A stretch of 64,000 bases of DNA from Methanomassiliicoccaceae archaeon (lineage in GTDB: Archaea; Thermoplasmatota; Thermoplasmata; Methanomassiliicoccales; Methanomethylophilaceae). The stretch covers positions 62,001 through 126,000 of the forward strand of contig JAEEOP010000001.1 of the NCBI GenBank assembly GCA_016284295.1. The letters run 5' to 3'. Positions 1 to 64,000 of the stretch are shown here, one piece after another. The stretch's first letter is position 1; the number at the start of each line of letters is the position of its first letter. The notes under the pieces were generated by a model, which saw nothing but the letters and a program-made list of their open reading frames with translations, made no database searches and had not been told where the DNA came from. The position numbers and the translations under genes were made by a program.

Positions 1-637
1 ACTTCTGCGTCCTCCTGACGACTATTGCGGACACGCCCATGCCTATGCCGGCAGCCAACATGGAGACGAACGCCAATACGACGTTGGTGCACAGCATCAG
101 CACCGTGCACACCACCAGAAGGACCAATCCGTGGGTGAACACCGACAGGCTCCTGGTGAGCGCCACGCCGACGATGTCGGAATCGTTGGTGAACCTGCTC
201 ATCACGTCCCCCCTGCGGCAGCGGTCGAAGAACCTGAGCGGGAGACGGTCCATCTTGGACTGGAGGTCGCTCCTCATGTCCCTCACGACGCTCTGGGAGA
301 TGTCGGCCATCCAGTAGTTGCGCAGATACATGGCGATCGTCCCGAACAGGTACAACAGGAACACGATCAGACCGTTGTAGCTGACCCCGTCCAGGTCTAT
401 GATCCCCGAATGCAGACCGTCGGCTATCAGGTCGGCCATCCTGCTGACAAAATCCGGCGCCAATGCGGTGAGCGTGGATTCGACAACGATCATGAACATG
501 GCTGTGATGAACAGCCACCAGTACCTGCGTAGGTAGCTGAATATGAACCTCCATGACGTCTTCATGGACTTGGGCGCGTCCTTGACGCGGCCCCTCGCGG
601 ACTGGGCGCCGTTTATACCGGGGACATGGTTAGCCAT
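1..637 (-). CDS. ABC exporter, transmembrane half (3' end outside window)
   Basis: Translating the minus strand from the ATG at 637 gives an open frame that runs off the left edge. It begins MANHVPGINGAQSARG, has a basic stretch, then hydrophobic spans (WWLFITAMFMIVVE, GLIVFLLYLFGTIAMY, GLVLLVVCTVLMLC). The motif DRLPLRFFDRCRRGDVMSRF is the cytoplasmic coupling region typical of type I ABC exporters (MdlB/MsbA-like). The ATPase domain would lie beyond the edge. The start overlaps the end of the upstream exporter gene by 8 bases, so the two probably form a heterodimeric exporter. The transported substrate is unknown. Confidence 0.85.
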   Translation of the reverse strand, partial: MANHVPGINGAQSARGRVKDAPKSMKTSWRFIFSYLRRYWWLFITAMFMIVVESTLTALAPDFVSRMADLIADGLHSGIIDLDGVSYNGLIVFLLYLFGTIAMYLRNYWMADISQSVVRDMRSDLQSKMDRLPLRFFDRCRRGDVMSRFTNDSDIVGVALTRSLSVFTHGLVLLVVCTVLMLCTNVVLAFVSMLAAGIGMGVSAIVVRRTQK

Positions 638-2387
638 CGATATCGCCCCCTGTCTCCTGCGAATCCGATATCTCCTGGTAGATCGAACACCTCTGCATGA
701 GCTCCTCATGGGTGCCCTGGTCCACGATCGTCCCGTCGTCCATGACGACGATCCTGTCAGCGGTCCTTGCGGTGCCTATCCTCTGAGTAACAAGGATCAC
801 CGTTGCATCCTTTGTCTCCTTCCTAAGCCTGCTCCTGACCTCCAGGTCGGTGCGGTAGTCGATGGCGGAGAAGCAGTCGTCGAAGACGAATATCTCCGGA
901 TGCCTGCAGACCGCACGGGCTATGGTCACCCTCTGCTTCTGGCCTCCGGACAGGTTCCTCCCGTCCTCCGTAAGCGATGCATCCAATCCTCCGATGTCGC
1001 GGATGAAGTCGTCGATGCATGCGATCTCCAGCGCCCTCCAGATGTCATCGTCGCCGCGGTCCTGGGAGCCCAGGCCGTAGTTCACGTTGTCCCTCACGGA
1101 ACCAGAGAGCACGGTGGCCCTCTGGGGGACGAACCCTATCTTGCCGCGGATGGAATCCAGACTGTACTCGCGGATATCGACCCCATCGATTACTACCGAT
1201 CCGCTGTCCGGGTCGTAGAACCTCGGTATCAAATCCACCAGAGTGGTCTTCCCGCATCCCGTGGCGCCGATTATCGCCACGGTCTCCCCGGGATCGACAT
1301 CGAAGGACACCCCCTTCAGAGCATCGTTCTGGGAGCTCGGATAGCGGAACGTGACATCCCTGAAGCGTATGGATCCGCTCCTGTCGCCTTCCTCCTCCTT
1401 GCCTCCGACGACGCACGGATCGGTGTCCAGGACCTCGAAAATGCGCTCCAGGGAGACCTTCGCCTTCGGGAACGCGTTGAATATGTTCACCAGGGTGCGG
1501 AAACCGTTCAGGGCCATCGTCGCATACGTTGCGAACACAATCATGTCCCCAAATAGCGTCAGGCGCTCCGGCTCCGACGAGGTCCCGGCGATTATGAACG
1601 CCCCCAGCCAGTAGATGGCCATAGTGAGGGAGTTCCTTATCAGCCCGTTGAAAGGAACGCTGGCGGCCATGACATGGTTGGCCCTGATGTTGTTCTCGTA
1701 CAGGGCATCACTCGCTTTGTCGAAGCGCTCCCTCTCCAGATCCTGCGCGTCGTATGCCCTGATGACCCTCTGCCCGGTGACCATCTCCATAGTCACCGAG
1801 TTCAGGCCGTCGTTGAGCTGCTGGACCCTCCTGAACAACGGGGCCGACAGGCGCATGATTGTCAATATCAGGATCACCATGGCCACGATGCAGACCATCG
1901 TGACCGCCGTCCAGGTCATGTTGGCGGTGCTTATCCTCACCACTGCCCAAATAGACAGCACAGGAGCCCTTATGAGCGATTCCAATGCGATGCCGATGAA
2001 GTCCTGTATCTGCTTGACGTCGTTGGTGGAACGGGTTATCAGGCTGTACGACGAGATGAGGTCCATCTCCTTCATGGAGAACCTCTGGACGTGCTCGAAC
2101 TCCCTCTCGCGTATCGTCTTGGCAACAGAAGTGGATATCCATCCCACCATGATGCTCACCATCAGCCCGATGATCAGGCTGGCCACTGCGCATCCGACCA
2201 TGGCGTACGACTTGGAAACCACCTCGTCGGGGGTCCCTCCCGATGTTATCACATCGGTTATGTCCGCCATATACTGAGGGATCTCCAGGTCGAACCACAC
2301 CTCGACGACTATCATGGCGAAGACTACAGCCGTCAGTGCCCATTCCTTCCTGGTGAAGAATCTGACAAAGGAGAATATGCCCGCCAT
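630..2387 (-). CDS. ABC exporter, fused membrane and ATPase domains
   Basis: Half-size type I ABC exporter of about 585 residues. The N-terminal half has about six membrane spans. The C-terminal half has Walker A (GATGCGKTT), signature (LSGGQKQR) and Walker B (IFVFDD). It pairs with the overlapping downstream exporter gene. The frame is open back to 2444, but I prefer the ATG at 2387 (MAGIFSFVRFF), because a TATA-like AGTTATATCC at 2415-2424 lies the usual distance ahead of it and the extra residues resemble untranslated sequence. Walker B ends in DD rather than DE, so this ATPase site may be the degenerate one of a heterodimer. Substrate unknown. Confidence 0.88.
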   Translation of the reverse strand: MAGIFSFVRFFTRKEWALTAVVFAMIVVEVWFDLEIPQYMADITDVITSGGTPDEVVSKSYAMVGCAVASLIIGLMVSIMVGWISTSVAKTIREREFEHVQRFSMKEMDLISSYSLITRSTNDVKQIQDFIGIALESLIRAPVLSIWAVVRISTANMTWTAVTMVCIVAMVILILTIMRLSAPLFRRVQQLNDGLNSVTMEMVTGQRVIRAYDAQDLERERFDKASDALYENNIRANHVMAASVPFNGLIRNSLTMAIYWLGAFIIAGTSSEPERLTLFGDMIVFATYATMALNGFRTLVNIFNAFPKAKVSLERIFEVLDTDPCVVGGKEEEGDRSGSIRFRDVTFRYPSSQNDALKGVSFDVDPGETVAIIGATGCGKTTLVDLIPRFYDPDSGSVVIDGVDIREYSLDSIRGKIGFVPQRATVLSGSVRDNVNYGLGSQDRGDDDIWRALEIACIDDFIRDIGGLDASLTEDGRNLSGGQKQRVTIARAVCRHPEIFVFDDCFSAIDYRTDLEVRSRLRKETKDATVILVTQRIGTARTADRIVVMDDGTIVDQGTHEELMQRCSIYQEISDSQETGGDIDG

Positions 2388-2414
2388 GCTATCGACAATC
2401 TCTAAACGGTGTTT

Positions 2415-2424
2415 GGATATAACT
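2415..2424 (-). promoter_or_regulatory. TATA box of ABC exporter operon
   Basis: AGTTATATCC on the minus strand lies about 33 bases ahead of the ATG at 2387. This spacing fits an archaeal TATA box and a leaderless or very short leader transcript, and it is the reason for choosing that start. Confidence 0.45.
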
Positions 2425-2499
2425 GGTTCCATCCGTCCAGGCACCGCAATGATGGGGCCACCAATCGCTTGTAAATATCCCTAATGCAATCGGTTTCGC

Positions 2500-3000
2500 A
2501 TGGCAGACGAACAGTCCGAGGAATTCAGGAGGTTCATTCTCGACAACAGGGAGATGATCGAGAAGATCCTGAACGAAGGTAAGAGCGAGGAGCCGGCGCA
2601 GCCCCAGGTGCCCGCGGAGCATGACTTCGACGAGGATGTAGCAAGGGCGAAGGCGAAGGCCGTGGAGCTCAACGATGCCATTCTGAAGATCATCAGCGAC
2701 GACGATGTCCAGAAGCACTTCATCGTCGGATGCCTGGAGTTCTTCCACTTCTTCGAAGCTGTCATCCATGCGGCGCCCCTGTCCCCCGAGGCCAGGGAGG
2801 CAGTCGACAAGATGGAGAACACCTTCGACACCACCGTCCGCAACGTCGTCATGGCCGGTGCGAAGGACAAGATGGAGAACATCACGATCAACGACGTGAA
2901 GAAGAAATCCGCCGAGTCCTACTCGTCCACGAAGGAGAAGCTGGAGAACATCTCCATCAGGGACATCAAGGAAGGGATCAAGGAACGTATGATGTCCTGA
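2500..3000 (+). CDS. Acidic helical protein of unknown function
   Basis: A 166-residue soluble protein that I do not recognise. It is rich in Glu, Asp and Lys with little Cys or Pro. It has a low-complexity EEPAQPQVPAEHDF segment near residue 30, and a C-terminal tail of amphipathic repeats built on K-M/L-E-N-I-(T/S)-I-(N/R)-D-(V/I)-K, seen at DKMENITINDVKK and EKLENISIRDIKE. No signal peptide or membrane span is visible. A TATA-like GTAAATATC ends about 20 bases ahead of the ATG, suggesting a leaderless mRNA. Its stop lies two bases from that of the convergent cysteine hydrolase gene. The function cannot be inferred. Confidence 0.75.
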   Translation: MADEQSEEFRRFILDNREMIEKILNEGKSEEPAQPQVPAEHDFDEDVARAKAKAVELNDAILKIISDDDVQKHFIVGCLEFFHFFEAVIHAAPLSPEAREAVDKMENTFDTTVRNVVMAGAKDKMENITINDVKKKSAESYSSTKEKLENISIRDIKEGIKERMMS

Positions 3001-3002
3001 GC

Positions 3003-3557
3003 TCACATCCTGTGCAGCTTCAGATTGGACTCCAGTTCCTCCAAAGTGTATGATTTGCACATAGCATATGCTAGATCGCAGAACTTGTCGTCAGTGCTTA
3101 TCAGGCCGTCCTTCAGCATGTAAGGCGCCACATCCCTGTCGAACGCTCCCCAGTAGGTGGCCATCACGCAGTACTGAGCGAACATCCCCATGAGCAGTGC
3201 GGAATCGCATCCGTTCTGAAGTATGACATCCGACAGGTTCGTGTTGTTGAAGGAGTTCATGTGATACTTGATCACCACATGGTCGGTATCAGCGATCTCG
3301 AACCCGTCCAGAAGGGATCTGGTCTCCATTGTTATTCCTTCAAGGAGCGGATCCCCCTCGTAGAGCACCCAGATGACCGGCCTTCCGGCCTCCCTGAACA
3401 TCTCTATCGCCTTCTGCATGGTGGGCGTATGCCTCTCCGCGGATACCAGCGTGGGGTCCTCCCCCTTCCTGATGAACTTCTTCTGCACATCGACGATCAC
3501 CAGTGCGAGGCGCCTGTCGTTCTTGTCGATCAGCTTCGATGTATGGTCCTCCGACAT
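3003..3557 (-). CDS. Isochorismatase-like cysteine hydrolase
   Basis: A 184-residue member of the isochorismatase-like/nicotinamidase superfamily of amide hydrolases. The expected triad is visible: Asp23 in LVIVDVQKKF, Lys97 in HVVIKYHMNSF and Cys130 in MFAQYCVMAT. Nicotinamidases normally carry metal-binding His residues after the first motif, which I do not see, so an amidase for another small substrate is likely. The gene begins 11 bases after the stop of the ABC-2 permease at 3568 and is probably the last gene of the CobN1 operon. That position hints at a role linked to the exported or chelated compound, but this is inference. Confidence 0.82.
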   Translation of the reverse strand: MSEDHTSKLIDKNDRRLALVIVDVQKKFIRKGEDPTLVSAERHTPTMQKAIEMFREAGRPVIWVLYEGDPLLEGITMETRSLLDGFEIADTDHVVIKYHMNSFNNTNLSDVILQNGCDSALLMGMFAQYCVMATYWGAFDRDVAPYMLKDGLISTDDKFCDLAYAMCKSYTLEELESNLKLHRM

Positions 3558-3567
3558 CCTATCAACC

Positions 3568-4314
3568 TCAGCATTTGTTGTTCTTGATCATGTAGTAGCA
3601 TATCGAGAATAGCACCGCGACGTATATCGCCACGATGACGATGGAATCCAATCCGATGGAATACTCAGGCAGCATCAATCCCCTCATGAGATTGCTGACA
3701 TGGGTCAGCGGGAGGCAGTAGATGATGAACGATATCCCGTCCGGGAGGGTGCTGGAATCGAACAGCGTACCGCACAGGAATGTCATCGGTATGATGACGA
3801 TGCTGGAGAACAGGGTCAGGGTCTGAGTCTTGTTGGTCAGCATTCCAGCGAGAAGTCCGAGCAGCGAGAACATCATGCTCGCCACGATTATCAGCACGAA
3901 TATCCACGGGCTGATGACCACCTGAGGGGAAAGCAACCAACCGACTACGAGAAGTATGGTGCAGCTGATCAGCGCCCTGGCGACCCCCTGGACAAGCTTT
4001 CCGAGGATGATCGCGGAGATGTGTATCGGGCACAGCAGCAGCTCGTCGAAGCTCATGTAGAACAGCCTCTGGACCAGGATCTTCATGGACACCGTACTGA
4101 ACGTCGCGGACAGCGTCGTCAGCGCGATGATTCCGGGTATGATGTACTTGACGTATGCCGCAGGATCCTCCATGTTCCCGCCCACTCCGAATCCGAAAGC
4201 GAGCAGGTACAGCAGCGGACCGACCAGGGATGACAGCAGGACCTCGATCATGTTCCCTTTCATGTACACCAGGTCGCCCCAGGCGACACGAAACGTCTCG
4301 TCGAGTATCCCCAT
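3568..4314 (-). CDS. ABC-2 type permease (DrrB-like), second pair
   Basis: A 248-residue integral membrane protein with about six spans. It has the family pattern of DrrB/ABC-2 permeases: an N-terminal amphipathic stretch (FRVAWGDLVYMKGNMIEV), IIPGIIALTTLSATF, the FYMSFDELLLCPI region and a late IPMTFLCGTLF span. It shares one base with the upstream ATPase stop at 4314, so the two are translationally coupled. It is clearly paralogous to the permease at 5161-5916, from which it probably arose by tandem duplication. It likely forms an exporter for a small molecule with the ATPase at 4314-5168. Confidence 0.88.
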   Translation of the reverse strand: MGILDETFRVAWGDLVYMKGNMIEVLLSSLVGPLLYLLAFGFGVGGNMEDPAAYVKYIIPGIIALTTLSATFSTVSMKILVQRLFYMSFDELLLCPIHISAIILGKLVQGVARALISCTILLVVGWLLSPQVVISPWIFVLIIVASMMFSLLGLLAGMLTNKTQTLTLFSSIVIIPMTFLCGTLFDSSTLPDGISFIIYCLPLTHVSNLMRGLMLPEYSIGLDSIVIVAIYVAVLFSICYYMIKNNKC

Positions 4315-5168
4315 CAGGCTCCCTCCTTGTCCCCGGTGACCTCCAGGAAGACATCCTCGAGGGTGGTCCTCCTGATGTTGTACAGCCTGTCGCCCAATGT
4401 GTGGGCGAACTCCTTCGCTGTAGCGATATCAGGGAAGTACTCCATGCGGCGTTTGCCGTCGTCGCTCGTGGTGTCTACTGTGATCCTCCCGATGCTGTCC
4501 CTCAGTTCATCGACCGTACCTTTGGTGACTATCTTGCCGTGGTCGATGATGGCGACCCTGTTGCAGAGGGCCTCCGCCTCCTCGATGTAATGCGTCGTGA
4601 GGAATATCGTTGTGCCCCTGGCGTTGAGCATCCTGACGAGATCCCACAGCATGTAGCGGGACCTGGTATCAAGACCCGCGGTGGGCTCGTCAAGCAACAG
4701 TATCTTCGGCTGGTGTATTATCGCGCAGATGATGGATGCCTTCCTCTTCCATCCGCCGGACAGGTTCATGACCTTGTGGTCCATGTAATCATCCAATTCC
4801 AGGATGTGGGCGGTCTCCTCGACCACGCGGTCGATGTCCTTCCTCGGTATCTTGTGGAGGATGGCGTGGTGCTTCAGGTTCTGGCGGACCGTCAGGTCCT
4901 TGTCAAGAGAGATGTTCTGCTGCGCTATTCCTATCAGCTTCCTCGCTTCGAGGTAATCCGTCCTGATGTTGTGGCCGCCTATGGAGATGGATCCCGAATC
5001 GTACTTCTGAATGGTCGTTATCGTGCGGATGGACGTGGTCTTCCCGGCGCCGTTCGGCCCGAGGAAACCGAAGATCTCGCCTTCCCTCACATCGAACGAT
5101 ATGCCGTTCACGGCGGTGAAATCCCCGAACCTGACCACAAGGTCCCTGACCTCAACGATGTTATCCAT
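4314..5168 (-). CDS. ABC transporter ATPase (DrrA-like), second pair
   Basis: A 284-residue nucleotide-binding subunit with Walker A (GPNGAGKTTS), signature (LSGGWKRKA), Walker B (ILLLDEPTAGLD) and a switch His in FLTTHYIEEAEA. The C-terminal extension after residue 220 is typical of DrrA-type exporter ATPases. It overlaps the preceding permease gene by eight bases and abuts its own permease. In the family such pairs export drugs, lipids or natural products. Here they belong to the CobN1 operon. Confidence 0.92.
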   Translation of the reverse strand: MDNIVEVRDLVVRFGDFTAVNGISFDVREGEIFGFLGPNGAGKTTSIRTITTIQKYDSGSISIGGHNIRTDYLEARKLIGIAQQNISLDKDLTVRQNLKHHAILHKIPRKDIDRVVEETAHILELDDYMDHKVMNLSGGWKRKASIICAIIHQPKILLLDEPTAGLDTRSRYMLWDLVRMLNARGTTIFLTTHYIEEAEALCNRVAIIDHGKIVTKGTVDELRDSIGRITVDTTSDDGKRRMEYFPDIATAKEFAHTLGDRLYNIRRTTLEDVFLEVTGDKEGA

Positions 5169-5916
5169 ATCGGTTCCTCCCTTTCATCACAAGATGCCTG
5201 CTCACCAGCACGAACGCGACCGCGTACACCAGAGTGATCGCCAGCGAGATCCACGGGAACTCCGTTCCGAGTATTGTCGACCTTATGCATTCGGTGGTGT
5301 GAGACAGCGGCAGCACGTACAGTATCCCCTGTGCGATCTCCGGAAGCGCCTCCAACGAGAAAATGGTTCCCGACAGGAAGGACATCGGCGTTATCACCAG
5401 TGTCGTGAACAAGTTAAGTGTCAAATGCGAGTTGGACATCATGCCTGCCACTACGCCCATCAACGCGTAGGTCAGACAACTCAGAAGTATCACTGCGACA
5501 GCCTGGAGCGAGAACTGCATGTCCTTCGTGATGATCAATCCTATAGCGTACAGCACCGTGCAGCTGATGATGCTCCTGATCATCCCTGCCCATGATTTTC
5601 CGAGAATGACGGACAGCGGCTTCATAGAGCAGAGGAACAGCTCGTCGAAGCTCCTGTAGTACGTGCGCTGCACCATGACCTTCTGGGCCACGTTGTTGAA
5701 GCATGACGTCATGGTCGATATCGAGATGACTCCCGGGATCATGAACGCTATGTACTCGAAGCCCTCCACCTCCGCGCCGGAACCGAACCCGTATCCGAAT
5801 GCGACGATGTACAGCGCAGGTGTCACAAGGCTGGTGACCAGCACCACCAGTATGTTCCTCTTGATGAAGGCCAGGTCTATCCAGGCCACGCGGAAGGAGT
5901 CTGCCAGGATGCTCAT
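5161..5916 (-). CDS. ABC-2 type permease (DrrB-like), first pair
   Basis: A 251-residue integral membrane protein starting at the ATG at 5916 (MSILADSFRVAWIDLAF). The open frame extends further upstream, but this ATG overlaps the preceding ATPase stop as ATGA and matches the start of the paralogue at 4314. It has about six hydrophobic segments, including FMIPGVISISTMTSCF and ITPMSFLSGTIFSLEALP. The FDELFLCSMKPLSVILGKSW region mirrors the FDELLLCPIHISAIILGKLV of the second permease. It likely pairs with the ATPase at 5913-6803. Confidence 0.87.
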   Translation of the reverse strand: MSILADSFRVAWIDLAFIKRNILVVLVTSLVTPALYIVAFGYGFGSGAEVEGFEYIAFMIPGVISISTMTSCFNNVAQKVMVQRTYYRSFDELFLCSMKPLSVILGKSWAGMIRSIISCTVLYAIGLIITKDMQFSLQAVAVILLSCLTYALMGVVAGMMSNSHLTLNLFTTLVITPMSFLSGTIFSLEALPEIAQGILYVLPLSHTTECIRSTILGTEFPWISLAITLVYAVAFVLVSRHLVMKGRNRYG

Positions 5917-6803
5917 ATCCTGTACTCGACCTCCTGCACGGCCTGCGTGTTCTCCCTTCCGGTGAGCTCCAGGAAGACGTCCTCCAGGTTGGTGTTCCTG
6001 GTGGTGACCTGCGCCCCTTCCGGGAGGGAGTCCCTGAACTGCAGCGCCTCCGAGCGCTCGTGGAAGTAGCGGTACTGCTTGTCCGACCCCTCGGTTACGT
6101 ATTCCACCGCGAAGGACCCCAGCTCCCTGCAGAGCTCCTCCGGAGTGCCCTGGGCGATTATCTTTCCATGATCTATGATCGCGATCCTGTCGCAGAGCTC
6201 CTCGGCCTCGTCCATGTAGTGGGTGGTGACGAACACCGTGGTGCCGTGGGAGTTCAGCTCCCTGATGAGCTTCCAGAGCATGTGCCTGGACTGGGTGTCC
6301 AGACCGGCCGTGGGCTCGTCCATTACGAGTATGGAGGGGTCGTGGATCAATGCATTGACTATGGCGACCCTCCTCTTCCATCCTCCCGAGAGGTTTATGG
6401 CCATGCGGTCCAGGTACGGCTCCAGACCCATCATGTTGATGAGCCTGTCCATCCTCTCCTTGGCCTCCTTCCTGGGGATGCGGTGCAGAATCGCGTGATA
6501 CCTTATGTTCTCCCTGACGGAGACGTCGTTGTCCAGCGCGATGTGCTGCTGGATGATGCCGACCTTCTCCTTCACCGGGTCATCGAGACCCTTTACGGTA
6601 TGTCCCTCGATCTCGATCTCCCCGGATGTCGGGGGTATCAGGGTGGTCATTATCCTGATGGTGGTGGTCTTGCCGGCGCCGTTGGGACCGAGGAATCCGA
6701 ATATCTCCCCGCGCCTGACCTCCACGTCTATGTTATCCACCGCGGTGAAGTCGCCGAATTTCTTGGTGATGCCCTTGCCCCTGATGATTATGTCATCTGT
6801 CAT
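5913..6803 (-). CDS. ABC transporter ATPase (DrrA-like), first pair
   Basis: A 296-residue ATPase with Walker A (GPNGAGKTTT), signature (LSGGWKRRV), Walker B (ILVMDEPTAGLD) and H-loop (VTTHYMDEAEE). It is a close paralogue of the ATPase at 4314-5168. Its ATG overlaps the end of the CobN1 gene by 11 bases, so the exporter is tightly coupled to the chelatase subunit. Two exporter pairs behind a CobN-type protein is an unusual arrangement. It suggests that a product or by-product, such as a metal-free chelate or excess metal complex, is pushed out of the cell, but the sequence does not prove this. Confidence 0.92.
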   Translation of the reverse strand: MTDDIIIRGKGITKKFGDFTAVDNIDVEVRRGEIFGFLGPNGAGKTTTIRIMTTLIPPTSGEIEIEGHTVKGLDDPVKEKVGIIQQHIALDNDVSVRENIRYHAILHRIPRKEAKERMDRLINMMGLEPYLDRMAINLSGGWKRRVAIVNALIHDPSILVMDEPTAGLDTQSRHMLWKLIRELNSHGTTVFVTTHYMDEAEELCDRIAIIDHGKIIAQGTPEELCRELGSFAVEYVTEGSDKQYRYFHERSEALQFRDSLPEGAQVTTRNTNLEDVFLELTGRENTQAVQEVEYRI

Positions 6804-9800
6804 TCAGACCCTCCAGGTCTCCTTCCAGATCCTCGTAGAGGCTCTTGAGCCTATCCTCCATCTCCTCGCCGGCATCCCACATCTGACGGTAGATGGCCTC
6901 AAGCAATCTTGCCGTGACCTCCATCATCGCATAAGGATTGGCGTCCCTGAACCATTCCGCATTATCCTTGTTGAACAGGAAGTTGTCCGCTATGGACTTG
7001 TACTCCCATCCTTCGATTATGTCCGATGTGGCGTCCCATCCGAAGACGTACTCCGTCATCTTCGAGATCTCCTGGGCGCCTTTGAACCCGTGGGGCTTCA
7101 GCCCCTCGACCCATTTGGGATTGTTGATCTTGCTACGGAAGATGTACCTGCCTTCCTCGTCGATCGTCTTTGTCTTGATGTTGGTCGTGTCGGCGGAGAA
7201 TCCGATCACCGACATGGGCATCTCCCCGCGTACGGATTTCACAGCGGCGTTGAATCCTCCCAGGTCGGTGTATACGTCGTCGTTGTCGAACATGTCATAC
7301 TCCCTACTGACGCTGTTCTTGACGGTCACATCCATGTTCATGAGCTTGTGCCTGAATGCATCCGACTTCCTCTCCCCGGACCTGCCGATGCCGTAGGCGT
7401 ACTCGCCGTAGCTGCGGTAGATGTCCCCGAGCTCGCTTTGCTCCTTCCAGTCGGAAGTCCTGACTAGGATGTTCGTACCCGAACCGTAGGATCCGGGAGC
7501 GTCTCCGAAGATGCGGATCATCGCATCCGCCCTGGCCTGGTCCTCGGGCATTCCCTCCTCTATCGAGAGGACGATGTCATGGCGGAGGTTCGCCAGGATG
7601 TAGTTCTCGTCCTCCGATTCGTCCAGTTCCGCGACCATGTGCACAGCGCGGTCGATCATCCTGACGAGATTGGGGAACGTGTCCCTGAACAGCCCGCTGA
7701 TCCTCAACGTGACGTCTATCCTGGGCCTTCCGAGCTCCGATACGGGGATGACCTCCAGGTCCTTGACCCTCCCGGCGTACCCGGTCCAGACCGGGCGTAT
7801 GCCCATCAGCCACAGGACGTAAGCGGTGTCGTCTCCGCCGGTCTTCATGGTATCCGTTGCCCACATGACTATGCCGATGTTGCGCGGATACGAGCCGTGC
7901 TCGTCCACGAACCTCTTCAGCATCTGGTCGGCCATGGTCTTCCCGATCTCCCAGCTGGAATGCCATGGGATGGCGTCCGGGTCGATGGAATAGAAGTTCC
8001 TTCCGGTCGGCAGGATCTGCGCCCTGCCCCTGGTCGGGCATCCGGACGGACCGGGCTCGATGTACTTGCCGCTCAGGGCATCCATGACGCTGTCCACCTC
8101 CCTGCCCATGCTCATGAGATTCGGATACAGTTCATCGCAGACGAACGATACCGTGGTAATGACATCCTTGTCATTCCCGAAGCGGTCGGCCATCGCCACA
8201 CATCTGTCATGATCGAACCCGGCCAAAGCCATGTCGGCTATCAGCGTCTCCATCCCGACCTCCACATCCTCCAGGATCTGACCCTTCAGCCTTCCCGATG
8301 ATACGTCCCTCTGGGATGCGTTGTTCTGTAAGTCCAGGATGTCATAGCCCATCGAACCCGCGATGGCCGCACGCAAGGAAGGTATCTCCCCATTGGCCAC
8401 CCTGACCAGGCTGTAGACGTCCTCCTCCAGCCTCTTCCCCTGGGATACGTCCCCAAGGATGTGCAGGCCGTCCTTGATAAGGTTCTCCTTGATGTCCACG
8501 ACATAGTCATAGAGGTCGTCGAACCTGGCATCCAGCTCCTCGTCCGAGCATCCGGGATCGAGCTTCAGGTCGTTGTACATGTCCATCGCTGTGAGAATCT
8601 CCCTCAGCTTCTCCCTTATGAACGTGAGGTTCTGGTCCTGCTCCTGCGACCTGGCGGTCATGAAGTTCTGCAGTGTTCCCTCAAGCTCCAGGATCTCGTC
8701 ATATCCTCCGGCGCGGGTCATCGACGGGATCATATGGTCGATTATGACCGCAGCGGCCCTCCTCTTAGCCTGCGTCCCCTCGCCGGGGTTGCCGATTATG
8801 TACGGGTAGATATCCGGCAGGGATGTGAGGATGTAGTCGGGGCAACAGTCCCCGCTCAATGCTACCGATTTCCCGGGCAGCCATTCCAGCGTGCCGTGGG
8901 TGCCCACGTGGATGACCGCATCAGCGCCGAAATCGTATCTCAGCCACTTGTAATATGCATAATACTGGTGGGGATGCACGCAATTGGGATCGTGATACGT
9001 CTTCTGTATGTCCCTCCCCCTGTCAGGCTGGAATCCGACGATGACGTTCCCGAAGACCGTCCCGGGGACGATGATGTCCTTCCCGACCGTGTAATGGTCG
9101 CCGGGAGGCTCTCCCCAGTCGGAGCTCAGACGCTCCCTCGCCTTTTCAGACAATTCCCTATACCAGACGTCGTACTGCTCCGGAGGGACAGTGTCCACCG
9201 AGCGCTTTCTGACCTCATCGGGGGAGATCCACTCCGTGTCGTTGGTCAGGCCTGCGAGCATGGTGTCCACCAGCTCCCTGGAATCCTCAGGGATGTGGTC
9301 CCCGACGTCGTAACCGTCGTCCCTCATCCTGCGGAGGATGTTCACCACGCTTGCGAACGTATCGAGTCCTGCGGCCCCGCCGGCATCCGCGTTCTTGGGA
9401 GGGTACTGGTAGAGCAGGATGGCCACCTTCCTGTCGCGGTTCGCGATGTGACGCAGCCTACCCCACATGACCGCCATGTCGGCGATTCTCAGTGCCCTGT
9501 CCCTGATGGAGCTGTAGTAGCGGACGCTGTCCTCCCTGACCTCTGTGCTGGCGCTGGGGACGGATATGATCTGCCCGTCGAACTCCGGATGCACCACATC
9601 GTAGGCTATCTCCGCGGGATTCAAGCCTTCCAGATGCGACCTCCAATGGTCCTCGGTGGCGACCACGGTCATGGCCTGCAGGACCGGCACCCCGTAGGAG
9701 AGGAAGAAGTTGTCCTCGCTGATCTGCTCCCCCGACCCGGGGGACGCTATCAGCGTCTGGCTGAAGCTCATCGTGTTGATTATGGCATCCAGGACAGGCC

Positions 9801-10524
9801 TCCCGTCCTCGGTGAGCTCGTCCCTGAGGAGCCTCTTGATGCCTCTGGACCCGTCGATCTTGTTCTCACTGGTGTTGAAGAACATCGCCACAGGGTTCCC
9901 GCCGACGTCCTCGACAGCCTTTATGAGGCCGTTGATGTTGTCCAGGTTGCCCGTGACCCACTGCTTCTGATAGAAGAATATGCCTATATTCGGTCTCCCT
10001 GGCTCCAATCCTTCCACATAATCCTTGAAGGATGTGCTCTCCCTTCCCGGGTAGTATATGCCTTCGGTCTCCGGGCGCACCGGATCGGGAACGTCCAATT
10101 CTATCCCGTCGAACCTCCTCAGCGCCCATTTGATCAGCGATACGAAGTTGTCATCACCGCCCAATATGGCGTACCTCATGACCAGACTATATTCCTCGTC
10201 GGTGCCGTCGAAATACTTCCTGAAGGCGTCCGTGACGCAGCTGTCCGTGCAGCTCAGGTGCAGGCATATGTGATGCGCCTCGATCGCCTCGCGGAGCTTG
10301 TCGAACTTCTTGCAGTAGGTGGTGTCGCCGTGGACCTTCATGGTGACGAAGTCCGCCTCGGAGACGATCCTGACGGCCTCGGCTAGGAAAAGAGGATCCT
10401 CGTCCAGGTCGGAGCTGTCGTAATTGTGATAGTCGACATCGTAGCCTTCGGCACGGACCCTGTTCACAGCCTCGTTCATGAGGAAGCTGTCCATGGTCCC
10501 GATCGAGATGTTGACGTACCTCAT
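6793..10524 (-). CDS. CobN-type metal chelatase large subunit (CobN1)
   Basis: A 1243-residue protein of the CobN/BchH family, the porphyrin- or corrin-binding subunit of ATP-dependent metal chelatases. It carries the family hallmark HVGTHGTLEWLPGK followed by CCPDY, PYIIGNPGEGTQAKRR, GPSGCPTRGRAQILPTGRNF, WATDTMKTGGDD and FGWDATSDI. It has no signal peptide, so it is cytoplasmic. The family works with ChlI/ChlD AAA+ partners, and the only such pair in the window lies directly upstream (10628-13530). Its own promoter region carries a copy of the shared dyad (10569-10581). Two exporter pairs and a cysteine hydrolase follow in the same operon. The metal and ligand cannot be read from the sequence; cobalt insertion into a corrin is the family default. 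Confidence 0.92.
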   Translation of the reverse strand: MRYVNISIGTMDSFLMNEAVNRVRAEGYDVDYHNYDSSDLDEDPLFLAEAVRIVSEADFVTMKVHGDTTYCKKFDKLREAIEAHHICLHLSCTDSCVTDAFRKYFDGTDEEYSLVMRYAILGGDDNFVSLIKWALRRFDGIELDVPDPVRPETEGIYYPGRESTSFKDYVEGLEPGRPNIGIFFYQKQWVTGNLDNINGLIKAVEDVGGNPVAMFFNTSENKIDGSRGIKRLLRDELTEDGRPVLDAIINTMSFSQTLIASPGSGEQISEDNFFLSYGVPVLQAMTVVATEDHWRSHLEGLNPAEIAYDVVHPEFDGQIISVPSASTEVREDSVRYYSSIRDRALRIADMAVMWGRLRHIANRDRKVAILLYQYPPKNADAGGAAGLDTFASVVNILRRMRDDGYDVGDHIPEDSRELVDTMLAGLTNDTEWISPDEVRKRSVDTVPPEQYDVWYRELSEKARERLSSDWGEPPGDHYTVGKDIIVPGTVFGNVIVGFQPDRGRDIQKTYHDPNCVHPHQYYAYYKWLRYDFGADAVIHVGTHGTLEWLPGKSVALSGDCCPDYILTSLPDIYPYIIGNPGEGTQAKRRAAAVIIDHMIPSMTRAGGYDEILELEGTLQNFMTARSQEQDQNLTFIREKLREILTAMDMYNDLKLDPGCSDEELDARFDDLYDYVVDIKENLIKDGLHILGDVSQGKRLEEDVYSLVRVANGEIPSLRAAIAGSMGYDILDLQNNASQRDVSSGRLKGQILEDVEVGMETLIADMALAGFDHDRCVAMADRFGNDKDVITTVSFVCDELYPNLMSMGREVDSVMDALSGKYIEPGPSGCPTRGRAQILPTGRNFYSIDPDAIPWHSSWEIGKTMADQMLKRFVDEHGSYPRNIGIVMWATDTMKTGGDDTAYVLWLMGIRPVWTGYAGRVKDLEVIPVSELGRPRIDVTLRISGLFRDTFPNLVRMIDRAVHMVAELDESEDENYILANLRHDIVLSIEEGMPEDQARADAMIRIFGDAPGSYGSGTNILVRTSDWKEQSELGDIYRSYGEYAYGIGRSGERKSDAFRHKLMNMDVTVKNSVSREYDMFDNDDVYTDLGGFNAAVKSVRGEMPMSVIGFSADTTNIKTKTIDEEGRYIFRSKINNPKWVEGLKPHGFKGAQEISKMTEYVFGWDATSDIIEGWEYKSIADNFLFNKDNAEWFRDANPYAMMEVTARLLEAIYRQMWDAGEEMEDRLKSLYEDLEGDLEGLNDR

Positions 10525-10568
10525 TCCTTTCCCCCTGCCGGCGACGGTGCCAGTCCGAACTATGAGTT

Positions 10569-10581
10569 GGATATATCCTCC
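10569..10581 (-). promoter_or_regulatory. Shared dyad operator ahead of CobN1
   Basis: The minus strand reads GGAGGATATATCC followed by AAC and then TCATAG, in the position where the other copies have a TATA box. It agrees with the shared consensus at the outer GGA and TCC and in the AT core. The distance to the CobN1 ATG (about 38 bases from the TATA-like element) matches the copies ahead of the permease of importer D and the nitrogenase-like fusion. The TATA element here is weak. Confidence 0.5.
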
Positions 10582-10627
10582 GTTCAGATATAACTGCTAT
10601 CTTCCGTCAGTACGGATGGCGACACCA

Positions 10628-12514
10628 TCACTGGATGACCGCCCTTACGCTCTCGGCCAAACGGTCTGCGTTTAGGTCGTCCAGTCTGAAGTACGTGCCC
10701 TGCAGGGCCTCCGCCAGCTTCTCGGCGTTGTCGAACCTTATGAATCCCGAACTCGCGTCGATGACCACCCATTTCACCTGCGGGATGGCCATGTCCTCGG
10801 CCATCTTCAGGACCTCCTCGTTGGGGTTGGCACCTTCATTCAAAGCGACGTTGGCACGTCCGTCCGTGATCAGGACGATGTAGCACATCTCGCCCACATG
10901 GGCGCGGGAATATGAGGTCATGTAATCGTTGACGGTCACCAGGGCTTCCGCCAGGGGAGTCTTGCCGCCGGTCGGCATCTCCTCGAGCTTCTTGTAGCTG
11001 TACTCCACCGACCTTGTGGGCGGTAGGACGAGTTCAGCGGAATCGCGCCTGAAGGCCATCATGCCGATCCTGTCCCTCTTGACGTAGCTGTCCCTGAGCA
11101 TCGAGAGCACGGCGCCTTTGACGGCGGCCATCCTCTTCCTGACGCCCAGCGACCCGCTGGCGTCCACCAGGAACAGTATGGTGCATCCGGCGCGCATCTC
11201 GCGCACCTTCTCCCTCACGTCCTGCTTCTGGATGTTAATCCTGAGATCGGAATGGTCCCTGCTCCTCTGGTACGGGGCGGCCGCCCTGACGGTGGCATCG
11301 AAGGCGATGTCATGTGTCCTTCCCTCCGGGATCCTGGAGCGGGCATAGCGCCCGGATGAATCGGAACTTTCGACCATCATCCTGCGGCCCTTCTTGGCCG
11401 ATGTCTTGGAGACTTTCCTGACGCCGTCGTTCAGGTAATCTATCACCCTGAACTGCTCCCCGATCTCGAACACCATGTCATCCAGCAGCTGCTGGAAGTC
11501 CATGTCCGGGGGAGGCGTCTGCTGGTCCTCCTGGTCCTGCTCCGGGGGCTCGCTCTGCTCCTGCTCCTCCTGCTGGTCCTGCTGGTCGTCCTCGGGAGGA
11601 TCCTCTTCCTCCTGCTCCTCCTCTTCAGGGGGCTGGGGCGGCTCCGGCGGAGGTTCCTGAACATAGTTGCGCCTGTGTGCCAGGCACAGCATCGCGGCCT
11701 CCTCCACATCCTTCTTCATGACCTCGTCGCGGCCGTTGAGAGCGGCCAGCGCCTTGGCCGTGTTGACCATGACTATGTCGCCGCGGTATCCGTCGGCGAG
11801 GACCCTTACAGCCAGCTCCACCGAGACGCCGATAAGGTCGTCCGACATGGACACCAGCGGGAGGAGCTTGCAGGCCCTTTCGATGTTGGACTTCAGGGAC
11901 TCCTCCTCTTCCCTGTACAGTTCTTTGAATGCTGCCGGATCCCTCTGGAAATCCGCATTCCTCCTCAAAATCTCGGCCCTCTCGGCCTCCTCCGTGGGGA
12001 ACGATGCGTATGCGCAGAGGTCGAAGCGATCCAGTACATGGGAGCTGACATCGGAATCGGAAGGGTTCATGGTGGCCACAAGCATGGTGTCCACGGTGTA
12101 TTCGGCGGATATGCCCTCCCTCTCCAGGACCACACGGCCCTCGATCACCGCGTTCAGCAGCGACATCAGGATCCTCTGGTCCATGAGGTTCACATCGTCC
12201 ACATAGACGATGTTGCCGTCCGCCCTGGACAGCAGCCCAGGCTGCATGACGGCTTTGCCTTCCTTGATCGTCGCATCTATGTCCATCCCGCCGAAGATCT
12301 GCTCCTCAGAGGCGTTCACGGGGACGTTGATGATCCTCCTTCCGGAGATTGCCCCGGCGGACCTGGCCAGCACCGTCTTGGCGGATCCCTGGCCACCCCT
12401 GATCATCACAGTCCTGATGTTCGGACTGACCAGCATGCACTGCATGGCCCTCTTGGCATCGTCCATGCCGAGGACCGCTGTGAAGGGGAACGACCTCAGA
12501 TCGACTGGAGGCAT
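10628..12514 (-). CDS. chlD: ChlD-type chelatase subunit (AAA+ plus VWA)
   Basis: A 628-residue protein with three parts. An N-terminal AAA+ module has a P-loop-like GGQGSAKTVLARSAG. A proline- and acid-rich linker spans about residues 285-340. A C-terminal von Willebrand A domain has the MIDAS motif DASGSLG near residue 450. This is the standard layout of magnesium- and cobalt-chelatase D subunits, which bridge the ChlI ATPase ring and the CobN/BchH subunit. It overlaps ChlI by 19 bases. It is a single uninterrupted frame, with no sign that a shorter product is made by frameshifting. Being the only D subunit seen beside four CobN paralogues, it probably serves them all. Confidence 0.92.
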   Translation of the reverse strand: MPPVDLRSFPFTAVLGMDDAKRAMQCMLVSPNIRTVMIRGGQGSAKTVLARSAGAISGRRIINVPVNASEEQIFGGMDIDATIKEGKAVMQPGLLSRADGNIVYVDDVNLMDQRILMSLLNAVIEGRVVLEREGISAEYTVDTMLVATMNPSDSDVSSHVLDRFDLCAYASFPTEEAERAEILRRNADFQRDPAAFKELYREEEESLKSNIERACKLLPLVSMSDDLIGVSVELAVRVLADGYRGDIVMVNTAKALAALNGRDEVMKKDVEEAAMLCLAHRRNYVQEPPPEPPQPPEEEEQEEEDPPEDDQQDQQEEQEQSEPPEQDQEDQQTPPPDMDFQQLLDDMVFEIGEQFRVIDYLNDGVRKVSKTSAKKGRRMMVESSDSSGRYARSRIPEGRTHDIAFDATVRAAAPYQRSRDHSDLRINIQKQDVREKVREMRAGCTILFLVDASGSLGVRKRMAAVKGAVLSMLRDSYVKRDRIGMMAFRRDSAELVLPPTRSVEYSYKKLEEMPTGGKTPLAEALVTVNDYMTSYSRAHVGEMCYIVLITDGRANVALNEGANPNEEVLKMAEDMAIPQVKWVVIDASSGFIRFDNAEKLAEALQGTYFRLDDLNADRLAESVRAVIQ

Positions 12515-13530
12515 CTCTCGAGCTCCTCCGTATCGAATGCGGCCTCCTCGAACGGTCTGCGCCTCATGCGGTGCGACAGCACCAATGCGGCTACCGCCCT
12601 GATGTCGTCCTTGGTGACGGCGGTCCTGCCGTCCAATGCCGCGTTCGCCTTGGCGGCCTTCATCATCGTGATGTCCGCCCTGTGTCCGTCGATACCGAAC
12701 GAGGTTGTGATCGTGACGATCGCCTTGATTATGGAATCATCGGTCTCCACCGTGGGCAGGATCTCCCTGGCCTTGGTGACCCTCTCGCGCATGGCATCGG
12801 TCTCGGCCTTGCAGGCCGCGGTGTACTTTGCCGGATCTGCATCGAAGGCGACTCTCCTCTTGACGACCTCCATGCGCATGTCGAGGTCCTTGTCCCCCTT
12901 GACCTCCACGGACAGTCCGAACCTGTCCAGCAGCTGGGGCCTGAGCTCCCCCTCCTCGGGGTTCATGGTACCGACTAAGATGAAACGTGACGGGTGCGAG
13001 AACGATACTCCCTCCCTCTCGATGTAATTGACCCCCATCGCGGCCGAATCCAGAAGGAGGTCGACGATGTGGTCGTCAAGGAGGTTCACCTCGTCCACAT
13101 ACAGGAGATTACCGTTGGCCTGGGCGAGGACACCGGGCTCGAACTTCTTCTCACCGGTCTTGAGGACGTGCTCGATATCCAACGTACCTGCCACACGGTC
13201 CTCGGTCGCGCTCAGCGGGAGCTCCACGACCCTCATCTGCACGGAGACGGACGGGAGCTTCTCCCCCCTCGCAAGCTTCTCTGCGCAGTAGGGGCACAGC
13301 CTGTCGGGCCTGGTGGGGTCGCAGTTGAAGACGCAGCCCTCCACGGCATCCCTGTACGGCAGGACCTGCGCCAGCGAACGGACGGTGGTGGACTTGGCCG
13401 TTCCCTTCTCACCCTTGATCAGTGCCCCTCCGATACCCGGATCTACCATATTCAGCAGAAGGGCTTTCTTCATATCTTCCTGACCTACAATCGAGACGAA
13501 AGGGAACAGCAATTTCTCCATAGGATGCAC
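12496..13530 (-). CDS. chlI: ChlI-type chelatase AAA+ ATPase
   Basis: A 344-residue AAA+ ATPase of the magnesium/cobalt chelatase I family. Walker A is GEKGTAKSTT near residue 40, Walker B is the LLYVDEVNLL region, and sensor 1 is in FILVGTMNPEEGELRPQLLDRFG. It hydrolyses ATP to drive metal insertion by the CobN-type subunit. A Cys-containing insert (CVFNCDPTRPDRLCPYC) resembles that of other archaeal and bacterial ChlI proteins and may bind metal. TTTAAAC at 13555-13561 is 25 bases ahead of the ATG, so the mRNA is probably leaderless, and a copy of the shared dyad sits between the two. A deleted copy of this gene lies at 21443-21618. Confidence 0.93.
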   Translation of the reverse strand: MHPMEKLLFPFVSIVGQEDMKKALLLNMVDPGIGGALIKGEKGTAKSTTVRSLAQVLPYRDAVEGCVFNCDPTRPDRLCPYCAEKLARGEKLPSVSVQMRVVELPLSATEDRVAGTLDIEHVLKTGEKKFEPGVLAQANGNLLYVDEVNLLDDHIVDLLLDSAAMGVNYIEREGVSFSHPSRFILVGTMNPEEGELRPQLLDRFGLSVEVKGDKDLDMRMEVVKRRVAFDADPAKYTAACKAETDAMRERVTKAREILPTVETDDSIIKAIVTITTSFGIDGHRADITMMKAAKANAALDGRTAVTKDDIRAVAALVLSHRMRRRPFEEAAFDTEELERCLQSI

Positions 13531-13537
13531 CTAGGTT

Positions 13538-13550
13538 GGCGGTATAGTCT
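13538..13550 (-). promoter_or_regulatory. Shared dyad operator in the chlI promoter
   Basis: The minus strand reads AGACTATACCGCC followed by AAC. It matches the shared consensus except for two outer changes. Here the dyad lies between the TATA box (13555-13561) and the start codon at 13530, covering the likely transcription start, rather than upstream of the TATA box. An identical copy is kept in the duplicated segment at 21626-21638. Confidence 0.5.
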
Positions 13551-13650
13551 AACTGTTTAAAGACTTGAGCGAAGGGCGTTCGCCGCATATCGCCTTACTT
13601 CGCTTTGATAGCCCGTTATCGACCCGATGCTAGCATGTTCCCTGCGCCCG

Positions 13651-13980
13651 TTATACATCGTTCTCCCGTTCCAGGAAAGCCTTGTTCACCTTTTTGGACG
13701 AGGGCGGCAAAGGCAGGCTCCTTATTTGACAATCCTCGAAGAAGCAGGGCGCGTAGAGAGGAAGATGTATGATGCCGTTCTCGTCGGTCCCGATGTTGGA
13801 ATCCATCACTTTGTATCCGATCCTATTCCTGTCCTTATCCTGCATCATCGTGCGGAGGGATTTGGCCCTCTTGTTCCTCCCGGACTTCACCTCCATCAGG
13901 ACCGGGGCTCGGCCCATCTCGATTACGAAATCGATCTTCAAGGTGCTGTTCTTCATTGCATAGTATGGAGGATGCATCAT
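13651..13980 (-). pseudogene. C-terminal remnant of a DUF4143-type ATPase
   Basis: A 109-residue frame ends in IGTDENGIIHLPLYAPCFFED and contains IDFVIEMGRAPVLMEVKSGRNKRAKSL. This is the tail of archaeal and bacterial AAA ATPases with a DUF4143 domain. Those proteins are about 400 residues long, so only the nuclease-like C-terminus remains. Upstream, related codons (NSSVLVNLIRR) lie in another frame, indicating frameshift decay. The gene is not expected to be functional. It fills most of the gap between chlI and importer A. Confidence 0.6.
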
Positions 13981-14035
13981 CCAATCAACTAAATACGGCG
14001 TATCAGATTCACGAGCACCGAGCTATTGGTGGTAT

Positions 14036-14048
14036 TGTCCAATAGTCC
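14036..14048 (+). promoter_or_regulatory. Weak half-copy of the shared dyad ahead of importer A
   Basis: TGTCCAATAGTCC is followed by ATC, 25 bases ahead of the ATG of the importer A binding protein. The right half (ATAGTCC) matches the shared operator. The left half does not, and no good TATA box follows. It is listed because of its position. Confidence 0.3.
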
Positions 14049-14072
14049 ATCACTAATCTATCAAGTGATACA

Positions 14073-15383
14073 ATGGAAAAAAACAAGATGATTGCGATTG
14101 TCGTCGTCGTTGTTCTGATAGCAGCCGGAGTCGGGATGTACCTGGCATTCGGTAACACACCCTCGGAATACAGGTCTGCCAACACAGACGGCAGATTGGC
14201 CATTCTCGGAAATGCTGATGAGAACGACTATCTGGACGATGCCGATCTGAAGAAGATCGACGAGATGATCAAGGACAAGAAGTACAGCAATATGGCGGAT
14301 GCCAACAACGACGGTGTCGTCGATGCCAAGGACAAAGAGATGGTCCAGAACATGATTGACATCAAGAAGTACAACAAGGATAAGAAGGACTCAGAGAAGA
14401 AGACCATGACGGTCAACTACATCGGAGTCGATAAGGACATCCTTAGCGGAAAGTACCCTGTCAACAAGATCATCATCTCTGGAACGCAGAGGTCCCTGGG
14501 TCTGGCCATTGCGATCGGCGCCGGCGACAGAGTCGTCGCTCTGAACGACTACGTGTTCCAGTACTGGGATGAGAACTTCTTCAAGGCCTACAAGAACCTC
14601 CCGTCCATCGGTGACAGGAAGACTCCTGACCTTGAGGCGACCATGCAGATCAGTGCCGACACCATCTATGCCGGTTCCGTATCCAAATACGCCGTCAACA
14701 TCCCCGAGAATGTCCTCGGATCCAAGCAGGTCCTTAGGATGGTTTCGTACGAGGATGGAAGGCTCGCAGAGGGAGCCCTCATGCTGGGATTCTTCACGGA
14801 CAATGATGCCGGAGCCCAGAAGTACGTCAAGTGGATGGATGACACCATGAAAGCCGTGAACGACAAGCTGTCCAAGGTCAAGGACCCCGCAGCGACCAGG
14901 TTCTACCTCGGTACCCCCACATACATGTACGCTCAGCTCGACGGAGTGTCCACCGCGTTCACCAACTCCAAGGCGACTAACATCGGAAACATCATCGTCA
15001 CCAGCCCCACCGCCGCCGGAATGTCCACATCCAAGTGTATGGAGGACATCGAGAAGCAGAACCCCGGATACATCATCGGTGGAAAGTACATGTACACGCA
15101 GAACACCTTCGACGAGGTCAAGGCCGTGTACAACGGAATGGACTGGTCCAAATTCGCAATCACAGATGCTGTTAAGAACAACAACATCTACATGGTGAAC
15201 TACGACCTGCCCTTCTGCATCCACACCTACATCGCATGCAGCATCTTCTTCCCGGATCAGTTCTCCCAGGACGATCTGACCAAGATGATCACCGACTACC
15301 TCAAGAACTTCACGGAAGCGGGAGATTACGAGTTCAAGCTCTATCACTTCCTCTTCACTCCTGAGGATGCGAAAACCGCTTGA
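14073..15383 (+). CDS. Importer A substrate-binding protein with dockerin-like repeats
   Basis: A 436-residue membrane-anchored binding protein of the BtuF/FepB class. Residues 5-26 form an N-terminal hydrophobic anchor with no lipobox Cys. Residues 47-95 hold two dockerin-like calcium loops: a loose one at 47-58 and a canonical D76-x-N-x-D-G-x-x-D84-x-x-D87. The binding fold follows from about residue 110. It should capture a metal chelate (corrinoid, siderophore-like or tetrapyrrole) outside the cell and deliver it to the permease at 15434. It is first in an operon with permease, ATPase and CobN2. A G+C hairpin after its stop may set a high binding-protein-to-permease ratio. Confidence 0.88.
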   Translation: MEKNKMIAIVVVVVLIAAGVGMYLAFGNTPSEYRSANTDGRLAILGNADENDYLDDADLKKIDEMIKDKKYSNMADANNDGVVDAKDKEMVQNMIDIKKYNKDKKDSEKKTMTVNYIGVDKDILSGKYPVNKIIISGTQRSLGLAIAIGAGDRVVALNDYVFQYWDENFFKAYKNLPSIGDRKTPDLEATMQISADTIYAGSVSKYAVNIPENVLGSKQVLRMVSYEDGRLAEGALMLGFFTDNDAGAQKYVKWMDDTMKAVNDKLSKVKDPAATRFYLGTPTYMYAQLDGVSTAFTNSKATNIGNIIVTSPTAAGMSTSKCMEDIEKQNPGYIIGGKYMYTQNTFDEVKAVYNGMDWSKFAITDAVKNNNIYMVNYDLPFCIHTYIACSIFFPDQFSQDDLTKMITDYLKNFTEAGDYEFKLYHFLFTPEDAKTA

Positions 15384-15390
15384 TATCAAA

Positions 15391-15404
15391 GGGGCTACGG
15401 CCCC
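15391..15404 (+). terminator. Intra-operon hairpin after importer A binding protein
   Basis: GGGGC-TACG-GCCCC forms a perfect five-base-pair stem-loop eight bases after the stop, followed by a pyrimidine-rich tract. It may act as a partial terminator or as a 3' stabiliser of the binding-protein mRNA. The analogous gene of importer C has a similar hairpin. Confidence 0.5.
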
Positions 15405-15433
15405 ACCTTCCCTTTCTATGAAACGGTGAGCCA

Positions 15434-16534
15434 ATGAAGATGCCTTGGCAGAAATACAACGTCGATTCCGAATACGGCTATTCGGACGACGAGAAGAAGA
15501 TGATGAGCGATTACTCGAAGCATGTTTACAGGAAATACATCTTCATACTTGCCTGTGTGATCGGAATGGTGATCATAATAGGCATCACTGTGACCATTGG
15601 CTCATACGGCATCGGTTTCTTCGAAGCATATCAGATCATATTCGACCATATCATCGGGAACATCCAGGATTCGGACAAGGATTTCGTCATCTTCGAACTA
15701 CGTATGCCCCGTATAGTCGCAGGAATAATCGCCGGTGCAGGTCTCGCGGTGGCAGGAGCCGTCATGCAGAGCACAATGAAGAACCCGCTAGCAGACCCTT
15801 ACACGACAGGAATATCATCAGGTGCATCGTTCGGAGCAACCCTGGCCATCGTCCTTAGCATGTCTGTTGTCGGCGGGAACTACGCCATCGTAGTGAACGC
15901 ATTCATATTCTCGCTGATACCGATGGCCGTCATCATGCTTGTATCCACGATAAGGCATGCCTCGCCCACCACCATCATCCTATCGGGATTGGCCGTCATG
16001 TACCTGTTCAACGCCATGACCACTCTTCTCATGCTCATGGCCGACCCCAATGCGCTGGAGGAGGCCTTCCAGTGGCAAGTCGGAACACTTGGCCTCATAA
16101 AATGGCAGATGATCCCGCTCATGGCGGTGATTGTCGCAATCGGATGCATAGCTCTGCAGTTCCTTTCAAGGAAGATCAACGTCCTCGTCTCGGGTGACGA
16201 GGGTGCCAAATCCCTGGGAATAGATGCCGACAAACTCAGAATATTCTGCCTTCTCATTGTGTCCCTCATGGCCGCTGCGATCGTGAGCTTCACCGGCATC
16301 ATCGGTTTCATCGGACTGGTCTGTCCGCACATCTGCAGGATGTTCATCGGATCGGACAACCGCTATCTCATCCCCGCATCCGCAGCGTTCGGAGCCATGT
16401 TCCTGATATTGGCCGACCTTGTGGGACGCACGATCATAGCCCCGACCGTTCTGGAGGTCGGAGTCATCACGGCATTCATCGGAGGACCGATGCTCCTGTA
16501 CCTGCTGGTCAAGCAGAAGAAGGAGGTCTGGTGA
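15434..16534 (+). CDS. Importer A permease, BtuC/FecCD family
   Basis: A 366-residue integral membrane protein with the BtuC/FecCD family motifs: RMPRIVAGIIAGAGLAVAGAVMQ, NPLADPYTTGISSGASFGA, an ATP-subunit contact region around GAKSLGID, and GFIGLVCPHICRM. About ten membrane spans are visible after a hydrophilic start of about 35 residues. It forms the translocation channel for the chelate bound by the preceding protein. A strong Shine-Dalgarno-like GGAGGT lies at its 3' end for the ATPase gene that follows. Confidence 0.93.
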   Translation: MKMPWQKYNVDSEYGYSDDEKKMMSDYSKHVYRKYIFILACVIGMVIIIGITVTIGSYGIGFFEAYQIIFDHIIGNIQDSDKDFVIFELRMPRIVAGIIAGAGLAVAGAVMQSTMKNPLADPYTTGISSGASFGATLAIVLSMSVVGGNYAIVVNAFIFSLIPMAVIMLVSTIRHASPTTIILSGLAVMYLFNAMTTLLMLMADPNALEEAFQWQVGTLGLIKWQMIPLMAVIVAIGCIALQFLSRKINVLVSGDEGAKSLGIDADKLRIFCLLIVSLMAAAIVSFTGIIGFIGLVCPHICRMFIGSDNRYLIPASAAFGAMFLILADLVGRTIIAPTVLEVGVITAFIGGPMLLYLLVKQKKEVW

Positions 16535-16535
16535 C

Positions 16536-17360
16536 ATAAAGGTAGAACTGGAATCGCTCGGTTTCAGTTACAAGGGTCAGGACAGCGTCCTCCGGAACAT
16601 CGATCTGACGATAGACGAGCCCGGCCTGATATGCATCATCGGCCCCAATGGAGTGGGCAAATCCACGATGGTCAAATGCATGAACAAGCTGCTCATCCCA
16701 ACTGCGGGAAAAGCGGAGCTGGACGGCAGGGAGGTCAAGAGCTATTCCCTCAAGGAGCTTTCCACACGCGTCGGTTTCGTGCCTGCGACCTCCTCCGATT
16801 CATTCTCCATGACCGTGGCAGACACGGTGCTGATGGGGAGACATCCCTATGCGAAACTGGGCTCCGAAAAGGAAGATATGCATAAGGTGTACGAGGTCCT
16901 CAAAGCGCTGAACATCACCCACCTGGCGCTCAGGAACTACAACGAGCTGTCAGCAGGACAGCACCAGAAGGTCTCGATCGCGAGAGGGCTGGCGCAGGAA
17001 CCGCAGATTCTGATCCTGGATGAACCCACTGCCAACCTGGATGTCAGGCACCAGGTCCAGGTGATCGAGCTCCTGCAGCGCGTCTCCCATGAGAAGAACA
17101 TCACGATAATAATGATCAGCCATGAACTGAACGTGGCATCGAAGTATGCCGACAGAGTCATAGTCATGTCCACCCCCGGGATCATCTACAGGACGGGGAC
17201 GCCGAACGAAGTGATCACGGAGGACACCGTCAGATACGTCTACGGCATGAACTGCAGGATCATCGATGACTGCGGCAGACCGCACGTGATCCTCGGAACT
17301 CCTCTATCGGATGAAGAGATCAGAGAGCTCCACAAGGATGAGAACGACCTCGTCGGATGA
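16536..17360 (+). CDS. Importer A ATPase, BtuD-like, with apparent ATA start
   Basis: ATP-binding subunit of about 274 residues: Walker A GPNGVGKST, signature LSAGQHQKVS, Walker B ILILDEPTANLD, H-loop MISHELN. The domain is complete only if translation starts well upstream of the GTG at 16653, because the frame VELESLGFSYKGQDSV before it is the normal first strand of these ATPases. No ATG, GTG or TTG occurs in that frame between the permease stop and Walker A. The codon where ATG is expected is ATA at 16536 (IKVELESLGF), eight bases after a GGAGGT. This is either a non-standard start, a one-base mutation or a sequencing error. It overlaps CobN2 as ATGA. Confidence 0.82.
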   Translation: MKVELESLGFSYKGQDSVLRNIDLTIDEPGLICIIGPNGVGKSTMVKCMNKLLIPTAGKAELDGREVKSYSLKELSTRVGFVPATSSDSFSMTVADTVLMGRHPYAKLGSEKEDMHKVYEVLKALNITHLALRNYNELSAGQHQKVSIARGLAQEPQILILDEPTANLDVRHQVQVIELLQRVSHEKNITIIMISHELNVASKYADRVIVMSTPGIIYRTGTPNEVITEDTVRYVYGMNCRIIDDCGRPHVILGTPLSDEEIRELHKDENDLVG

Positions 17361-20300
17361 TCGGCATGAGGATGATCAACATCGATGTCAGGGTCAAGGA
17401 CGGAGTGTCCCTGATAACCGAAAGGAATGAACTGTCCTCCGAAGGGCATCCCATCGACCTCATCGAATACGCTTCCGATACACTCGATACGGATAGTACT
17501 GCGATGGATCGCATCTTGTCTTCCGTTCCGAACACCGATCTCATAGTCATCAGGCTGACCGGAGAGATGACCCTCTTCAAAAGATGGGAAGTCCTCAAGG
17601 AAAAGGCGGATGAGCACAGTGTGCCGATACTCATCGTACACAACACCCCATCCAAGACGTTAGGCTATGAGGGATTATCCGGACTTCCGCACGATGAATT
17701 CTCGTCTGCGACCAGATACCTCACTCTGGGAGGCCACCGCAATCTCCTCGGCTTCCTGAAATGGTCCCTTAACTACTTCGATCATCAGGGTTTCGAACTG
17801 CCGGAGCCTTACATCCCACCAGCCCAGGGGGCGTACTACCCTGGCATGGAATCCACGGATATTGCAGACTACATCTCGAAGATGGACAGGACCAGGCCTG
17901 TGATACTCGTGCTGTTCAGTCAGCGCAAATGGAACTCAGGAAGGACGGAAGGGGTCGACAGCATCACACACGCCATCGAGAGAAAGGGAGGGACCCCTCT
18001 ACCGATATTCCTGAACTATGCCGCCAACGCAGAGACGGGCTGCATAGGGATACGCAGGATCATCGACGACTATCTTCTGGCGGATGGGGAACCGATAGTC
18101 GATTTCGCCATAAACATGATCAGCTCATCGATCACCAGGGAGGCGAAGGCCAGATCGGACGATCCCGATGACCCGTTCCTGGAACGCCTCAGCGTCCCTG
18201 TCATGCAGACCCCCACACTCGTATACACTGAGGAGAAATGGCGCAAGGACACCTACGGTCTGACGAATGCGGAGATCGCTTATGATGTGGCGTTCCCGGA
18301 ATTTGACGGACAGATAATCTCGATCCCTAACTCATCCACCGAGATCGCGCCCAACGGTTCAAGATATTATTCTCCGATCAGGTCCAGAGTCGATGACATA
18401 GCCGACATGGCGATGATGTGGGCGAAGCTACGTCACAAACAGAATCGCGAGAAGAGGGTTGCGATCATCTTCTACCAGTATCCGCCGAAAGCAGCGCATG
18501 CCGGAGGAGCGGCCGACCTGGACACATTCCAGAGCATCAGGGACCTTCTGGAACGCATGGACAACGAGGGATACAGACTGGATTTCGTTCCGGAGACCAG
18601 CGAAGAGCTTGTGGACAGGATCTTCACCGGCGTAACAAACGATTGGGAATATGTTTCGGATGACGACGTCAAAAGAAGGGCGTCTGCATTCATAGATGCC
18701 GATGTCTATCAGACATGGTTCGACACATTATCGCAGGAGCAGAAAGACTTCATAATTCGTGACTGGGGCGATCCTCCTGGAAATGTCCTTGTCATCGACA
18801 ACAAGATAGCTGTCCCCGGCATTGTGGACGGAAACATCATCATGAGCTTCCAGCCTAACAGGGGCAAGGATATACAATCCGCATACCACAATCACAACTG
18901 CTCGATCCCCCATCAATACCTTTCGTTCTACAGATGGCTGAGATACGGTTTCGGAGCAAACATCGTCATCCACGTCGGCACCCATGGGACGCTCGAGTGG
19001 CTGCCTGGGAAGGGCGTCGGATTGTCGGAGGACTGCAGCCCGGACTATGTGCTCAGCCAATTGCCGAACCTGTATCCCTATGTGATCGGTAACCCCGGTG
19101 AGGGAACCCAGGCCAAGAGACGCAGCTATGCCGTCCTGGTCGACCACATGATCCCTGCGATGGTGAGATCCGGTACATATGATGAGGTGGAAGAACTGGA
19201 ATCCGTCCTCCAGGCCTACATGAGGACCGAGAACATGAAGACTGGTGACCAGCTCGAGATCATGAAGCAGGACCTCTTCGACGTGTTCAAGAAGATGGCG
19301 CTGTTCTCGGACATGGGGCTCCCCGAAGATGCCGATGCGGAACAGGTGGCGGCCATCGCCGACGACCTTTACGACTACGTCCTCGAATTCAAGAGCAACA
19401 TCATCAAGGATGGTCTGCACATACTCGGGAGACCGCCGACGGATGAAAGACTGAACGAGATGATCTATTCCCTCACCAGACTCAGGAACGGAAACATCCC
19501 CTCCTTGACGGAATCGGTGGCAAAGTGCCTCGGCTACGACTATTCTCAGCTCAAGAAATCGCCTTCCTCACTGGATGAGGACACCGGCAGATTCAACGGA
19601 GAGATCATCGACGATATTGAGGACCGGTCCTTCAGATTGATCTCCGATGTAACGGCGGCTGGCTGCGATCCCGGAAAATGCCTTGAGATCGCTGCAAGAG
19701 CATATCCTGAGGATAATGCCGATCTGATAGAGGCGATCAGATTCATCTGCGAAGAGTTGAGCCCCAACATCTCCAGGATTACCGAAGAACTGGATAGTAT
19801 GATGGAAGGGATGGAGGGCAAATACGTCAGACCTGGACCTTCGGGATGTCCCACTAGAGGCAGGGCCCAGATACTGCCCACTGGAAGAAACTTCTATACT
19901 CTGGACCCGGAGGCCGTACCGTTCCCGGCAAGCTGGGAGCTCGGAAAGAGGATGGCGGATCAGCTGATTGACCGCTACAAGGAGGAGAACGGCGCATATC
20001 CCGAGAGCATCAGCATAGTCATATGGGCAACGGACACGATGAAGACGGGAGGTGACGATGTCGCATACATACTATGGCTGATGGGCGTGCGTCCCGTGTG
20101 GGGAGGATACGGCAACAGGGTGATGGGTCTGGAGATCGTACCACTGGCAGAGCTCGGAAGGCCCAGAGTGGATGTCACCGTCAACATCAGCGGACTCTTC
20201 AGGGACACGTTCCCGAACCTTACTGACATGATCAATGAGGCGGTCACCATGGTGGCCGATCTGGATGAGACCGACGAGGAGAACAGAATCCGTGCGCATT

Positions 20301-21199
20301 ACAGGCAGGAGGTCCTGGAGGACACCGCTAAGGGGATCCCGCAGGACGAGGCCAGGAGGAACGCCCTCACTAGGGTGTTCGGAGCGACTCCGGGACAGTA
20401 CGGGACAGGAGTCAACGTGCTGATATCCACATCCGGATGGGAGCACCGCAAGGAGCTAGGCGACTACTACATCGATGTGGGCTGCTACGCATACGGCCAA
20501 GGCTCCGACGGTGTGAAGAGGGAGGATCTCTACAGGAGGAGGCTGTCCAAGACATCGGTAACTGTCAAGAACAGCACCAGCCGCGAATACGACCTGTTCG
20601 ACAACGATGATGTCTTCCAATACCTGGGCGGTCTGAACTCGGCTGTGGAATCTGTGACTGGCAAGCTGCCAATGTCCGTGATAGGATGCTCCGCGAATGT
20701 GGATGACCCCGTCCTCAGGACGATCCAGGAGGAATCCCACTACGTATTCAGGAGCAAGGTGCTGAATCCCAAATATGAGCAGGGTCTGAGAAGGCACGGG
20801 TTCAGAGGCGCTACCGAGATCCTCAAGATGTTCGAATACGTGTTCGGATGGGATGCCACGTCGGACATCATCGAGAATTGGATGTATGGCCGCATGGCCA
20901 CCGATTACATCCTGGAGGAAGATGTCAGGGAGTGGATAGAGAAGGCCAATCCGTTCGCCCTGCATGATATGATCGATGTCCTGATGGAGGCTCATGAACG
21001 CGGTATGTGGGAAACGTCAGATGATCTCCTCAAACAGCTCCAGGAGATCTACATGGACAACGAGGAGATACTCGAGGAACTGACCGATAGGCAGAATTTC
21101 CACCGATCAATACTATCCGGCTCGATGCAAAATCATACATCACGAACAGATACATCATCCCCTTCGTCACGCATGTTATTGCCTTCAATGGACGAATGA
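17357..21199 (+). CDS. CobN-type metal chelatase large subunit (CobN2)
   Basis: A 1280-residue CobN/BchH family protein with HVGTHGTLEWLPGKGVGLSE, PYVIGNPGEGTQAKRR, GPSGCPTRGRAQILPTGRNF, WATDTMKTGGDD and FGWDATSDI. It is cotranscribed with importer A and overlaps its ATPase as ATGA, so import and chelatase action look coupled. The other paralogues end at a DR dipeptide after a helical tail. Here the same point (ELTDR, near 21092) is followed by about 35 polar, low-complexity residues that read into the decayed insertion region. The natural stop therefore appears to have been lost. No dyad is seen at its own start, so it probably depends on the importer A promoter. Confidence 0.9.
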   Translation: MIGMRMINIDVRVKDGVSLITERNELSSEGHPIDLIEYASDTLDTDSTAMDRILSSVPNTDLIVIRLTGEMTLFKRWEVLKEKADEHSVPILIVHNTPSKTLGYEGLSGLPHDEFSSATRYLTLGGHRNLLGFLKWSLNYFDHQGFELPEPYIPPAQGAYYPGMESTDIADYISKMDRTRPVILVLFSQRKWNSGRTEGVDSITHAIERKGGTPLPIFLNYAANAETGCIGIRRIIDDYLLADGEPIVDFAINMISSSITREAKARSDDPDDPFLERLSVPVMQTPTLVYTEEKWRKDTYGLTNAEIAYDVAFPEFDGQIISIPNSSTEIAPNGSRYYSPIRSRVDDIADMAMMWAKLRHKQNREKRVAIIFYQYPPKAAHAGGAADLDTFQSIRDLLERMDNEGYRLDFVPETSEELVDRIFTGVTNDWEYVSDDDVKRRASAFIDADVYQTWFDTLSQEQKDFIIRDWGDPPGNVLVIDNKIAVPGIVDGNIIMSFQPNRGKDIQSAYHNHNCSIPHQYLSFYRWLRYGFGANIVIHVGTHGTLEWLPGKGVGLSEDCSPDYVLSQLPNLYPYVIGNPGEGTQAKRRSYAVLVDHMIPAMVRSGTYDEVEELESVLQAYMRTENMKTGDQLEIMKQDLFDVFKKMALFSDMGLPEDADAEQVAAIADDLYDYVLEFKSNIIKDGLHILGRPPTDERLNEMIYSLTRLRNGNIPSLTESVAKCLGYDYSQLKKSPSSLDEDTGRFNGEIIDDIEDRSFRLISDVTAAGCDPGKCLEIAARAYPEDNADLIEAIRFICEELSPNISRITEELDSMMEGMEGKYVRPGPSGCPTRGRAQILPTGRNFYTLDPEAVPFPASWELGKRMADQLIDRYKEENGAYPESISIVIWATDTMKTGGDDVAYILWLMGVRPVWGGYGNRVMGLEIVPLAELGRPRVDVTVNISGLFRDTFPNLTDMINEAVTMVADLDETDEENRIRAHYRQEVLEDTAKGIPQDEARRNALTRVFGATPGQYGTGVNVLISTSGWEHRKELGDYYIDVGCYAYGQGSDGVKREDLYRRRLSKTSVTVKNSTSREYDLFDNDDVFQYLGGLNSAVESVTGKLPMSVIGCSANVDDPVLRTIQEESHYVFRSKVLNPKYEQGLRRHGFRGATEILKMFEYVFGWDATSDIIENWMYGRMATDYILEEDVREWIEKANPFALHDMIDVLMEAHERGMWETSDDLLKQLQEIYMDNEEILEELTDRQNFHRSILSGSMQNHTSRTDTSSPSSRMLLPSMDE
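21105..21195 (-). pseudogene. Possible IS3-type transposase (integrase core) remnant
   Basis: On the minus strand a short frame reads AITCVTKGMMYLFVMYDFAS followed by SRIV. This resembles the integrase core of IS3-like transposases around the second catalytic Asp (usually DITYI, a loop, then a hydrophobic strand, D, and S-R-R/K-I-V). Nothing else of the element is recognisable. It overlaps the 3' extension of CobN2, which fits an old insertion that removed the CobN2 stop. The match is short. Confidence 0.35.
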
Positions 21200-21442
21200 T
21201 GAACAGACGTAAATTCCAAACTGGGGTGTTGAGCTTCTGAATGTCCATAACCTTAGCTAACAGCACTGTATGGAGACTTCAGTGAGTGAGCAGGTATTCT
21301 GGCGGGATCTTCAGCCTGTCAGCGAGATCGAATATGGCGTCAGTATCGCCGGGGCTACCTGTGATGGACATCCTGTCCTTACGGCGGTCGTACCAGCAAG
21401 GGTGTTCTGATGTATGTCAGCCAGCGTCTTGATGGTCTTGCT
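21200..21442. other. Decayed intergenic segment
   Basis: No intact gene is visible here. A minus-strand frame ending near 21279 reads KDRMSITGSPGDTDAIFDLA followed by DRLKIPPEYLLTH. It looks like the C-terminus of an unidentified soluble protein, without its upstream part. I take the segment as scar tissue between CobN2 and the duplicated chlI fragment. Confidence 0.35.
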
Positions 21443-21618
21443 GCGTTCGCCTTGGCGGCCTTTATCATCGTGATGTCCGCCCTATGTCCGTCAATACCAA
21501 ACGAGGTTGTGATCGTGACAATCGCCTTGATTATCGAATTCAGCAGAAGGGCTTTCTTCATATCTTCCTGACCTACAATCGAGACGAAGGGGAACAGCAA
21601 TTTCTCCATAGGATGCAC
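21443..21618 (-). pseudogene. Internally deleted chlI copy
   Basis: The first 27 codons match chlI exactly in protein (MHPMEKLLFPFVSIVGQEDM...LLLN). The frame then jumps to SIIKAIVTITTSFGIDGHRA, which in chlI lies about 220 residues later, so Walker A, Walker B and the sensor are missing. 21538-21649 match 13450-13561 with one difference, including the promoter and dyad. 21443-21534 match 12641-12732 with about five differences. The fragment cannot encode an ATPase. It suggests that a second chelatase motor gene once stood beside CobN2. Confidence 0.85.
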
Positions 21619-21625
21619 CTAGGTT

Positions 21626-21638
21626 GGCGGTATAGTCT
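21626..21638 (-). promoter_or_regulatory. Duplicated chlI promoter and dyad
   Basis: GGCGGTATAGTCT on the plus strand is identical to the copy ahead of the intact chlI, as are the neighbouring TTTAAAC box and the start region. With only a broken gene behind it, it could still bind the regulator and act as a decoy, or simply be a recent relic. Confidence 0.45.
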
Positions 21639-21803
21639 AACTGTTTAAAAAGGAATTATATGAGGGCGATTCATCTGAGGCTCCAGATGTGTGGACGCCA
21701 GTAGAGGCAACCCAACACATTCAATGAAAACAATGCTACGGAAGTTCTCAGCCATTCAAGACCGAACTACGGAACCATCGATCCTCTCGAACACAAGCTA
21801 TGA

Positions 21804-22235
21804 TTATTCAATGCAATCGTAAATGGTCCTGATAAACTCGTCACGGCCCTCATCAGTAATCTGCTCCTTATCAGACGTGTGATAAGCCTTGGCGAATGCG
21901 AGGACGTTTCCCTTACGTCCTGTGAAATACAGGAATCCGCCCATCTTTCCCATCAGATTATAATTCAACATGCAAGCGTAGTAATCGTCGAAACCGTAGG
22001 GGCAGTCGAAATCGACCATCTTGCCCATAGGCGTCACCTTCTTGCGCTTGTTCTCTATGAAATCGACCTTCTTCGTGTAAGAATCAACGATGTCCTCGCA
22101 GACCTCGTAGGTAACCATATTCTCGTTGTCGCCGTCCGGAGATATCGCCATGCCGTCGTCTTCCTCGAATCTTCCGAACATGCCATCATATCTTGCAATG
22201 AATTCATCAAGCATCTCTGCGGATGTGGATTTCAA
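21804..22235 (-). CDS. Small protein related to the repeat unit of its neighbour
   Basis: A 143-residue protein with no signal peptide or membrane span. Its ARYDGMFGRFEEDDGMAI start and GGFLYFTGRKGNVLAFAKAY core follow the same plan as each repeat of the upstream secreted protein (SYDGVFGPFTKEDGAT ... FSLFYFVTYVGDVVIQS). It therefore looks like a single, cytoplasmic copy of that domain. It starts 54 bases after the stop of that gene and is probably cotranscribed with it. I do not recognise the family. Confidence 0.7.
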   Translation of the reverse strand: MKSTSAEMLDEFIARYDGMFGRFEEDDGMAISPDGDNENMVTYEVCEDIVDSYTKKVDFIENKRKKVTPMGKMVDFDCPYGFDDYYACMLNYNLMGKMGGFLYFTGRKGNVLAFAKAYHTSDKEQITDEGRDEFIRTIYDCIE

Positions 22236-22288
22236 GTTATCACCATGGTGAAAGGCGATGGGATGCCCTGAGGCACCCCATCTTAGGA

Positions 22289-23755
22289 TCAGGCAGAGAT
22301 CGCGGCCTTGATGGCTGCGAACATTGTGTTGATGTCATCGACAGTTGCGAATCCCGTGTTCTTGTACTGGTAGGATGTTGCTCCATCGACGACGATGTCT
22401 CCCTCGTAGGCGACGATGTACAGCATGCTGACATTGGATGATCCCATCGTCCTGCTCTTCATGAATGCGTAGGCACCGTCAAGACCGTCATAGGAATCGA
22501 CCGTCACCACGGTATAGGAACCGGGATCGGTGCTGATCGAAGCGACGAGACTGTCGAATGCCTTCTTAGCGTCTGCGGAAACATCGAAGACCATGTCCCT
22601 GGGCTTGCTGACTGTGGCGCTAGCCACATTGTCCGTGGCGGTGTACGTGCCGAAGGCTCCGGAATAGTTCTTGGCGAACTTGGCGGCTGCCTCGGATGCC
22701 TTGGGGTCGGACACGGTAACAGAATCCACTCCGACGGTCTTTCCGACGGCGCTCAGGATATCCTTGATATCGTCTACTGTGGCGAGCCCGTTCGGCTTGT
22801 AGAGGCCGTTATCTACGGACTGGATGAGAATGTCGTCGACATATGCGGCGAAGTACAGCAGGGTGAACTTCGTCATGGTTCCCATGACTACGTCGAACTT
22901 GACAGCAGTGGCGGCATCGAATCCCGAGATCTTCAGGAGAACGGGCTGCGCACCCATCATCGCGCCCTTGCTCGAGATGGTCTTGGAAAGAGCCTCGTAC
23001 TGGGTTGCGGCATCGGCTGCCCTCTTCCATGATACCTTGCTGTATGCCAACCTCTCACTGTCGTTCTTCTTGGTCGCAGTAGCAGAATCGTCGGTAGCGC
23101 CCTCCTCCTTGGTGAAGGGTCCGAACACACCAGTGTAGGAACCTACGAACGAATCCACATAATCGGAGACGGGATCCGCCGGGATTGTCACCTTGACGGA
23201 ATTGACACCGACGGTCTTCGCGACAGCTGTCAAGACCGCACTCATTTCCTCCTCGGTAGCGGCCTGGTCGGCCTTGTAGAGGCAGGAATCGTATGATTGG
23301 ATCACGACATCGCCCACGTATGTCACGAAATAGAACAGAGAGAATGTTCCCATCGTTCCGATTGTGACGTCGTACTTCATGGCCGTGACGTTGTCGAGGC
23401 CGGTTACTTCGAGTACTATGGGCTTGGCACCCATCAGCGTCGTCTTTGCCAGGATACCGTCGGCAACCTTCTTGTAATCGGATGCTGCGGATGCGCTCTT
23501 GGTCCAGGTTATCTTGCTGTATGCCAGCCTGTCGCTGTCGTTCTTCTTGGTCGCGGTAGCGGCATCCTTGGTCGCTCCGTCCTCCTTGGTGAAAGGTCCG
23601 AATACACCGTCATAGGAATCGACGAATGAATCCACCTTACTGTCCATGTTCTGGGATTTGTCGTTCCCGTTTCCATTGAGGTAGACGACGGCTATCGCCG
23701 CTATGATGACGACCGCCACCACCGCAATGATAAGAATTGCTTTTTTACTGTCCAT
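22289..23755 (-). CDS. Membrane-anchored protein with three tandem repeats
   Basis: A 488-residue protein. Residues 5-27 form an N-terminal hydrophobic anchor. Three repeats of about 145 residues follow, beginning at SFVDSYDGVFGPFTKEDGAT, SFVGSYTGVFGPFTKEEGAT and KFAKNYSGAFGTYTATDNVA. Each continues through KK/PR-D, a charged helix, a KYDVTIGTMGTFSLFYF-like strand pair and an (A/V)DDI..(L/M)..(A/V) helix. The repeats should lie outside the cell. The gene is divergent from the importer B binding protein, sharing the 23756-23924 region, so it may respond to the same signal. The family is unknown to me; a surface binding or cell-envelope role is only a guess. Confidence 0.8.
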   Translation of the reverse strand: MDSKKAILIIAVVAVVIIAAIAVVYLNGNGNDKSQNMDSKVDSFVDSYDGVFGPFTKEDGATKDAATATKKNDSDRLAYSKITWTKSASAASDYKKVADGILAKTTLMGAKPIVLEVTGLDNVTAMKYDVTIGTMGTFSLFYFVTYVGDVVIQSYDSCLYKADQAATEEEMSAVLTAVAKTVGVNSVKVTIPADPVSDYVDSFVGSYTGVFGPFTKEEGATDDSATATKKNDSERLAYSKVSWKRAADAATQYEALSKTISSKGAMMGAQPVLLKISGFDAATAVKFDVVMGTMTKFTLLYFAAYVDDILIQSVDNGLYKPNGLATVDDIKDILSAVGKTVGVDSVTVSDPKASEAAAKFAKNYSGAFGTYTATDNVASATVSKPRDMVFDVSADAKKAFDSLVASISTDPGSYTVVTVDSYDGLDGAYAFMKSRTMGSSNVSMLYIVAYEGDIVVDGATSYQYKNTGFATVDDINTMFAAIKAAISA

Positions 23756-23868
23756 GTAACCACTGTTGTAAGCAGATGGAGGTATTACCCAACTCCTTTG
23801 ATTTAACCGTTACCAGGTTGTTAAAGGAGAGTTAACGGATATCATCCGAGAATAGGCTGGAATATGAA

Positions 23869-23881
23869 GGATTATACATCC
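23869..23881 (+). promoter_or_regulatory. Shared dyad operator ahead of importer B
   Basis: GGATTATACATCC is a perfect dyad (GGAT-N5-ATCC). It is followed by AAT and a TATA box TTTTAAAT at 23884-23891, about 35 bases ahead of the ATG. It is identical to the copy ahead of importer C at 30771. Because this is a divergent intergenic region, the site could also affect the triple-repeat gene. Confidence 0.7.
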
Positions 23882-23924
23882 AATTTTAAATCCTTGCTCG
23901 CACTCACACGAGGTAGTTGGTCCT

Positions 23925-25007
23925 ATGGCAGATAAGAAGATGATTCTCGCCATCATCGTCGTGGTTGTCGTGATAGCGGCAGCGGCGGTGATACTCATGC
24001 AGGGGAACGGATCGAACCAGCCGGCCCCGGATCCTGACGATAAGCCCACGAAAGAGAAATACACGTTCACTGACGCCAACAGCATCACCCACACTGTGGA
24101 TGTGCCCATCGAGAACGTCTCTGTTGTCCACAAGTACATCCCCATCTTCATGAAGATACTGGGCAAGGAGGACTCCGTAGCCGGACTCGACAACAAGTAT
24201 GGTGCCCGCTTTGCGGAATTCTTCCCCAATCACTACTTCATAGGATCATATTCGGCACCAGAAGGAGAAACAATGGTGTCCAGGGGATCAAATGTCATAC
24301 TGACTCCGGTGACCATGGGTCTGAGCAATGCCGATGCACTACGCCAGTTGGGCATCGAGGTGATCTATCTGGATCTGACGGACCCGTACAAGATAGAGAG
24401 CAACCTCCTGATACTCGCCAAACTGCTGGGCGGAACAGACGACGTGATGAAGAAATACGACACATACATGTCCTACTTCAACGAATGCTTCGATTTCGTC
24501 AAGGACCTGAAGACCGACGCCGATTCCGAAGATGTCTTCGGCCTGTTCATGGCCTCGTCCGGATTCTATCAGACGCACGCCTCGTCCGCCGTCAAGGTCA
24601 TCGAGAGCGTCGCAGGCAAATGTTACACCAATATCATCGACCCGAACACCACCGACACAGTCTACTTCAACCAGAGCAAGGACATCCTGCTCGATGTAGA
24701 CAACAAATACGGGCTCGACTACATGTTCGTATACAGCAACGATACGCCCAAACAGAACTTCGATGCATTCTTCTCGTACGCAGGAACACTGGACTACAGC
24801 AAGCTAACCTGTGTAAAGGAGGGACATCTATTCGCACTCTCAACCGATACGGTGAACGGTGCGATGTCCTGTATATCGGCCATACTCTATGCGGATGCGT
24901 TCGGTGCGGATGTAGGAAATAAGGCTGTCGAGATGCTGAACAAGATGAACAGTGAATTCGGCCTCAAATACAGTACAGAGGACCTTCTGGTGGCATATTC
25001 TGCATGA
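23925..25007 (+). CDS. Importer B substrate-binding protein
   Basis: A 360-residue binding protein of the BtuF/FepB class. It has a hydrophobic N-terminal anchor (residues 6-25), a short Pro/Asp-rich linker (NQPAPDPDDKPTKEK) and then the binding fold, including YTFTDANSITHTVDVPIENV and IPIFMKILGKEDSVAGLDNK. Unlike the proteins of importers A and C it has no dockerin-like repeats. It overlaps the permease gene as ATGA. The operon is driven by a promoter carrying the shared dyad. It likely captures a metal chelate for import. Confidence 0.88.
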   Translation: MADKKMILAIIVVVVVIAAAAVILMQGNGSNQPAPDPDDKPTKEKYTFTDANSITHTVDVPIENVSVVHKYIPIFMKILGKEDSVAGLDNKYGARFAEFFPNHYFIGSYSAPEGETMVSRGSNVILTPVTMGLSNADALRQLGIEVIYLDLTDPYKIESNLLILAKLLGGTDDVMKKYDTYMSYFNECFDFVKDLKTDADSEDVFGLFMASSGFYQTHASSAVKVIESVAGKCYTNIIDPNTTDTVYFNQSKDILLDVDNKYGLDYMFVYSNDTPKQNFDAFFSYAGTLDYSKLTCVKEGHLFALSTDTVNGAMSCISAILYADAFGADVGNKAVEMLNKMNSEFGLKYSTEDLLVAYSA

Positions 25008-26185
25008 CAACCGAGAGCGGGGCACCCGGAAAGATGTCCGAATCTGAGCTGATCGTCAGGGAGATGCAGGACGACATAGAGCACAACAGGATTGAAGGGC
25101 AGTACAGCGCATCCATGCACACCAAATGGATGTTCCTCCTGGCGATGGGGGTAGTCTGCCTGATCGCCTTCGTATGCTCACTAGCTCTAGGTTCGGTGGA
25201 TGTCCCCATATTAGAGACCCTGAAAGCCCTCGGACACATGATCCTGCCTGGGGTCATCGAGGGGCCATCGCAGCAGTACTACAGCGACATAATCGTGAAC
25301 AGCCGTATCCCGCGCACCGTCCTCTGCCTGCTGACCGGAATCAGTCTTGCCGCTGCGGGAACAATCATGCAAGGCCTGCTCAGGAACCCTCTGGTCAGCC
25401 CGTTCACCCTGGGCGTCTCCACCGCCGCTTCGTTCGGAGCGGCACTCTCCATAGTATTCTTCCCTGCAATCATCGGAGCGGCGTACTATGAGACATGGGA
25501 GTTCCTGGGGCTGTCCATGAGTGTGAAGAACATACTGATAGTGATCCTATCGTTCGTGTTCGGCATGTGCAGCATCCTGCTGGTGCTCAAGGTCTCCAAG
25601 AAGGATGCCACCAGGACCACCCTGGTCCTTTCCGGAGTTGTCATAAGCTACCTCTTCCAAGCAGGGATATCGCTTTCCCAGTACCTTTCGGACGATGAAT
25701 CGCTGAGGACCATATCGAATTGGCTCATGGGAGGGATGTGGAACGCCACCTGGAGCGCGGTAACACTGATGATACCTATAATCATCCTCTGCCTGATCTA
25801 CCTGATGAAGACCTCCATAGACATCAACAGCCTGTCCGCTGGAGACGACATCGCGAAGAACGTGGGCGTGGATGTGAATTCACTCAGGAAGAGAGGACTC
25901 ATCGTCAGCACGCTCATCACATCCACATGCGTGGCATTCTCCGGGGTGATCGGGTTCATAGGACTCATGGCCCCCCACATGACGCGCATGGCCATCGGGA
26001 ACGATACCAGATTCGTCCTCCCGGCATCCGCACTAATGGGTGCATCGATCCTTCTCTTCTCGGATATCGTGGCCAGGAAGATCCTGTATCCCGATCAGCT
26101 GCCTGTGGGCATCATACTGTACGTCATAGGAGGGATCTTCTTCATCTGGATGGTCACTCGCAAGAACTGGGGGAGCAGATTATGA
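25004..26185 (+). CDS. Importer B permease, BtuC/FecCD family
   Basis: A 393-residue integral membrane protein. The first 40 residues are hydrophilic, with an acidic helix (SESELIVREMQDDIEHNRIE). The typical family core follows: SRIPRTVLCLLTGISLAAAG, NPLVSPFTLGVSTAASFGA, ISNWLMGGMWN, GVIGFIGLMAPHMTRM and a Trp-rich end. The same N-terminal extension pattern occurs in the permease of importer D, showing that B and D are sister systems. It overlaps both neighbours as ATGA. Confidence 0.93.
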   Translation: MTTESGAPGKMSESELIVREMQDDIEHNRIEGQYSASMHTKWMFLLAMGVVCLIAFVCSLALGSVDVPILETLKALGHMILPGVIEGPSQQYYSDIIVNSRIPRTVLCLLTGISLAAAGTIMQGLLRNPLVSPFTLGVSTAASFGAALSIVFFPAIIGAAYYETWEFLGLSMSVKNILIVILSFVFGMCSILLVLKVSKKDATRTTLVLSGVVISYLFQAGISLSQYLSDDESLRTISNWLMGGMWNATWSAVTLMIPIIILCLIYLMKTSIDINSLSAGDDIAKNVGVDVNSLRKRGLIVSTLITSTCVAFSGVIGFIGLMAPHMTRMAIGNDTRFVLPASALMGASILLFSDIVARKILYPDQLPVGIILYVIGGIFFIWMVTRKNWGSRL

Positions 26186-26973
26186 GGATGGAAGTCCAAG
26201 GATTATGCCAAGGATACGGCAAGGAGAATGTGATATCGGACATCTCCTTCTCAGCCGAGAGCGGAGAACTGGTGAGCATACTGGGCCCTAACGGATGCGG
26301 CAAATCCACACTGATCAAATCCCTGTGCAACGTGATGCGTCCGAGATCCGGACGGATAGACATAGACGGATGCGACATCCTCGGAAAGACGCCGGACGAA
26401 CTGGCCAAGCTGATTGGATATGTGCCGCAGACGATATCGTCCGCTGGATACACCACCGTGTACGACCTCGTCCTGATCGGCAGAAGGCCGTATGTCAAAT
26501 GGAACTACACCACCGAGGACCTCCGCATTGTCGCCGATTCGATGATCACGATGAACGTCAACGCATATATGCGCCAGGACGTCAACAACCTGTCGGGAGG
26601 TCAGAGGCAGAGGGCGTTCATCGCTCGTGCGCTGGCCCAGCAGCCCGCGTTCTATGTCTTCGACGAACCCACCAGCTCCTTCGATCTAAGGAACCAGCTG
26701 GACACCATGAGGATAATGAAATCTCTGATCGAAAGGGAGAACGCATGTCTGATAGTCGCCCTGCATGACCTGAATCTCGCCATCAGATACTCGGACAAGG
26801 TCATCGTGCTGAACGATGGCGGAATCTACGACATGGGAACTCCGGAGAAGGTCATCACACCGACAATGATCAAGGACGTCTACGGTGTCAAAGCGGATGT
26901 GCTAGAGGATTCCCACGGACTGTTCGTCAGATCCTACGATGACGATGACGATAGGATGGAGGACAGGGCCTGA
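26182..26973 (+). CDS. Importer B ATPase, BtuD-like
   Basis: A 263-residue ATPase starting at the ATG at 26182 (MRMEVQGLCQGYGKENVI), chosen because it overlaps the permease stop as ATGA. Walker A is GPNGCGKST, the signature is LSGGQRQRAFIARAL, Walker B is FYVFDEPTSSFD and the H-loop is ALHDLN. The C-terminus ends in an acidic YDDDDDRMED tail. Its TGA abuts the stop of the convergent CobN3 gene to give TGATCA, the same junction found between importer D and CobN4. Confidence 0.93.
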   Translation: MRMEVQGLCQGYGKENVISDISFSAESGELVSILGPNGCGKSTLIKSLCNVMRPRSGRIDIDGCDILGKTPDELAKLIGYVPQTISSAGYTTVYDLVLIGRRPYVKWNYTTEDLRIVADSMITMNVNAYMRQDVNNLSGGQRQRAFIARALAQQPAFYVFDEPTSSFDLRNQLDTMRIMKSLIERENACLIVALHDLNLAIRYSDKVIVLNDGGIYDMGTPEKVITPTMIKDVYGVKADVLEDSHGLFVRSYDDDDDRMEDRA

Positions 26974-29900
26974 TCATCTGTCATCCGTATCCATCTCGAG
27001 ACGTTCCTCCGCTTCGCAGAACGCATCCTTCAGCTTCTCCAGTTCCTCGTCGGTCGCGTCCCAGTAGCCGCGCCTCTCCGCCTCCGAGAACCTCTCCAGC
27101 ATGGAAAGGTAGGCCCAGTTGTTGTTCTCCATCATCCTGCGCCTCATATCCTCATCCGAAACATAGGTCTGCATCATATCGCTGAACACACCCGATTGGA
27201 CCTGACCCGTGGTGGCGGCCAATCCGAGCACATTCTCCAAACGGTCGTTTATGCTCTGGACACCGTGATAGTTCACAGCCAGAAGGCCCTCTATCCATTT
27301 GGGATTGAGGAGCCTGGTCCTGACACCGTGCTCTATGGACCTCTGCAAGCTCGTAATGCGGACCCTCGGACGGCTACCATCGACTACGAAGGCTACGGCC
27401 ATCCTATTGCTGGCCATCTGCACTGATTTGGACAACCCGCCGAGGAACTCGTAGTAGTGGTCCAGATCGATTATCTCTCTGTCGGTGGAATCCCTGATCT
27501 GCGATATAACTTCGACACGCCTGTGATTGAACTCGAGCAGACCGGGGACATCCTCCGCACGCTCGCTGCTTGTATACGCATAGTGCATCGAAGAGACGAA
27601 CGAATCGCACAGCTCATCTTCCTCCTCCCACTGGGAACTGTTCACCAATCCCGTCATCCCAGTGCCGTATTGCCCATCCGCGGGTCCGAACAATCTGCAT
27701 TTTGATAAGGAATCGCACATACCTTCCGACAATCCGGCCCCCCTCAGGAACGAGAGATTGTCCATCGAATGCGAACATATCGGGTTGTCTCCGCCCTCGT
27801 CCAGATCGGATACCATACGGAACAGACCGTCCAGTCCGCCTATCAGCTGAGGGAACATGTCCCTGAAGAAACCGCAGATTGTCACGACGACGTCTACCCT
27901 GGGCCTCCTCAGCTCCTCCAGTGGAATGGGTTCGAACCTGCCGCAGAAATCGCCGTCGTCCCTGACCATCCTCAGACCAAGATATCCGCAAATCTGGCCT
28001 ATGCTCATGCCTTGCGTACGGGATGTCTCCAGCCCCCAGAGGATGAGTCCGGCCGATTCCGGGACCCTTCCTTCCTGCTCGATGAAACTCCTGATCGTAT
28101 CCTCCGCGGCCTGATATCCGCGTTCGAATGCCGAGCGAGTCGGCACCTTGATCGGATTGAACTGCACCAGATTGCGTCCCGAAGGGAGAACATCCGGATC
28201 CATCATCGCATCACCACCGACGGCAGGTTCTATGTACCCTCCATCCAGCGCATGGATCAGATTCCTCATTTCGAGGTCGCTCCTGTATCTTGCGATCAGG
28301 TCATCGTCCGAGAGCTCCGTCCCCGCTTCCCTGATAATCGCCACATACCCTTCCGCCTGTTCGATGGTGGAGGGTTGTCCGAAGACATGGAGACCCTCCG
28401 GGATCAAAGACTCCTTCATAGACAGCAGCTCGTCCTCGAGACTCTCCATCTCCGCAGGCAGCCTCATGGATTCGGCCTTCTCGATTATCCGCTCGGATAT
28501 CAGCTCGGCCCTCCCGGGATCTGTCAACTGAGATTCCCTGTACTCGGCTATGAGGCCCTCGAGCTCGGACAGCTCGCCGTAGAGCCCGCTCCTGATCATA
28601 GGGGGCTGCATATAGCTGATGAGCACGGCATGCGTCCTCCTCTTGGCGATCATGGCCTCGGAGGTATTGCCCGAATAATAGAGATAGAAATGAGGGACGT
28701 TGCCCAGCATCTTATCGGGGAAGCAATCCTCCGACGATGCCATCTCCTTCCCTGGGAGGAACTCCAATGTGCCGTGCGTCCCCAGATGGATTATCGCGTC
28801 TGCCTTGAACTCGTTCTCGATCCAATCGTAGAATGCCGCATACTGATGATGCGGAGGAATGCTCTGATCGTGATATGTCGATGCATCCACGCTGTCGCTG
28901 ACCCTCGGCGGCTGAATGCCTATGAAGACGTTGCCCAACCTGAGACCGGGGATGATGTATCCGTTGCTGTCCGCCATCACCTTCCCCGGAGGATCGCCCC
29001 AATAGTCCGATATGCGCCTGTCATACTGCTTCTTCGGATCGTAATGTATTGCTTTGAATCCGTCATGCCATTTTCCGTCATTCAGGAGTCCGTTGCCGAT
29101 GAATGCATCGATTATCTCGGATGCTTCCATAGGTTCGGTGTCATACCCGGCATCCTTCAAGATCTCCAGGATACGTGACAAGGAGCCGGAACCGTCGAGA
29201 TAGGAACCGCCAAACAGATTGTCCTCGCCTGGCGGATAGTTGTAGGCTATTATCGCCACCTTCTTGTCACTGTTCTGCTTATTGCTGAGGGCGACCAGCC
29301 TTTCTGCCTTCCCGCATATCCTTTCGATCCTCTCTTCCAACGGCACCGTTTCCATAAGGGAGATCGTACCTAGGGGCTCCTCGTGGACTTTCTGGAAACC
29401 TGCTGGAATCGTGCAAAATGCACCGTCCAGCTCCGGCAGGAAGATGTCCAGCATGAACTCCATCGGATCTATGCCTACAGGATCCGCCGACCATTCTTCC
29501 ATGCTCCTCTTCGAGAAGCAGAATGGCGAGATGAGCGGCGCATCTAGCTCCCTCAAGAGCCAATTCGCCGAGACAGAGTCCCCGCCCATGGGCCCTGCCA
29601 TGAACCTGAACGGGAGAAGATTGACGATGACTTTCGGGCTTCCGATGAGCGATCTCAGCTGATCTGTGTTTGAGATGCTGTAGCTGTTCATGGCGATGGG
29701 CAGCACCCTCATGGATTCCGACAGCTTCTCGAATAGCGCTCTGACCACCGCGGTCGACTGATGCGGGTAGTTACTGCCGTTGGACAAGAGGGCCACATCA
29801 TAGCCTTCCTCGGATATCCTCGTGCTGTAGCTCCCTACATCATCGAACTCCCGGAGGGACAACGGGTCCTTGACATACACTCCCGTCCTGCACGGGATGA

Positions 29901-30348
29901 ATTGGGCTTCAGGCAGGCCTCCCACACCCAGATATCTGCTCAGCAGCATGGTGTAGATGAACTCGATATCATGATACTCGGCACGTTTCCACGCCTGGGA
30001 GATGCGTTCGATGGCCTCCGCATCCTCGGGGGAATCCTTCATCCTGCGCTCATCATATCCTCCAAGACGGTTCAGCTGCAACGCCATCCCGCCGATACAG
30101 ATGCGTATCCCCTTGCATGCTTTGACTGCCGATGCTATCCCAGAGTACACGTCCCTGCGTACGCCCATGAGATCGGCAATCACGATATCGGCCGTCGAGA
30201 TGTCATTATAGATTTCCGATTCGGGTGCACCGCCACCGACATAATGAAGATGGAAGTCCGCCCCCTTTCCAGAAAGAGTCTTGCTGAAAAGATCAGACTG
30301 ATATAATGCAGGTCTGGAAACGGATGCCACCGTTATGTGGAGGACCAT
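26974..30348 (-). CDS. CobN-type metal chelatase large subunit (CobN3)
   Basis: A CobN/BchH family protein of about 1124 residues, the shortest and most divergent of the four. It keeps HLGTHGTLEFLPGKEMASSE, YYSGNTSEAMIAKRR and GLAATTGQVQSGVF, where the others have FGWDATSDI. The open frame reaches 30435, but the ATG at 30348 (MVLHITVASVSRPALYQ) matches the paralogue starts and lies about 25 bases behind a CTTTATAA box, so the mRNA is probably leaderless. Several motif residues conserved in CobN1, CobN2 and CobN4 are changed (EFLP for EWLP, SGN for IGN), so its ligand or activity may differ. It converges on importer B and carries a dyad at its promoter. Confidence 0.88.
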   Translation of the reverse strand: MVLHITVASVSRPALYQSDLFSKTLSGKGADFHLHYVGGGAPESEIYNDISTADIVIADLMGVRRDVYSGIASAVKACKGIRICIGGMALQLNRLGGYDERRMKDSPEDAEAIERISQAWKRAEYHDIEFIYTMLLSRYLGVGGLPEAQFIPCRTGVYVKDPLSLREFDDVGSYSTRISEEGYDVALLSNGSNYPHQSTAVVRALFEKLSESMRVLPIAMNSYSISNTDQLRSLIGSPKVIVNLLPFRFMAGPMGGDSVSANWLLRELDAPLISPFCFSKRSMEEWSADPVGIDPMEFMLDIFLPELDGAFCTIPAGFQKVHEEPLGTISLMETVPLEERIERICGKAERLVALSNKQNSDKKVAIIAYNYPPGEDNLFGGSYLDGSGSLSRILEILKDAGYDTEPMEASEIIDAFIGNGLLNDGKWHDGFKAIHYDPKKQYDRRISDYWGDPPGKVMADSNGYIIPGLRLGNVFIGIQPPRVSDSVDASTYHDQSIPPHHQYAAFYDWIENEFKADAIIHLGTHGTLEFLPGKEMASSEDCFPDKMLGNVPHFYLYYSGNTSEAMIAKRRTHAVLISYMQPPMIRSGLYGELSELEGLIAEYRESQLTDPGRAELISERIIEKAESMRLPAEMESLEDELLSMKESLIPEGLHVFGQPSTIEQAEGYVAIIREAGTELSDDDLIARYRSDLEMRNLIHALDGGYIEPAVGGDAMMDPDVLPSGRNLVQFNPIKVPTRSAFERGYQAAEDTIRSFIEQEGRVPESAGLILWGLETSRTQGMSIGQICGYLGLRMVRDDGDFCGRFEPIPLEELRRPRVDVVVTICGFFRDMFPQLIGGLDGLFRMVSDLDEGGDNPICSHSMDNLSFLRGAGLSEGMCDSLSKCRLFGPADGQYGTGMTGLVNSSQWEEEDELCDSFVSSMHYAYTSSERAEDVPGLLEFNHRRVEVISQIRDSTDREIIDLDHYYEFLGGLSKSVQMASNRMAVAFVVDGSRPRVRITSLQRSIEHGVRTRLLNPKWIEGLLAVNYHGVQSINDRLENVLGLAATTGQVQSGVFSDMMQTYVSDEDMRRRMMENNNWAYLSMLERFSEAERRGYWDATDEELEKLKDAFCEAEERLEMDTDDR

Positions 30349-30381
30349 ACCTAGTGATTGGCTATTCGGATTATAAAGAAT

Positions 30382-30394
30382 GGCAGATACGTCC
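30382..30394 (-). promoter_or_regulatory. Shared dyad operator ahead of CobN3
   Basis: The minus strand reads GGACGTATCTGCC, then ATT and a CTTTATAA TATA box (30371-30378), ahead of the preferred ATG at 30348. The left half matches the consensus exactly, and the right half differs at two positions. Confidence 0.55.
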
Positions 30395-30770
30395 GACTGG
30401 ACATATGGTTTATCTTTATCAATCGGACTTAACAAAACTGACCATCGAGGATGCTTTCTTGATCAAATGATTGCTTGAGATCCATTATTTAAATATTGTT
30501 TAAATAAATCAAAAAGTATGTGGGAACTTTTTGCACTGTTGGATATTGATACCTGCTACATAGCGAAACGATCATTCATGAGGCCGTCTCTGCGACCATA
30601 AGTCGAGGGTTCGCCTCCACTAAACGGATTTGTGCATTTTTAGACATATCCTAGTTGAAACACTTGGACAAAATTGAATTGTTGGCATCCAACATCGCCG
30701 TGAAACGTGGTTTTTGGATAATATAGCCAGATGGTACAAAATCATCCAAATCGTAACAAATAGATAGTAC
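30395..30770. other. Gene-free A+T-rich interval between CobN3 and importer C
   Basis: About 375 bases with no convincing frame on either strand. It separates two divergent promoters, each with its own dyad. A palindromic AT tract (TTATTTAAATATTGTTTAAATAA) near 30486 and a tRNA T-arm-like GAGGGTTCGCCTCC near 30605 are the only features I can point to. Neither makes a recognisable RNA gene. Confidence 0.5.
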
Positions 30771-30783
30771 GGATTATACATCC
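30771..30783 (+). promoter_or_regulatory. Shared dyad operator ahead of importer C
   Basis: GGATTATACATCC is followed by AAT and, a few bases on, the TATA box CTTATAT (30791-30797), about 47 bases ahead of the ATPase ATG at 30843. It is identical in all 13 positions to the importer B copy. Confidence 0.7.
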
Positions 30784-30842
30784 AATAATACTTATATGCC
30801 GAAGAAACTCACAGTCCCTAACCAAAATAAGGTCGGGAATCT

Positions 30843-31718
30843 ATGGAAATTGATGCGAATGACATGTCTTTCGGTTACTCAGGAGTCCCTGTTCTGAAAG
30901 CCATCAACTTTAATATCAACGGCCCGCAACTGGTCTCAATCCTGGGACCCAATGGTGTCGGAAAATCGACGTTGATCCACTGCATCAACAAGATCCTGTC
31001 CCCCAACGGCGGTACCGTCCTTCTTGACGACAAGAACGTGAACGAGTACTCCCTGAAGGAGATGGCGAAGAAAGTAGGTTACGTTCCTTATTCCTCGTCC
31101 GACACCTTCCCATTGACGGTTGTCGACACGGTCCTTCTAGGAAGGCACCCCCACGCTGGTTGGAAGACCACCGAGGAGGACCTCGAGATCGTGTATGACA
31201 CACTGAAGAAGATGGGGATAGAGGATCTGGCGATGAGGTCGTTCAACGAGCTGTCCGCCGGTCAGCACCAGCGTGTGATGCTGGCCAGAGGGCTGGTTCA
31301 GAGGCCTCAGGTGCTCCTGCTGGATGAGCCCACATCCAATCTGGATATCAAGCATCAGCTCGGAATATCCAAGATGCTCAGGGATCTGTCCCGCCAGGAG
31401 AACATCCAGGTGATAATGATCAGCCACGACATCAACATCGCGGCGAAGTACTCCGACAACATCATCCTGATGCATGACGGTTCGATCTACGCCGTCGGCA
31501 GGCCGGAGGAGGTCATTACCGAGGAGAATATTCTAACCGTTTATGGGGTCAAATGCAGGATCATAGACGATAACGGGCACCCCCACCTCATAATGAGCGA
31601 CGGGTCGGAGGACGAAGGATGTCCCTCGCTCCCTGGATCATCCTGCGACAGCAGATCGCATCACTGCGATCCGGTGACCTCAGGAATTAAAGAGACGGCG
31701 GAAGCCGTCAAAGAGTGA
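30843..31718 (+). CDS. Importer C ATPase, BtuD-like, with Cys/His tail
   Basis: A 291-residue ATPase with Walker A GPNGVGKST, signature LSAGQHQRVM, Walker B VLLLDEPTSNLD and H-loop MISHDIN. It is closely related to the importer A ATPase; both use LSAGQHQ. It is first in its operon, ahead of the binding protein, which is unusual. After the normal end (about residue 245) there is a tail rich in Cys, His and acid residues (EDEGCPSLPGSSCDSRSHHC) that could bind metal. The gene is followed within four bases by the binding protein. Confidence 0.92.
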   Translation: MEIDANDMSFGYSGVPVLKAINFNINGPQLVSILGPNGVGKSTLIHCINKILSPNGGTVLLDDKNVNEYSLKEMAKKVGYVPYSSSDTFPLTVVDTVLLGRHPHAGWKTTEEDLEIVYDTLKKMGIEDLAMRSFNELSAGQHQRVMLARGLVQRPQVLLLDEPTSNLDIKHQLGISKMLRDLSRQENIQVIMISHDINIAAKYSDNIILMHDGSIYAVGRPEEVITEENILTVYGVKCRIIDDNGHPHLIMSDGSEDEGCPSLPGSSCDSRSHHCDPVTSGIKETAEAVKE

Positions 31719-31722
31719 TAGA

Positions 31723-33060
31723 ATGGCAATGAACAAGAATACAAAGATCATCATCGCGGTCGTCGTCGTTCTGGCGATCGTGGTGGTCGTCGCCGCAGTG
31801 TTCCTCATGCAGCCCCAGGACGTCACAAAGGACGCCAAGGAGATGGAGACATCGGAACTCAAGATGTACGGAAACATCAACGGTGACGGATTCATAGACG
31901 ACAAGGATACAAAGATCATCAAAGGCCTCATCGACCAGGGCAAGACCGCAAAGGACTACCCTCTCGCCGACGCCAACCAGGACGGAAAGCTGTCTCAGGA
32001 AGACATCGACCTCCTGAACAAGGTCATCAAGGGAGAGAGCTGTACCATTTGGCACATGAACCTCCACGATTACAACGAGGACGGAATCATGGACTATGAG
32101 AAGGTCTCCACAAAGTTCCCGATCAGCTCCATGATCTGTACCGGATCTTCCAACACCTTCATGATGCTGTACATGGCAGGAATCATCGACGAGGTCAAGG
32201 GAGCATCCTACGGATCCACCGTCGACAACCTCTACAACGACTGCTACAAGGACACCACAAAGACCGTCAAGCTCGGAACCTCCTCCACCAAGATCGATTT
32301 CGAGGATGGAAAGGGAGCCGCATCCGATCTGATTAAGAAGGAGAACGTCACGGCTGTCCTCTCCGACTGGAACAGAACCTACCTCACCAATGAGAAGGAC
32401 TTCGAGAACGCCGGTGTCGATGTCATCAGGTTCGCTGCGGCAAGCACCGAGATCGATGTCATCGCCCATGACTACTACATGCTCGGACTCCTCTTCCAGA
32501 AGCAGGACAGGGCAAAGGAGGTCGTCGCATACATGAAGGAAGTCCTCGACAAGATCGAGCAGGCCTCCACCAAGGAGAACAAGGCCATTTCCGCAGTCGT
32601 CTCCAGTATGACCAACTACTACTCCGTCGGAGACTCCGACTACACTGCCCTCCTCAAGTCCGTCCACGGAAAGAACGCACTGGACTCCGGAAACTGGGGT
32701 ACCACCACCTCCATCAAGGTGCTGGACAACCTGGACGTTTTCAACACTGACAAGTACAGGTACGACTACGTGGTCCACCTCAGAGCCTACAACGGATACA
32801 CCGCCGAGGCCGACATGGCAAAGCTCTACAACGACTACACCAAGACCATCGCTGAGTACTGGGAGCACGGAACCAACGGCCAGTACATCGTCAACGGTAA
32901 CATGCCCATCCCCGCAAGGATGGCATACGTGGCGAGTCTGTTCTACGACGGTGTCGACAAGAAGTGGGCTGACGAGATCCACCAGGGATTCGTTGACAAG
33001 TTCTTCAAGAACAAAAACTTCAAGGTCTCCGATTTGACCTTCGTCTACCCCGCAGAATGA
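31723..33060 (+). CDS. Importer C substrate-binding protein with dockerin-like repeats
   Basis: A 445-residue membrane-anchored binding protein. Residues 8-30 are the anchor. Calcium-loop repeats follow: N51-x-N53-x-D55-G-x-x-D59-x-x-D62, D83-x-N85-x-D87-G-x-x-S91-x-x-D94 and a looser third at D116-x-N118-x-D120-G. This is the pattern of a dockerin-like domain. From about residue 130 it continues as a BtuF/FepB-class fold. Codon choice is strongly biased to C-ending codons, suggesting high expression, and a GNRA-capped hairpin follows the stop. Partner permeases are at 33107 and 34191. Confidence 0.86.
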   Translation: MAMNKNTKIIIAVVVVLAIVVVVAAVFLMQPQDVTKDAKEMETSELKMYGNINGDGFIDDKDTKIIKGLIDQGKTAKDYPLADANQDGKLSQEDIDLLNKVIKGESCTIWHMNLHDYNEDGIMDYEKVSTKFPISSMICTGSSNTFMMLYMAGIIDEVKGASYGSTVDNLYNDCYKDTTKTVKLGTSSTKIDFEDGKGAASDLIKKENVTAVLSDWNRTYLTNEKDFENAGVDVIRFAAASTEIDVIAHDYYMLGLLFQKQDRAKEVVAYMKEVLDKIEQASTKENKAISAVVSSMTNYYSVGDSDYTALLKSVHGKNALDSGNWGTTTSIKVLDNLDVFNTDKYRYDYVVHLRAYNGYTAEADMAKLYNDYTKTIAEYWEHGTNGQYIVNGNMPIPARMAYVASLFYDGVDKKWADEIHQGFVDKFFKNKNFKVSDLTFVYPAE

Positions 33061-33068
33061 AACTATTT

Positions 33069-33086
33069 GGCCGGGGCGACCCGGCC
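33069..33086 (+). terminator. Hairpin after importer C binding protein
   Basis: GGCCGGG-GCGA-CCCGGCC is a perfect seven-base-pair stem capped by a GCGA tetraloop, nine bases after the stop, followed by TTAACCTTAA. It is probably a partial terminator or an mRNA 3' stabiliser that separates the abundant binding protein from the permeases. Confidence 0.55.
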
Positions 33087-33106
33087 TTAACCTTAATGAT
33101 GATACA

Positions 33107-34186
33107 ATGGCATCCTCCGTCGAAGAACTGAAGCAGGAATACGGCCGGTACACGTTCCGCAAGATATTATTCATAATCATCTGCATCTGCCTTACAGTGA
33201 CCATGTTCTGGCTTTCGCTCGCCGTCGGTACTAGACAGCTGTCGCTGGAGGAGTCGTTGAACCTTTTCATTAACCACCTCATGGGTAACATCCCGGACCA
33301 CGACTCCAACATCTGGTATGATGACAACATCGTCTGGAATTACAGAGTGCCACGTGCCCTCTTCGCCATAACGGCGGGAGCCGGGCTCTCGGTCGCAGGA
33401 GCCGTCATGCAAGGGGTCATGAAGAACCCTCTGGCAGACCCGTACACCACAGGAGTCTCATCCGGAGCACTGCTCGGAGCCTCCATAGCCATCGTCCTCG
33501 GGTTCTCTCTGGGCGGAAGCGGGATCGCCGGAGCCGGAGTCGTCATCAACGCCATCGTCTTCGCGATGCTGCCTGTGGTAGCGATAGTTGCGATGGGACC
33601 TTTCTTCAGGAAGTCTCCTGCATCCCTCATCCTAGCCGGAGTGGCGGTATCATACGCATTCAGTTCGCTCACATCGCTGCTGCTGGTCACAACTGACTCA
33701 TCCACCCTTGCCACGGTCTACCACTGGCAGGTCGGAACGCTCACTGAGGTGTCCTGGGAATCGATCCCGCCCGTTCTGGCGGTACAGGTCGTAGGACTTG
33801 CCATACTGTTCCCGCTGGCCAACAAGATCAACCTCATGGCCCTCGACGACAAGGATGCCAAATCCATGGGACTAGACAGCGAGAAGCTCCGTATGGTCTG
33901 CCTGGTCATCCTGTCGGTGATGGCCGCCATCATAATCTGTTACGTCGGAGTCATCGGTTTCGTTGGACTCGTTATCCCTCACATGGTGAGAATAGTGCTC
34001 GGTTCCGACAACAAGTACCTTATCCCTGCCTCGGCCGCTCTCGGAGCCGCATTCCTGCTGACATGCGACGTAATCTCCAGGAGCATAGACGTATCCTCAT
34101 CCATCCCTGTGGGAGTCGTGACATCCTTCATCGGAGCCCCGATATTCCTCGCGCTGATCATCAGGGAGAAGAAGAACGTATGGTGA
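33107..34186 (+). CDS. Importer C permease 1, BtuC/FecCD family
   Basis: A 359-residue integral membrane protein with YRVPRALFAITAGAGLSVAG, NPLADPYTTGVSSGALLGA, YHWQVGTLTEVSW, DAKSMGLDSEKLR and GVIGFVGLVIPHMVRI, the usual family signature. It is followed four bases later by a second, related permease. Importers of this class normally have one permease gene making a homodimer. Two adjacent copies imply either a heterodimeric channel or two channels sharing one ATPase and one binding protein. Confidence 0.92.
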   Translation: MASSVEELKQEYGRYTFRKILFIIICICLTVTMFWLSLAVGTRQLSLEESLNLFINHLMGNIPDHDSNIWYDDNIVWNYRVPRALFAITAGAGLSVAGAVMQGVMKNPLADPYTTGVSSGALLGASIAIVLGFSLGGSGIAGAGVVINAIVFAMLPVVAIVAMGPFFRKSPASLILAGVAVSYAFSSLTSLLLVTTDSSTLATVYHWQVGTLTEVSWESIPPVLAVQVVGLAILFPLANKINLMALDDKDAKSMGLDSEKLRMVCLVILSVMAAIIICYVGVIGFVGLVIPHMVRIVLGSDNKYLIPASAALGAAFLLTCDVISRSIDVSSSIPVGVVTSFIGAPIFLALIIREKKNVW

Positions 34187-34190
34187 TAAC

Positions 34191-35255
34191 ATGACATCGG
34201 AGGAAGTGAAGGATTATCAGAGGCGTACCAGGAAGAAAGTCGTTTGGGCGGCGATCTTCATCATAATCATATTCATCCTCAGCGTCTATTCGCTGTCGGT
34301 CAGCACATTTTCCATGTCTTTCGAACAGGCCTATCAGGTCCTGATCAACCACATCCTGGGCATAGAGCCGGAGACCATCATGGACAGGACCCGCGACAGA
34401 ATCGTCGTCGGTCTCACAGCGCCTAGAACAATCGCAGCCGTCCTTGTAGGAAGCATCCTCGCTATAGACGGCGCGGTCATGCAGAGCATCACTAGGAACC
34501 CCCTGGCGGACCCGTATACTATAGGAATCTCATCTGCGGCGCTGTTCGGAACCAGTCTCTCCGTCGCCCTGGGGATAAGCATAGTGCCCTTCCTCGGGCA
34601 CGATGTGGCCATCGCGTCCAATGCGTTCGTATTCGCACTGATCCCCGCCATGGCCATCGTCTTCGTGTCATCGTTCAAGAAGATGAGCCCCAACATGATG
34701 ATCCTGATCGGCATCGGTATGATGTACATGTTCACGGCCGCCACGACGTTCGTCAAATTCAACGCGTCCGAGGAGGCACTCCAGGAAATCTACGAATGGG
34801 GTCTCGGAACGCTCAGCAAGATCACATGGGACAGTATCCTGCCGCTTATCATCGCCTTCGCCCTGGCGACAGTCGCGTTCATCCTCCTGTCCAACAGGAT
34901 CAACGTCCTATCTGCAGGAGACAACATGGCCAGGAGTCTAGGCGAGAATCCGGTCAGGCTCAGGGTCATCTGTTTCGTGCTTGTGTCCGTGACGACAGCC
35001 ATCGCCGTCTGCTACACCGGAACCATAGGTTTCGTCGGACTCGTCGCACCCCACATCGCCAGACTGTTCGTAGGAAGCGACAACAAGATGCTGATTCCCG
35101 TATCCGCGATTCTCGGCGCCATAATGATCATCGCCACAGACTGCATGGTAAGACTCCTTCCAGGAGGACTCCCCGCCGGAGTCATGACCGCCATGATTGG
35201 CGCACCCATATTCGTCATCATCCTCTACAGACAGAGAAGGAAAGCGGCTTTCTGA
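34191..35255 (+). CDS. Importer C permease 2, BtuC/FecCD family
   Basis: A 354-residue integral membrane protein with TAPRTIAAVLVGSILAIDGA, NPLADPYTIGISSAALFGT, YEWGLGTLSKITW, NMARSLGENPVRLR and GTIGFVGLVAPHIARL. It resembles permease 1 but is clearly diverged, for example WGLGTL for WQVGTL at the substrate-channel region. It is probably the heterodimer partner of permease 1. No second ATPase or binding protein follows. Confidence 0.92.
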   Translation: MTSEEVKDYQRRTRKKVVWAAIFIIIIFILSVYSLSVSTFSMSFEQAYQVLINHILGIEPETIMDRTRDRIVVGLTAPRTIAAVLVGSILAIDGAVMQSITRNPLADPYTIGISSAALFGTSLSVALGISIVPFLGHDVAIASNAFVFALIPAMAIVFVSSFKKMSPNMMILIGIGMMYMFTAATTFVKFNASEEALQEIYEWGLGTLSKITWDSILPLIIAFALATVAFILLSNRINVLSAGDNMARSLGENPVRLRVICFVLVSVTTAIAVCYTGTIGFVGLVAPHIARLFVGSDNKMLIPVSAILGAIMIIATDCMVRLLPGGLPAGVMTAMIGAPIFVIILYRQRRKAAF

Positions 35256-35299
35256 TCCGCTCCGCCATCTATCTATACCCTTGCGAGAATACAGGACGC

Positions 35300-35923
35300 A
35301 TGGCCAAGACGATCGATATCGACGAATCCAAATGCAACGGGTGCGGACTCTGTGTGGACGCATGTCACGAGGGCGCCCTAGCGCTCATCGACGGCAAGGC
35401 GAAGCTCGTCAGACCCAACTTCTGCGACGGGATGGGCGACTGCCTTCCGGCCTGCCCCCAGGGCGCGATATCGTTCATCGAGGACAGACCTTCCGCAGAC
35501 AGGATACCGATCAGTCCCATGGGCGCAGGCATGGGCCTCAACATGATGGCCATGCCAGGGGAGCAATGGCCAATCCAGCTCGCTCTGGTGTCCCCGGGAT
35601 CAGGATTCCTCAAAGGGGACTTGGTAATAGGCGCGGACTGCACCGCATTCAAGGTTGGCAACTTCAAGGACAGGTTCGTCGGGAAGGATCCCCTGGTCAT
35701 CGGATGCCCGAAGCTGGACCCGAGGGAGAGGTTCGACAAGCTCATCGAGATCTTCAGGAACGATCCCATAGACTCCGTGCGCATCGTGAGGATGGAGGTC
35801 CCCTGCTGCGGACAGCTAACAAGGATCGTCAGCACCGCGGTGCAGATGTCCGGGAAGGACATCCCCGTGAAGGAGACGGTCATCGGAAGGAACGGCAACG
35901 TAATCTCGGAGGCGACGATATGA
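35300..35923 (+). CDS. Iron-sulfur protein with two 4Fe-4S sites
   Basis: A 207-residue soluble protein starting at the ATG at 35300 (MAKTIDIDESKCNGCGLC). The N-terminus holds a complete CxxCxxCxxxC cluster motif (CNGCGLCVDAC) and a second, atypical set (CDGMGDCLPAC). The C-terminal half has conserved Cys in GADCTAF, IGCPKLD and EVPCCGQL. This layout matches a ferredoxin-like family widespread in anaerobes whose exact role is not established. It lies between importer C and CobN4 and overlaps the next gene as ATGA, so it may supply electrons to a reduction step of this system (inference). Confidence 0.82.
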   Translation: MAKTIDIDESKCNGCGLCVDACHEGALALIDGKAKLVRPNFCDGMGDCLPACPQGAISFIEDRPSADRIPISPMGAGMGLNMMAMPGEQWPIQLALVSPGSGFLKGDLVIGADCTAFKVGNFKDRFVGKDPLVIGCPKLDPRERFDKLIEIFRNDPIDSVRIVRMEVPCCGQLTRIVSTAVQMSGKDIPVKETVIGRNGNVISEATI

Positions 35924-36393
35924 ACAGCGCCAAGGTCAACGATTCGCTTGTAGTGGAATACCCTGACGGATTCAGGGAGATGAGCGAGGAGGAGCTCAGG
36001 CAGGCCTATCAGGACGAGAATTCCACCAGATGGGGCGTTATGAACGAGGAGTCCCACATGGTGTTCTGCATCTATTGGCACAAGGGCCACAAGATATACT
36101 CCGCCCTGGCGGATTCCAAGAGCATCAACAAGTCCACCCAGACGAAGCTCAGCAAGATGCTGGAGAACAACGACTACAAGCTTCTGGGCTACATGGACCT
36201 AGTCATAGACGGCGTCAGATGCACAAGCTTCCGCCACACCTACGTCCTCCAGGACATCACATACATTTCCGACGTCACCACGATGAAGGTCGGTACCGTC
36301 TGCTACACGATATACTGCTACACCAGGCAGGAGTGCGAGGAGGCCAACCGCGATACGCTGGAGGCCATGCTCGGATCCATCAAGGTCAGATGA
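35920..36393 (+). CDS. Soluble protein of unknown function
   Basis: A 157-residue protein starting MNSAKVNDSLVVEYPDGFRE. It has no signal peptide, membrane span or motif that I recognise. The middle alternates short strands (HMVFCIYWHKGHKIYSAL, DLVIDGVRCTSFRHTYVL), suggesting a small alpha/beta fold. The ATGA overlap with the iron-sulfur protein and a 54-base gap to CobN4 make it a likely member of this locus. Its function cannot be inferred. Confidence 0.72.
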   Translation: MNSAKVNDSLVVEYPDGFREMSEEELRQAYQDENSTRWGVMNEESHMVFCIYWHKGHKIYSALADSKSINKSTQTKLSKMLENNDYKLLGYMDLVIDGVRCTSFRHTYVLQDITYISDVTTMKVGTVCYTIYCYTRQECEEANRDTLEAMLGSIKVR

Positions 36394-36413
36394 CCGTTGC
36401 TTTCCGAGCGGAC

Positions 36414-36422
36414 AGTTTATTA
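36414..36422 (+). promoter_or_regulatory. TATA box of CobN4
   Basis: GTTTATTAT lies about 27-30 bases ahead of the ATG at 36448, fitting a leaderless transcript. The shared dyad is not recognisable upstream of it, unlike at CobN1 and CobN3. Confidence 0.45.
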
Positions 36423-36447
36423 TCCTGTCAATTGGTCCAGTCATCCA

Positions 36448-39400
36448 ATGACCACGTTGAGAATAGTCTACATCTCCATCCAGAGTGCGGATTCCAGCAC
36501 CATGAAGGTCGCCGCGGACACGTTCCGGGAGACCACCGGCATCGATGTGGACCTCTTCCATGCCAATGCGGAAGCGATAGACGACGACCCTCTGCTCTAC
36601 CACGACCTCGTACTGAGATCCAAGGCGGCCGACCTGGTGCTCATAAGGTGCATGGCGGACCCCACCAGGATGAAGAGGTTCGAGAAATACGAGCAGATTC
36701 TGGAGGAGTGCCCGGGGTATGTGATGATACACTCGGGGAGCAACGAGGTCGGACTCCTCTACAGGAGGCACTTCAAAGGATCCGATGACGATTTCTTCCT
36801 GCTCAGGACCTTCATGAACAACAGGACCAGGGAGAACGATGTGGGCATCATCCACTGGCTCCGCAACCGCGTCACCGGCGAAGGTGCGGTACCAGAGCCG
36901 ACCACCAGCAGGGAGAACGGGATCTATCACCCCGATTTCCCGAGGAATGTGACGCTGGAGGATTATCTGAAGCACATGGTCCCCGGAAGGCCCACCGTGG
37001 GGATACTGTACACCTCGAATCTGTGGATCTACGACAACCAGGAGCACATCACCGAGCTGATAAGGAAGCTGGAATCCATCGAGGTCAACGTCATACCGGT
37101 GTTCTTCAGCACCCTCATCCACAACGCGGAGGACCGCCAGGGGACCGTCGGCGTGGTGGAGAAGTACTTCATGGACGGGAATAAGAGCAGGGTGGATGCC
37201 ATCGCCGTATGCACGGCATTCTCGCAGATCAACAACTCCAGGGACTGCTACGGGATATACACCCCCGACGAGCAGAACTTCTTCCACACCCATACCGACG
37301 TCCCTGTCATGCAGGTCATGTCCGTCGGCGGGCATTATTCGGATTACGAGGAGAGCGCCCAGGGCCTGAGCAAGGCCGAGTTCAACATGAGCGTCATCTG
37401 GCCGGAGCTGGACGGACAGATAATCACCGTCCCCATCGCGAGCAACGAGGGCGGCAGAGGGATGAAGAGGTACAGCCCCATAGAGGACAGGATCGACCAT
37501 CTGGCGAGGATGATCAAGTCCTGGGCCGTCATATCCTCGATACCCCGCTCCGAAAGGAGGATAGCCATCCTGATGTACCAATCCCGCCCGGAGACCGGGC
37601 GCATCGGCGGGGCCGCCGGGCTGGACAGCATCGAGAGCGTCAGCGACATGCTGAAGAGGTTCGACACGGAGGGATACACCGTCGACCACGTCCCCGAGAA
37701 CGGGAAGGCGCTGATCGACGAGATCATAGACAACATCACCAACGACCTGGAGTGGTCCTCTCCGGAGAGGATCAGGGACAAGGCCGTCGCGCTCATAGAC
37801 AACAAGGACTACCTGAAGCATTACGATAGAATTTCAGAATTCAACAGGAGGCGCATGGAGGAGAGCTGGGGCGAGCCCCCGGGATCGATATCCGTCGAAT
37901 CCGGCAAGTTCGTCATACCGGGCATAGTGAACGGGAACATCTACATCGGTTTCCAGCCCCTGAGGGGCTGGGCGGAGCAGATGGAGGCCGTGTACCACGA
38001 CCCCGTCATCCCATGCCAGCATCAGTACCTGGAGTTCTACAGGTGGCTGAAGTACGATTTCAAGACCAACATCGTGTTCCACATAGGGACGCATGGATCG
38101 CTGGAATGGCTGCCCGGGAAGAGCCACGGGCTGTCCTCCAAGTGCTTCCCGGACCTTGTCCTGGACGGGATTCCCCACATCTACCCGTACATCATAGACG
38201 ACCCCGGAGAGGGGGTCCAATGCAAGAGGAGGTCGGAGGCGGTGCTCATAGGGCACATGTGCCCCACCATGACCCGCGCGGGGACCTATGAGGACCTGTC
38301 CTCGATAGAGCTGCCCCTGCAGGAATACTTCAAGGCTAGGAACACCGCATCTGACGAACGCATAACCGCCCTTCTGGAGCAGGTGCTGGATGGGATACGC
38401 AAAACGGACATGTTCGGCGAGCTTGGGATACCGCAGGATGCGGACACCGAGGTGCTGAAGGGCCAACTGGAGCACCTACACGACTACCTGATGGAGCTGA
38501 AGGACGCCATGATCAGGGACGGGCTCCACATCCTCGGGAGGGCGCCCGAAGGGGAGCTCCTGGACGAGACCGTGTACGGATTGATGAGACTCCGCAACGG
38601 CGACGTCCCGTCGCTCAGGGCGGAGTACTACCGCTCGCTCGGATACGATCTGGAGGCGATGCTTGCATCGCCCTCGGAAATGTCCAGAGAAATGCTGAAC
38701 AGCGAAAGGGTCGATGAGATGGACGGGGAGATCATGTCCATCCTCGCAGGCATCAGGGAATCGGGTTACGATCTCGAGAGATCTATCAAACTTTTCCCGA
38801 AAATGACCGACGACTTGAGACAGTCCGTCGAATACATCTGTAATACATTATCACCCAACATCATGAGGATGACCGACGAAATGGACAACCTCATGCACGC
38901 ATGCGACGGCGGGTACGTCCTTCCTGGACCGTCGGGGGCGCCCACCAGGGGCAACGCGCACATATTCCCGATGGGAAGGAACTACTACGGCATCGACCCG
39001 GACATCGTCCCTCCAAGGTCATCGTGGGAGATCGGGAAGAGGATGGCCGACCAGATGATACAGCGCTACATAGACGACAAGGGTTGCTATCCCAGGGAGA
39101 TCGCATTCATCATCTGGGCCACAGACACGATAAAGACCAACGGCGACGACGTCGCCTACATCCTCTGGCTGATGGGCGTCAGGCCTGTATGGTCATCCAA
39201 CGGAGGGCAGGTCACCGGCCTGGAGGTCATACCGGTATCCGAGCTGGGAAGGCCCAGGATCGACGTGACCGTCCGTATAACAGGGCTGTTCAGGGACGCG
39301 TTCCCGAACCTCATAGACCTGATAGATGATGCGGTCCACATGGTCGCAGAGCTGGACGAGTCCGAGGACGACAACTACCTCGCGGCCAACCTCAGGAGGG

Positions 39401-40185
39401 ACATCGTCGAATCCATGGCGGACGGCATGACCGTCGACGAGGCCAGGAAGGCGAACTCGGTCCGCATATTCGGGTGCCCGCCCGGAGGGTACGGGGCAGG
39501 GGTGAACTACGCCATCGAATCCGGCGATTGGAAAACGATGCAGGACCTTGCCGACATCTACATCACCTGGGGCAGCTACGGCTACGGACGCGGAATGTCC
39601 GGGGTGAGCATGAGGGACCAGTTCGTGAAGAGGTTCAGCAAGGTCGGCGTCACCGTCAAGAACGTCCCCGACAGGGAGATAGACGTGCTGGACGTGGATG
39701 ACTTCTACTCATATCTGGGAGGGCTCAACGCTTTCGTGAAGACGTACGGCAACAAGGACGCCATCTCCGTCATGGGGGACGGCTCCGACCCGGACAAGGT
39801 GAAGATCAGGGATTCGAAGGAGGAGCTGCAGTTCGTCTACAGGAGCAAGATCCTGAACCCCAAGTTCATCTCAGGCCTGAAGAACCACGGTTTCAGAGGA
39901 GTCTCGGAGGTGGCCAGCCTCACCGAGTTCACGTTCGGATGGGACGCCACATCCGACATCGCCGACGACTGGATGTACGAGGGGCTCGCCGAGAAGTACC
40001 TCTTCGACGACGACACCAGGCAGTGGATGGAGGAGAACAACCCCCATGCGATGATGGAGATGATCAACCGCCTGATGGAAGCGTACGACAGAGGGATGTG
40101 GGATGCAAAGCCTGAGACGCTGCAGAAGCTGAAGGACCTCTATCTCGACCTGGACGAGAGGATCGAGGAGCTCCAAGACAGATGA
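36448..40185 (+). CDS. CobN-type metal chelatase large subunit (CobN4)
   Basis: A CobN/BchH family protein of about 1245 residues. The frame is open from 36397, but the ATG at 36448 (MTTLRIVYISIQSADSS) matches the paralogue starts and follows a TATA box at leaderless distance. Hallmarks are HIGTHGSLEWLPGKSHGLSS, PYIIDDPGEGVQCKRR, GPSGAPTRGNAHIFPMGRNY, WATDTIKTNGDD and FGWDATSDI. GPSGAP replaces the GPSGCP of CobN1 and CobN2, so a conserved Cys is missing. It follows importer C and the Fe-S protein and converges on importer D, meeting its ATPase stop at TGATCA. Confidence 0.9.
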   Translation: MTTLRIVYISIQSADSSTMKVAADTFRETTGIDVDLFHANAEAIDDDPLLYHDLVLRSKAADLVLIRCMADPTRMKRFEKYEQILEECPGYVMIHSGSNEVGLLYRRHFKGSDDDFFLLRTFMNNRTRENDVGIIHWLRNRVTGEGAVPEPTTSRENGIYHPDFPRNVTLEDYLKHMVPGRPTVGILYTSNLWIYDNQEHITELIRKLESIEVNVIPVFFSTLIHNAEDRQGTVGVVEKYFMDGNKSRVDAIAVCTAFSQINNSRDCYGIYTPDEQNFFHTHTDVPVMQVMSVGGHYSDYEESAQGLSKAEFNMSVIWPELDGQIITVPIASNEGGRGMKRYSPIEDRIDHLARMIKSWAVISSIPRSERRIAILMYQSRPETGRIGGAAGLDSIESVSDMLKRFDTEGYTVDHVPENGKALIDEIIDNITNDLEWSSPERIRDKAVALIDNKDYLKHYDRISEFNRRRMEESWGEPPGSISVESGKFVIPGIVNGNIYIGFQPLRGWAEQMEAVYHDPVIPCQHQYLEFYRWLKYDFKTNIVFHIGTHGSLEWLPGKSHGLSSKCFPDLVLDGIPHIYPYIIDDPGEGVQCKRRSEAVLIGHMCPTMTRAGTYEDLSSIELPLQEYFKARNTASDERITALLEQVLDGIRKTDMFGELGIPQDADTEVLKGQLEHLHDYLMELKDAMIRDGLHILGRAPEGELLDETVYGLMRLRNGDVPSLRAEYYRSLGYDLEAMLASPSEMSREMLNSERVDEMDGEIMSILAGIRESGYDLERSIKLFPKMTDDLRQSVEYICNTLSPNIMRMTDEMDNLMHACDGGYVLPGPSGAPTRGNAHIFPMGRNYYGIDPDIVPPRSSWEIGKRMADQMIQRYIDDKGCYPREIAFIIWATDTIKTNGDDVAYILWLMGVRPVWSSNGGQVTGLEVIPVSELGRPRIDVTVRITGLFRDAFPNLIDLIDDAVHMVAELDESEDDNYLAANLRRDIVESMADGMTVDEARKANSVRIFGCPPGGYGAGVNYAIESGDWKTMQDLADIYITWGSYGYGRGMSGVSMRDQFVKRFSKVGVTVKNVPDREIDVLDVDDFYSYLGGLNAFVKTYGNKDAISVMGDGSDPDKVKIRDSKEELQFVYRSKILNPKFISGLKNHGFRGVSEVASLTEFTFGWDATSDIADDWMYEGLAEKYLFDDDTRQWMEENNPHAMMEMINRLMEAYDRGMWDAKPETLQKLKDLYLDLDERIEELQDR

Positions 40186-40965
40186 TCACATATCGTCGAG
40201 GTCGGAATCGTAGGAGTGGATGAACTTCCCCTTGGACCCCTCGACGATCTCGGCATCCACGCCGTAGACATCCTTGATCATCTGCGGGGTGATGATCTCC
40301 TCGGTATCGCCGAAGCCGTACACGGTGCCGTCCTTCAGGACCAGCACCTTATCGGAATAACGGTAAGCTAGATTCAGGTCGTGCATGGCGATTATCATGC
40401 ATGCCCCCGTATCGTTGATGACCTGGCGCATGACCTTAAGCGTGTCCAGCTGGTTCCTGAGGTCCAGGGCGCTGGTCGGCTCGTCGAATACGTAGAATGA
40501 TGGTGCCTGGGCCAATGCCCTTGCCAAAGTGACTCTCTGGCGCTGGCCTCCGGACAGTCTGTGGATAGGTCTGTCGTAGAGGTCGTCGATCTTCATGCGT
40601 ATCATCGCATCCGCCGCTGCTTCTATGTCGGCACGAGTGTACGACCACTTGACGTACGGCCTGCGGCCGATAAGCACGCTGTCGTAGACGGTGGCGCTGC
40701 CGAAGAACACGGCCGTCTGCGGGACATAGCCGATCAGCTTCGCGTACTCCTTCTTGTCGATGTCGGAGACCTCGCGACCGTCTATGCGGACGGAACCCGA
40801 TTTGGGCCTCATGACGTTGCATATGGTCTTGATCAGGGTGGATTTCCCTGCGCCGTTGGGCCCCAATAACGTGACGACCTCGCCGGAGTTCGCCTCCATA
40901 TCGATGTCGTGGATGATCGTCTTGCCCTCGTATCCCTGGGAGAGACCCTCTATGGTCAGCCTCAT
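40186..40965 (-). CDS. Importer D ATPase, BtuD-like
   Basis: A 259-residue ATPase starting at the ATG at 40965 (MRLTIEGLSQGYEGKTII), which overlaps the permease stop as ATGA. Walker A is GPNGAGKST, the signature is LSGGQRQRVTLARAL, Walker B is FYVFDEPTSALD and the H-loop is AMHDLN. It is closest to the importer B ATPase; compare SVLIGRRPYVKWSYT with VLIGRRPYVKWNYT. The convergent stop with CobN4 repeats the B/CobN3 arrangement in inverted orientation. Confidence 0.93.
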   Translation of the reverse strand: MRLTIEGLSQGYEGKTIIHDIDMEANSGEVVTLLGPNGAGKSTLIKTICNVMRPKSGSVRIDGREVSDIDKKEYAKLIGYVPQTAVFFGSATVYDSVLIGRRPYVKWSYTRADIEAAADAMIRMKIDDLYDRPIHRLSGGQRQRVTLARALAQAPSFYVFDEPTSALDLRNQLDTLKVMRQVINDTGACMIIAMHDLNLAYRYSDKVLVLKDGTVYGFGDTEEIITPQMIKDVYGVDAEIVEGSKGKFIHSYDSDLDDM

Positions 40966-42134
40966 AGCCTCGACCCCCATTTCCTGTTGCTGACAAGCCA
41001 GATGAAGAACAGTCCTCCGATCACGTACAGGACAATGCCGGTAGGCAGCTCGCCCGGACGGATTATCAGCTTGCAGAACAGGTCCGACACGGACAGGACG
41101 ACCACGCCCATCAGCGCAGAGGCGGGCATTAGGTACCTCGCATCGTTGCCGATGATCATCCTGCAGAGGTGCGGCGCCATAAGACCGATGAATCCGATCA
41201 CTCCGGTGAATGCGAGGCACACAGCGGACATCAGGGTGCAGACGATGAGCCCTCTCTTCCTGAGCCTGTCCACATCGACCCCGAGGGAGTTCGCGACCTC
41301 GTCCCCCGCGGACAGCGCATTGAGATCCATGGACTGCCTGAACAGGTAGATCAGGCAGAGTATCACCACAGGCGCGATTATCAGATTGGCGCCCCAGGAT
41401 GCGTTGGACATGCTCCCCATGATCCACAGCGTGATCTCCCTGAGCTGGTCGTCCGTGGAGAAGTACTTCGTGGACATGATGCCGGCCTGGAAGAGGTAGC
41501 TGATTACAACTCCTGAAAGGATCAGGAGCGACCTGGACGTGGTGCTCTTCCTGGACATCACTATGACCAGCGCGATGCTCAGCAGCGCGACGGCGAATGC
41601 CATGATGACCCTGAGGAAATCGCTGGCGGTGAAGTTGGTCCCGATGACCCTGATAGTCGTTCCCATTGCAGCAGTGCCGAACACTGCATCCCCGAAGAGG
41701 ATGGCAAGGGCGGCACCGAAAGATGCTGCGGTGGACACTCCCAGCGTGAACGGACTCACCAGAGGGTTGCGGAGAAGGGCCTGCATCATCATACCGGCCA
41801 CTCCGAGGCTTACTCCGGTCAAGATGACGAGGACGACCCTCGGCAACCTGCCGGTGTAGATGAAATCGTAATAGTACGGTTGCGAAGGCTCCGGCACCAG
41901 TCCAGGAAGGATCGGATGCAGGAAGACGCGGAATACGTCCTCGATGGGGATGTCGACAGACCCAAAACAGATGGAGAAGACGATCGTGACGAATGCGACG
42001 ACGGCCATCGCCAGCAGGAACAGTACCTTCTTCCTGATCGATGCGTCGTATCTCCCCTCGAACGTATCCGTATCGATATCGTTCTTGATGATGCGCACCA
42101 GTTCCAATCTGCGTTCGTCTGTCATCCTGTTCAC
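40962..42134 (-). CDS. Importer D permease, BtuC/FecCD family
   Basis: A 390-residue integral membrane protein. Its hydrophilic N-terminus (RLELVRIIKNDIDTDTFEGR) parallels that of the importer B permease. The core motifs are GRLPRVVLVILTGVSLGVAG, NPLVSPFTLGVSTAASFGA, ITLWIMGSMSN and GVIGFIGLMAPHLCRM. Its own promoter, with the shared dyad at 42177-42189, lies between it and the upstream binding-protein gene. Permease and ATPase can therefore be regulated separately from the binding protein. Confidence 0.92.
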   Translation of the reverse strand: MNRMTDERRLELVRIIKNDIDTDTFEGRYDASIRKKVLFLLAMAVVAFVTIVFSICFGSVDIPIEDVFRVFLHPILPGLVPEPSQPYYYDFIYTGRLPRVVLVILTGVSLGVAGMMMQALLRNPLVSPFTLGVSTAASFGAALAILFGDAVFGTAAMGTTIRVIGTNFTASDFLRVIMAFAVALLSIALVIVMSRKSTTSRSLLILSGVVISYLFQAGIMSTKYFSTDDQLREITLWIMGSMSNASWGANLIIAPVVILCLIYLFRQSMDLNALSAGDEVANSLGVDVDRLRKRGLIVCTLMSAVCLAFTGVIGFIGLMAPHLCRMIIGNDARYLMPASALMGVVVLSVSDLFCKLIIRPGELPTGIVLYVIGGLFFIWLVSNRKWGSRL

Positions 42135-42176
42135 TTGTCTCGGGCTAAGGGAGTTATGATGTTCCTCTATAAAGTT

Positions 42177-42189
42177 GGACTATACGTCC
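42177..42189 (-). promoter_or_regulatory. Shared dyad operator ahead of importer D permease
   Basis: The minus strand reads GGACGTATAGTCC (dyad GGAC-N5-GTCC), followed by AAC and the TATA box CTTTATAG (42167-42174), about 35 bases ahead of the ATG at 42134. This is the copy closest to the overall consensus. Confidence 0.7.
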
Positions 42190-42225
42190 TGACGAAGGGC
42201 AGGGGCGGATGCCCCCTATTTCGTA

Positions 42226-43389
42226 TCAGTTGGCGGAGTTCCTGGTATCGATGCCCGCATCAACGACCGCTGTCGCGTTGCCGTCGGCGTCAAACTGGAC
42301 GTTCCATGTGTAGGTCTCAGTCTTCTTGGGGAAGCCGTACTTGGACTCGTACTGCTTGGCGAGGTCCTTGACGGAGTAGCCGGTATAGATGCCGATTATC
42401 TCACCGAGGGACACGTATGCGATGTAATCCATGGGCCCGGACAGCAGGTCACTGTCGATCACGAACACGTTGCTGTCGGTGCCGTCGATGTAGCTGAGCT
42501 TGTACTGGTTCACCGCGTTCTTGTTCCACTTCGCCAGAAGGGCGTCTGCCTGGTCGTCGCCGGATGCCCTGAGGATGAGCAGGTCGATGTGCTTCTTCGC
42601 ATCCAGCTCCACGAGCCTCTCATAGAGACCGTCCTCGCTGGCCTTGTTGGTGGCGGAGTTGGTGGATGCGCCGATCTCGGTCAGTGCGTTCTTCCCGTAG
42701 ATGCTCTCGATGGTCCTGCTGACCTCAGCGGTCTTGTTGTAGAACGCCTGGATTCCCATGAAGCAGCAGAGGAACAGGTTGTCATCCGTGGGCTTGGCCT
42801 TGGAGAGGACGGCGTTGACAACATCGTTCCTGACATCGAGGTATTCGTCGAAGGCCGCCTTGACCTCCTTGGTGCTTCCAAAGATCTTCACGAGCTTCTC
42901 CATGTCCTCGATCATCGTGTCGCCGTAGCAGTCGAGCTTGATTATCGTGATGTTCGCGTTCCTGCAGGCGTTCTCGACGCTGGTGCTGAGAGGGCTGCTG
43001 TTGATGGGTTCGATGATGTATTTGACGCCGTGGGACTGGAAGTACTCCGCGTTGGTCAGCGTGCTGTAGAGGGGCGTGTCCTTGGTGATGTTGTCGAATC
43101 CGGCGTCGTGGAAGTAATCGTACTTGCTGGACTTGTAGAACATGATCTCATCGACCTTGTTCTGCAATCCGAGGATCTTCATTGCCGTGGGGATGTGCGT
43201 GTTCACCACATAGCAGGACTCCAGAGGTCCGTCGAGGTGGATGCTGGCGCCCGACCCGTCAACTATGTCTATACCCGTGGTGGGTTTAGGGTCATCTCCA
43301 CCGCCGTTGTTGGTCATCACATATGCCGCTACCGCTGCGATCGCAACGATCGCGACTATAGCCAGTATGATTGCTGTGGTTCTGTTCGT
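42226..43389 (-). CDS. Importer D substrate-binding protein, apparent ACG start
   Basis: A BtuF/FepB-class binding protein. The frame from the first internal ATG (43320) lacks an export signal, but in-frame codons upstream encode a full anchor (TTAIILAIVAIVAIAAVAAY). No ATG, GTG or TTG exists in that frame before the anchor, and a TGA stop lies 15 bases before the ACG. The best start is ACG at 43389-43387 (ACG AAC AGA ACC), six bases after an AAGGT. A start here gives 387 residues, like the paralogues. The alternative is a one-base frameshift joining the ATG pair near 43410. A TATA box (TTTTTATATAC near 43445) leaves a leader of about 30 bases. No dockerin-like repeats are present. Confidence 0.78.
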   Translation of the reverse strand, partial: TNRTTAIILAIVAIVAIAAVAAYVMTNNGGGDDPKPTTGIDIVDGSGASIHLDGPLESCYVVNTHIPTAMKILGLQNKVDEIMFYKSSKYDYFHDAGFDNITKDTPLYSTLTNAEYFQSHGVKYIIEPINSSPLSTSVENACRNANITIIKLDCYGDTMIEDMEKLVKIFGSTKEVKAAFDEYLDVRNDVVNAVLSKAKPTDDNLFLCCFMGIQAFYNKTAEVSRTIESIYGKNALTEIGASTNSATNKASEDGLYERLVELDAKKHIDLLILRASGDDQADALLAKWNKNAVNQYKLSYIDGTDSNVFVIDSDLLSGPMDYIAYVSLGEIIGIYTGYSVKDLAKQYESKYGFPKKTETYTWNVQFDADGNATAVVDAGIDTRNSAN

Positions 43390-43810
43390 GCTATTACCTT
43401 CTCAATCATCATCAGATTGTCTGAATAGTGAGCAGAAAAACGATGTATATAAAAATGAATGATTGTGATTTTTCATATGCTGGATATATAAAGAGAACTG
43501 AGATTTCGTTAAGATGTGATAATACCAATATTAATTTTAGTAACACTTAATACTATACCCCCCTATGGTTTTACTTAATTCTTTATATATTTTGGATGTA
43601 TGCCCCATCCCCCTAACCCCAATAAGTTAGAACGGATTCCACTTGATTTTTAATACTGTGAGAGGAAAACAGCCGAATCTGATTAGAAATCGGACAAACC
43701 AACTATACGATCGCCTCAAAGTTTCATTATTATGCAAATGAGAAAAGCGACGGCGGACGGTCGGAAATGATGAAATAATTGACGGGAACATTGTATAGCA
43801 CTTCACAATC
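43390..43810. other. A+T-rich gene-free interval
   Basis: About 420 bases with no plausible gene. It holds the minus-strand promoter of the importer D binding protein and several TATA-like runs (TATATAAAG near 43487, CTTTATATATT near 43581). The composition changes abruptly to G+C-rich at about 43870, inside the structured RNA. Short tracts such as TATACCCCCCTATGG near 43555 are visible, but I cannot assign them. Confidence 0.5.
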
Positions 43811-43819
43811 TATAAATAT
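43811..43819 (+). promoter_or_regulatory. TATA box of the large structured RNA
   Basis: TATAAATAT on the plus strand is a near-ideal archaeal TATA box. It predicts a transcript start near 43838-43845. No good reading frame begins within 100 bases downstream, so it most likely drives the non-coding RNA. Confidence 0.6.
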
Positions 43820-43837
43820 TTCTTAGATGTCGGTAAT

Positions 43838-44580
43838 CTCATCTAACACATCTGGTACTCAAGCAGTATTAGACATCCGGTAACGGGTGGTTAGAGCGTA
43901 CCCCGGTCGTAAGGCCTGGGTGGGACCTGAAAGGCAGAGGTGGGCGCGGCATCGCGTTGGCCTGGGCCTGTAGGCGCGCGAGCGCTTCAGGTTACGCGTG
44001 CGCATAGCAAGGGCCGCTCATGTGGCCTGTGGGGCGCATAACCCCAGCTATTGTGCGGAGTTCGGCCCAGAGATGGGTGCTGAACGGAAAAGGCAGTGGC
44101 AGGCGTCAAGCCAGCAAAGGAGACGCACCTTTGGCCTCGAGCGATCGGGGTGGGAGAGATCCCCGTCCACTGTGACCCGCGGCCGCCGCAATGCGGTCGT
44201 GGGCGTGATGCGAGTACGGGCGGAAAGGCCCGGAAGGCGGAGCAATCCGCAGTCCACCAGAGGGATGCATCATGGAGCATCGGGGCGTGTGGAGACATGC
44301 GCTGTGCGGTGACGTGCTGGTCGGGTAAGCCCGGCCGTCGGTGCGATAGGCGGGTCCACAGGGCAACTTGTGGGGAGCGAGCGAACCTCCCAAAAAGGCC
44401 CCCCTACGTGTGGTCGGCAAAAAAATCCCCGGTGAAATCCGGAGCAGCGTTAAAGCCGCGGACCATGCGGAACAAACGCGTCGGTGCAGCGATGCGCCGG
44501 TGGCAGGTGTCAAACCTGCACTCTACGGAGTCGTGGAGTGCCTTCAAGCGCTCCCCCCTGGGCTCTGCCCGGGGGATGAT
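43838..44580 (+). ncRNA. Large structured RNA, family not recognised
   Basis: About 740 bases, strongly G+C-rich inside A+T-rich flanks, with a TATA box ahead and an end hairpin behind. Frames on both strands are short and low in complexity. I can draw consecutive perfect or near-perfect hairpins with GNRA loops at 43909 (GTAA), 43978 (GCGA), 44070 (GAGA), 44188 (GCAA), 44242 (GCAA), 44363 (GCAA), 44434 (GAAA) and 44489 (GCGA). Further hairpins are at 44285-44300, 44319-44336, 44503-44519 and 44519-44540. Closing stems join 44000-44007 with 44048-44056, 44094-44099 with 44167-44172, and 44206-44211 with 44267-44272, so it is multibranched. SRP RNA and RNase P RNA were considered and do not fit. 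Ends are approximate. Confidence 0.75.
44554..44575 (+). terminator. End hairpin of the large structured RNA
   Basis: CCCCC, a bulged T, then GGGC-TCT-GCCC and GGGGG form a nine-base-pair stem, followed by ATGATTTCTC. It is the last strong hairpin of the G+C-rich region and resembles the G+C hairpins found after other genes in this window. Confidence 0.5.
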
Positions 44581-44598
44581 TTCTCATCAACTTCACAA

Positions 44599-44666
44599 TC
44601 ATCGATCCGTATCGATGACATCATGATCAATCATGGACCAAACATGATAGTTCGATACGGTTCAAC
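44599..44666. repeat. Inverted repeats between the structured RNA and the Sel1 gene
   Basis: TCATCGAT-CCGT-ATCGATGA (44599-44618) is a perfect eight-base-pair stem-loop. Its centre, CCGTATCGA, is repeated in inverted form as TCGATACGG near 44655. Together they form alternative hairpins in the convergent spacer and may stop transcription from both sides. Confidence 0.4.
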
Positions 44667-46745
44667 TCACTGAACAGGATCATTTAGATCGGAGTCCTTG
44701 CCGCTGTCCTTGTCATCCTCGGAATCGTTACCGTGGTCCGTACGCTTCCTTCTGCGCTCAGCACGGATATCCCACTCGGTGACGCGGGTCTTCGCATCGC
44801 GATTGCCGCATTCAGCGGCCATCCTCATGTACCTGCGGTACTCATCCACGTTGGGCTCCACGAAGATGCCGTCCTTGTAGAACAGGGCCATGCGGTACAT
44901 GGCCGAAGCATCGCCGTACTCCACAGCGCTCCTGATGAGATCGAACGATTCCTGAGTATTCTCCTTGGTCTCGCTATGCTCCACGATCATGTCCGCCAGC
45001 CTCACCCTGGGCCCTCCGCCGGCGAGTGCGGCCTTGCTCTGCAGGTCGAACGCACCCTTCAGGCTCTTCTTGAAGCCCTTTCCCTGCTCGTACTTCGTTG
45101 CGAGCCTGGTCATGGACTGGGGCTGATAGGTGCGGGACATCGCCTTCAACAGGTAGTTGCTGACATCGAAGTCCCCTTTGCGGGCCTTCAGTGTCTCCAT
45201 GGCGGACTTGCGGGAATCGTTCAGTATGGAGTTGGAGTAGATGCCGAACCACTTCTTGGCCTGCTCCACATCCTTCTCCGTGCCGATGCCGGAATCCAGC
45301 ATGGATGCGACCTGATACTGGGATCTGGAATTCCCTACCAGAGCGGACATCATGTACCATTTGAACGCCTCCTCTGGATCCTTTTTCATGAACTTGCCGT
45401 CCATGTATAGGTCCCCCAGCATGTACATCGCCTTGTTGTGGCCGTTCTCAGCCGCCCTCTTCAGATGCCTGATGCATTTCTCCAGGTCCCTCTCGACGCC
45501 GTTGGCGTCGCGGTACATCTGCGCTATGAGGACGTCCGCATCGCTCCAGCCGATCTCGGCGGCCTTCTCCAGGTATTCCAGGGCCTCCTTGTAATCCCCG
45601 GTCGTGATTGCGGACCTGTACATCAGGTTGCCGTAGTTGTAATAGTCATAGGGGTAGCCGCTGTCACAGAATCCCTTCATGAGCTCCCTGAGCCCCTTGA
45701 TGTCCTCAAGGACGTCGCTCTGCAGGGATGCGTACTTCCTCCTGGCCTCGAAGTTTCCGGCCTCCGCCGCCCTTTGGAACAGGACAAGGGCCTCTTCCTC
45801 TTTGCCTTCGGACATCACGATGTTGGCCAGGTCGTTGAGGGCCATCGGGTGGTCCCTGAGAGCGGCCTGCTCCAGCCACCTCCTCATCTCCGCCGGGTCC
45901 TTCTCCACCCCGATCCCGTCGCGGTAGAATGTGGCGAGCCTGTACTGCGCTGATGAGGACCCATCGTTGGCCAGGTGCAGCGTCTCCTCGAAGGACTCGT
46001 TTATGGAACGCGAGTATTCGTCGACGATCTCGTCCGCGGGACCGTCCATCTTGATGGTGCGGTCCGAGATCCATACCGCACGGTTGCATGTGCGCTTGAT
46101 CGTGTTCATGCTGTGGGATGTGAACAGGACTGTCTTCCCGGTGCGGACCAGACTCTTCAGGTGCTCTGACGCCTTCTGAGCGAAGGCCATGTCCCCTGTG
46201 CTCAGGGCCTCGTCCACCAGGAAGATGTCCGCGTCCACATTGATCATGACCGAGAACGCCAGGCGCGACCTCATTCCGGAGGAGTACGTCCTCACGGGGT
46301 TGTCTATGAAGACACCGAGATCGGAATACTCTATTGCCCTTTCGAGGTGCTCCATGATCTTGTCCCTCGGGATGCCGTAAAGCTCGCTCCTGAGGATGAT
46401 GTTGTCCCTTCCGGACATGTCGTTGTGGAAACCCATGCTGAGCTCCAGGATGCTCGCAACCTTCCCCTTGACCTCTATGGTCCCCTCGTCCGGCTCTATG
46501 ATGCCGGAGATCATCTTGAGGAAAGTGCTCTTACCGCATCCGTTGCGTCCGAGGATCCCGACTATGTCCCCTCTCCTGACCTCCAGGTCGATGTTGTCGA
46601 ACACGGGGTACTGGATCCTCTTGACGAAACCCAGCCTGCTCTTCTTCTGGTTGGGATCCAGGATCGTGTAGGACTTCTTCATCCCCTTGACCCTGATCAC
46701 CACATCGTCGTCCGCCGGGGCGGGCATGCCGTCGATCTCGGTCAT
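44667..46745 (-). CDS. ABC ATPase (TagH-like) fused to Sel1 repeats
   Basis: A 692-residue protein starting at the ATG at 46745 (MTEIDGMPAPADDDVV). Residues 15-250 form an ATPase of the polysaccharide/teichoic-acid export type: Walker A GRNGCGKST, signature YSSGMRSRL, Walker B IFLVDEALSTGD. From about residue 270 to 670 it carries Sel1-type TPR repeats, such as SAQYRLATFYRDGIGVEKDP, KAMYMLGDLYMDGKFMKKDP and SQYQVASMLDSGIGTEKDVE. The end is charged and disordered. In known TagH/Wzt relatives the C-terminal domain binds the exported polymer, so here the repeats may recruit a protein partner. It overlaps the permease stop by one base. Confidence 0.87.
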   Translation of the reverse strand: MTEIDGMPAPADDDVVIRVKGMKKSYTILDPNQKKSRLGFVKRIQYPVFDNIDLEVRRGDIVGILGRNGCGKSTFLKMISGIIEPDEGTIEVKGKVASILELSMGFHNDMSGRDNIILRSELYGIPRDKIMEHLERAIEYSDLGVFIDNPVRTYSSGMRSRLAFSVMINVDADIFLVDEALSTGDMAFAQKASEHLKSLVRTGKTVLFTSHSMNTIKRTCNRAVWISDRTIKMDGPADEIVDEYSRSINESFEETLHLANDGSSSAQYRLATFYRDGIGVEKDPAEMRRWLEQAALRDHPMALNDLANIVMSEGKEEEALVLFQRAAEAGNFEARRKYASLQSDVLEDIKGLRELMKGFCDSGYPYDYYNYGNLMYRSAITTGDYKEALEYLEKAAEIGWSDADVLIAQMYRDANGVERDLEKCIRHLKRAAENGHNKAMYMLGDLYMDGKFMKKDPEEAFKWYMMSALVGNSRSQYQVASMLDSGIGTEKDVEQAKKWFGIYSNSILNDSRKSAMETLKARKGDFDVSNYLLKAMSRTYQPQSMTRLATKYEQGKGFKKSLKGAFDLQSKAALAGGGPRVRLADMIVEHSETKENTQESFDLIRSAVEYGDASAMYRMALFYKDGIFVEPNVDEYRRYMRMAAECGNRDAKTRVTEWDIRAERRRKRTDHGNDSEDDKDSGKDSDLNDPVQ

Positions 46746-47548
46746 CACAGCACCTCCGGAAGCTTCTTCTCGTAATGGAAGAACACCCATGCGCCTATGA
46801 TCAGCGCTGAGGTCGTCAGGATCAGGCTCATGGCCAGGTACTCCACGTGCGGGAATATACCGTAGTACAGCAGGTCGTGGAAGGTCTCCACGTAGTAGGT
46901 GAACGGATTCCACCATACTATGGTCCCCAATAATCCCTGGGCCTCGCTGGCCAGAAAGAAGGTGGGGGTGATCCATATGACCAGCCTCATGAACACGTTC
47001 ATGAAGTACCCCACATCCTTGACGAACACCGTCACCGTGGATATCGCCATGGAGCATCCTATCGAGAACAGCAGCATCAGCAGCAGCTCTATCGGCAGTA
47101 TGATGAAACCGATCCAGTTCACATACTGACCCGAGAGCATGATGATCATGATGATGAACATGTATGCGAAGATCACGCCCAGGAAATCCGTCAGGACCGA
47201 TGCTATGACCACGATCTCCCTTGGGAACTTCATCTTGGTTATGTACTGGGCCCCCCTGGTTATCGCATTGCCCCTGAGGCTGTTGGATATGAACGTCACA
47301 GGGAACATTCCAGCCGCCAGATAGATCCAGAAGTCCTCCAGAGGACGGGGCCTGATGTAAGTGAATGTGATGGTGAGCACGGCTATGGTCAGAAGAGGGA
47401 ACAGCATATGCCAGATGAAGCCGACGTATGTGCTCTTGTAACGGCCTGCGGTATTCCTCCTGATCAGGGCCAGCAGGATCCCCCTGTTCTCGTGCACGTC
47501 CCTCATGGACTGCGCCATCCTTGCGAAGAGGTTCATCATGTCACACAC
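46745..47548 (-). CDS. ABC-2 permease, polysaccharide export type (TagG/Wzm-like)
   Basis: A 267-residue membrane protein with six hydrophobic spans. The family entry region RRNTAGRYKSTYVGFIWHML and the late WWNPFTYYVETFHDLLYYG are typical of TagG/RfbA/Wzm exporters. It partners the Sel1-fused ATPase that follows and overlaps the LRR surface protein ahead of it by eight bases. It likely exports a surface glycan or glycolipid. Confidence 0.88.
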   Translation of the reverse strand: MCDMMNLFARMAQSMRDVHENRGILLALIRRNTAGRYKSTYVGFIWHMLFPLLTIAVLTITFTYIRPRPLEDFWIYLAAGMFPVTFISNSLRGNAITRGAQYITKMKFPREIVVIASVLTDFLGVIFAYMFIIMIIMLSGQYVNWIGFIILPIELLLMLLFSIGCSMAISTVTVFVKDVGYFMNVFMRLVIWITPTFFLASEAQGLLGTIVWWNPFTYYVETFHDLLYYGIFPHVEYLAMSLILTTSALIIGAWVFFHYEKKLPEVL

Positions 47549-49130
47549 CTCTGAAGATCCTGATGATCATGAGCAGGACGATGATGCATATGGCCACCAC
47601 GATAAGGTTCTCGTACGGATACGGGCGCTCTCCCAGATTCTTCACGTCCAGGGTGGTGTAGTCGCCGGTGACGGCGTTGGTCGGTATAGTGTAGGTCTTC
47701 AGCTTGGTCACCTTCACGGTCACCGGATTGGTCTCGGAACCTATCTCCAGGGCGCCGTCATCCAATTCGATCTTGTCGCTGAGCAGCTCTATCTCCTCCA
47801 CTACAAAGGACCCGGCCATTATCCCGAATCTCAGCGATGCTTCCGAATCCTCGGGCACTGTGAACTTCTTGAGGCTCTTGCAGTTGGAGAAGCTCAGGGG
47901 ATCCACCGTCTGCACGGATGCCGGCAGCGTGACCTCCTCCAGCCCAGTTTGGCAGAATGCGTTGTACCCTATGGACACGAGCCTCTCCGACATGACGACC
48001 GTCTTCAGATTGGTGCAGCCGTAGAAGGCTCCGTCGCTGACGATGACGATGTGGCTGATGTCCACCTCCTCCAGGGACTCGCTGTTGAGGAACGCATTGT
48101 ACGGGATGATCTGGATGGTGTCCGGCAGGACGACCTTCTTGAGATACTGCGTTTCGTTGAAGGCCTCGGGCCATATCTGCGATACCTGGTAATCCAAGAC
48201 GAACTCGCTGTCGGTCTTTCCCGAGGGGTACATCATCAGGGTCTTGTAGTCGTCGCCTGTCTCGTACAGCACTCCGTCCAGGGAGGTGTACTTCTGACCG
48301 CCTCTCACATCTATGTATTCCAGATTCTTGCACCCTCCGAATGCCGACATGCCTATGTCCAACACCTTGCCGGGGACCGTGACATGCTCGATCGCGGTAT
48401 CGTAGAACGCATTGGCACCGATGATCCTGAGACCTTCAGGGAGCAGGACCGTACAGAGGTTCTCGCAGCGGGAGAAAGCGCCCTCGTCTATTATGGAGAC
48501 CGACGTCGGCAGGATGTTCATCTCGCCAATCGGATTGATGGACCTCAGATTGCTGCAGCCCTCGAACGCATATGCGCCTATGTCCATGAGACCCTCGTTG
48601 AGCAGGACCTCCTCCAGGGCCAGATTGCCGGCGAAAGCGAAATCATCGACGGTCGAGACCGTCTCAGGGAACTCGTAGCTCAAGAGGGCCTTTCCCTTCG
48701 GGAACATGACCAGGGTGCGCATCTTGTCATCGAACAGGACGCCGTCCTTGGAAGAATAGGCCTCGTTGCCCTCCTCCACCAGGATATCGCTGATGTTGGA
48801 CCCTAAGAACACGGTGGCGATGTACGGCATGCCCAATATCGTTGAAGAGACGGTCACCGATCTGATCACATCGCTCTGATACATGCAGTCGAGCACGGTG
48901 ACCGTGTAGGTCACACCGTCATGCACGACGTAGGACGGGGTCACCAAGTGCTCGACCGCCAGAGCATTATCGAACTCCACGGCCTCGAGGGCCGTTCCGC
49001 CGAGTATCTTGTAAGTATAGCCGCCTTCTACGAAATACGTCTCATCCTCCGCATCGGAATCCGACAGGAAGAACGGGACGACGACAATCGCCACGACTAT
49101 AAGAGATGCGATCAGAGTACGATAACCCAT
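47541..49130 (-). CDS. BspA-like leucine-rich repeat surface protein
   Basis: A 529-residue membrane protein. The ATG at 49130 (MGYRTLIASLIVVAIVVV) is preferred over the GTG at 49172, because a GTATTATTA box lies 25 bases ahead of it. A signal or anchor helix covers residues 4-21. The exported body contains about ten repeats of the BspA/TpLRR type, such as VSTVDDFAFAGNLALEEVLL, LMDIGAYAFEGCSNLRSI and LRIIGANAFYDTAIEHVTVP. The C-terminus is a membrane helix (LIVVAICIIVLLMIIRIF) with a short basic tail. Proteins of this type are common in gut and rumen microbes and mediate adhesion. It is in an operon with a glycan exporter. Confidence 0.88.
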   Translation of the reverse strand: MGYRTLIASLIVVAIVVVPFFLSDSDAEDETYFVEGGYTYKILGGTALEAVEFDNALAVEHLVTPSYVVHDGVTYTVTVLDCMYQSDVIRSVTVSSTILGMPYIATVFLGSNISDILVEEGNEAYSSKDGVLFDDKMRTLVMFPKGKALLSYEFPETVSTVDDFAFAGNLALEEVLLNEGLMDIGAYAFEGCSNLRSINPIGEMNILPTSVSIIDEGAFSRCENLCTVLLPEGLRIIGANAFYDTAIEHVTVPGKVLDIGMSAFGGCKNLEYIDVRGGQKYTSLDGVLYETGDDYKTLMMYPSGKTDSEFVLDYQVSQIWPEAFNETQYLKKVVLPDTIQIIPYNAFLNSESLEEVDISHIVIVSDGAFYGCTNLKTVVMSERLVSIGYNAFCQTGLEEVTLPASVQTVDPLSFSNCKSLKKFTVPEDSEASLRFGIMAGSFVVEEIELLSDKIELDDGALEIGSETNPVTVKVTKLKTYTIPTNAVTGDYTTLDVKNLGERPYPYENLIVVAICIIVLLMIIRIFRGV

Positions 49131-49249
49131 AGGTAGCCATGGACTCCCGTTAATAATACGTTTTTGCACCAAATTTAGCCAGACCTAAGGACATAACGCT
49201 CAAATACGGCCCCATCCTACAGTTGACTTATCAACTAAGGAGCATTCGG

Positions 49250-50107
49250 ATGAGTGAGATAATTGAGATAAAGGACCTCGTCAAGAGATACGGCGACAAG
49301 GTCGCGGTGAACGGCATCAGCTTCACCGTCCATGAGGGGGAACTGTTCGGCTTCCTCGGACCCAACGGTGCCGGGAAGACCACGACGGTCAGATGCGTAT
49401 CCACCCTGACGAACATCACGTCTGGCACCGTTCTAGTCGACGGCGTCGATGTCGTGAAGGACCAGATAGGCGCCAAGAGGTGCATGGGGGTCATCCAGCA
49501 GCAGGTATCGCTGGACAAGGACCTGACCATCCGCGAGAACATGATCTCCCATGCCATGTACCACGGCATGGGGAAGCAGGAGAGGAACGCCAGGATCAAG
49601 GAGCTCACCGACTACTTCGGTCTAGAGGAGTACCTGGACAAACCGGTTGATTCCCTGTCGGGCGGATGGAAGAAGAGGGCGGCCATAGTATGTGCCATGC
49701 TCCACCAGCCCAAGGTGCTGTTCCTGGATGAACCCACCTCCGGACTGGACATCAACGCCAGGCGCCTCCTGTGGGATGTGGTGAAGAAGCTCAACCAGAG
49801 TGGGACCACCATAGTCCTCACCACCCACTACATAGAGGAGGCCCAGGCCCTGTGCGACAGGGTCGGGATCATCGACCACGGGAAGATCATCGCATTGGAC
49901 GATCCCAAGGCTCTCATCGAGCGCACCGGGAAGATCGCCGTGGAGAACATGGTCGACGGGAAGACCGAGTACCACTACTTCCCCAGCATGAAGGATGCCC
50001 AGGACTTCGTCGCGGACAACGGGCTGGACGACGCCACCGTCAGGAAGACCAACCTAGAGGACGTGTTCGTGGAGCTCACCGGAAAATCGGTAGGTGATCA
50101 GAAATGA
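49250..50107 (+). CDS. ABC transporter ATPase (DrrA-like), third pair
   Basis: A 285-residue ATPase starting at the ATG at 49250 (MSEIIEIKDLVKRYGDK), seven bases after an AAGGAG. An in-frame ATG at 49223 is less likely. Walker A is GPNGAGKTTT, the signature is LSGGWKKRA, Walker B is VLFLDEPTSGLD and the H-loop is LTTHYIEEAQA. It is a paralogue of the two ATPases in the CobN1 operon, but it stands alone with its permease next to the nitrogenase-like genes. Confidence 0.92.
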   Translation: MSEIIEIKDLVKRYGDKVAVNGISFTVHEGELFGFLGPNGAGKTTTVRCVSTLTNITSGTVLVDGVDVVKDQIGAKRCMGVIQQQVSLDKDLTIRENMISHAMYHGMGKQERNARIKELTDYFGLEEYLDKPVDSLSGGWKKRAAIVCAMLHQPKVLFLDEPTSGLDINARRLLWDVVKKLNQSGTTIVLTTHYIEEAQALCDRVGIIDHGKIIALDDPKALIERTGKIAVENMVDGKTEYHYFPSMKDAQDFVADNGLDDATVRKTNLEDVFVELTGKSVGDQK

Positions 50108-50892
50108 CCGAAACGAACGTCAACGGATATAGGAGGTACAACGGGTTCCTCCATCAGGTCTACCATGTGGCCTGGTCAGACATGATGTTCCTCAAGCACA
50201 ACTTCTGGAACACGCTGGTGATGACCATTATGAGCCCGCTGCTCTACCTTATAGCGTTCGGATACGGGCTGAGGACAGGGACGACAGATATAGGGGTGTC
50301 CTACGTCGCGTTCGTCATACCCGGTATCATGTCCCTGAGCTCGCTGTCATCCTCATTCGCATCCACATCAACGAGATTGAACGTGCAGAGGCTGTACTAC
50401 AAGAGCTTCGACGAGATGGTTATGTGCCCCCTGAGCATGTCTGCCATCGTGCTCGGAAAGAGCATGCTCGGACTTGTCAGAGGCATGCTGGGATGCTTCC
50501 TGATGTACGCATTGGGACTGTTCCTCGCCCCAGACCTGCAGCTGACGCCCCTGGCGGTCATCTGCGTGATCCTGAGCTGCATGGTGTTCTCGATGCTGGG
50601 AGTCCTAGCCGCGCTGCTGGCGAAATCCCATCAGAGCATGGCGACGTTCAACAGCCTGATCATCCTCCCGATGACCTTCCTGTGCGGAACGTTCTTCTCC
50701 GTATCGTCATTGGACCCCATCTTCCAGGCCGTGCTGTACTGCCTCCCGCTGACACACGCCAGCGGATGCATAAGGGCAGCATGCCTGCCTCAGGTGCTGG
50801 AGTTCCCCTGGTGGTCGCTCGTGGTGCTGGTGGTGTTCGGAATCATCGTGTTCCTGATTTGCCGCCACCTGCTGAAGACCAGGAAGATCTGA
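50104..50892 (+). CDS. ABC-2 type permease (DrrB-like), third pair
   Basis: A 262-residue membrane protein overlapping the ATPase as ATGA. It has YHVAWSDMMFLKHNFWNTLV, FVIPGIMSLSSLSSSF, the FDEMVMCPLSMSAIVLGKSM region and ILPMTFLCGTFFSVSSL, matching the two permeases of the CobN1 operon. It forms an exporter with the preceding ATPase. Its 3' end converges on the NifK-like gene, with a bidirectional hairpin between them. Confidence 0.9.
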   Translation: MTETNVNGYRRYNGFLHQVYHVAWSDMMFLKHNFWNTLVMTIMSPLLYLIAFGYGLRTGTTDIGVSYVAFVIPGIMSLSSLSSSFASTSTRLNVQRLYYKSFDEMVMCPLSMSAIVLGKSMLGLVRGMLGCFLMYALGLFLAPDLQLTPLAVICVILSCMVFSMLGVLAALLAKSHQSMATFNSLIILPMTFLCGTFFSVSSLDPIFQAVLYCLPLTHASGCIRAACLPQVLEFPWWSLVVLVVFGIIVFLICRHLLKTRKI

Positions 50893-50901
50893 AACCACTT
50901 G

Positions 50902-50917
50902 CCCGGGGGGACCCGGG
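50902..50917. terminator. Bidirectional hairpin between permease and NifK-like genes
   Basis: CCCGGG-GGGA-CCCGGG forms a six-base-pair stem with a GNRA-type loop, ten bases after the permease stop and eight before the stop of the convergent NifK-like gene. It could end transcription from both sides. Confidence 0.5.
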
Positions 50918-50924
50918 TGACTTC

Positions 50925-52199
50925 TCAGCTGTTGCGCACGCCGTGCAGGATCTCGTCGAGGATGAACAGGCTTCCCTGCACCCCGTAGATGGGACGGGGG
51001 ATCACATCATCGAGACCCATCGATGACTGACCGATGGGGATGCCTATCATGCATTCCCCGTTGAGCGACATGGTGAGAGCGGTTATCCCCTCGCACAGGA
51101 CGATGTTCGAACCCGCGACCAGCTCCTTCCCGAACGAGTCCGAGTAATCGACGGATTCGAGGAACCTCTTCAGGCATTCGACCTCTTTCTCATCATACCC
51201 GGGATCGACGTCAACTCCGATGGGCGCCACCGCCAGGTACGTGTACAGCCATTCGGTGAGCGGCCTCACCACGGAGGACACACCTGCTATGGAGAACCTC
51301 AGCCCCTTGATGCGCAGTGCGTTGTACTTCATTCCGACGAACTTGCGGTAGATAGTGTCCCTGGCCTTGGCCACCTTCGCCAACGGTACGGATGGATCCT
51401 TGCCGGTGACCTCGGCGATCTTCCTGTACCATGCTTCCACAGCGTCGAAGCCGACCGGTGCTCCTTTGTCAGAACGGATGGTCTTTACCCCTTTCGACTC
51501 GTAGAACTCGCAGAGCCTGGCGCATGCCTCGGGGCATACGACGATGTTGTATTCCGAATTGACGGAATCGCATAGCTGCTCCAGGTCCGCTCCTGCACCC
51601 GGCACGCATCTGACCTTGAGCCCCATGGCCTCCAGGTTCTCCCTCATCTCGTCCACGGCGTACTCCCAATCCTTCTCCAGGACGGTCATACCTACCAGGT
51701 TCACCGTGTCCTTGTCGACATGCGCCCTCTCCGGAGCGAGATGCTCCATTATCTCTGTGATGGTGTGATCGTATCCTTCCGTCATGGGCATGGACACCAG
51801 CGCCTCATCCATCCAGATGGCGCGGTCCCTCATGCCGGCCTCGATTATCGCCTTCTCATGGTTGTCCCCGATGAGTCCGGCGCCGGGGGAGTTGATGATC
51901 ACCACAATCTTCGGCCTCTTGCCGTCGATGATTGGGAGCCCCTCCTCCAGCTTGTAGTACGCACCGTTGATGAAGTCGTACTCGTCCAGATAGGTGGCAG
52001 GGACCCTCGGGTACCCGTAGAAGTACGGCACGAAGTAGTCGTCATGCTCCTCCAGCCTCATCCTCGGGAACACGGCGCTGGAGTAGACCATGAACCTCAC
52101 CCTGCATCCGCCCGGCCCGTGCAGGAACGCAAGGGCATCGGAGATGCTCTCCACTGCCATCACAGCACCGACGAATCCGTCGGGGAGAGTCCTCTTCAT
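50925..52199 (-). CDS. Nitrogenase component-1-like subunit (NifK-like)
   Basis: A 424-residue protein of the nitrogenase/oxidoreductase component 1 superfamily (NifD/K, BchN/B, CfbD). The HGPGGCR motif (Cys32) corresponds to a P-cluster-type ligand. The next expected ligand position reads IINSPGAGLIGDN, with Ser in place of the usual Cys of TTC-P-x-x-x-IGDD. It overlaps the upstream NifH-NifD fusion as ATGA, so the two surely act together. With three or more Cys on the fused NifD-like half and one here, the cluster could resemble the asymmetric 4Fe-4S site of dark-operative protochlorophyllide reductase. The substrate is unknown; a tetrapyrrole is suggested by the CobN neighbours. Confidence 0.82.
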   Translation of the reverse strand: MKRTLPDGFVGAVMAVESISDALAFLHGPGGCRVRFMVYSSAVFPRMRLEEHDDYFVPYFYGYPRVPATYLDEYDFINGAYYKLEEGLPIIDGKRPKIVVIINSPGAGLIGDNHEKAIIEAGMRDRAIWMDEALVSMPMTEGYDHTITEIMEHLAPERAHVDKDTVNLVGMTVLEKDWEYAVDEMRENLEAMGLKVRCVPGAGADLEQLCDSVNSEYNIVVCPEACARLCEFYESKGVKTIRSDKGAPVGFDAVEAWYRKIAEVTGKDPSVPLAKVAKARDTIYRKFVGMKYNALRIKGLRFSIAGVSSVVRPLTEWLYTYLAVAPIGVDVDPGYDEKEVECLKRFLESVDYSDSFGKELVAGSNIVLCEGITALTMSLNGECMIGIPIGQSSMGLDDVIPRPIYGVQGSLFILDEILHGVRNS

Positions 52200-54343
52200 G
52201 ACATCCCTCCGCGCTTCCAGCCCTCCTCAACAGGGATGCGCATGATATTCTCCACGTACTCGATGTACTCGAAGGACGGCGTCACGCCGAACCCGATCTT
52301 CCCGACCCTTGCGAAGCGTATGCCGTCATCCGGCCTGGCGATGTCCGATATGATCAGATCCGGGCGCATGCCCTTGAGGTCGTTCTTGAACATCTCCGAA
52401 TCGTAATCCTGCTGGATGATGTCCAGGTGGCGTGAGACGAACTCCGTCCTCTTCTTCCTGGAGCTGACCTGCACCGCGACCTTCATGATGTTCATTCCCA
52501 GGTCCAGTAGCATATCGATGAGCCAATCGATGTTGAACGAGAGCTTGTTCAGGATTATCACGCTCTTGCCCTCGAACCTCGGCCTGTGCTCTTTTATGAA
52601 CGCATCGTACACGGCCTCGATCCGCCTCATCTCCTGCTCGGCCTCCTCCTCCATGCCCATCTCCTTGCCGACCCTGTCAAGCCACTCCTCGTAATCATAC
52701 AATCCTACGGGCAGGGCCACCGGGAACAGTTCCCTTCCGGTGCGGAGGGCGATCATATCGTACAGCTCCCTGTTGTTCGCCGTGTCGTTCAGGAGCATGT
52801 CCATGGACCCGCGGCAGAAGTTCACTATGCTGTCGTATGTGGTCTCGTCCAGGAACCTGCAGTTGACCTTCAGCCCGAAGTTGCCGAACATGCGGTTCAG
52901 CTCCTCCAGGTGCTTCTTGGTGTGGAGGTCGTAGAACGATGTGGCGATGAGGTTCACGTAGCCCTTCTCCGGTCTCACGTCCAAGTCTATGGAATGGACC
53001 AGGTTGGAGGCGGCCATCATGAACCCGTCGGTGTACTCGCCGGCTATGTCACCGTCGGCGGGGATGTACTGTATGTCGATCCCGGGATTCTCCTTCATGA
53101 TCCTGTCGATGACGCTTATGCAGTCGTCCCCGATGATCCCAGGCATGCAGGTGGTGATCACAGCTATCCTGGTGTTGCCGTCTGCGATGGAATCCCTCAG
53201 CGCCTTCTCCAGGTACTTGACGCCTCCGAAGATGGATACGGCGTCGTCCATCATGGTGCATCTAAGCTTGTGCGTGGGAGGCTGGTCGAAGATATCCCTC
53301 CCGTACAGCTCCACGATGGCCTTGCTCCTCGATGTATCCATGAAGTAGAGGCAGCTCTCGGGCCCATGGAGCACCACAGCGTAATCGTTCAGTTTCATGT
53401 ATGCGGCCAAGGCCCCGTATGCGGCGCATGACATCATTATGCGGGAGTCCCTGATGGACCTCTTGCACTTCCTGCATCCGCCGCAAGGATCTCGTGTATC
53501 GGCGTTCCCCGACGGAGGACGGATCTCCCTGCCTGCCGCCAGATCGGACAGCTGGCCGTCGTCCAGCGGATGAGGGTAGACGCACTGTGCCTTCCCCTCG
53601 GACACGTCGATGATGCGCTGTGCGATCCTGTCGATGGATTCGGATATCTTGGAATCGGGGAACATCTCCCTGACGGTGTGGCCGTTGCCTTCGGCTTCCG
53701 CGAAGAGCCTATCCCTCGGCATGACGGCGATGACCTCCGTGCCTGTGGCCTCGGCGAACCTCTCGACGAGCTCCTGCTCGCCCTCCACCCCGCGGGAGTT
53801 GAGTATGATACCTATCAGACGCGGCGAACCGGTATCGAAGTTCCCGAGTCCCTTCATGATGTTGTTGGCGGCGTACATCGCCATGAACTCCCCGGATGTC
53901 ACGAGGACGATTCCGTCGGCGTACTCCCCTCTTAGGGGGACGGCGAACCCTCCGCAGACGACATCCCCCAGGACGTCGTAGATCTTGACATCCACGTCCA
54001 ATTCGTCGGCTCCGAGCTTCTTCAATGTATCAAAAGTTGTGAGAATGCCGCGGCCGGCGCAGCCGATCCCGGGCTCCGGGCCTCCGGATTCCGTGCAGAG
54101 GACGCCTTCGGTACCGGTCATTATCAGGTCCTCCAGCTTCCTCTTGCCTATGGGGGTGTTCCTCACATAGTCGAGGACCGTGGGCTGGGCCTTGCCTTCC
54201 AGCAGCAATCTTGTGGAATCGTGCTTGGGGTCGCAGCCGACCTGCATTACCTTGAGACCTTTCTTCGCGAGAGCGACAGAGATGTTGGCGGCCATCGTGG
54301 ACTTCCCGATACCGCCCTTCCCGTACAACGCCAACTGATACAT
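52196..54343 (-). CDS. NifH-NifD-like fusion protein
   Basis: A 715-residue fusion. Residues 1-250 are a NifH/BchL/CfbC-type iron protein: P-loop GKGGIGKST at 9-17, cluster ligands Cys95 (GIGCAGRG) and Cys130 (DVVCGGFAVP). Residues 285-715 are NifD-like: an extra CGGCRKC motif (287-293), SCAAYGAL (Cys306), HGPESC (Cys331) and ITTCMPGIIGDD (Cys399). A TATA box (ATTTATATCG, 54371-54380) and the shared dyad precede the ATG. Fusion of reductase and catalytic subunits would fix their ratio at 1:1. Separate CfbC and CfbD, the coenzyme F430 enzymes, lack a NifK-like partner, so this is probably a different nitrogenase-like enzyme. Confidence 0.85.
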   Translation of the reverse strand: MYQLALYGKGGIGKSTMAANISVALAKKGLKVMQVGCDPKHDSTRLLLEGKAQPTVLDYVRNTPIGKRKLEDLIMTGTEGVLCTESGGPEPGIGCAGRGILTTFDTLKKLGADELDVDVKIYDVLGDVVCGGFAVPLRGEYADGIVLVTSGEFMAMYAANNIMKGLGNFDTGSPRLIGIILNSRGVEGEQELVERFAEATGTEVIAVMPRDRLFAEAEGNGHTVREMFPDSKISESIDRIAQRIIDVSEGKAQCVYPHPLDDGQLSDLAAGREIRPPSGNADTRDPCGGCRKCKRSIRDSRIMMSCAAYGALAAYMKLNDYAVVLHGPESCLYFMDTSRSKAIVELYGRDIFDQPPTHKLRCTMMDDAVSIFGGVKYLEKALRDSIADGNTRIAVITTCMPGIIGDDCISVIDRIMKENPGIDIQYIPADGDIAGEYTDGFMMAASNLVHSIDLDVRPEKGYVNLIATSFYDLHTKKHLEELNRMFGNFGLKVNCRFLDETTYDSIVNFCRGSMDMLLNDTANNRELYDMIALRTGRELFPVALPVGLYDYEEWLDRVGKEMGMEEEAEQEMRRIEAVYDAFIKEHRPRFEGKSVIILNKLSFNIDWLIDMLLDLGMNIMKVAVQVSSRKKRTEFVSRHLDIIQQDYDSEMFKNDLKGMRPDLIISDIARPDDGIRFARVGKIGFGVTPSFEYIEYVENIMRIPVEEGWKRGGMS

Positions 54344-54383
54344 GGATACCGAAAATAGGTATCATGAGGGCGATATAAATGTT

Positions 54384-54396
54384 GGACTATTCGTCC
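54384..54396 (-). promoter_or_regulatory. Shared dyad operator ahead of the nitrogenase-like genes
   Basis: The minus strand reads GGACGAATAGTCC, then AAC and the TATA box ATTTATATCG. Dyad, spacer and TATA box have the same layout as at the importer D permease, 12 kb away. This links the nitrogenase-like pair to the importer and chelatase genes. Confidence 0.7.
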
Positions 54397-54420
54397 ATCA
54401 CAGTTGACGTCCTATCCCGG

Positions 54421-56178
54421 TCAGACCTTCCTGAGTTTGCCCTTCTCCATGGCATCCTTGAAACCGGGCATGTCCGATTCTCCGATGGTGACCTTCTCGC
54501 CCTTGGCGTACTTCTTCCTGGTGGCCCAGTTGGTGAACGGCTCCACTACCCTGTAGGTCTGTCCCTTCTCGGTCTTCTTGACCGGTGCGGGCGCCCCTTT
54601 CAGGTCAGTGTAGTTCCCGTTATGGCAGACGGCCTTGCCGTCGGCCACCTCGATGACCTTGTTGCACACATTGTCCAGGAAGAACCTGTCGTGGGTGATC
54701 GTGATGACGACACCGTCGTACTCCGACAGGGCCTGCTCCATCATGTGCTTGGATGCGATGTCCACGTAGTTCGTGGGCTCGTCCAGGATCAGCAGGTTGG
54801 TCTCGCCGCACATCATGACGCACAGCGCTACCTTCGCCCTCTGCCCTCCTGACAGGGAGGACATCTTGTTCGTTGCGTTCTCCCCCGTGATCAGGAACTG
54901 GGCCAGACGGTTGCGGGCCTCCGCCTTCTTGTCCGGACCAATGGTGATGAGCATCTGCTCCTCCGCGCTGAGGTTCAGGTCCAGGCCCTCGTGCTGCTGT
55001 GAATAGTATCCGATCTTCGCCCCGGGCGCCACCCAGAGCTCTCCGGTGTGGTCTATCTCGCCCAGGATCGCCTTGATCAGTGTGGACTTCCCGGCGCCGT
55101 TCACTCCGAAGACACCGATCTTGTCCCCCTTCTGGATGTCCAGGTTCACGCCTGAGAGGATCGTCCTGTCCCCTCTCTTCACGGCCATGTCCTCGGCGAT
55201 GATCACGTTCTTGCCTGATTTCTGGGCTGCGGTGATCTTCATGTTGATGTCCTTCTGGTCCTCTGGACGCTCCTTCTCCTCCATCTTGGAGGCCATCATG
55301 ATCCTCGTCTTGTATGCGGCCATGTACCTGCGGGAGTCATGGAACATCGCCTCGATCAGGTCGTCCTGCTTCTTCTTGGCCGCGACGTACCTCTCGTACT
55401 CCTTCATCTGCCTCTCGATGGCCATGTTCTTCTTCTCGACGTATTGGGAGTAGTTGCCCTTGTACTCGGTGGACTTCCCGTTCTCGATCTCCAGCACGCG
55501 GGTGACAATCCTGTCCAGGAAGTACCTGTCGTGGCTGACGATGACGACAGCGCAGTCCGCGGAGAGGATGTACCTCTCCAGCCACTCGATGGTGCCGATG
55601 TCCAGGTGGGATGTGGGCTCGTCCATGAAGATGAGGTCGCAATCCGACACCTGCACGGCCTTCCTGGCCATGACGACCTTCGTCCTCTCCCCTCCGGAGA
55701 GGGTGTCGATGCGCCTGTCGATGCCGTCCTCGGGGAAGTTGACCTGCCTGAGTATGCTCAATAGGCGGTCCCCGACCTCGGAGTTGAACTTGTCGATCTT
55801 CCCCTGGAGCATGGCGCTCTCCTCCGCCAGGCCGTTCCAGTCTATGTCGCCGCCGGAGACCATCATATCGTCGATCTCCTGCATGCGGCGCTTGATGTTC
55901 TCCACGAATGCAAATGATTCTTCCAGCACCTCACGGACGGTCATGTCTCCCGGAAGGTCGGAGAACTGCGACATGTATCCGATGCGCTCGGTCCTGCGGG
56001 TGATCTCCCCCGTGTCCTCTTTCTCCTCCCCAAGGAGGATCTTCAAAAAGGTGGACTTGCCCGCGCCGTTGGCGCCGACCAGGCCTATGCGGTCACCCTC
56101 GTTGACCTGCAGGCTCACATCTGTGAGGACTTTCAACGGGCCGAAGGATTTGGAGACTGATTGGGCCTTGATTAGCAT
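54421..56178 (-). CDS. ABC-F family ATPase
   Basis: A 585-residue soluble protein with two ATPase cassettes and no membrane domain. The first has Walker A GANGAGKST, signature LSGGERTKVV and Walker B LIFMDEPTSHLD. The linker helix (residues about 240-320) is rich in Lys, Arg, Glu and Met. The second cassette has GVNGAGKST, LSGGQRAKVA and LLILDEPTNYVD. ABC-F proteins act on the ribosome, relieving stalls or conferring antibiotic protection. The C-terminal extension after residue 520 is short and basic. It is probably a housekeeping translation factor, unrelated to the transport genes. Confidence 0.93.
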   Translation of the reverse strand: MLIKAQSVSKSFGPLKVLTDVSLQVNEGDRIGLVGANGAGKSTFLKILLGEEKEDTGEITRRTERIGYMSQFSDLPGDMTVREVLEESFAFVENIKRRMQEIDDMMVSGGDIDWNGLAEESAMLQGKIDKFNSEVGDRLLSILRQVNFPEDGIDRRIDTLSGGERTKVVMARKAVQVSDCDLIFMDEPTSHLDIGTIEWLERYILSADCAVVIVSHDRYFLDRIVTRVLEIENGKSTEYKGNYSQYVEKKNMAIERQMKEYERYVAAKKKQDDLIEAMFHDSRRYMAAYKTRIMMASKMEEKERPEDQKDINMKITAAQKSGKNVIIAEDMAVKRGDRTILSGVNLDIQKGDKIGVFGVNGAGKSTLIKAILGEIDHTGELWVAPGAKIGYYSQQHEGLDLNLSAEEQMLITIGPDKKAEARNRLAQFLITGENATNKMSSLSGGQRAKVALCVMMCGETNLLILDEPTNYVDIASKHMMEQALSEYDGVVITITHDRFFLDNVCNKVIEVADGKAVCHNGNYTDLKGAPAPVKKTEKGQTYRVVEPFTNWATRKKYAKGEKVTIGESDMPGFKDAMEKGKLRKV

Positions 56179-56265
56179 CGTGATCGGCTCACTATCGTCT
56201 TCAGATAATTATCGGTTTGGCCCGATACCGATAAAAGAACCTCTAGCGATTACACCGTTAAGCCC

Positions 56266-56889
56266 ATGGAGAAGGATTCGACCCTCTACCGTCTCAACCA
56301 CCTGCATATCGAGGTGAACCCCAAGGTCAACTTGGTGCTGATCAACATCATGACAGTATGCCTCATCCTGTACTGCGTTACGGGGATCATCCAGTTCATG
56401 GGGCCCAGCGTGAACCCGTGGCCGTTCTACATCACATACACCGTAGGCAGCGTCATCGGGGTATGCATGCTGGTCTTCTACCGCGACAGGCCGTTCGCCG
56501 CCGTGGGGCTGTACATGCTGATCATCGGTATGGACCGTGTGATATCATGGATGCTCGGAGTGCCATTGGCCGAGGAGGGCATCATGAACATCCTGGAGCT
56601 CATCGTCTCCCTGTGGATCGTCTTCTCCAGCATAGCCTGGTTCATGGGGAGGATACCCAGTCGCTATCCCACTATGATCTCCACCTTGGTGCTGATCGCA
56701 CTCAACGTGTGGGAGATCTTCTGGATGGTACAGAACCCGGATGCCTTCGAGCTCACCCCTATGCCCTTCATATCCACGATCCTGCAGTTCATCATGTACA
56801 CAATGCTCATCGTCATCCTGGTGATCAACGACACCAGCACCCTGAGGAAGGAGGACGTGTCCATCCTGCCCGAGGAAGGGACGGAATGA
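56266..56889 (+). CDS. Multi-span membrane protein of unknown function
   Basis: A 207-residue protein with six predicted membrane helices (LVLINIMTVCLILYCVTGII, YTVGSVIGVCMLVFY, AVGLYMLIIGMDRVISWML, ILELIVSLWIVFSSIAWF, ISTLVLIALNVWEIFWM, FIMYTMLIVILVIND) and a charged C-terminal tail. I do not recognise the family. It is divergent from the ABC-F gene, and TATA-like ATAAAAG lies about 30 bases before the ATG. Confidence 0.75.
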   Translation: MEKDSTLYRLNHLHIEVNPKVNLVLINIMTVCLILYCVTGIIQFMGPSVNPWPFYITYTVGSVIGVCMLVFYRDRPFAAVGLYMLIIGMDRVISWMLGVPLAEEGIMNILELIVSLWIVFSSIAWFMGRIPSRYPTMISTLVLIALNVWEIFWMVQNPDAFELTPMPFISTILQFIMYTMLIVILVINDTSTLRKEDVSILPEEGTE

Positions 56890-56954
56890 GGACCCCAGTC
56901 CTGCGAGGCCCTTTTATCCCATAAACGAGATATGTCATTCCCAGGGGGAGGAAT

Positions 56955-57677
56955 TTGGGAATCAACATAGGTATCTGTGAGATGGAGGCCAAGAGCGCCT
57001 CGTGCAGAGAACTGAGATCGACCGTAGTCAGGGTCCATGTCGACGATTATTCAGGCATCGAGGACCTTGTCCAATACGAGGAGATAGTGGACCTGTCCAC
57101 GGCCAAATCCAAGGTCGGGGACTGGGAGGCTTTCATCAAGAGGAACAGGATCAACGCAGAGACGGATGCCGTGTACATGTCCAAGGTCAAGAAGGAGGAG
57201 GACATCGCTCTCCTCCAGCCCGTGGCCAAGAAGGTCTGCACCGGATGGGTTTTCATGGAGAACGTCCCCGAGGACAAGAAGGACCTCGTCATCTCAAGAG
57301 CCAGCAAGGACGATATCATCACCGGATGGGACCAGCTGGAGTTCGACGACATGAACGAGATGTGCTCCAAGTGCCCGCTGTCCTGGGACAAGGGGCGCGG
57401 CTGCATCGGCGCCTTCGGACCCGACACTAGCAAGCTCCCCGGGATCGCTGAGAAATACAACTGCCCTATCACCGCATCGGCGCCGGAATCCGCAAAGGCG
57501 CACAAGATATTCACCCCGGCTGACGCCGAGGCCCTCCTGAAGGAGATCGAGGTCCTGAGGAACGCCCTTCCGAAAGAGGGGAAGGTCTTCGTGAACCGCT
57601 ACGGCGGTCCCGTGGACAGGATGGAGGCCGTTGCGAAGATCTCCATCGCAGAAGGCTGCGGCTGGTACTTCTTCTGA
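56955..57677 (+). CDS. Conserved-looking Cys-containing protein, unknown function
   Basis: A 240-residue soluble protein starting at the TTG at 56955, just after GGGGGAGG. It contains one compact Cys cluster (MCSKCPLSWDKGRGCIGAFG), suggesting a metal or Fe-S site, a mostly alpha/beta remainder, and a conserved-looking C-terminus ending GCGWYFF. No signal peptide or membrane span is present. I cannot name the family. It ends directly against the stop of the convergent flavodoxin-like gene. Confidence 0.75.
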   Translation: MGINIGICEMEAKSASCRELRSTVVRVHVDDYSGIEDLVQYEEIVDLSTAKSKVGDWEAFIKRNRINAETDAVYMSKVKKEEDIALLQPVAKKVCTGWVFMENVPEDKKDLVISRASKDDIITGWDQLEFDDMNEMCSKCPLSWDKGRGCIGAFGPDTSKLPGIAEKYNCPITASAPESAKAHKIFTPADAEALLKEIEVLRNALPKEGKVFVNRYGGPVDRMEAVAKISIAEGCGWYFF

Positions 57678-58259
57678 TCAGCTGTAACCGTTGACGCGCA
57701 GGAGAAGGGCGGTCATGTTCTCGACGAGGGCACGGACACCCTTCATGCCCTGCTTATCATCCTCGTACTGAGGAGAGTTCAAGGCATGGACTATCGGCAG
57801 CGGGTTGGCGCCGCAGACGCACACCCCGTTGCGGAGGAGCCAGTCGACCATCTGGTTATAAACCAAGGATCCCCCGTCGTGGGCACATACCGCTAGCGCC
57901 CCACCGATCTTGCCGTTCAATCCGAGATCACCCTTCTCGAACACCAATGCGGCACGCTCCATGAAGGTCTGCATGACGCTGGGGCACGCATTGGCGTAGG
58001 TGGGCCCTGCTAAAAGTATCGCATCCGCTGACCTCAGCCTGTCGAGGATGTCGTTGAGTCCGTCATCCTCGTCCATGCATCTGCCGTCGCCGCGGATCTC
58101 GCAGGTCAGACAGACGTTGCAGTTGACCAGCTGGTACTCGTAGATGTGTATGGTCTCCATCTCGATGCCCTCCCTCTCGAACATGTCCTGTACATCGTTG
58201 AGGATGTTGCTGGTGTTCCCTATGGGGCGCGGGCTTCCGTTGATGGCTATGACCTTCAT
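57678..58259 (-). CDS. Flavodoxin-fold NAD(P)H-dependent FMN reductase-like protein
   Basis: A 193-residue member of the NADPH-dependent FMN reductase/iron-sulfur flavoprotein group. The phosphate-binding loop is INGSPRPIGNTSN at residues 6-18. A C-x2-C-x5-C pattern (NCNVCLTCEIRGDGRC) matches the iron-sulfur flavoprotein motif. The second flavin loop is GPTYANACPS. It probably transfers electrons from ferredoxin or NAD(P)H to small acceptors, such as oxygen or peroxide, in anaerobes. It stands alone between convergent and divergent neighbours. Confidence 0.85.
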   Translation of the reverse strand: MKVIAINGSPRPIGNTSNILNDVQDMFEREGIEMETIHIYEYQLVNCNVCLTCEIRGDGRCMDEDDGLNDILDRLRSADAILLAGPTYANACPSVMQTFMERAALVFEKGDLGLNGKIGGALAVCAHDGGSLVYNQMVDWLLRNGVCVCGANPLPIVHALNSPQYEDDKQGMKGVRALVENMTALLLRVNGYS

Positions 58260-58426
58260 GCCTTGTCATCGGCCAACTCCTAATTAACGGTAGCGAGTTC
58301 GGATGTCCGCTGTCCAGAATGGGGCATTGTAGGACATAACAGTGTTAAATCAGAAGTTCTCTTCCTAAATAACGTGCGCACGCAATATATATGACCACAC
58401 TATCGCGTGTGTATTCAGGTGATGAC

Positions 58427-59149
58427 ATGACTGACATGTTGAAGATTGCCGACCTCCACGTCGAAGCGGGCGGCAGAGAGATCCTCAAAGGAGTCGACCT
58501 CACCATCAAAGAGGGCGAGACGGCTGTGCTGTTCGGCCCCAATGGTTCAGGTAAATCCACGCTGCTGGCCAGCATCATGGGGTATTCCACGATGACCGTC
58601 ACCCAGGGCACCATAACCTTCATGGGCACGGATATCACGGAGCTCCCGGTCGACGAGCGCGCCAAGCTCGGTATCGGCATGATGATGCAGAGGCCCCCGA
58701 ACATCTTCGGTGTCAAACTGGGAGATCTCATCAAGGCATCCTCCGATAACGGCGAGGCCGTCATCCAGGAGGCCCAGGACTTCAAGATGCAGAACTTCAT
58801 CGACAGGGAGATCAACGTAGGGTTCTCCGGAGGGGAGATCAAGAGGTCCGAGCTCCTCCAGCTCACCGCGCAGAGGCCGGAGTTCATCCTCCTGGACGAG
58901 CCGGAGTCGGGAGTGGACCTGGAGAACATCGACCTGATCGGACAGAAGGTCCACGACCTCCTGTTCCGCGAAGCGGAGAACGGAAAGCGCCATGTATCGT
59001 CGCTGGTCATCACCCATACAGGACAGATCATGGACTACATCGATGCGGATTGCGGATACGTCATGAAGAAGGGCCACATCGTCAAGAGCGGAAGGCCCGA
59101 TGGGATCCTGAAGGACATCAGGGAGAACGGTTACGGGGAGGAAGAATGA
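58427..59149 (+). CDS. sufC: SufC Fe-S assembly ATPase
   Basis: A cytoplasmic ABC-type ATPase of about 240 residues: Walker A GPNGSGKST, signature FSGGEIKRSELLQL, Walker B FILLDEPESGVD and H-loop VITHTGQIM. The signature and the DEPESGVDLENI stretch are typical of SufC. The start at 58427 follows an AGGTGAT; the ATG at 58436 is also possible and better spaced. An in-frame ATG at 58391 lies inside the probable TATA region (GCAATATATATG). It is followed one base later by the SufB-like scaffold. Archaea with SUF usually have just this SufBC pair. Confidence 0.93.
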   Translation: MTDMLKIADLHVEAGGREILKGVDLTIKEGETAVLFGPNGSGKSTLLASIMGYSTMTVTQGTITFMGTDITELPVDERAKLGIGMMMQRPPNIFGVKLGDLIKASSDNGEAVIQEAQDFKMQNFIDREINVGFSGGEIKRSELLQLTAQRPEFILLDEPESGVDLENIDLIGQKVHDLLFREAENGKRHVSSLVITHTGQIMDYIDADCGYVMKKGHIVKSGRPDGILKDIRENGYGEEE

Positions 59150-59150
59150 C

Positions 59151-60356
59151 ATGCCGGACAGCCAGAGTGTGAGACAGGCGCTCGAGAAGAAGGGCGCGTA
59201 CGGGAAGGACCTTGACCTGGACCACTACGATGTCGAGGCGAAGGAGACCGTCGAGATCGACGACCTCCAGAAATCCGATTACAAGAGGTACATGGAGAAC
59301 GTCGGTATCGTCGCGGACGAGATCGGACGCTCCGGGACATTGATGTTCATCGACAACAACCCCAGCCACTGCTCCCCCAAGGTGCAGGAGGGCCTGGAAG
59401 TGATGACTACCCAGCAGGCGCTGAAGAAATACGACGGCCTCAAGGACCACTTCTGGAAGGCCATGGACCCCACGAAGGACAAGTACACCGCCAAGACCTA
59501 CCTCGAGGACGGCAACGGATACTTCGTCAGGGTGAAGTCCGGATACCACATCAAGTACCCCCTTCAGACCTGCATGCTCCTGAACACCGAGAAGTCCACT
59601 CAGAACGTCCACAACATCGTCATCGTCGAGGACAACGCGTCCCTCGAGATGCTCACCGGATGCTCCACCGCGCACCACACCAACGATGCGCTCCACGTGG
59701 GAGTCTCCGAGATCTATGTGGGGGACAACTCTAGCCTCACGTTCAGCATGATACACAGCTGGGGGAAGGACACCGGAGTGCGTCCCAGGACCAGCACCGT
59801 GGTGGGGAAGAACTCCCACTACACCAACAACTACGTCATCCTCAACCCCGTGGGATCACTCCAGAGCTTCCCCGTGGCCACCCTTGGAGATGACTCCTCC
59901 GCCACGTACAACACGATGTGCATAGCGCACGAGAACTCGGACATCGACACCGGCGGAATGGTCAACCTCAACGGAAGGAGGTCCAGGGCGGAGATCATGA
60001 GCAGGTCCATCTCCATGGGCGGAAAGATGGTCGCCCGCGGACGCATGGTCGGCAACGCTCCCGAGGCCAAAGGACACCTGGAATGCAGGAGCATCATCCT
60101 GAAAGATGGTGGAACCACGCTGGCCATCCCTGAACTCGAGGCTCACATCGCAGATGTCGAGATGACACATGAGGCGGCGGTCGGTAAGATCGCCCGCGAC
60201 CAGATCGAGTACATCATGTCGAGGGGGCTGTCCGAGGACGACGCCGTCAGCATGATCGTCAAGGGATTCCTGTCCGGAGGCAATATCAACGGACTTCCGG
60301 CGGAACTCCAGAAGGAACTCGACGAGGCCATCGCGAAGGCCAACGTCGGGGACTGA
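59151..60356 (+). CDS. sufB: SufB/SufD-type Fe-S scaffold
   Basis: A 401-residue protein of the SufB/SufD family with the right-handed beta-helix core. Regions such as ETVEIDDLQKSDYKRYMENV, GCSTAHHTNDALHVGVSEIY and GGMVNLNGRRSRAEIMSRSI lead to the C-terminal MTHEAAVGKIARDQIEYIMS, which contacts SufC. It builds Fe-S clusters with the preceding ATPase. The presence of SUF fits an anaerobic archaeon with many Fe-S proteins. A hairpin ends the operon. Confidence 0.92.
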   Translation: MPDSQSVRQALEKKGAYGKDLDLDHYDVEAKETVEIDDLQKSDYKRYMENVGIVADEIGRSGTLMFIDNNPSHCSPKVQEGLEVMTTQQALKKYDGLKDHFWKAMDPTKDKYTAKTYLEDGNGYFVRVKSGYHIKYPLQTCMLLNTEKSTQNVHNIVIVEDNASLEMLTGCSTAHHTNDALHVGVSEIYVGDNSSLTFSMIHSWGKDTGVRPRTSTVVGKNSHYTNNYVILNPVGSLQSFPVATLGDDSSATYNTMCIAHENSDIDTGGMVNLNGRRSRAEIMSRSISMGGKMVARGRMVGNAPEAKGHLECRSIILKDGGTTLAIPELEAHIADVEMTHEAAVGKIARDQIEYIMSRGLSEDDAVSMIVKGFLSGGNINGLPAELQKELDEAIAKANVGD

Positions 60357-60365
60357 TCCTCTTTA

Positions 60366-60382
60366 CCGGGGCAACGCCCCGG
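60366..60382. terminator. Hairpin between sufB and the VOC gene
   Basis: CCGGGGC-AAC-GCCCCGG forms a seven-base-pair stem ten bases after the sufB stop and three bases from the stop of the convergent gene, followed by ATCATCTTCT. It probably terminates in both directions. Confidence 0.5.
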
Positions 60383-60384
60383 GA

Positions 60385-60786
60385 TCATCTTCTGAAAACG
60401 GCTTTGGTTTCTATCAGATGGATGATGTTGCCGTCATCGTCGCGTATAGAGCAGAACGTCCCGAACGGGCCGTGCTTAGGCTCCTGGACGAATACCACAC
60501 CCTCATCGATGAGACGGCGGCGGGTGTTGTAAGGGGAATCCACCCCGAAATAGAGCCCCGTGTCGATGCCCGTTGATTCAGAATGTTTGAGGATGATCCT
60601 GCATTGGCCCCTGACCAGATATGCGGAGCCGTCATCGGAGTCAAGGACCTCCATGCCCAGGATGTCCGTGTAGAATCCGACCGATCTGGACACGTCCCTG
60701 ACGGGTATCGTGCACACATGGATCGATCCCGGCAGTCCCTCTGTCGTGTATTCGAAATTGGCGCCGTGGGGGTCTCCTAGAGGCAT
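60385..60786 (-). CDS. VOC/glyoxalase-fold protein
   Basis: A protein of about 133 residues starting at the ATG at 60786 (MPLGDPHGANFEYTTEGL). The frame is open to 60849, but a TATTTAAGG box about 30 bases ahead of this ATG fits a leaderless start. It contains IPVRDVSRSVGFYTDILGME, FVQEPKHGPFGTFCSIRDDD and GNIIHLIE, the pattern of glyoxalase/bleomycin-resistance/dioxygenase superfamily proteins, with the terminal metal-ligand Glu. The substrate cannot be told. Confidence 0.82.
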   Translation of the reverse strand: MPLGDPHGANFEYTTEGLPGSIHVCTIPVRDVSRSVGFYTDILGMEVLDSDDGSAYLVRGQCRIILKHSESTGIDTGLYFGVDSPYNTRRRLIDEGVVFVQEPKHGPFGTFCSIRDDDGNIIHLIETKAVFRR

Positions 60787-60884
60787 GGACCTTAAAACAC
60801 AGGCTTGCCTTAAATAGGTCATGTGCGCCGCTTCTGTGACCATCCCCAAGAGTTAAATACGACTCCATTATACTCTGGAATGTT

Positions 60885-60957
60885 GCCCTGGTAGTGTAGC
60901 GGCCTATCATGAAGCCCTGTCGAGGCTTCGACACGGATTCAAATTCCGTCCAGGGCG
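60885..60957 (+). tRNA. tRNA-Asp (GTC anticodon)
   Basis: A complete 73-base cloverleaf. The acceptor GCCCTGG pairs with CCAGGGC, the discriminator is G, the anticodon arm is AAGCC-CTGTCGA-GGCTT with anticodon GTC, and the T arm is ACGGA-TTCAAAT-TCCGT. CCA is not encoded. A TTAAATA box about 30 bases upstream serves as promoter. Confidence 0.95.
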
Positions 60958-61057
60958 CTCATCTTTCTCAAAATTCCTGTTCTGACGTCAGTCTTTGCAT
61001 CGATCTTTACGACAATTCGTCAATAATACTATCACTTCTTCTAAAAGCGGCGGCGAT

Positions 61058-61849
61058 TCAGACCTTCCTCTTGGAGGATCCGTGTAGGAACACAGTGTTC
61101 TCCTTGGACTTCTCGTCGTACACGAGCTCCCCGTCCACACCGAACACCAGATCCATGTTCTCGGGCGTCAAGACCTCCTCAGGAGTCCCTATGGCGAGGA
61201 TCCTGTGGTCCTTGATGAGGAGCACGCGGTCGCAGTACCTGGCGACCATGCCGAGGTCGTGGGATACGATCACAACCGTGAGACCGTCCTTCCTGGACAG
61301 GTCGCGGACCAGGTCTAGGACATCGAACTGCGTGTTGATGTCGAGATGGAGCGTGGGCTCGTCCATCAGGAGTATATCGGGCGTCTGGGCCAGCGCACGG
61401 GCGATGATGACCCTCTGGCGCTCCCCTCCGCTCATGACGTTGATGTGCCTGTCGGCGTAATCCGTCAGGCCGACACGGGCTATGGATTCCTCGACGATGT
61501 CCATGTCGGACCTCGACATGCCCTCCATGAGTCCCTGGAAGGGCATCCTGCCCATGGAGACTATGTCCTTGACCGTGAACGAGAAATGCACCTCGTTGGT
61601 CTGTGGCACGACGGCTATCCTCTTGGCGATGTCCTTCTTGGTTATCTCCTCGAGGTCCTCCCCGTCCAGCAGGACCTTTCCGCCCTTGGGCGAGAGGTTC
61701 TTGTTGAGGTTCTTCAGCAGGGTGGTCTTCCCGCATCCGTTGGGACCGAGGATGCCGAGGATCTCTCCCTCGTTCACCTTGATGTCGATATCCTGAAGAA
61801 CAGGGTACCCGACGTATGTATAGGACAGCTTGTCTGTCTCGAGCGTCAA
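61058..61849 (-). CDS. Importer E ATPase, BtuD-like
   Basis: A 263-residue ATPase starting at the TTG at 61849 (TTG ACG CTC GAG), which overlaps the permease stop and follows an AAGGAGGTG by eight bases. Walker A is GPNGCGKTT, the signature is MSGGERQRVIIARAL, Walker B is ILLMDEPTLHLD and the H-loop is VSHDLG. The last part is the family tail (RILAIGTPEEVLTPENMDLV) with a short basic end. The gene belongs to importer E, which has no CobN neighbour and no recognisable dyad in the window. Confidence 0.92.
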   Translation of the reverse strand: MTLETDKLSYTYVGYPVLQDIDIKVNEGEILGILGPNGCGKTTLLKNLNKNLSPKGGKVLLDGEDLEEITKKDIAKRIAVVPQTNEVHFSFTVKDIVSMGRMPFQGLMEGMSRSDMDIVEESIARVGLTDYADRHINVMSGGERQRVIIARALAQTPDILLMDEPTLHLDINTQFDVLDLVRDLSRKDGLTVVIVSHDLGMVARYCDRVLLIKDHRILAIGTPEEVLTPENMDLVFGVDGELVYDEKSKENTVFLHGSSKRKV

Positions 61850-62880
61850 TTCCAGCCCACCTCCTTCTTCCTGCGGATGAGCAGGTAGATGAACAGCGGA
61901 GCGCCGATCAACGATGTTACCACCCCTATCGGCAGGGTGCCGTAGTATGGCGCGATGACATGCGTGAGATAGTCGCATATGAGTATGAAGCAGGATCCTG
62001 CGATCATGCTCAGCGGCATGATGATCCTGTTGTCCGGACCCAGGAGGATCCTCAGGATGTGGGGTATGACAAGACCTATGAATCCGATGACACCGACGAA
62101 GGACACCGCCGCAGCCACGACGACGGTCGTCATGATGAGTATGAACAGCCTCGTCCTCTTCACATCCACTCCCAGGTCCATCGCGTGGACGTCGCCGAGC
62201 ATGAGGACGTTGAGGCTCTTGGCCTGCGTTATCAGGAACAGGGACGCCACGGTTATGATCGGAGCGGCGAACATGATCTCGTTCCAATCGGCGTTGCCCA
62301 GGTTACCCATGGACCAGAAGACGATACCCTCGAGCTTCTCCCCGGCTATGAACGTCAGGAAAGACACCAGTGCCGAAAGGAGCGATGATACAGCGACTCC
62401 CGAAAGGATGAGCGTCTCGGTCTTTACAACGCCCCCGGACCTGGACATCGTGTAGACCAGGACCATGGTCAGGAAGCAGGTGATGAAGGCCATCACAGGA
62501 GTGGTTATTGCCGCAGGTATGAACGGTATGGCGAAGAGCATGCTGGCGGCGGCTCCGAGGGACGCTCCTGAGGAAAGTCCTAGAATGTACGGCGAGGCCA
62601 GCGGGTTCTTGAACACGGCCTGCATGGCCGCGCCGGTCACCGCCAGTCCTGCACCGACGAAGATTCCTATAACGACCCTGGGCGCGTTGATGTCGCGGAC
62701 GATGATCTCCGATGACCATGTGCCCCTGCCCATCAGCGCGTCTATGACCTCCTGGAAAGTGTAGGAGACGTTCTCCGAAACCCAGGACAGGTCCAGCAGA
62801 ACGCAGTAGACTGTGAGGATCAGGATCGCCGTCAGGACGACGGCAAGACCCTGTCTCCTCGAAAGTTTGAGCAGACTCAT
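61846..62880 (-). CDS. Importer E permease, BtuC/FecCD family
   Basis: A 344-residue integral membrane protein starting at the ATG at 62880 (MSLLKLSRRQGLAVVLT), which overlaps the binding-protein stop as ATGA. It has NAPRVVIGIFVGAGLAVTGA, NPLASPYILGLSSGASLGA, WSMGNLGNADWNE, HAMDLGVDVKRTR and GVIGFIGLVIPHILRI. Ten spans are expected. It is the most standard of the six permeases here, without an N-terminal extension. Confidence 0.92.
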   Translation of the reverse strand: MSLLKLSRRQGLAVVLTAILILTVYCVLLDLSWVSENVSYTFQEVIDALMGRGTWSSEIIVRDINAPRVVIGIFVGAGLAVTGAAMQAVFKNPLASPYILGLSSGASLGAAASMLFAIPFIPAAITTPVMAFITCFLTMVLVYTMSRSGGVVKTETLILSGVAVSSLLSALVSFLTFIAGEKLEGIVFWSMGNLGNADWNEIMFAAPIITVASLFLITQAKSLNVLMLGDVHAMDLGVDVKRTRLFILIMTTVVVAAAVSFVGVIGFIGLVIPHILRILLGPDNRIIMPLSMIAGSCFILICDYLTHVIAPYYGTLPIGVVTSLIGAPLFIYLLIRRKKEVGWN

Positions 62881-64000
62881 TCGTTCTTCCTCTTCGATGC
62901 ACCCTTGGGTGACCTCATGAAGATGAATGCGACCAACACTATAATCACTACGGCTATCGCTGCCGCGATCGCGTAGATCATGGTGCTGTCGGAACCCTGT
63001 GAGGGTGTGGGCATGTCGCCCTCGAAGAGGTCCGGATACATCGCGCTGGCCATCTGCCACACGCCCTTGGAGCTCTCGATGGAGAAGTTGTTCCATATCC
63101 CCTCGAGACCGTAGATCTTCGCGTCGTTACCGACGGCGGTCCTCAGGTTCTTCATGTGCTCCTCGCTGTTGAACACCTGGCTGTCGGCGAAGATGATCGC
63201 ATCCGGATTGGATTCTATGAGCGTGGTGAGGTTCACCTCGATGGTGCTTGCGGATTTGGTAGGATCCTTGGTGATGACCTCTCCGCCTGCGGCCTCGATC
63301 ATCGCTGTCGTGATGGATGTGGTGTTGCCGACCTTGAATACACCGGCGGAATACGTGACGTAGAACGCCTTGGCAGTGGCGGGCTTCTCCTTCTCCAAAG
63401 TAAGATTGATCTTATCCTGGACGGCCCTCATTGCGGCGGCGTTGGAATCCACCTTGCCGTTGCACACGAGGGAGATTGTCTCCACGAAGTCCACGATGTC
63501 GCTGTAATCGTCGACGGTGCTCCAGTACATGACGTTCTTGAAACCGTTCTCCTGGAGGAAACCGAGATTGGCCTTGTACGACGGCGATACGACCGCGAGG
63601 ACCACGTCCTTCTCCTTGTCGAAGTTGCCTTTGGTGGGTTCTGCGGCATCGATGATGTCGATCTTCAGCTGCTCCTTCCCGCTGTTGTAGATGTTTCCGT
63701 TGGCGGCGATCTTCCCTTCCTCGACGTACTTCTTCAGTGTATCGAAGAGCGGGTCCTTGTTGGTCTTGGAATAGCTGTCGCATACTGAGATCTTGTCCAG
63801 TGCGCCCACGCCTATGGCGGTGGCCGTGACACCGGCACCGATGGTGATGATCCTGTTCACCGGCGAATCGAAGGTGAACGATGTCCCTTCACCATCCTTC
63901 ACGGTGACGGCGGCGTCCGAATCCTCGCTATAGAGAACGACGGAGGCCGACGAGACCATCAGTATGGCCAGCACAGTGAGTGCTACGATTTTTGAATTCA
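62877..64000 (-). CDS. Importer E substrate-binding protein (5' end outside window)
   Basis: A BtuF/FepB-class binding protein of at least 374 residues. The frame is open to the right edge (NSKIVALTVLAILMVSSASV), so the first few codons lie outside; the GTG at 63974 is internal to the signal peptide. After the signal, the mature part begins near SEDSDAAVTVKDGEGTSFTF. Unlike importers A to D, it has a second hydrophobic segment at the C-terminus (MIYAIAAAIAVVIIVLVAFI) with a basic tail. It is thus anchored at the C-terminal end, an arrangement typical of archaeal surface binding proteins. Confidence 0.87.
   Translation of the reverse strand, partial: NSKIVALTVLAILMVSSASVVLYSEDSDAAVTVKDGEGTSFTFDSPVNRIITIGAGVTATAIGVGALDKISVCDSYSKTNKDPLFDTLKKYVEEGKIAANGNIYNSGKEQLKIDIIDAAEPTKGNFDKEKDVVLAVVSPSYKANLGFLQENGFKNVMYWSTVDDYSDIVDFVETISLVCNGKVDSNAAAMRAVQDKINLTLEKEKPATAKAFYVTYSAGVFKVGNTTSITTAMIEAAGGEVITKDPTKSASTIEVNLTTLIESNPDAIIFADSQVFNSEEHMKNLRTAVGNDAKIYGLEGIWNNFSIESSKGVWQMASAMYPDLFEGDMPTPSQGSDSTMIYAIAAAIAVVIIVLVAFIFMRSPKGASKRKNE

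Follow-up and report, generated by a model that had tools for sequence, protein, structure and literature searches.

An importer-associated domain of Methanomassiliicoccales in an anchored three-repeat protein and a single-copy relative, with a possible role in corrinoid or tetrapyrrole handling

The Methanomassiliicoccales, an order of methylotrophic methanogens found in guts and rumens, depend on corrinoids for their methyltransferases. In a 64,000-nucleotide stretch of the genome of a Methanomassiliicoccaceae archaeon (the window), two adjoining genes beside a FecCD-type importer encode an anchored protein with three copies of a domain (P1) and a small protein with one copy (P2), raising the question of what a single domain does in two such different settings. 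A sequence-only reading had suggested, as one possibility, that a surface trap and a cytoplasmic counterpart serve the same ligand. The analysis reported here gives good support to a real, importer-associated domain, not previously described, that exists in repeated, predicted external forms and in an ancient cytoplasmic form. The domain is small, modelled with confidence and found alongside importers and chelatase-like enzymes, and would provide a direct handle on tetrapyrrole binding.

Repeats, predicted fold and distribution of the domain

The features of the two genes are as follows.

21804-22235, minus strand: P2, 143 aa, one domain copy, TTG start (sequence, relatives, model)
22239-22244, minus strand: GGTGAT, Shine-Dalgarno-like, 3 nt before the P2 TTG (by-eye reading)
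22257-22282, minus strand: stem-loop with an 11-bp stem between P1 and P2 (folding energy against shuffles)
22289-23755, minus strand: P1, 488 aa, three domain copies (sequence and relatives)
22292-22705, minus strand: repeat R3, divergent, about residues 351-488 of P1 (pairwise comparison, profile, tree)
22727-23176, minus strand: repeat R2, about residues 194-343 of P1 (pairwise comparison, profile)
23204-23653, minus strand: repeat R1, about residues 35-184 of P1 (pairwise comparison, profile, model)
23678-23740, minus strand: predicted N-terminal anchor of P1, hydrophobic, about residues 6-26 (by-eye reading; the N-termini of BP_A and BP_B are alike)

Pairwise comparison gave 56% identity between R1 and R2 (E 2e-51), 26-29% between R3 and R1 or R2 (E 1e-6 to 5e-10) and 23-25% between P2 and each P1 repeat (E 3e-5 to 8e-5), and the six pair scores among R1, R2, R3 and P2 were reached by 0 of 500 shuffles. 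The sequence-only reading had described an anchored 488-residue protein with three copies of about 145 residues, followed by a gene for one copy without a signal peptide; this description was accurate, coordinates included, as P1 consists of an anchor and three repeats of about 148 residues, and P2 matches R1-R3 and by eye has no hydrophobic N-terminus. Its anchor would place P1 at the cell surface; the P1 sequence lacks the Cys near the N-terminus that a BtuG-type lipoprotein would have. The stem-loop between the genes could reduce expression of P2 compared with P1; its 76-nt segment has a folding energy of -24.4 kcal/mol (z -1.96), and 8 of 200 shuffles were equally stable.

R1 was modelled from 49 surface copies only and P2 from 10 P2-type copies only, which keeps the models independent of each other. 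Both are confident (R1, pLDDT 95.6 and pTM 0.91; P2, pLDDT 94.5 and pTM 0.89) and resemble each other in the order of their helices and strands, and the best VIA row for each was the PknH sensor domain 4esq (R1, Z 10.2, rmsd 3.8 over 137; P2, Z 9.5, rmsd 3.7 over 132). TiME, DcrB, LpqN, PsbP and Mog1 appeared in both lists of structure matches, the last four at Z 5-8, where a Z below 8 may mean a common arrangement only, and Foldseek E-values were modest for both models. Judged by these common matches, R1 and P2 have one predicted fold, which we take to be Mog1/PsbP-like; unrelated folds for the two proteins did not appear. The likeness to the PknH sensor, TiME, DcrB, LpqN, PsbP and Mog1 is one of predicted fold, with no sequence similarity detected and no functional link. 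A profile of 58 members returned nothing at E <= 10 against all PDB chain sequences, and the members themselves matched no Pfam family of Mog1/PsbP-like fold at E <= 0.1. The heme-binding NEAT domain was absent from their Pfam matches and from the listed fold rows, although absence from such a list is no proof against it.

An iterated profile of the domain gave 64 matches in 33 reading frames of the collected loci, with one to eight copies per protein. The domain is present in 24 of 147 genomes of the order and in only 8 of 389 genomes sampled across the phylum, all eight in the family of the window's genome; within these two sets it was found only in Methanomassiliicoccales. The 58 members had no clear family match in Pfam or NCBIfam, in keeping with the earlier description of the domain as unknown, and we found no account of it among the literature listings searched. 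The Pfam and NCBIfam rows that P1 and P2 did produce (LEA_3b, Shadoo, Rv0361) reflected low complexity or the anchor, scored below their cut-offs and were rejected. A search with the whole of P1, which matched 23 genomes, many through the N-terminal anchor only, was replaced by the domain profile.

Linkage to FecCD importers and the intergenic dyad

The genes of importer B lie upstream of P1 on the opposite strand, as the sequence-only reading had stated, and are followed by a gene for a chelatase-like protein.

23776-23792, no strand: weak dyad copy, 3 mismatches, 20 nt before P1; may be chance (pattern count)
23867-23883, no strand: dyad AAGGATTATACATCCAA, differing from TTGGAT-N5-ATCCAA by 2 mismatches; 41 nt upstream of importer B, 111 nt upstream of P1
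23925-25007, plus strand: BP_B, anchored putative substrate-binding protein of importer B (position, relatives)
25004-26185, plus strand: FecCD_B, importer B permease (PF01032, E 1e-86)
26182-26973, plus strand: ATP_B, importer B ATPase (translation and relatives)
26974-30435, minus strand: BchH_B, ChlH/CobN-like chelatase large subunit (PF02514; PDB relatives ChlH, CobN and HmuS)

Importer B (23925-26973) joins a FecCD permease and an ABC ATPase within one operon, as BtuFCD and FecBCD importers do, judged from PF01032 and the relatives of the ATPase. BP_B had no Pfam match and one weak NCBIfam row (TIGR04281, E 0.004), and FecCD_B scored under the curated BtuC cut-offs of NCBIfam.

This association extends well beyond the window. 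We examined 41 loci, the window included, chosen for matching and not at random, of which 38 hold the domain. Of the 56 repeat-bearing reading frames, 49 have a FecCD permease or its ATPase no more than 5 kb away. The total of 56 includes four short partial matches (L052 6601, L053 9894, L054 9665 and L132 7535) and omits weak domain matches on G000 contig 31 and G040 contig 15 that our own profile did not recover at E 1e-3; contigs G085:C144, G085:C155, G090:C73 and G040:C25 were left out of the locus set. The seven frames beyond 5 kb (two in L045, the P2 of L057, and those of L058, L060, L119 and L130) are mostly near contig ends, and the P2 of L057 lies 5.7 kb from its permease. The order P1, P2, importer, BchH_B recurs in three genomes (G035, G013 and G015) and in part in two more (G043 and G088). 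In five genomes (G080, G084, G092, G090 and G088) a polypeptide encoded between permease and ATPase combines domain copies with a region like the window's binding protein BP_A, and Peripla_BP_2 of Pfam was detected on repeat-bearing proteins of L114 (E 9e-18) and, below cut-off, L048 (E 3e-5); those of L057, L117 and L122 gave no match to it. The presence of domain and binding-protein region on one chain ties the domain to substrate capture.

The window's genome (1.86 Mb in 45 contigs) contains 30 FecCD matches, and a 2024 survey describes BtuC genes as unusually abundant in Methanomassiliicoccales, in five clades (PMC10804542). Some importer-associated proteins carry dockerin type I modules (L057 5424-11117, L114 9629-12694, L117 6770-9091 and L213 1404-2894); BP_A of the window (14073-15383) appears dockerin-like by eye and had no Pfam dockerin match.

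The sequence-only reading had also placed a shared dyad between P1 and importer B, without giving its sequence; the one found there is a match to TTGGAT-N5-ATCCAA with two mismatches. The dyad, with 0-2 mismatches, is present in all six orthologous intergenic regions, where 0 to 60 of 5000 shuffles did as well, and the genome-wide count is 112 matches against 19 for a reversed control; within the window the count of 6 at two or fewer mismatches against 3.5 expected was equalled in 14 of 100 shuffles and is not significant. Among the 29 sites with at most one mismatch, ten adjoin, by eye, binding-protein or FecCD genes (L213, L214, L217, two in L218, L220, L224, two in L234 and L235); others adjoin CbiD/tetrapyrrole-methylase, FeoB, MntP-type or DUF169 genes, and the remainder have neighbours without an evident link. 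Sites in the window at 13968, 23867 and 30769 add to a regulon-like pattern across the genome. A shared dyad makes co-regulation of P1 and P2 with importer B plausible, and its distances make control of the importer likelier than control of P1. We suggest from the sequence pattern that TTGGAT-N5-ATCCAA is an operator, common to other importers, FeoB and corrin-synthesis genes, whose probable target here is importer B, perhaps together with P1-P2; the two mismatches of the window copy and its position closer to importer B than to P1 count against the role for P1 and P2 that we favour below.

A cytoplasmic clade, BchH_B and clues to the ligand

In a tree of nine full-length members, the P2-type proteins form one clade (support 100/99) that spans two families of the order, which argues that P2 is no recent copy of P1. 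Eight of ten P2-type genes have BchH_B on their own contig, and the contigs of the other two (L045 and L060) end close by; in G013, ChlI/ChlD-like genes come after P2. Among the 147 genomes of the order, P2-type genes occur in 10, BchH_B (at E <= 1e-150) in 13 and both in 8 (Fisher p 1.2e-8), or, if a truncated BchH_B gene in G013 is counted, BchH_B in 14 and both in 9 (p 2.8e-10), p-values that are too strong because the genomes are kin. BchH_B lacks a P2 match in 5 of its 13 genomes (G022, G047, G085, G090 and G093), which counts against our favoured account and indicates that P2 is dispensable for BchH_B. P2 alone as a query gave no match in named genomes.

BchH_B belongs by its sequence to the CobN/ChlH/HmuS superfamily and, among its PDB relatives, is nearer to ChlH and CobN than to HmuS; it scored 576.7 bits against the CobN model TIGR02257 (cut-off 822) and 715 bits against the BchH model (cut-off 829). 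Its nearest named relatives are from Candidatus Methanomethylophilaceae and other gut MAGs (roe deer rumen, sheep omasum and horse faeces), and its bacterial relatives often stand alongside binding-protein, permease, ATPase, ChlI and ChlD genes. We scanned 13 bacterial loci, hand-picked from 80 BchH_B relatives, by RNA-family search and found a cobalamin riboswitch just upstream of the first importer gene in six (L140, L142, L183, L185, L187 and L189) and elsewhere in the locus in L143. The scan found none at L149, L150, L179, L180, L203 and L206, of which L180 starts too close to show one, and the seven loci with no riboswitch upstream of the importer count against the account favoured below. 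Unlike the first six, the window locus had no cobalamin riboswitch in the same kind of scan. At L140, where the importer operon carries the riboswitch, the chelatase gene is followed by one for a CbiK-type cobalt chelatase (13877-14482).

Of 37 repeat loci, 19 include a gene that is chelatase-like, ChlI/D-like or NifH/NifD-like, which favours a tetrapyrrole in general; the other 18 contain no chelatase- or NifH/NifD-like gene in the fetched stretch, and these too weigh against our account, as does the lack of a conserved His or Cys for metal coordination among the 58 members. The window itself resembles a tetrapyrrole/metal island, in which four CobN/ChlH-like large subunits (6793-10524 and 26974-30435 on the minus strand, 17357-21199 and 36397-40185 on the plus strand) and a ChlI/ChlD-like pair (10628-13530, minus strand) lie amid several FecCD importers within 64 kb. 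It also encodes a NifH-NifD-like fusion of 715 aa and, beside it, a NifD-like protein of 424 aa (50925-54343, minus strand), the NifH part of the fusion reaching 325 bits against CfbC, below the cut-off of 402. Genes resembling these occur in 8 of the 37 repeat loci, and the genome holds five strong NifH-like matches.

A proposed role and its alternatives

We tentatively favour, with slightly less than even confidence, a role for P1 and P2 as accessories of a FecCD/BtuC-type importer. P1 would sit on the outside of the cell, fixed there through its N-terminal anchor. Its three domains would bind and concentrate a ligand, most probably a corrinoid or some related metal-tetrapyrrole, for the divergent importer B and its substrate-binding protein. 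In the cytoplasm, P2 would handle the imported ligand and present it to, or work with, BchH_B, which may remove, insert or exchange the metal. The idea of a surface trap with a cytoplasmic counterpart is partly supported by the common predicted fold, the FecCD linkage, the fusions and the chelatase-tied cytoplasmic clade; the chelatase link and the fusions, which the sequence-only reading did not contain, are the stronger clues, and the common ligand is putative.

Known systems offer partial parallels. BtuG, a surface B12-binding lipoprotein of Bacteroides (PMC6143338), resembles P1, whose exposure is predicted, as a surface capture protein beside B12-type transport genes, but P1 has an N-terminal helix anchor, a Mog1/PsbP-like predicted fold and a cytoplasmic relative. 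The Hmu heme system with HmuS (PMC12583661) likewise brings a capture protein and importer parts together with a member of the CobN/ChlH superfamily in one locus, and differs in that BchH_B is nearer to ChlH and CobN than to the de-chelatase. An operon of Dehalobacter, with similar ones in Clostridia and Bacilli, pairs a FecCD/BtuC-type importer with CobN/ChlH-like and ChlI/ChlD genes, and the Dehalobacter operon is induced at low corrinoid (PMC4285132). In contrast to the window locus, a profile scan of the bacterial transport-chelatase loci detected no Mog1/PsbP-like repeat.

The ligand might instead be heme, captured by P1, imported by importer B and passed by P2 to BchH_B as an anaerobic heme de-chelatase supplying iron. 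HmuS of Bacteroides and BtuS, both CobN-like, are reported to remove heme iron (PMC12583661; PMC6460266), Met-79 and His-254 being the conserved heme ligands of HmuS (PMC12583661). BchH_B and HmuS are detectably related, and a dyad copy precedes a FeoB gene. We nevertheless find this improbable, given the closer kinship of BchH_B to ChlH and CobN and the cobalamin type of the riboswitches beside its bacterial relatives. A free metal ion or a metallophore, with BchH_B a mere genomic neighbour, seems very unlikely: NCBIfam rows show that FecCD permeases import siderophores too, dyad copies adjoin FeoB and an MntP-type pump, and 43 of the 58 members have a Met-Gly pair, but the domain has no conserved His or Cys and P2 is tied to BchH_B.

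To a different class belongs the suggestion that the domain binds protein and not ligand, joining binding proteins to one another or to the envelope outside the cell, while inside P2 would be part of the chelatase or a factor in its assembly. The PsbP/Mog1/DcrB fold includes protein-binding members, and the copy number of one to eight and the neighbouring dockerin and Ig-like modules would suit such docking. Binding-protein fusions and tandem copies are no less typical of ligand traps, however, and we identified no partner domain, and we give docking little credence. Returning to capture and handling by P1 and P2, a broader version, which we consider rather doubtful, would have the domain family carry tetrapyrroles on both sides of the membrane. 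External tandem copies, free or fused to a substrate-binding protein, would collect tetrapyrroles from the gut, and the cytoplasmic clade would pass them to archaeal ChlH/CobN-like enzymes, with NifH/NifD-like ones nearby in other loci, for re-metallation or remodelling. If true, methanogens would use their many CobN paralogs in the salvage of foreign tetrapyrroles; one report calls the function of archaeal CobN-like paralogs unclear (PMC12583661).

Two minor observations concern the surroundings of these genes. A 4206-residue frame on contig 31 of the window's genome (G000; L122, 1252-13872) combines Listeria-Bacteroides repeats with one weak domain copy (E 1e-9). In the window, a string of about 30 nt, CTAGGTTGGCGGTATAGTCTAACTGTTTAAA, occurs at about 13531-13561 and again at about 21617-21650, flanking the importer A-CobN operon, and is perhaps the end of a mobile element.

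Follow-up and report, generated by a model that had tools for sequence, protein, structure and literature searches.

The window, by which we mean the whole 64-kb stretch of archaeal DNA analysed here, contains an intergenic island of about 740 bases that is not within any gene and has a GC content of 60-70% from about 43860 to 44560, against flanks of 25-40% GC. Its left neighbour encodes a FecB-like binding protein, a name based on the FecCD permease and ATPase encoded next to it, as the protein itself has no Pfam match. The right neighbour is a convergent gene for the ATPase of an ABC-2-type exporter, to which a long Sel1 repeat domain is fused (henceforth Sel1/ABC), which is followed within 44667-49172 by genes for an ABC-2 permease and a BspA-like leucine-rich repeat (LRR) protein. 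The interval given in a sequence-only reading of this DNA, 43838-44580 with a TATA box, an end hairpin and G+C enrichment, proved correct: the TATA box is at 43810-43817, the first helix at 43842 and the end hairpin at 44554-44575, with the RNA bounds being approximate (start about 43838-43842, end about 44575-44588). In what follows G0xx, L0xx and C34 are working labels for genomes, loci and contigs respectively, with G000 being the genome of the window. The features of the locus are:

36397..40185, plus strand: CobN-type chelatase gene; homologues also adjoin the RNA in G017, on the other side
starting near 43320, minus strand: FecB-like binding protein gene, left neighbour
43810..43817, plus strand: TATA box CTATAAAT, 32 bases ahead of the first helix
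43842..44588, plus strand: predicted large structured RNA (fold z -7.1, strand-specific folding, 9 GNRA hairpins, GC island)
43842..43895, plus strand: 5' three-way junction, pair probabilities 0.97-1.0, architecture as in the type-2 relatives described below
43842-43847/43890-43895, plus strand: helix P1 of the 5' three-way junction
43851-43859/43865-43873, plus strand: hairpin hp1 of the 5' three-way junction
43874-43879/43884-43889, plus strand: hairpin hp2 of the 5' three-way junction, GUAA cap
43901..43920, plus strand: hairpin hp3 (CCC, C.U mismatch, GGUC-GUAA-GGCC, GGG), from local fold and comparison
43938..43963, plus strand: hairpin hp4, GCAU cap at 43949-43952 as in the C34 copy and G059a, pair probability 0.99
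43972..43987, plus strand: GCGA-capped hairpin, from predicted pairing and GNRA count
44011..44028, plus strand: UCAU-capped hairpin, pair probability 0.96
44060..44085, plus strand: hairpin with a possible GAGA cap (44070-44073), from predicted pairing and GNRA count
44176..44203, plus strand: 11-bp hairpin, pair probability 1.0
44204..44274, plus strand: domain with an 8-bp closing stem CGUGAUGC/GCAUCAUG, pair probabilities 0.72-1.0, enclosing a GCAA hairpin (44237-44250) and GGGC-GGAAAG-GCCC
44277..44344, plus strand: four-way junction with GAGA (44284-44303), GUGA (44304-44317) and 44318-44337 hairpins, pair probabilities 0.7-0.9
44347..44406, plus strand: junction with a GCAA hairpin (44357-44372) and the hairpin 44373-44391, pair probabilities 0.77-1.0
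44429..44442, plus strand: CCGG-UGAAAU-CCGG hairpin, whose hexaloop recurs in hp3 of G058a and G056
44482..44519, plus strand: GCGA hairpin (44482-44499) and T-loop-like hairpin GCAGG-UGUCAAA-CCUGC (44503-44519), pair probabilities 0.97-0.99
44554..44575, plus strand: terminal GC-rich hairpin CCCCC-U-GGGC-UCU-GCCC-GGGGG, a possible 3' end, from sequence and z -4.4 for 44525-44674
44667..46745, minus strand: Sel1/ABC gene, right neighbour, convergent

The predicted fold of the whole RNA has an energy of -380.8 kcal/mol, compared with -331.7 +/- 6.9 in dinucleotide shuffles (n=20), giving a z of -7.1. Segments of 150 bases within the RNA show z of about -0.9 to -4.4 on the plus strand and near 0 on the minus strand, with the exception of the symmetric 3' hairpin. 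This strand-specific fold signal points to a structured RNA with G-U pairs rather than a GC-rich palindromic region. When stems of at least 5 bp with at least 3 GC pairs are required, nine GNRA hairpins are found on the plus strand, in agreement with the earlier estimate of at least eight, and none on the minus strand; the rest of the 64 kb holds at most two per 740 bases (stems of at least 5 bp, 3 GC pairs). A count over almost all of the 1.86-Mb genome, cut into pieces, gave eight for the bin of the RNA and three for the runner-up among 4976 bins of 740 bases on both strands. With stems relaxed to at least 4 bp the plus strand has 11, the minus strand none and the shuffles a mean of 0.2. Well-formed stems are capped by GUAA (43880, 43909), GCGA (43978, 44489), GAGA (44292), GUGA (44309) and GCAA (44242, 44363), to which a weaker GAGA at 44070 and a competing GCGA at 44141 may be added. 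Most of the caps listed in the earlier reading (GUAA, GCGA, GAGA and GCAA) are thus present, with GCAA occurring in well-formed stems twice and not three times, whereas its GAAA cap is actually a UGAAAU hexaloop or a GGAAAG loop. The global minimum-energy fold assigns the hp3 stretch other partners; the local fold and the comparison with relatives favour hp3. The RNA showed no standard 11-nt tetraloop receptor, and the ORFs tested inside it have no Pfam match.

The fold z, the strand specificity and the mechanical GNRA counts together indicate that this GNRA-dense RNA is real and unique in its own genome, where a check of other long ORF-free stretches found no second GNRA-rich RNA. Three other long regions, C28:37874-39388, C45:57814-58929 and C38:154086-154956, contain no ORF that reaches 110 codons and fold unusually stably on both strands; they have no Rfam match over the island and might represent leaders, repeats or other RNAs.

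A search of the whole 64-kb window against Rfam at gathering thresholds (cmscan) returned one tRNA and nothing else, and a permissive scan of the RNA region, up to an E of 10, returned chance-level matches only. The Rfam 15 library, which we take to include models of ROOL, GOLLD, OLE and HEARO, gave no match of these four to the window RNA at E up to 10, nor among the relatives scanned; group I and group II intron models did not match the window RNA either. Its size, GNRA loops and high GC would be compatible with a diverged RNase P RNA, SRP RNA, group I/II intron or rRNA piece, the former two being likewise large archaeal structured RNAs with GNRA loops. Unlike the window RNA, however, the archaeal RNase P RNA (RF00373) and SRP RNA (RF01857) of the same genome are recognized with full scores at other sites (C28:5552, 204 bits, and C34:173, 178 bits), and with no match beyond chance even at E 10 a diverged known RNA is extremely improbable. 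The claim that the RNA is outside the known families therefore holds, and the fold, the GNRA excess, the absence of an Rfam match and the covariation in the 5' junction of the relatives described below support the proposal of a new large structured archaeal RNA. On the predicted fold, the locus encodes a genuine, undescribed RNA of this kind.

Searches with the window RNA as a blastn query recovered no relative in the 146 other genomes of the order, and no match in 102 family genomes, 147 order genomes, phages and plasmids. Exact patterns of the window RNA were not found in genome contigs, and three exact patterns were absent from viral contigs (whole-genome searches covered the order, and pattern scans covered larger collections). 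Following the right-hand Sel1/ABC gene to its orthologues pointed to G059 and G017, which have an ORF-poor GC island at the same place, and these islands used as queries retrieved G060 and G056 (G059 versus G060, 64.5% over 340 nt, promoter included; G017 versus G056, 75% over 75 nt). Folding the 5' ends of G017 and G056 yielded a three-way junction, and one can also be drawn for G059 and G060. Two covariance models were built from two sequences each, namely R2 (type 1, from the G017/G056 junction) and R3 (type 2, from G059/G060). R2 detected G004, G064 and two loci of G058 among 147 genomes at E 4e-10 to 4e-7, and the exact type-1 pattern, scanned over 84,980 species genomes, hit most of these genomes again, plus two extra G004 copies and nothing real elsewhere. 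R3 detected a copy in the genome of the window itself (C34, 28305-28359, minus strand, E 2.3e-5) and a second G059 locus at E 0.1, which was accepted because an AT-rich promoter-like stretch lies ahead of it and it opens an ORF-poor GC island. In all there are 12 further loci, with strong covariation in the 5' junction of both sequence types, or 13 in 8 genomes including the window copy, with one to three copies per genome. The relatives come from the same archaeal family as the window; those with names are rumen Methanomethylophilaceae, such as the goat-rumen MAG RGIG3602, and the Thermoplasmata MAGs SIG2, SIG4 and SIG8. The very fast evolution of the family accounts for its having been missed by ordinary similarity searches and by Rfam.

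Several candidates were discarded. Weak matches to a third model (R1, from the middle part, 44198-44346) were short or lay in coding/UTR sequence; an Elusimicrobia match to the type-1 pattern (L107) resembles coding sequence and fails the model; and weak R2 matches in G001, G092, G063 and G129 have 5' ends without the conserved core. Orthologues of the FecB-like gene in G050, G054 and G055 have no such RNA upstream.

The relatives share an order of elements in which an AT-rich promoter region is followed by the three-way junction and then by a hypervariable body of hairpins with GNRA, ACCAC or tRNA T-loops. TATA-like AT-rich stretches lie upstream of them at a distance similar to that in the window copy. 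In the type-1 junction (8 sequences) 94.6% of the cells are paired and 11 of the 23 pairs have changed on both sides, whereas sliding the alignment by 1-3 columns lowers the pairing to 24-47%. In type 2 the corresponding values are 88.9% and 5 of 16 pairs, with no pair changed on both sides once the alignment is slid. These compensatory changes show that the 5' module is under selection; they were measured on the 5' junction of the relatives and not on the stems of the window RNA, as the searches found no sequence close enough to align with it. The type-1 module also has invariant unpaired bases, GUCGACCG and GGAGACUUGG, such that model R2 reads CCAAG...GUCGACCG...GGAGACUUGG. The G004 paralogues L103 and L106 can be aligned over about 700 nt, with hairpin loops kept and stems changed (e.g. 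GGCCUA-GCGA-UAGGCC to AGCUGA-GCGA-UCGGCU). Apparent lengths range from about 280 to 1220 nt, with 3' ends placed by the next gene or by eye. The caps occur nearly always on the RNA strand, including the GNRA caps (11 in the window RNA, 6 in G017 and 5 in G004b, with stems of at least 4 bp), ACCAC/ACCAA loops (4 each in G056 and G058a) and tRNA-type T-loops (3 in G004a and 2 in G058b).

The bodies show several further peculiarities. T-arm-like motifs (TTCRA with a 5-bp stem) are present, on the RNA strand only, in several relatives (L087:220-680, L090:6200-6888, L092), and the G004 RNA region contains two tRNA-model matches (30.8 and 42.4 bits), which gives the impression that the RNA has absorbed tRNA genes or what is left of them. 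A hairpin repeat, ACCAGCTTGTACCACCACGGTACGGCTGGGTCAT, is found in tandem about four times in the body of L089 (G058:C17), and a 90-nt unit twice in that of L073 (G056), suggesting fast growth through duplication. In L103 and L106, from RGIG3602, a module of the form GGGGUGUCCGCG-hairpin-CGGC-GYAA/GUCAAA-GCCG occurs several times per RNA, and L106 differs from L103 by an insertion of roughly 79 nt. The second large type-2 RNA of the window genome (C34:27470-28360, minus strand, L099; about 5270-6360 in L101) adjoins a tyrosine-phosphatase-like gene, as does the type-1 RNA of G064 (28% identity).

As judged from shared architecture and position, the window copy is likely to belong to this new family. 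Just downstream of the TATA box, its 5' elements follow the type-2 order: P1, hp1, GUAA-capped hp2, hp3 and a GCAU-capped hairpin. Its hp3 consists of 3 bp, a 1x1 mismatch and a short stem closed by a GNRA-type loop, and matches in position and shape that of type 2 (CCG, mismatch, CC-GUCAA/GCGA-GG, CGG). A type-2 descriptor of the junction and hp3 has six matches in 3.7 Mb (both strands of the window's own genome), comprising the C34 copy, the exact 5' end of the window RNA (43842-43920) and four scattered ones; it also matches G059a and G060, and none of 20000 shuffles of 43830-43929, a rarity that is partly circular, as the descriptor was written after the window fold and the relatives had been seen. 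The local alignment of the first 270 nt with the C34 copy is weak, being reached by 21 of 3000 shuffles, and a control alignment with the reversed C34 copy is reached by 95 of 1000. MAFFT could not place the window RNA with type 2, and neither R2 nor R3, the latter built from two sequences, gives it a score. It might be a genuine large structured RNA of a class separate from the 12 relatives, with the junction and the neighbours being convergent and the intergenic spot tending to receive such RNAs. The miss by both models, the 11 GNRA caps against 0 to 6 in any relative found and the differing orientation at the shared site in G017 would fit such a class. Against it stand the rarity of the descriptor and the weak collinear alignment with the C34 copy. 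Beyond the first 270 nt the bodies of the window RNA and the C34 copy are unalignable, but this is expected, as the bodies of the proven relatives are not clearly alignable either. On this evidence we regard a separate class as rather unlikely.

Taken together, these observations suggest that the locus probably specifies a stand-alone, untranslated RNA of about 740 nt with its own archaeal promoter, which would be a divergent representative of a large structured RNA family not described before. The RNA would be transcribed from the TATA box and remain untranslated. Its constant 5' module, the P1/hp1/hp2 three-way junction followed by hp3, would form a conserved nucleus, and the body of junctions and hairpins would be tolerant of change and free to evolve fast. 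The many GNRA and T-loop-like caps may dock into helices, in which case the RNA would be compact and might associate with itself, as a particle or scaffold resembling ROOL and GOLLD. As GNRA loops and T-loops make tertiary contacts, a compact particle or scaffold is the most likely reading, although we put forward the RNA particle, taken alone, as a tentative possibility. More speculatively, the family might be one of large archaeal RNAs that are hypervariable and multi-copy, share a constant 5' junction, gather hairpin and tRNA-like modules in their bodies and assemble through GNRA loops and T-loops into RNA-only particles; such a class could, equally speculatively, be the archaeal, chromosomal equivalent of the phage RNA cages.

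The gene neighbourhoods bear on three other explanations. In the window, as in G059 and G017, a Sel1/ABC gene adjoins the RNA; the window and G059 also have in common the LRR gene that follows it, and the orientation of the RNA among its neighbours is reversed in G017. The neighbouring exporter genes prompt the idea of an OLE-like ribonucleoprotein scaffold, in which dedicated proteins are bound, for instance at the membrane, and GNRA loops mainly stabilize the RNA. The constant 5' module with the invariant unpaired type-1 bases, the adjacent ABC transporter ATPase with Sel1 repeats and the finding that genomes with close Sel1/ABC orthologues are largely the RNA-bearing ones are consistent with such a scaffold. 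This co-occurrence may merely reflect shared ancestry, and unrelated genes adjoin most copies, which argues against a protein partner linked to the locus in general; we hold the scaffold to be a serious but minor contender.

The RNA-bearing genomes have between one and three copies, placed at different sites, the orientation at a shared site differs, and the bodies include tandem hairpin repeats in G058a and G056 and near-tRNA pieces in G004. These features could alternatively reflect an RNA that does nothing for the host, either a mobile or satellite-like element or a trap in which tRNA-like and hairpin cassettes have been inserted. Such an element seems unlikely, as there is no ORF of a known kind, phage and plasmid records contain no match, the three patterns are absent from viral contigs, and compensatory changes attest to selection on the 5' module. 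The G058a and G058b copies lie upstream of a gene on the same strand, as would a cis-acting leader or riboswitch, but in the window the right-hand gene is convergent and the downstream genes vary between copies, making a leader very unlikely.

The preferred reading, a stand-alone member of a new RNA family, invites comparison with the known ornate RNAs. ROOL is carried by bacterial phages and prophages, and ROOL and GOLLD form RNA-only homo-oligomeric cages. The phage setting of these RNAs was not found here, in that the window RNA lies on an archaeal chromosome, phage records contain no match and there is no tRNA island at the window RNA; the only tRNA in the 64 kb is 16 kb from it, and the relatives in G004 and G056 are beside tRNAs. 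The ROOL RNA with a solved structure has 659 nt, comes from the cow rumen, is stand-alone and highly branched and has no known function, and its linker shows little similarity between homologues (PMC12286853). The window RNA is likewise stand-alone, large and highly branched, but in contrast to the phage- and prophage-borne ROOL its family resides on archaeal chromosomes in several copies. Many GOLLD members exceed 800 nt; these are large, branched RNAs of unknown function, often near tRNA islands and sometimes with tRNAs within the linker region, and OLE, ROOL and GOLLD all self-assemble (PMC12286853). The tRNA association recalls the relatives described here, which carry tRNA T-arm-like pieces, whereas GOLLD is phage-borne, the present family is archaeal, and the window RNA itself lacks a canonical TTCRA T-arm. 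OLE is a well conserved RNA acting in a membrane ribonucleoprotein complex of Gram-positive bacteria (PMC9723947, PMC12265935, PMC12054373). At about 600 nt it resembles the window RNA in being an elaborately structured, stand-alone noncoding RNA, but the new family changes at a very high rate and no one protein gene accompanies its loci throughout.

OLE, ROOL and GOLLD belong to a small group of large structured RNAs whose function is unknown, and we found such RNAs described in bacteria and their phages only; our literature search found no paper on large RNAs in these archaea. The 13 sequences and the two covariance models provide a ready set for further searches and for tests of self-assembly. 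A family of such RNAs in rumen archaea, with multiple copies per genome, near-unrecognizable bodies and a selected 5' module, would extend the ornate RNAs to another domain of life.
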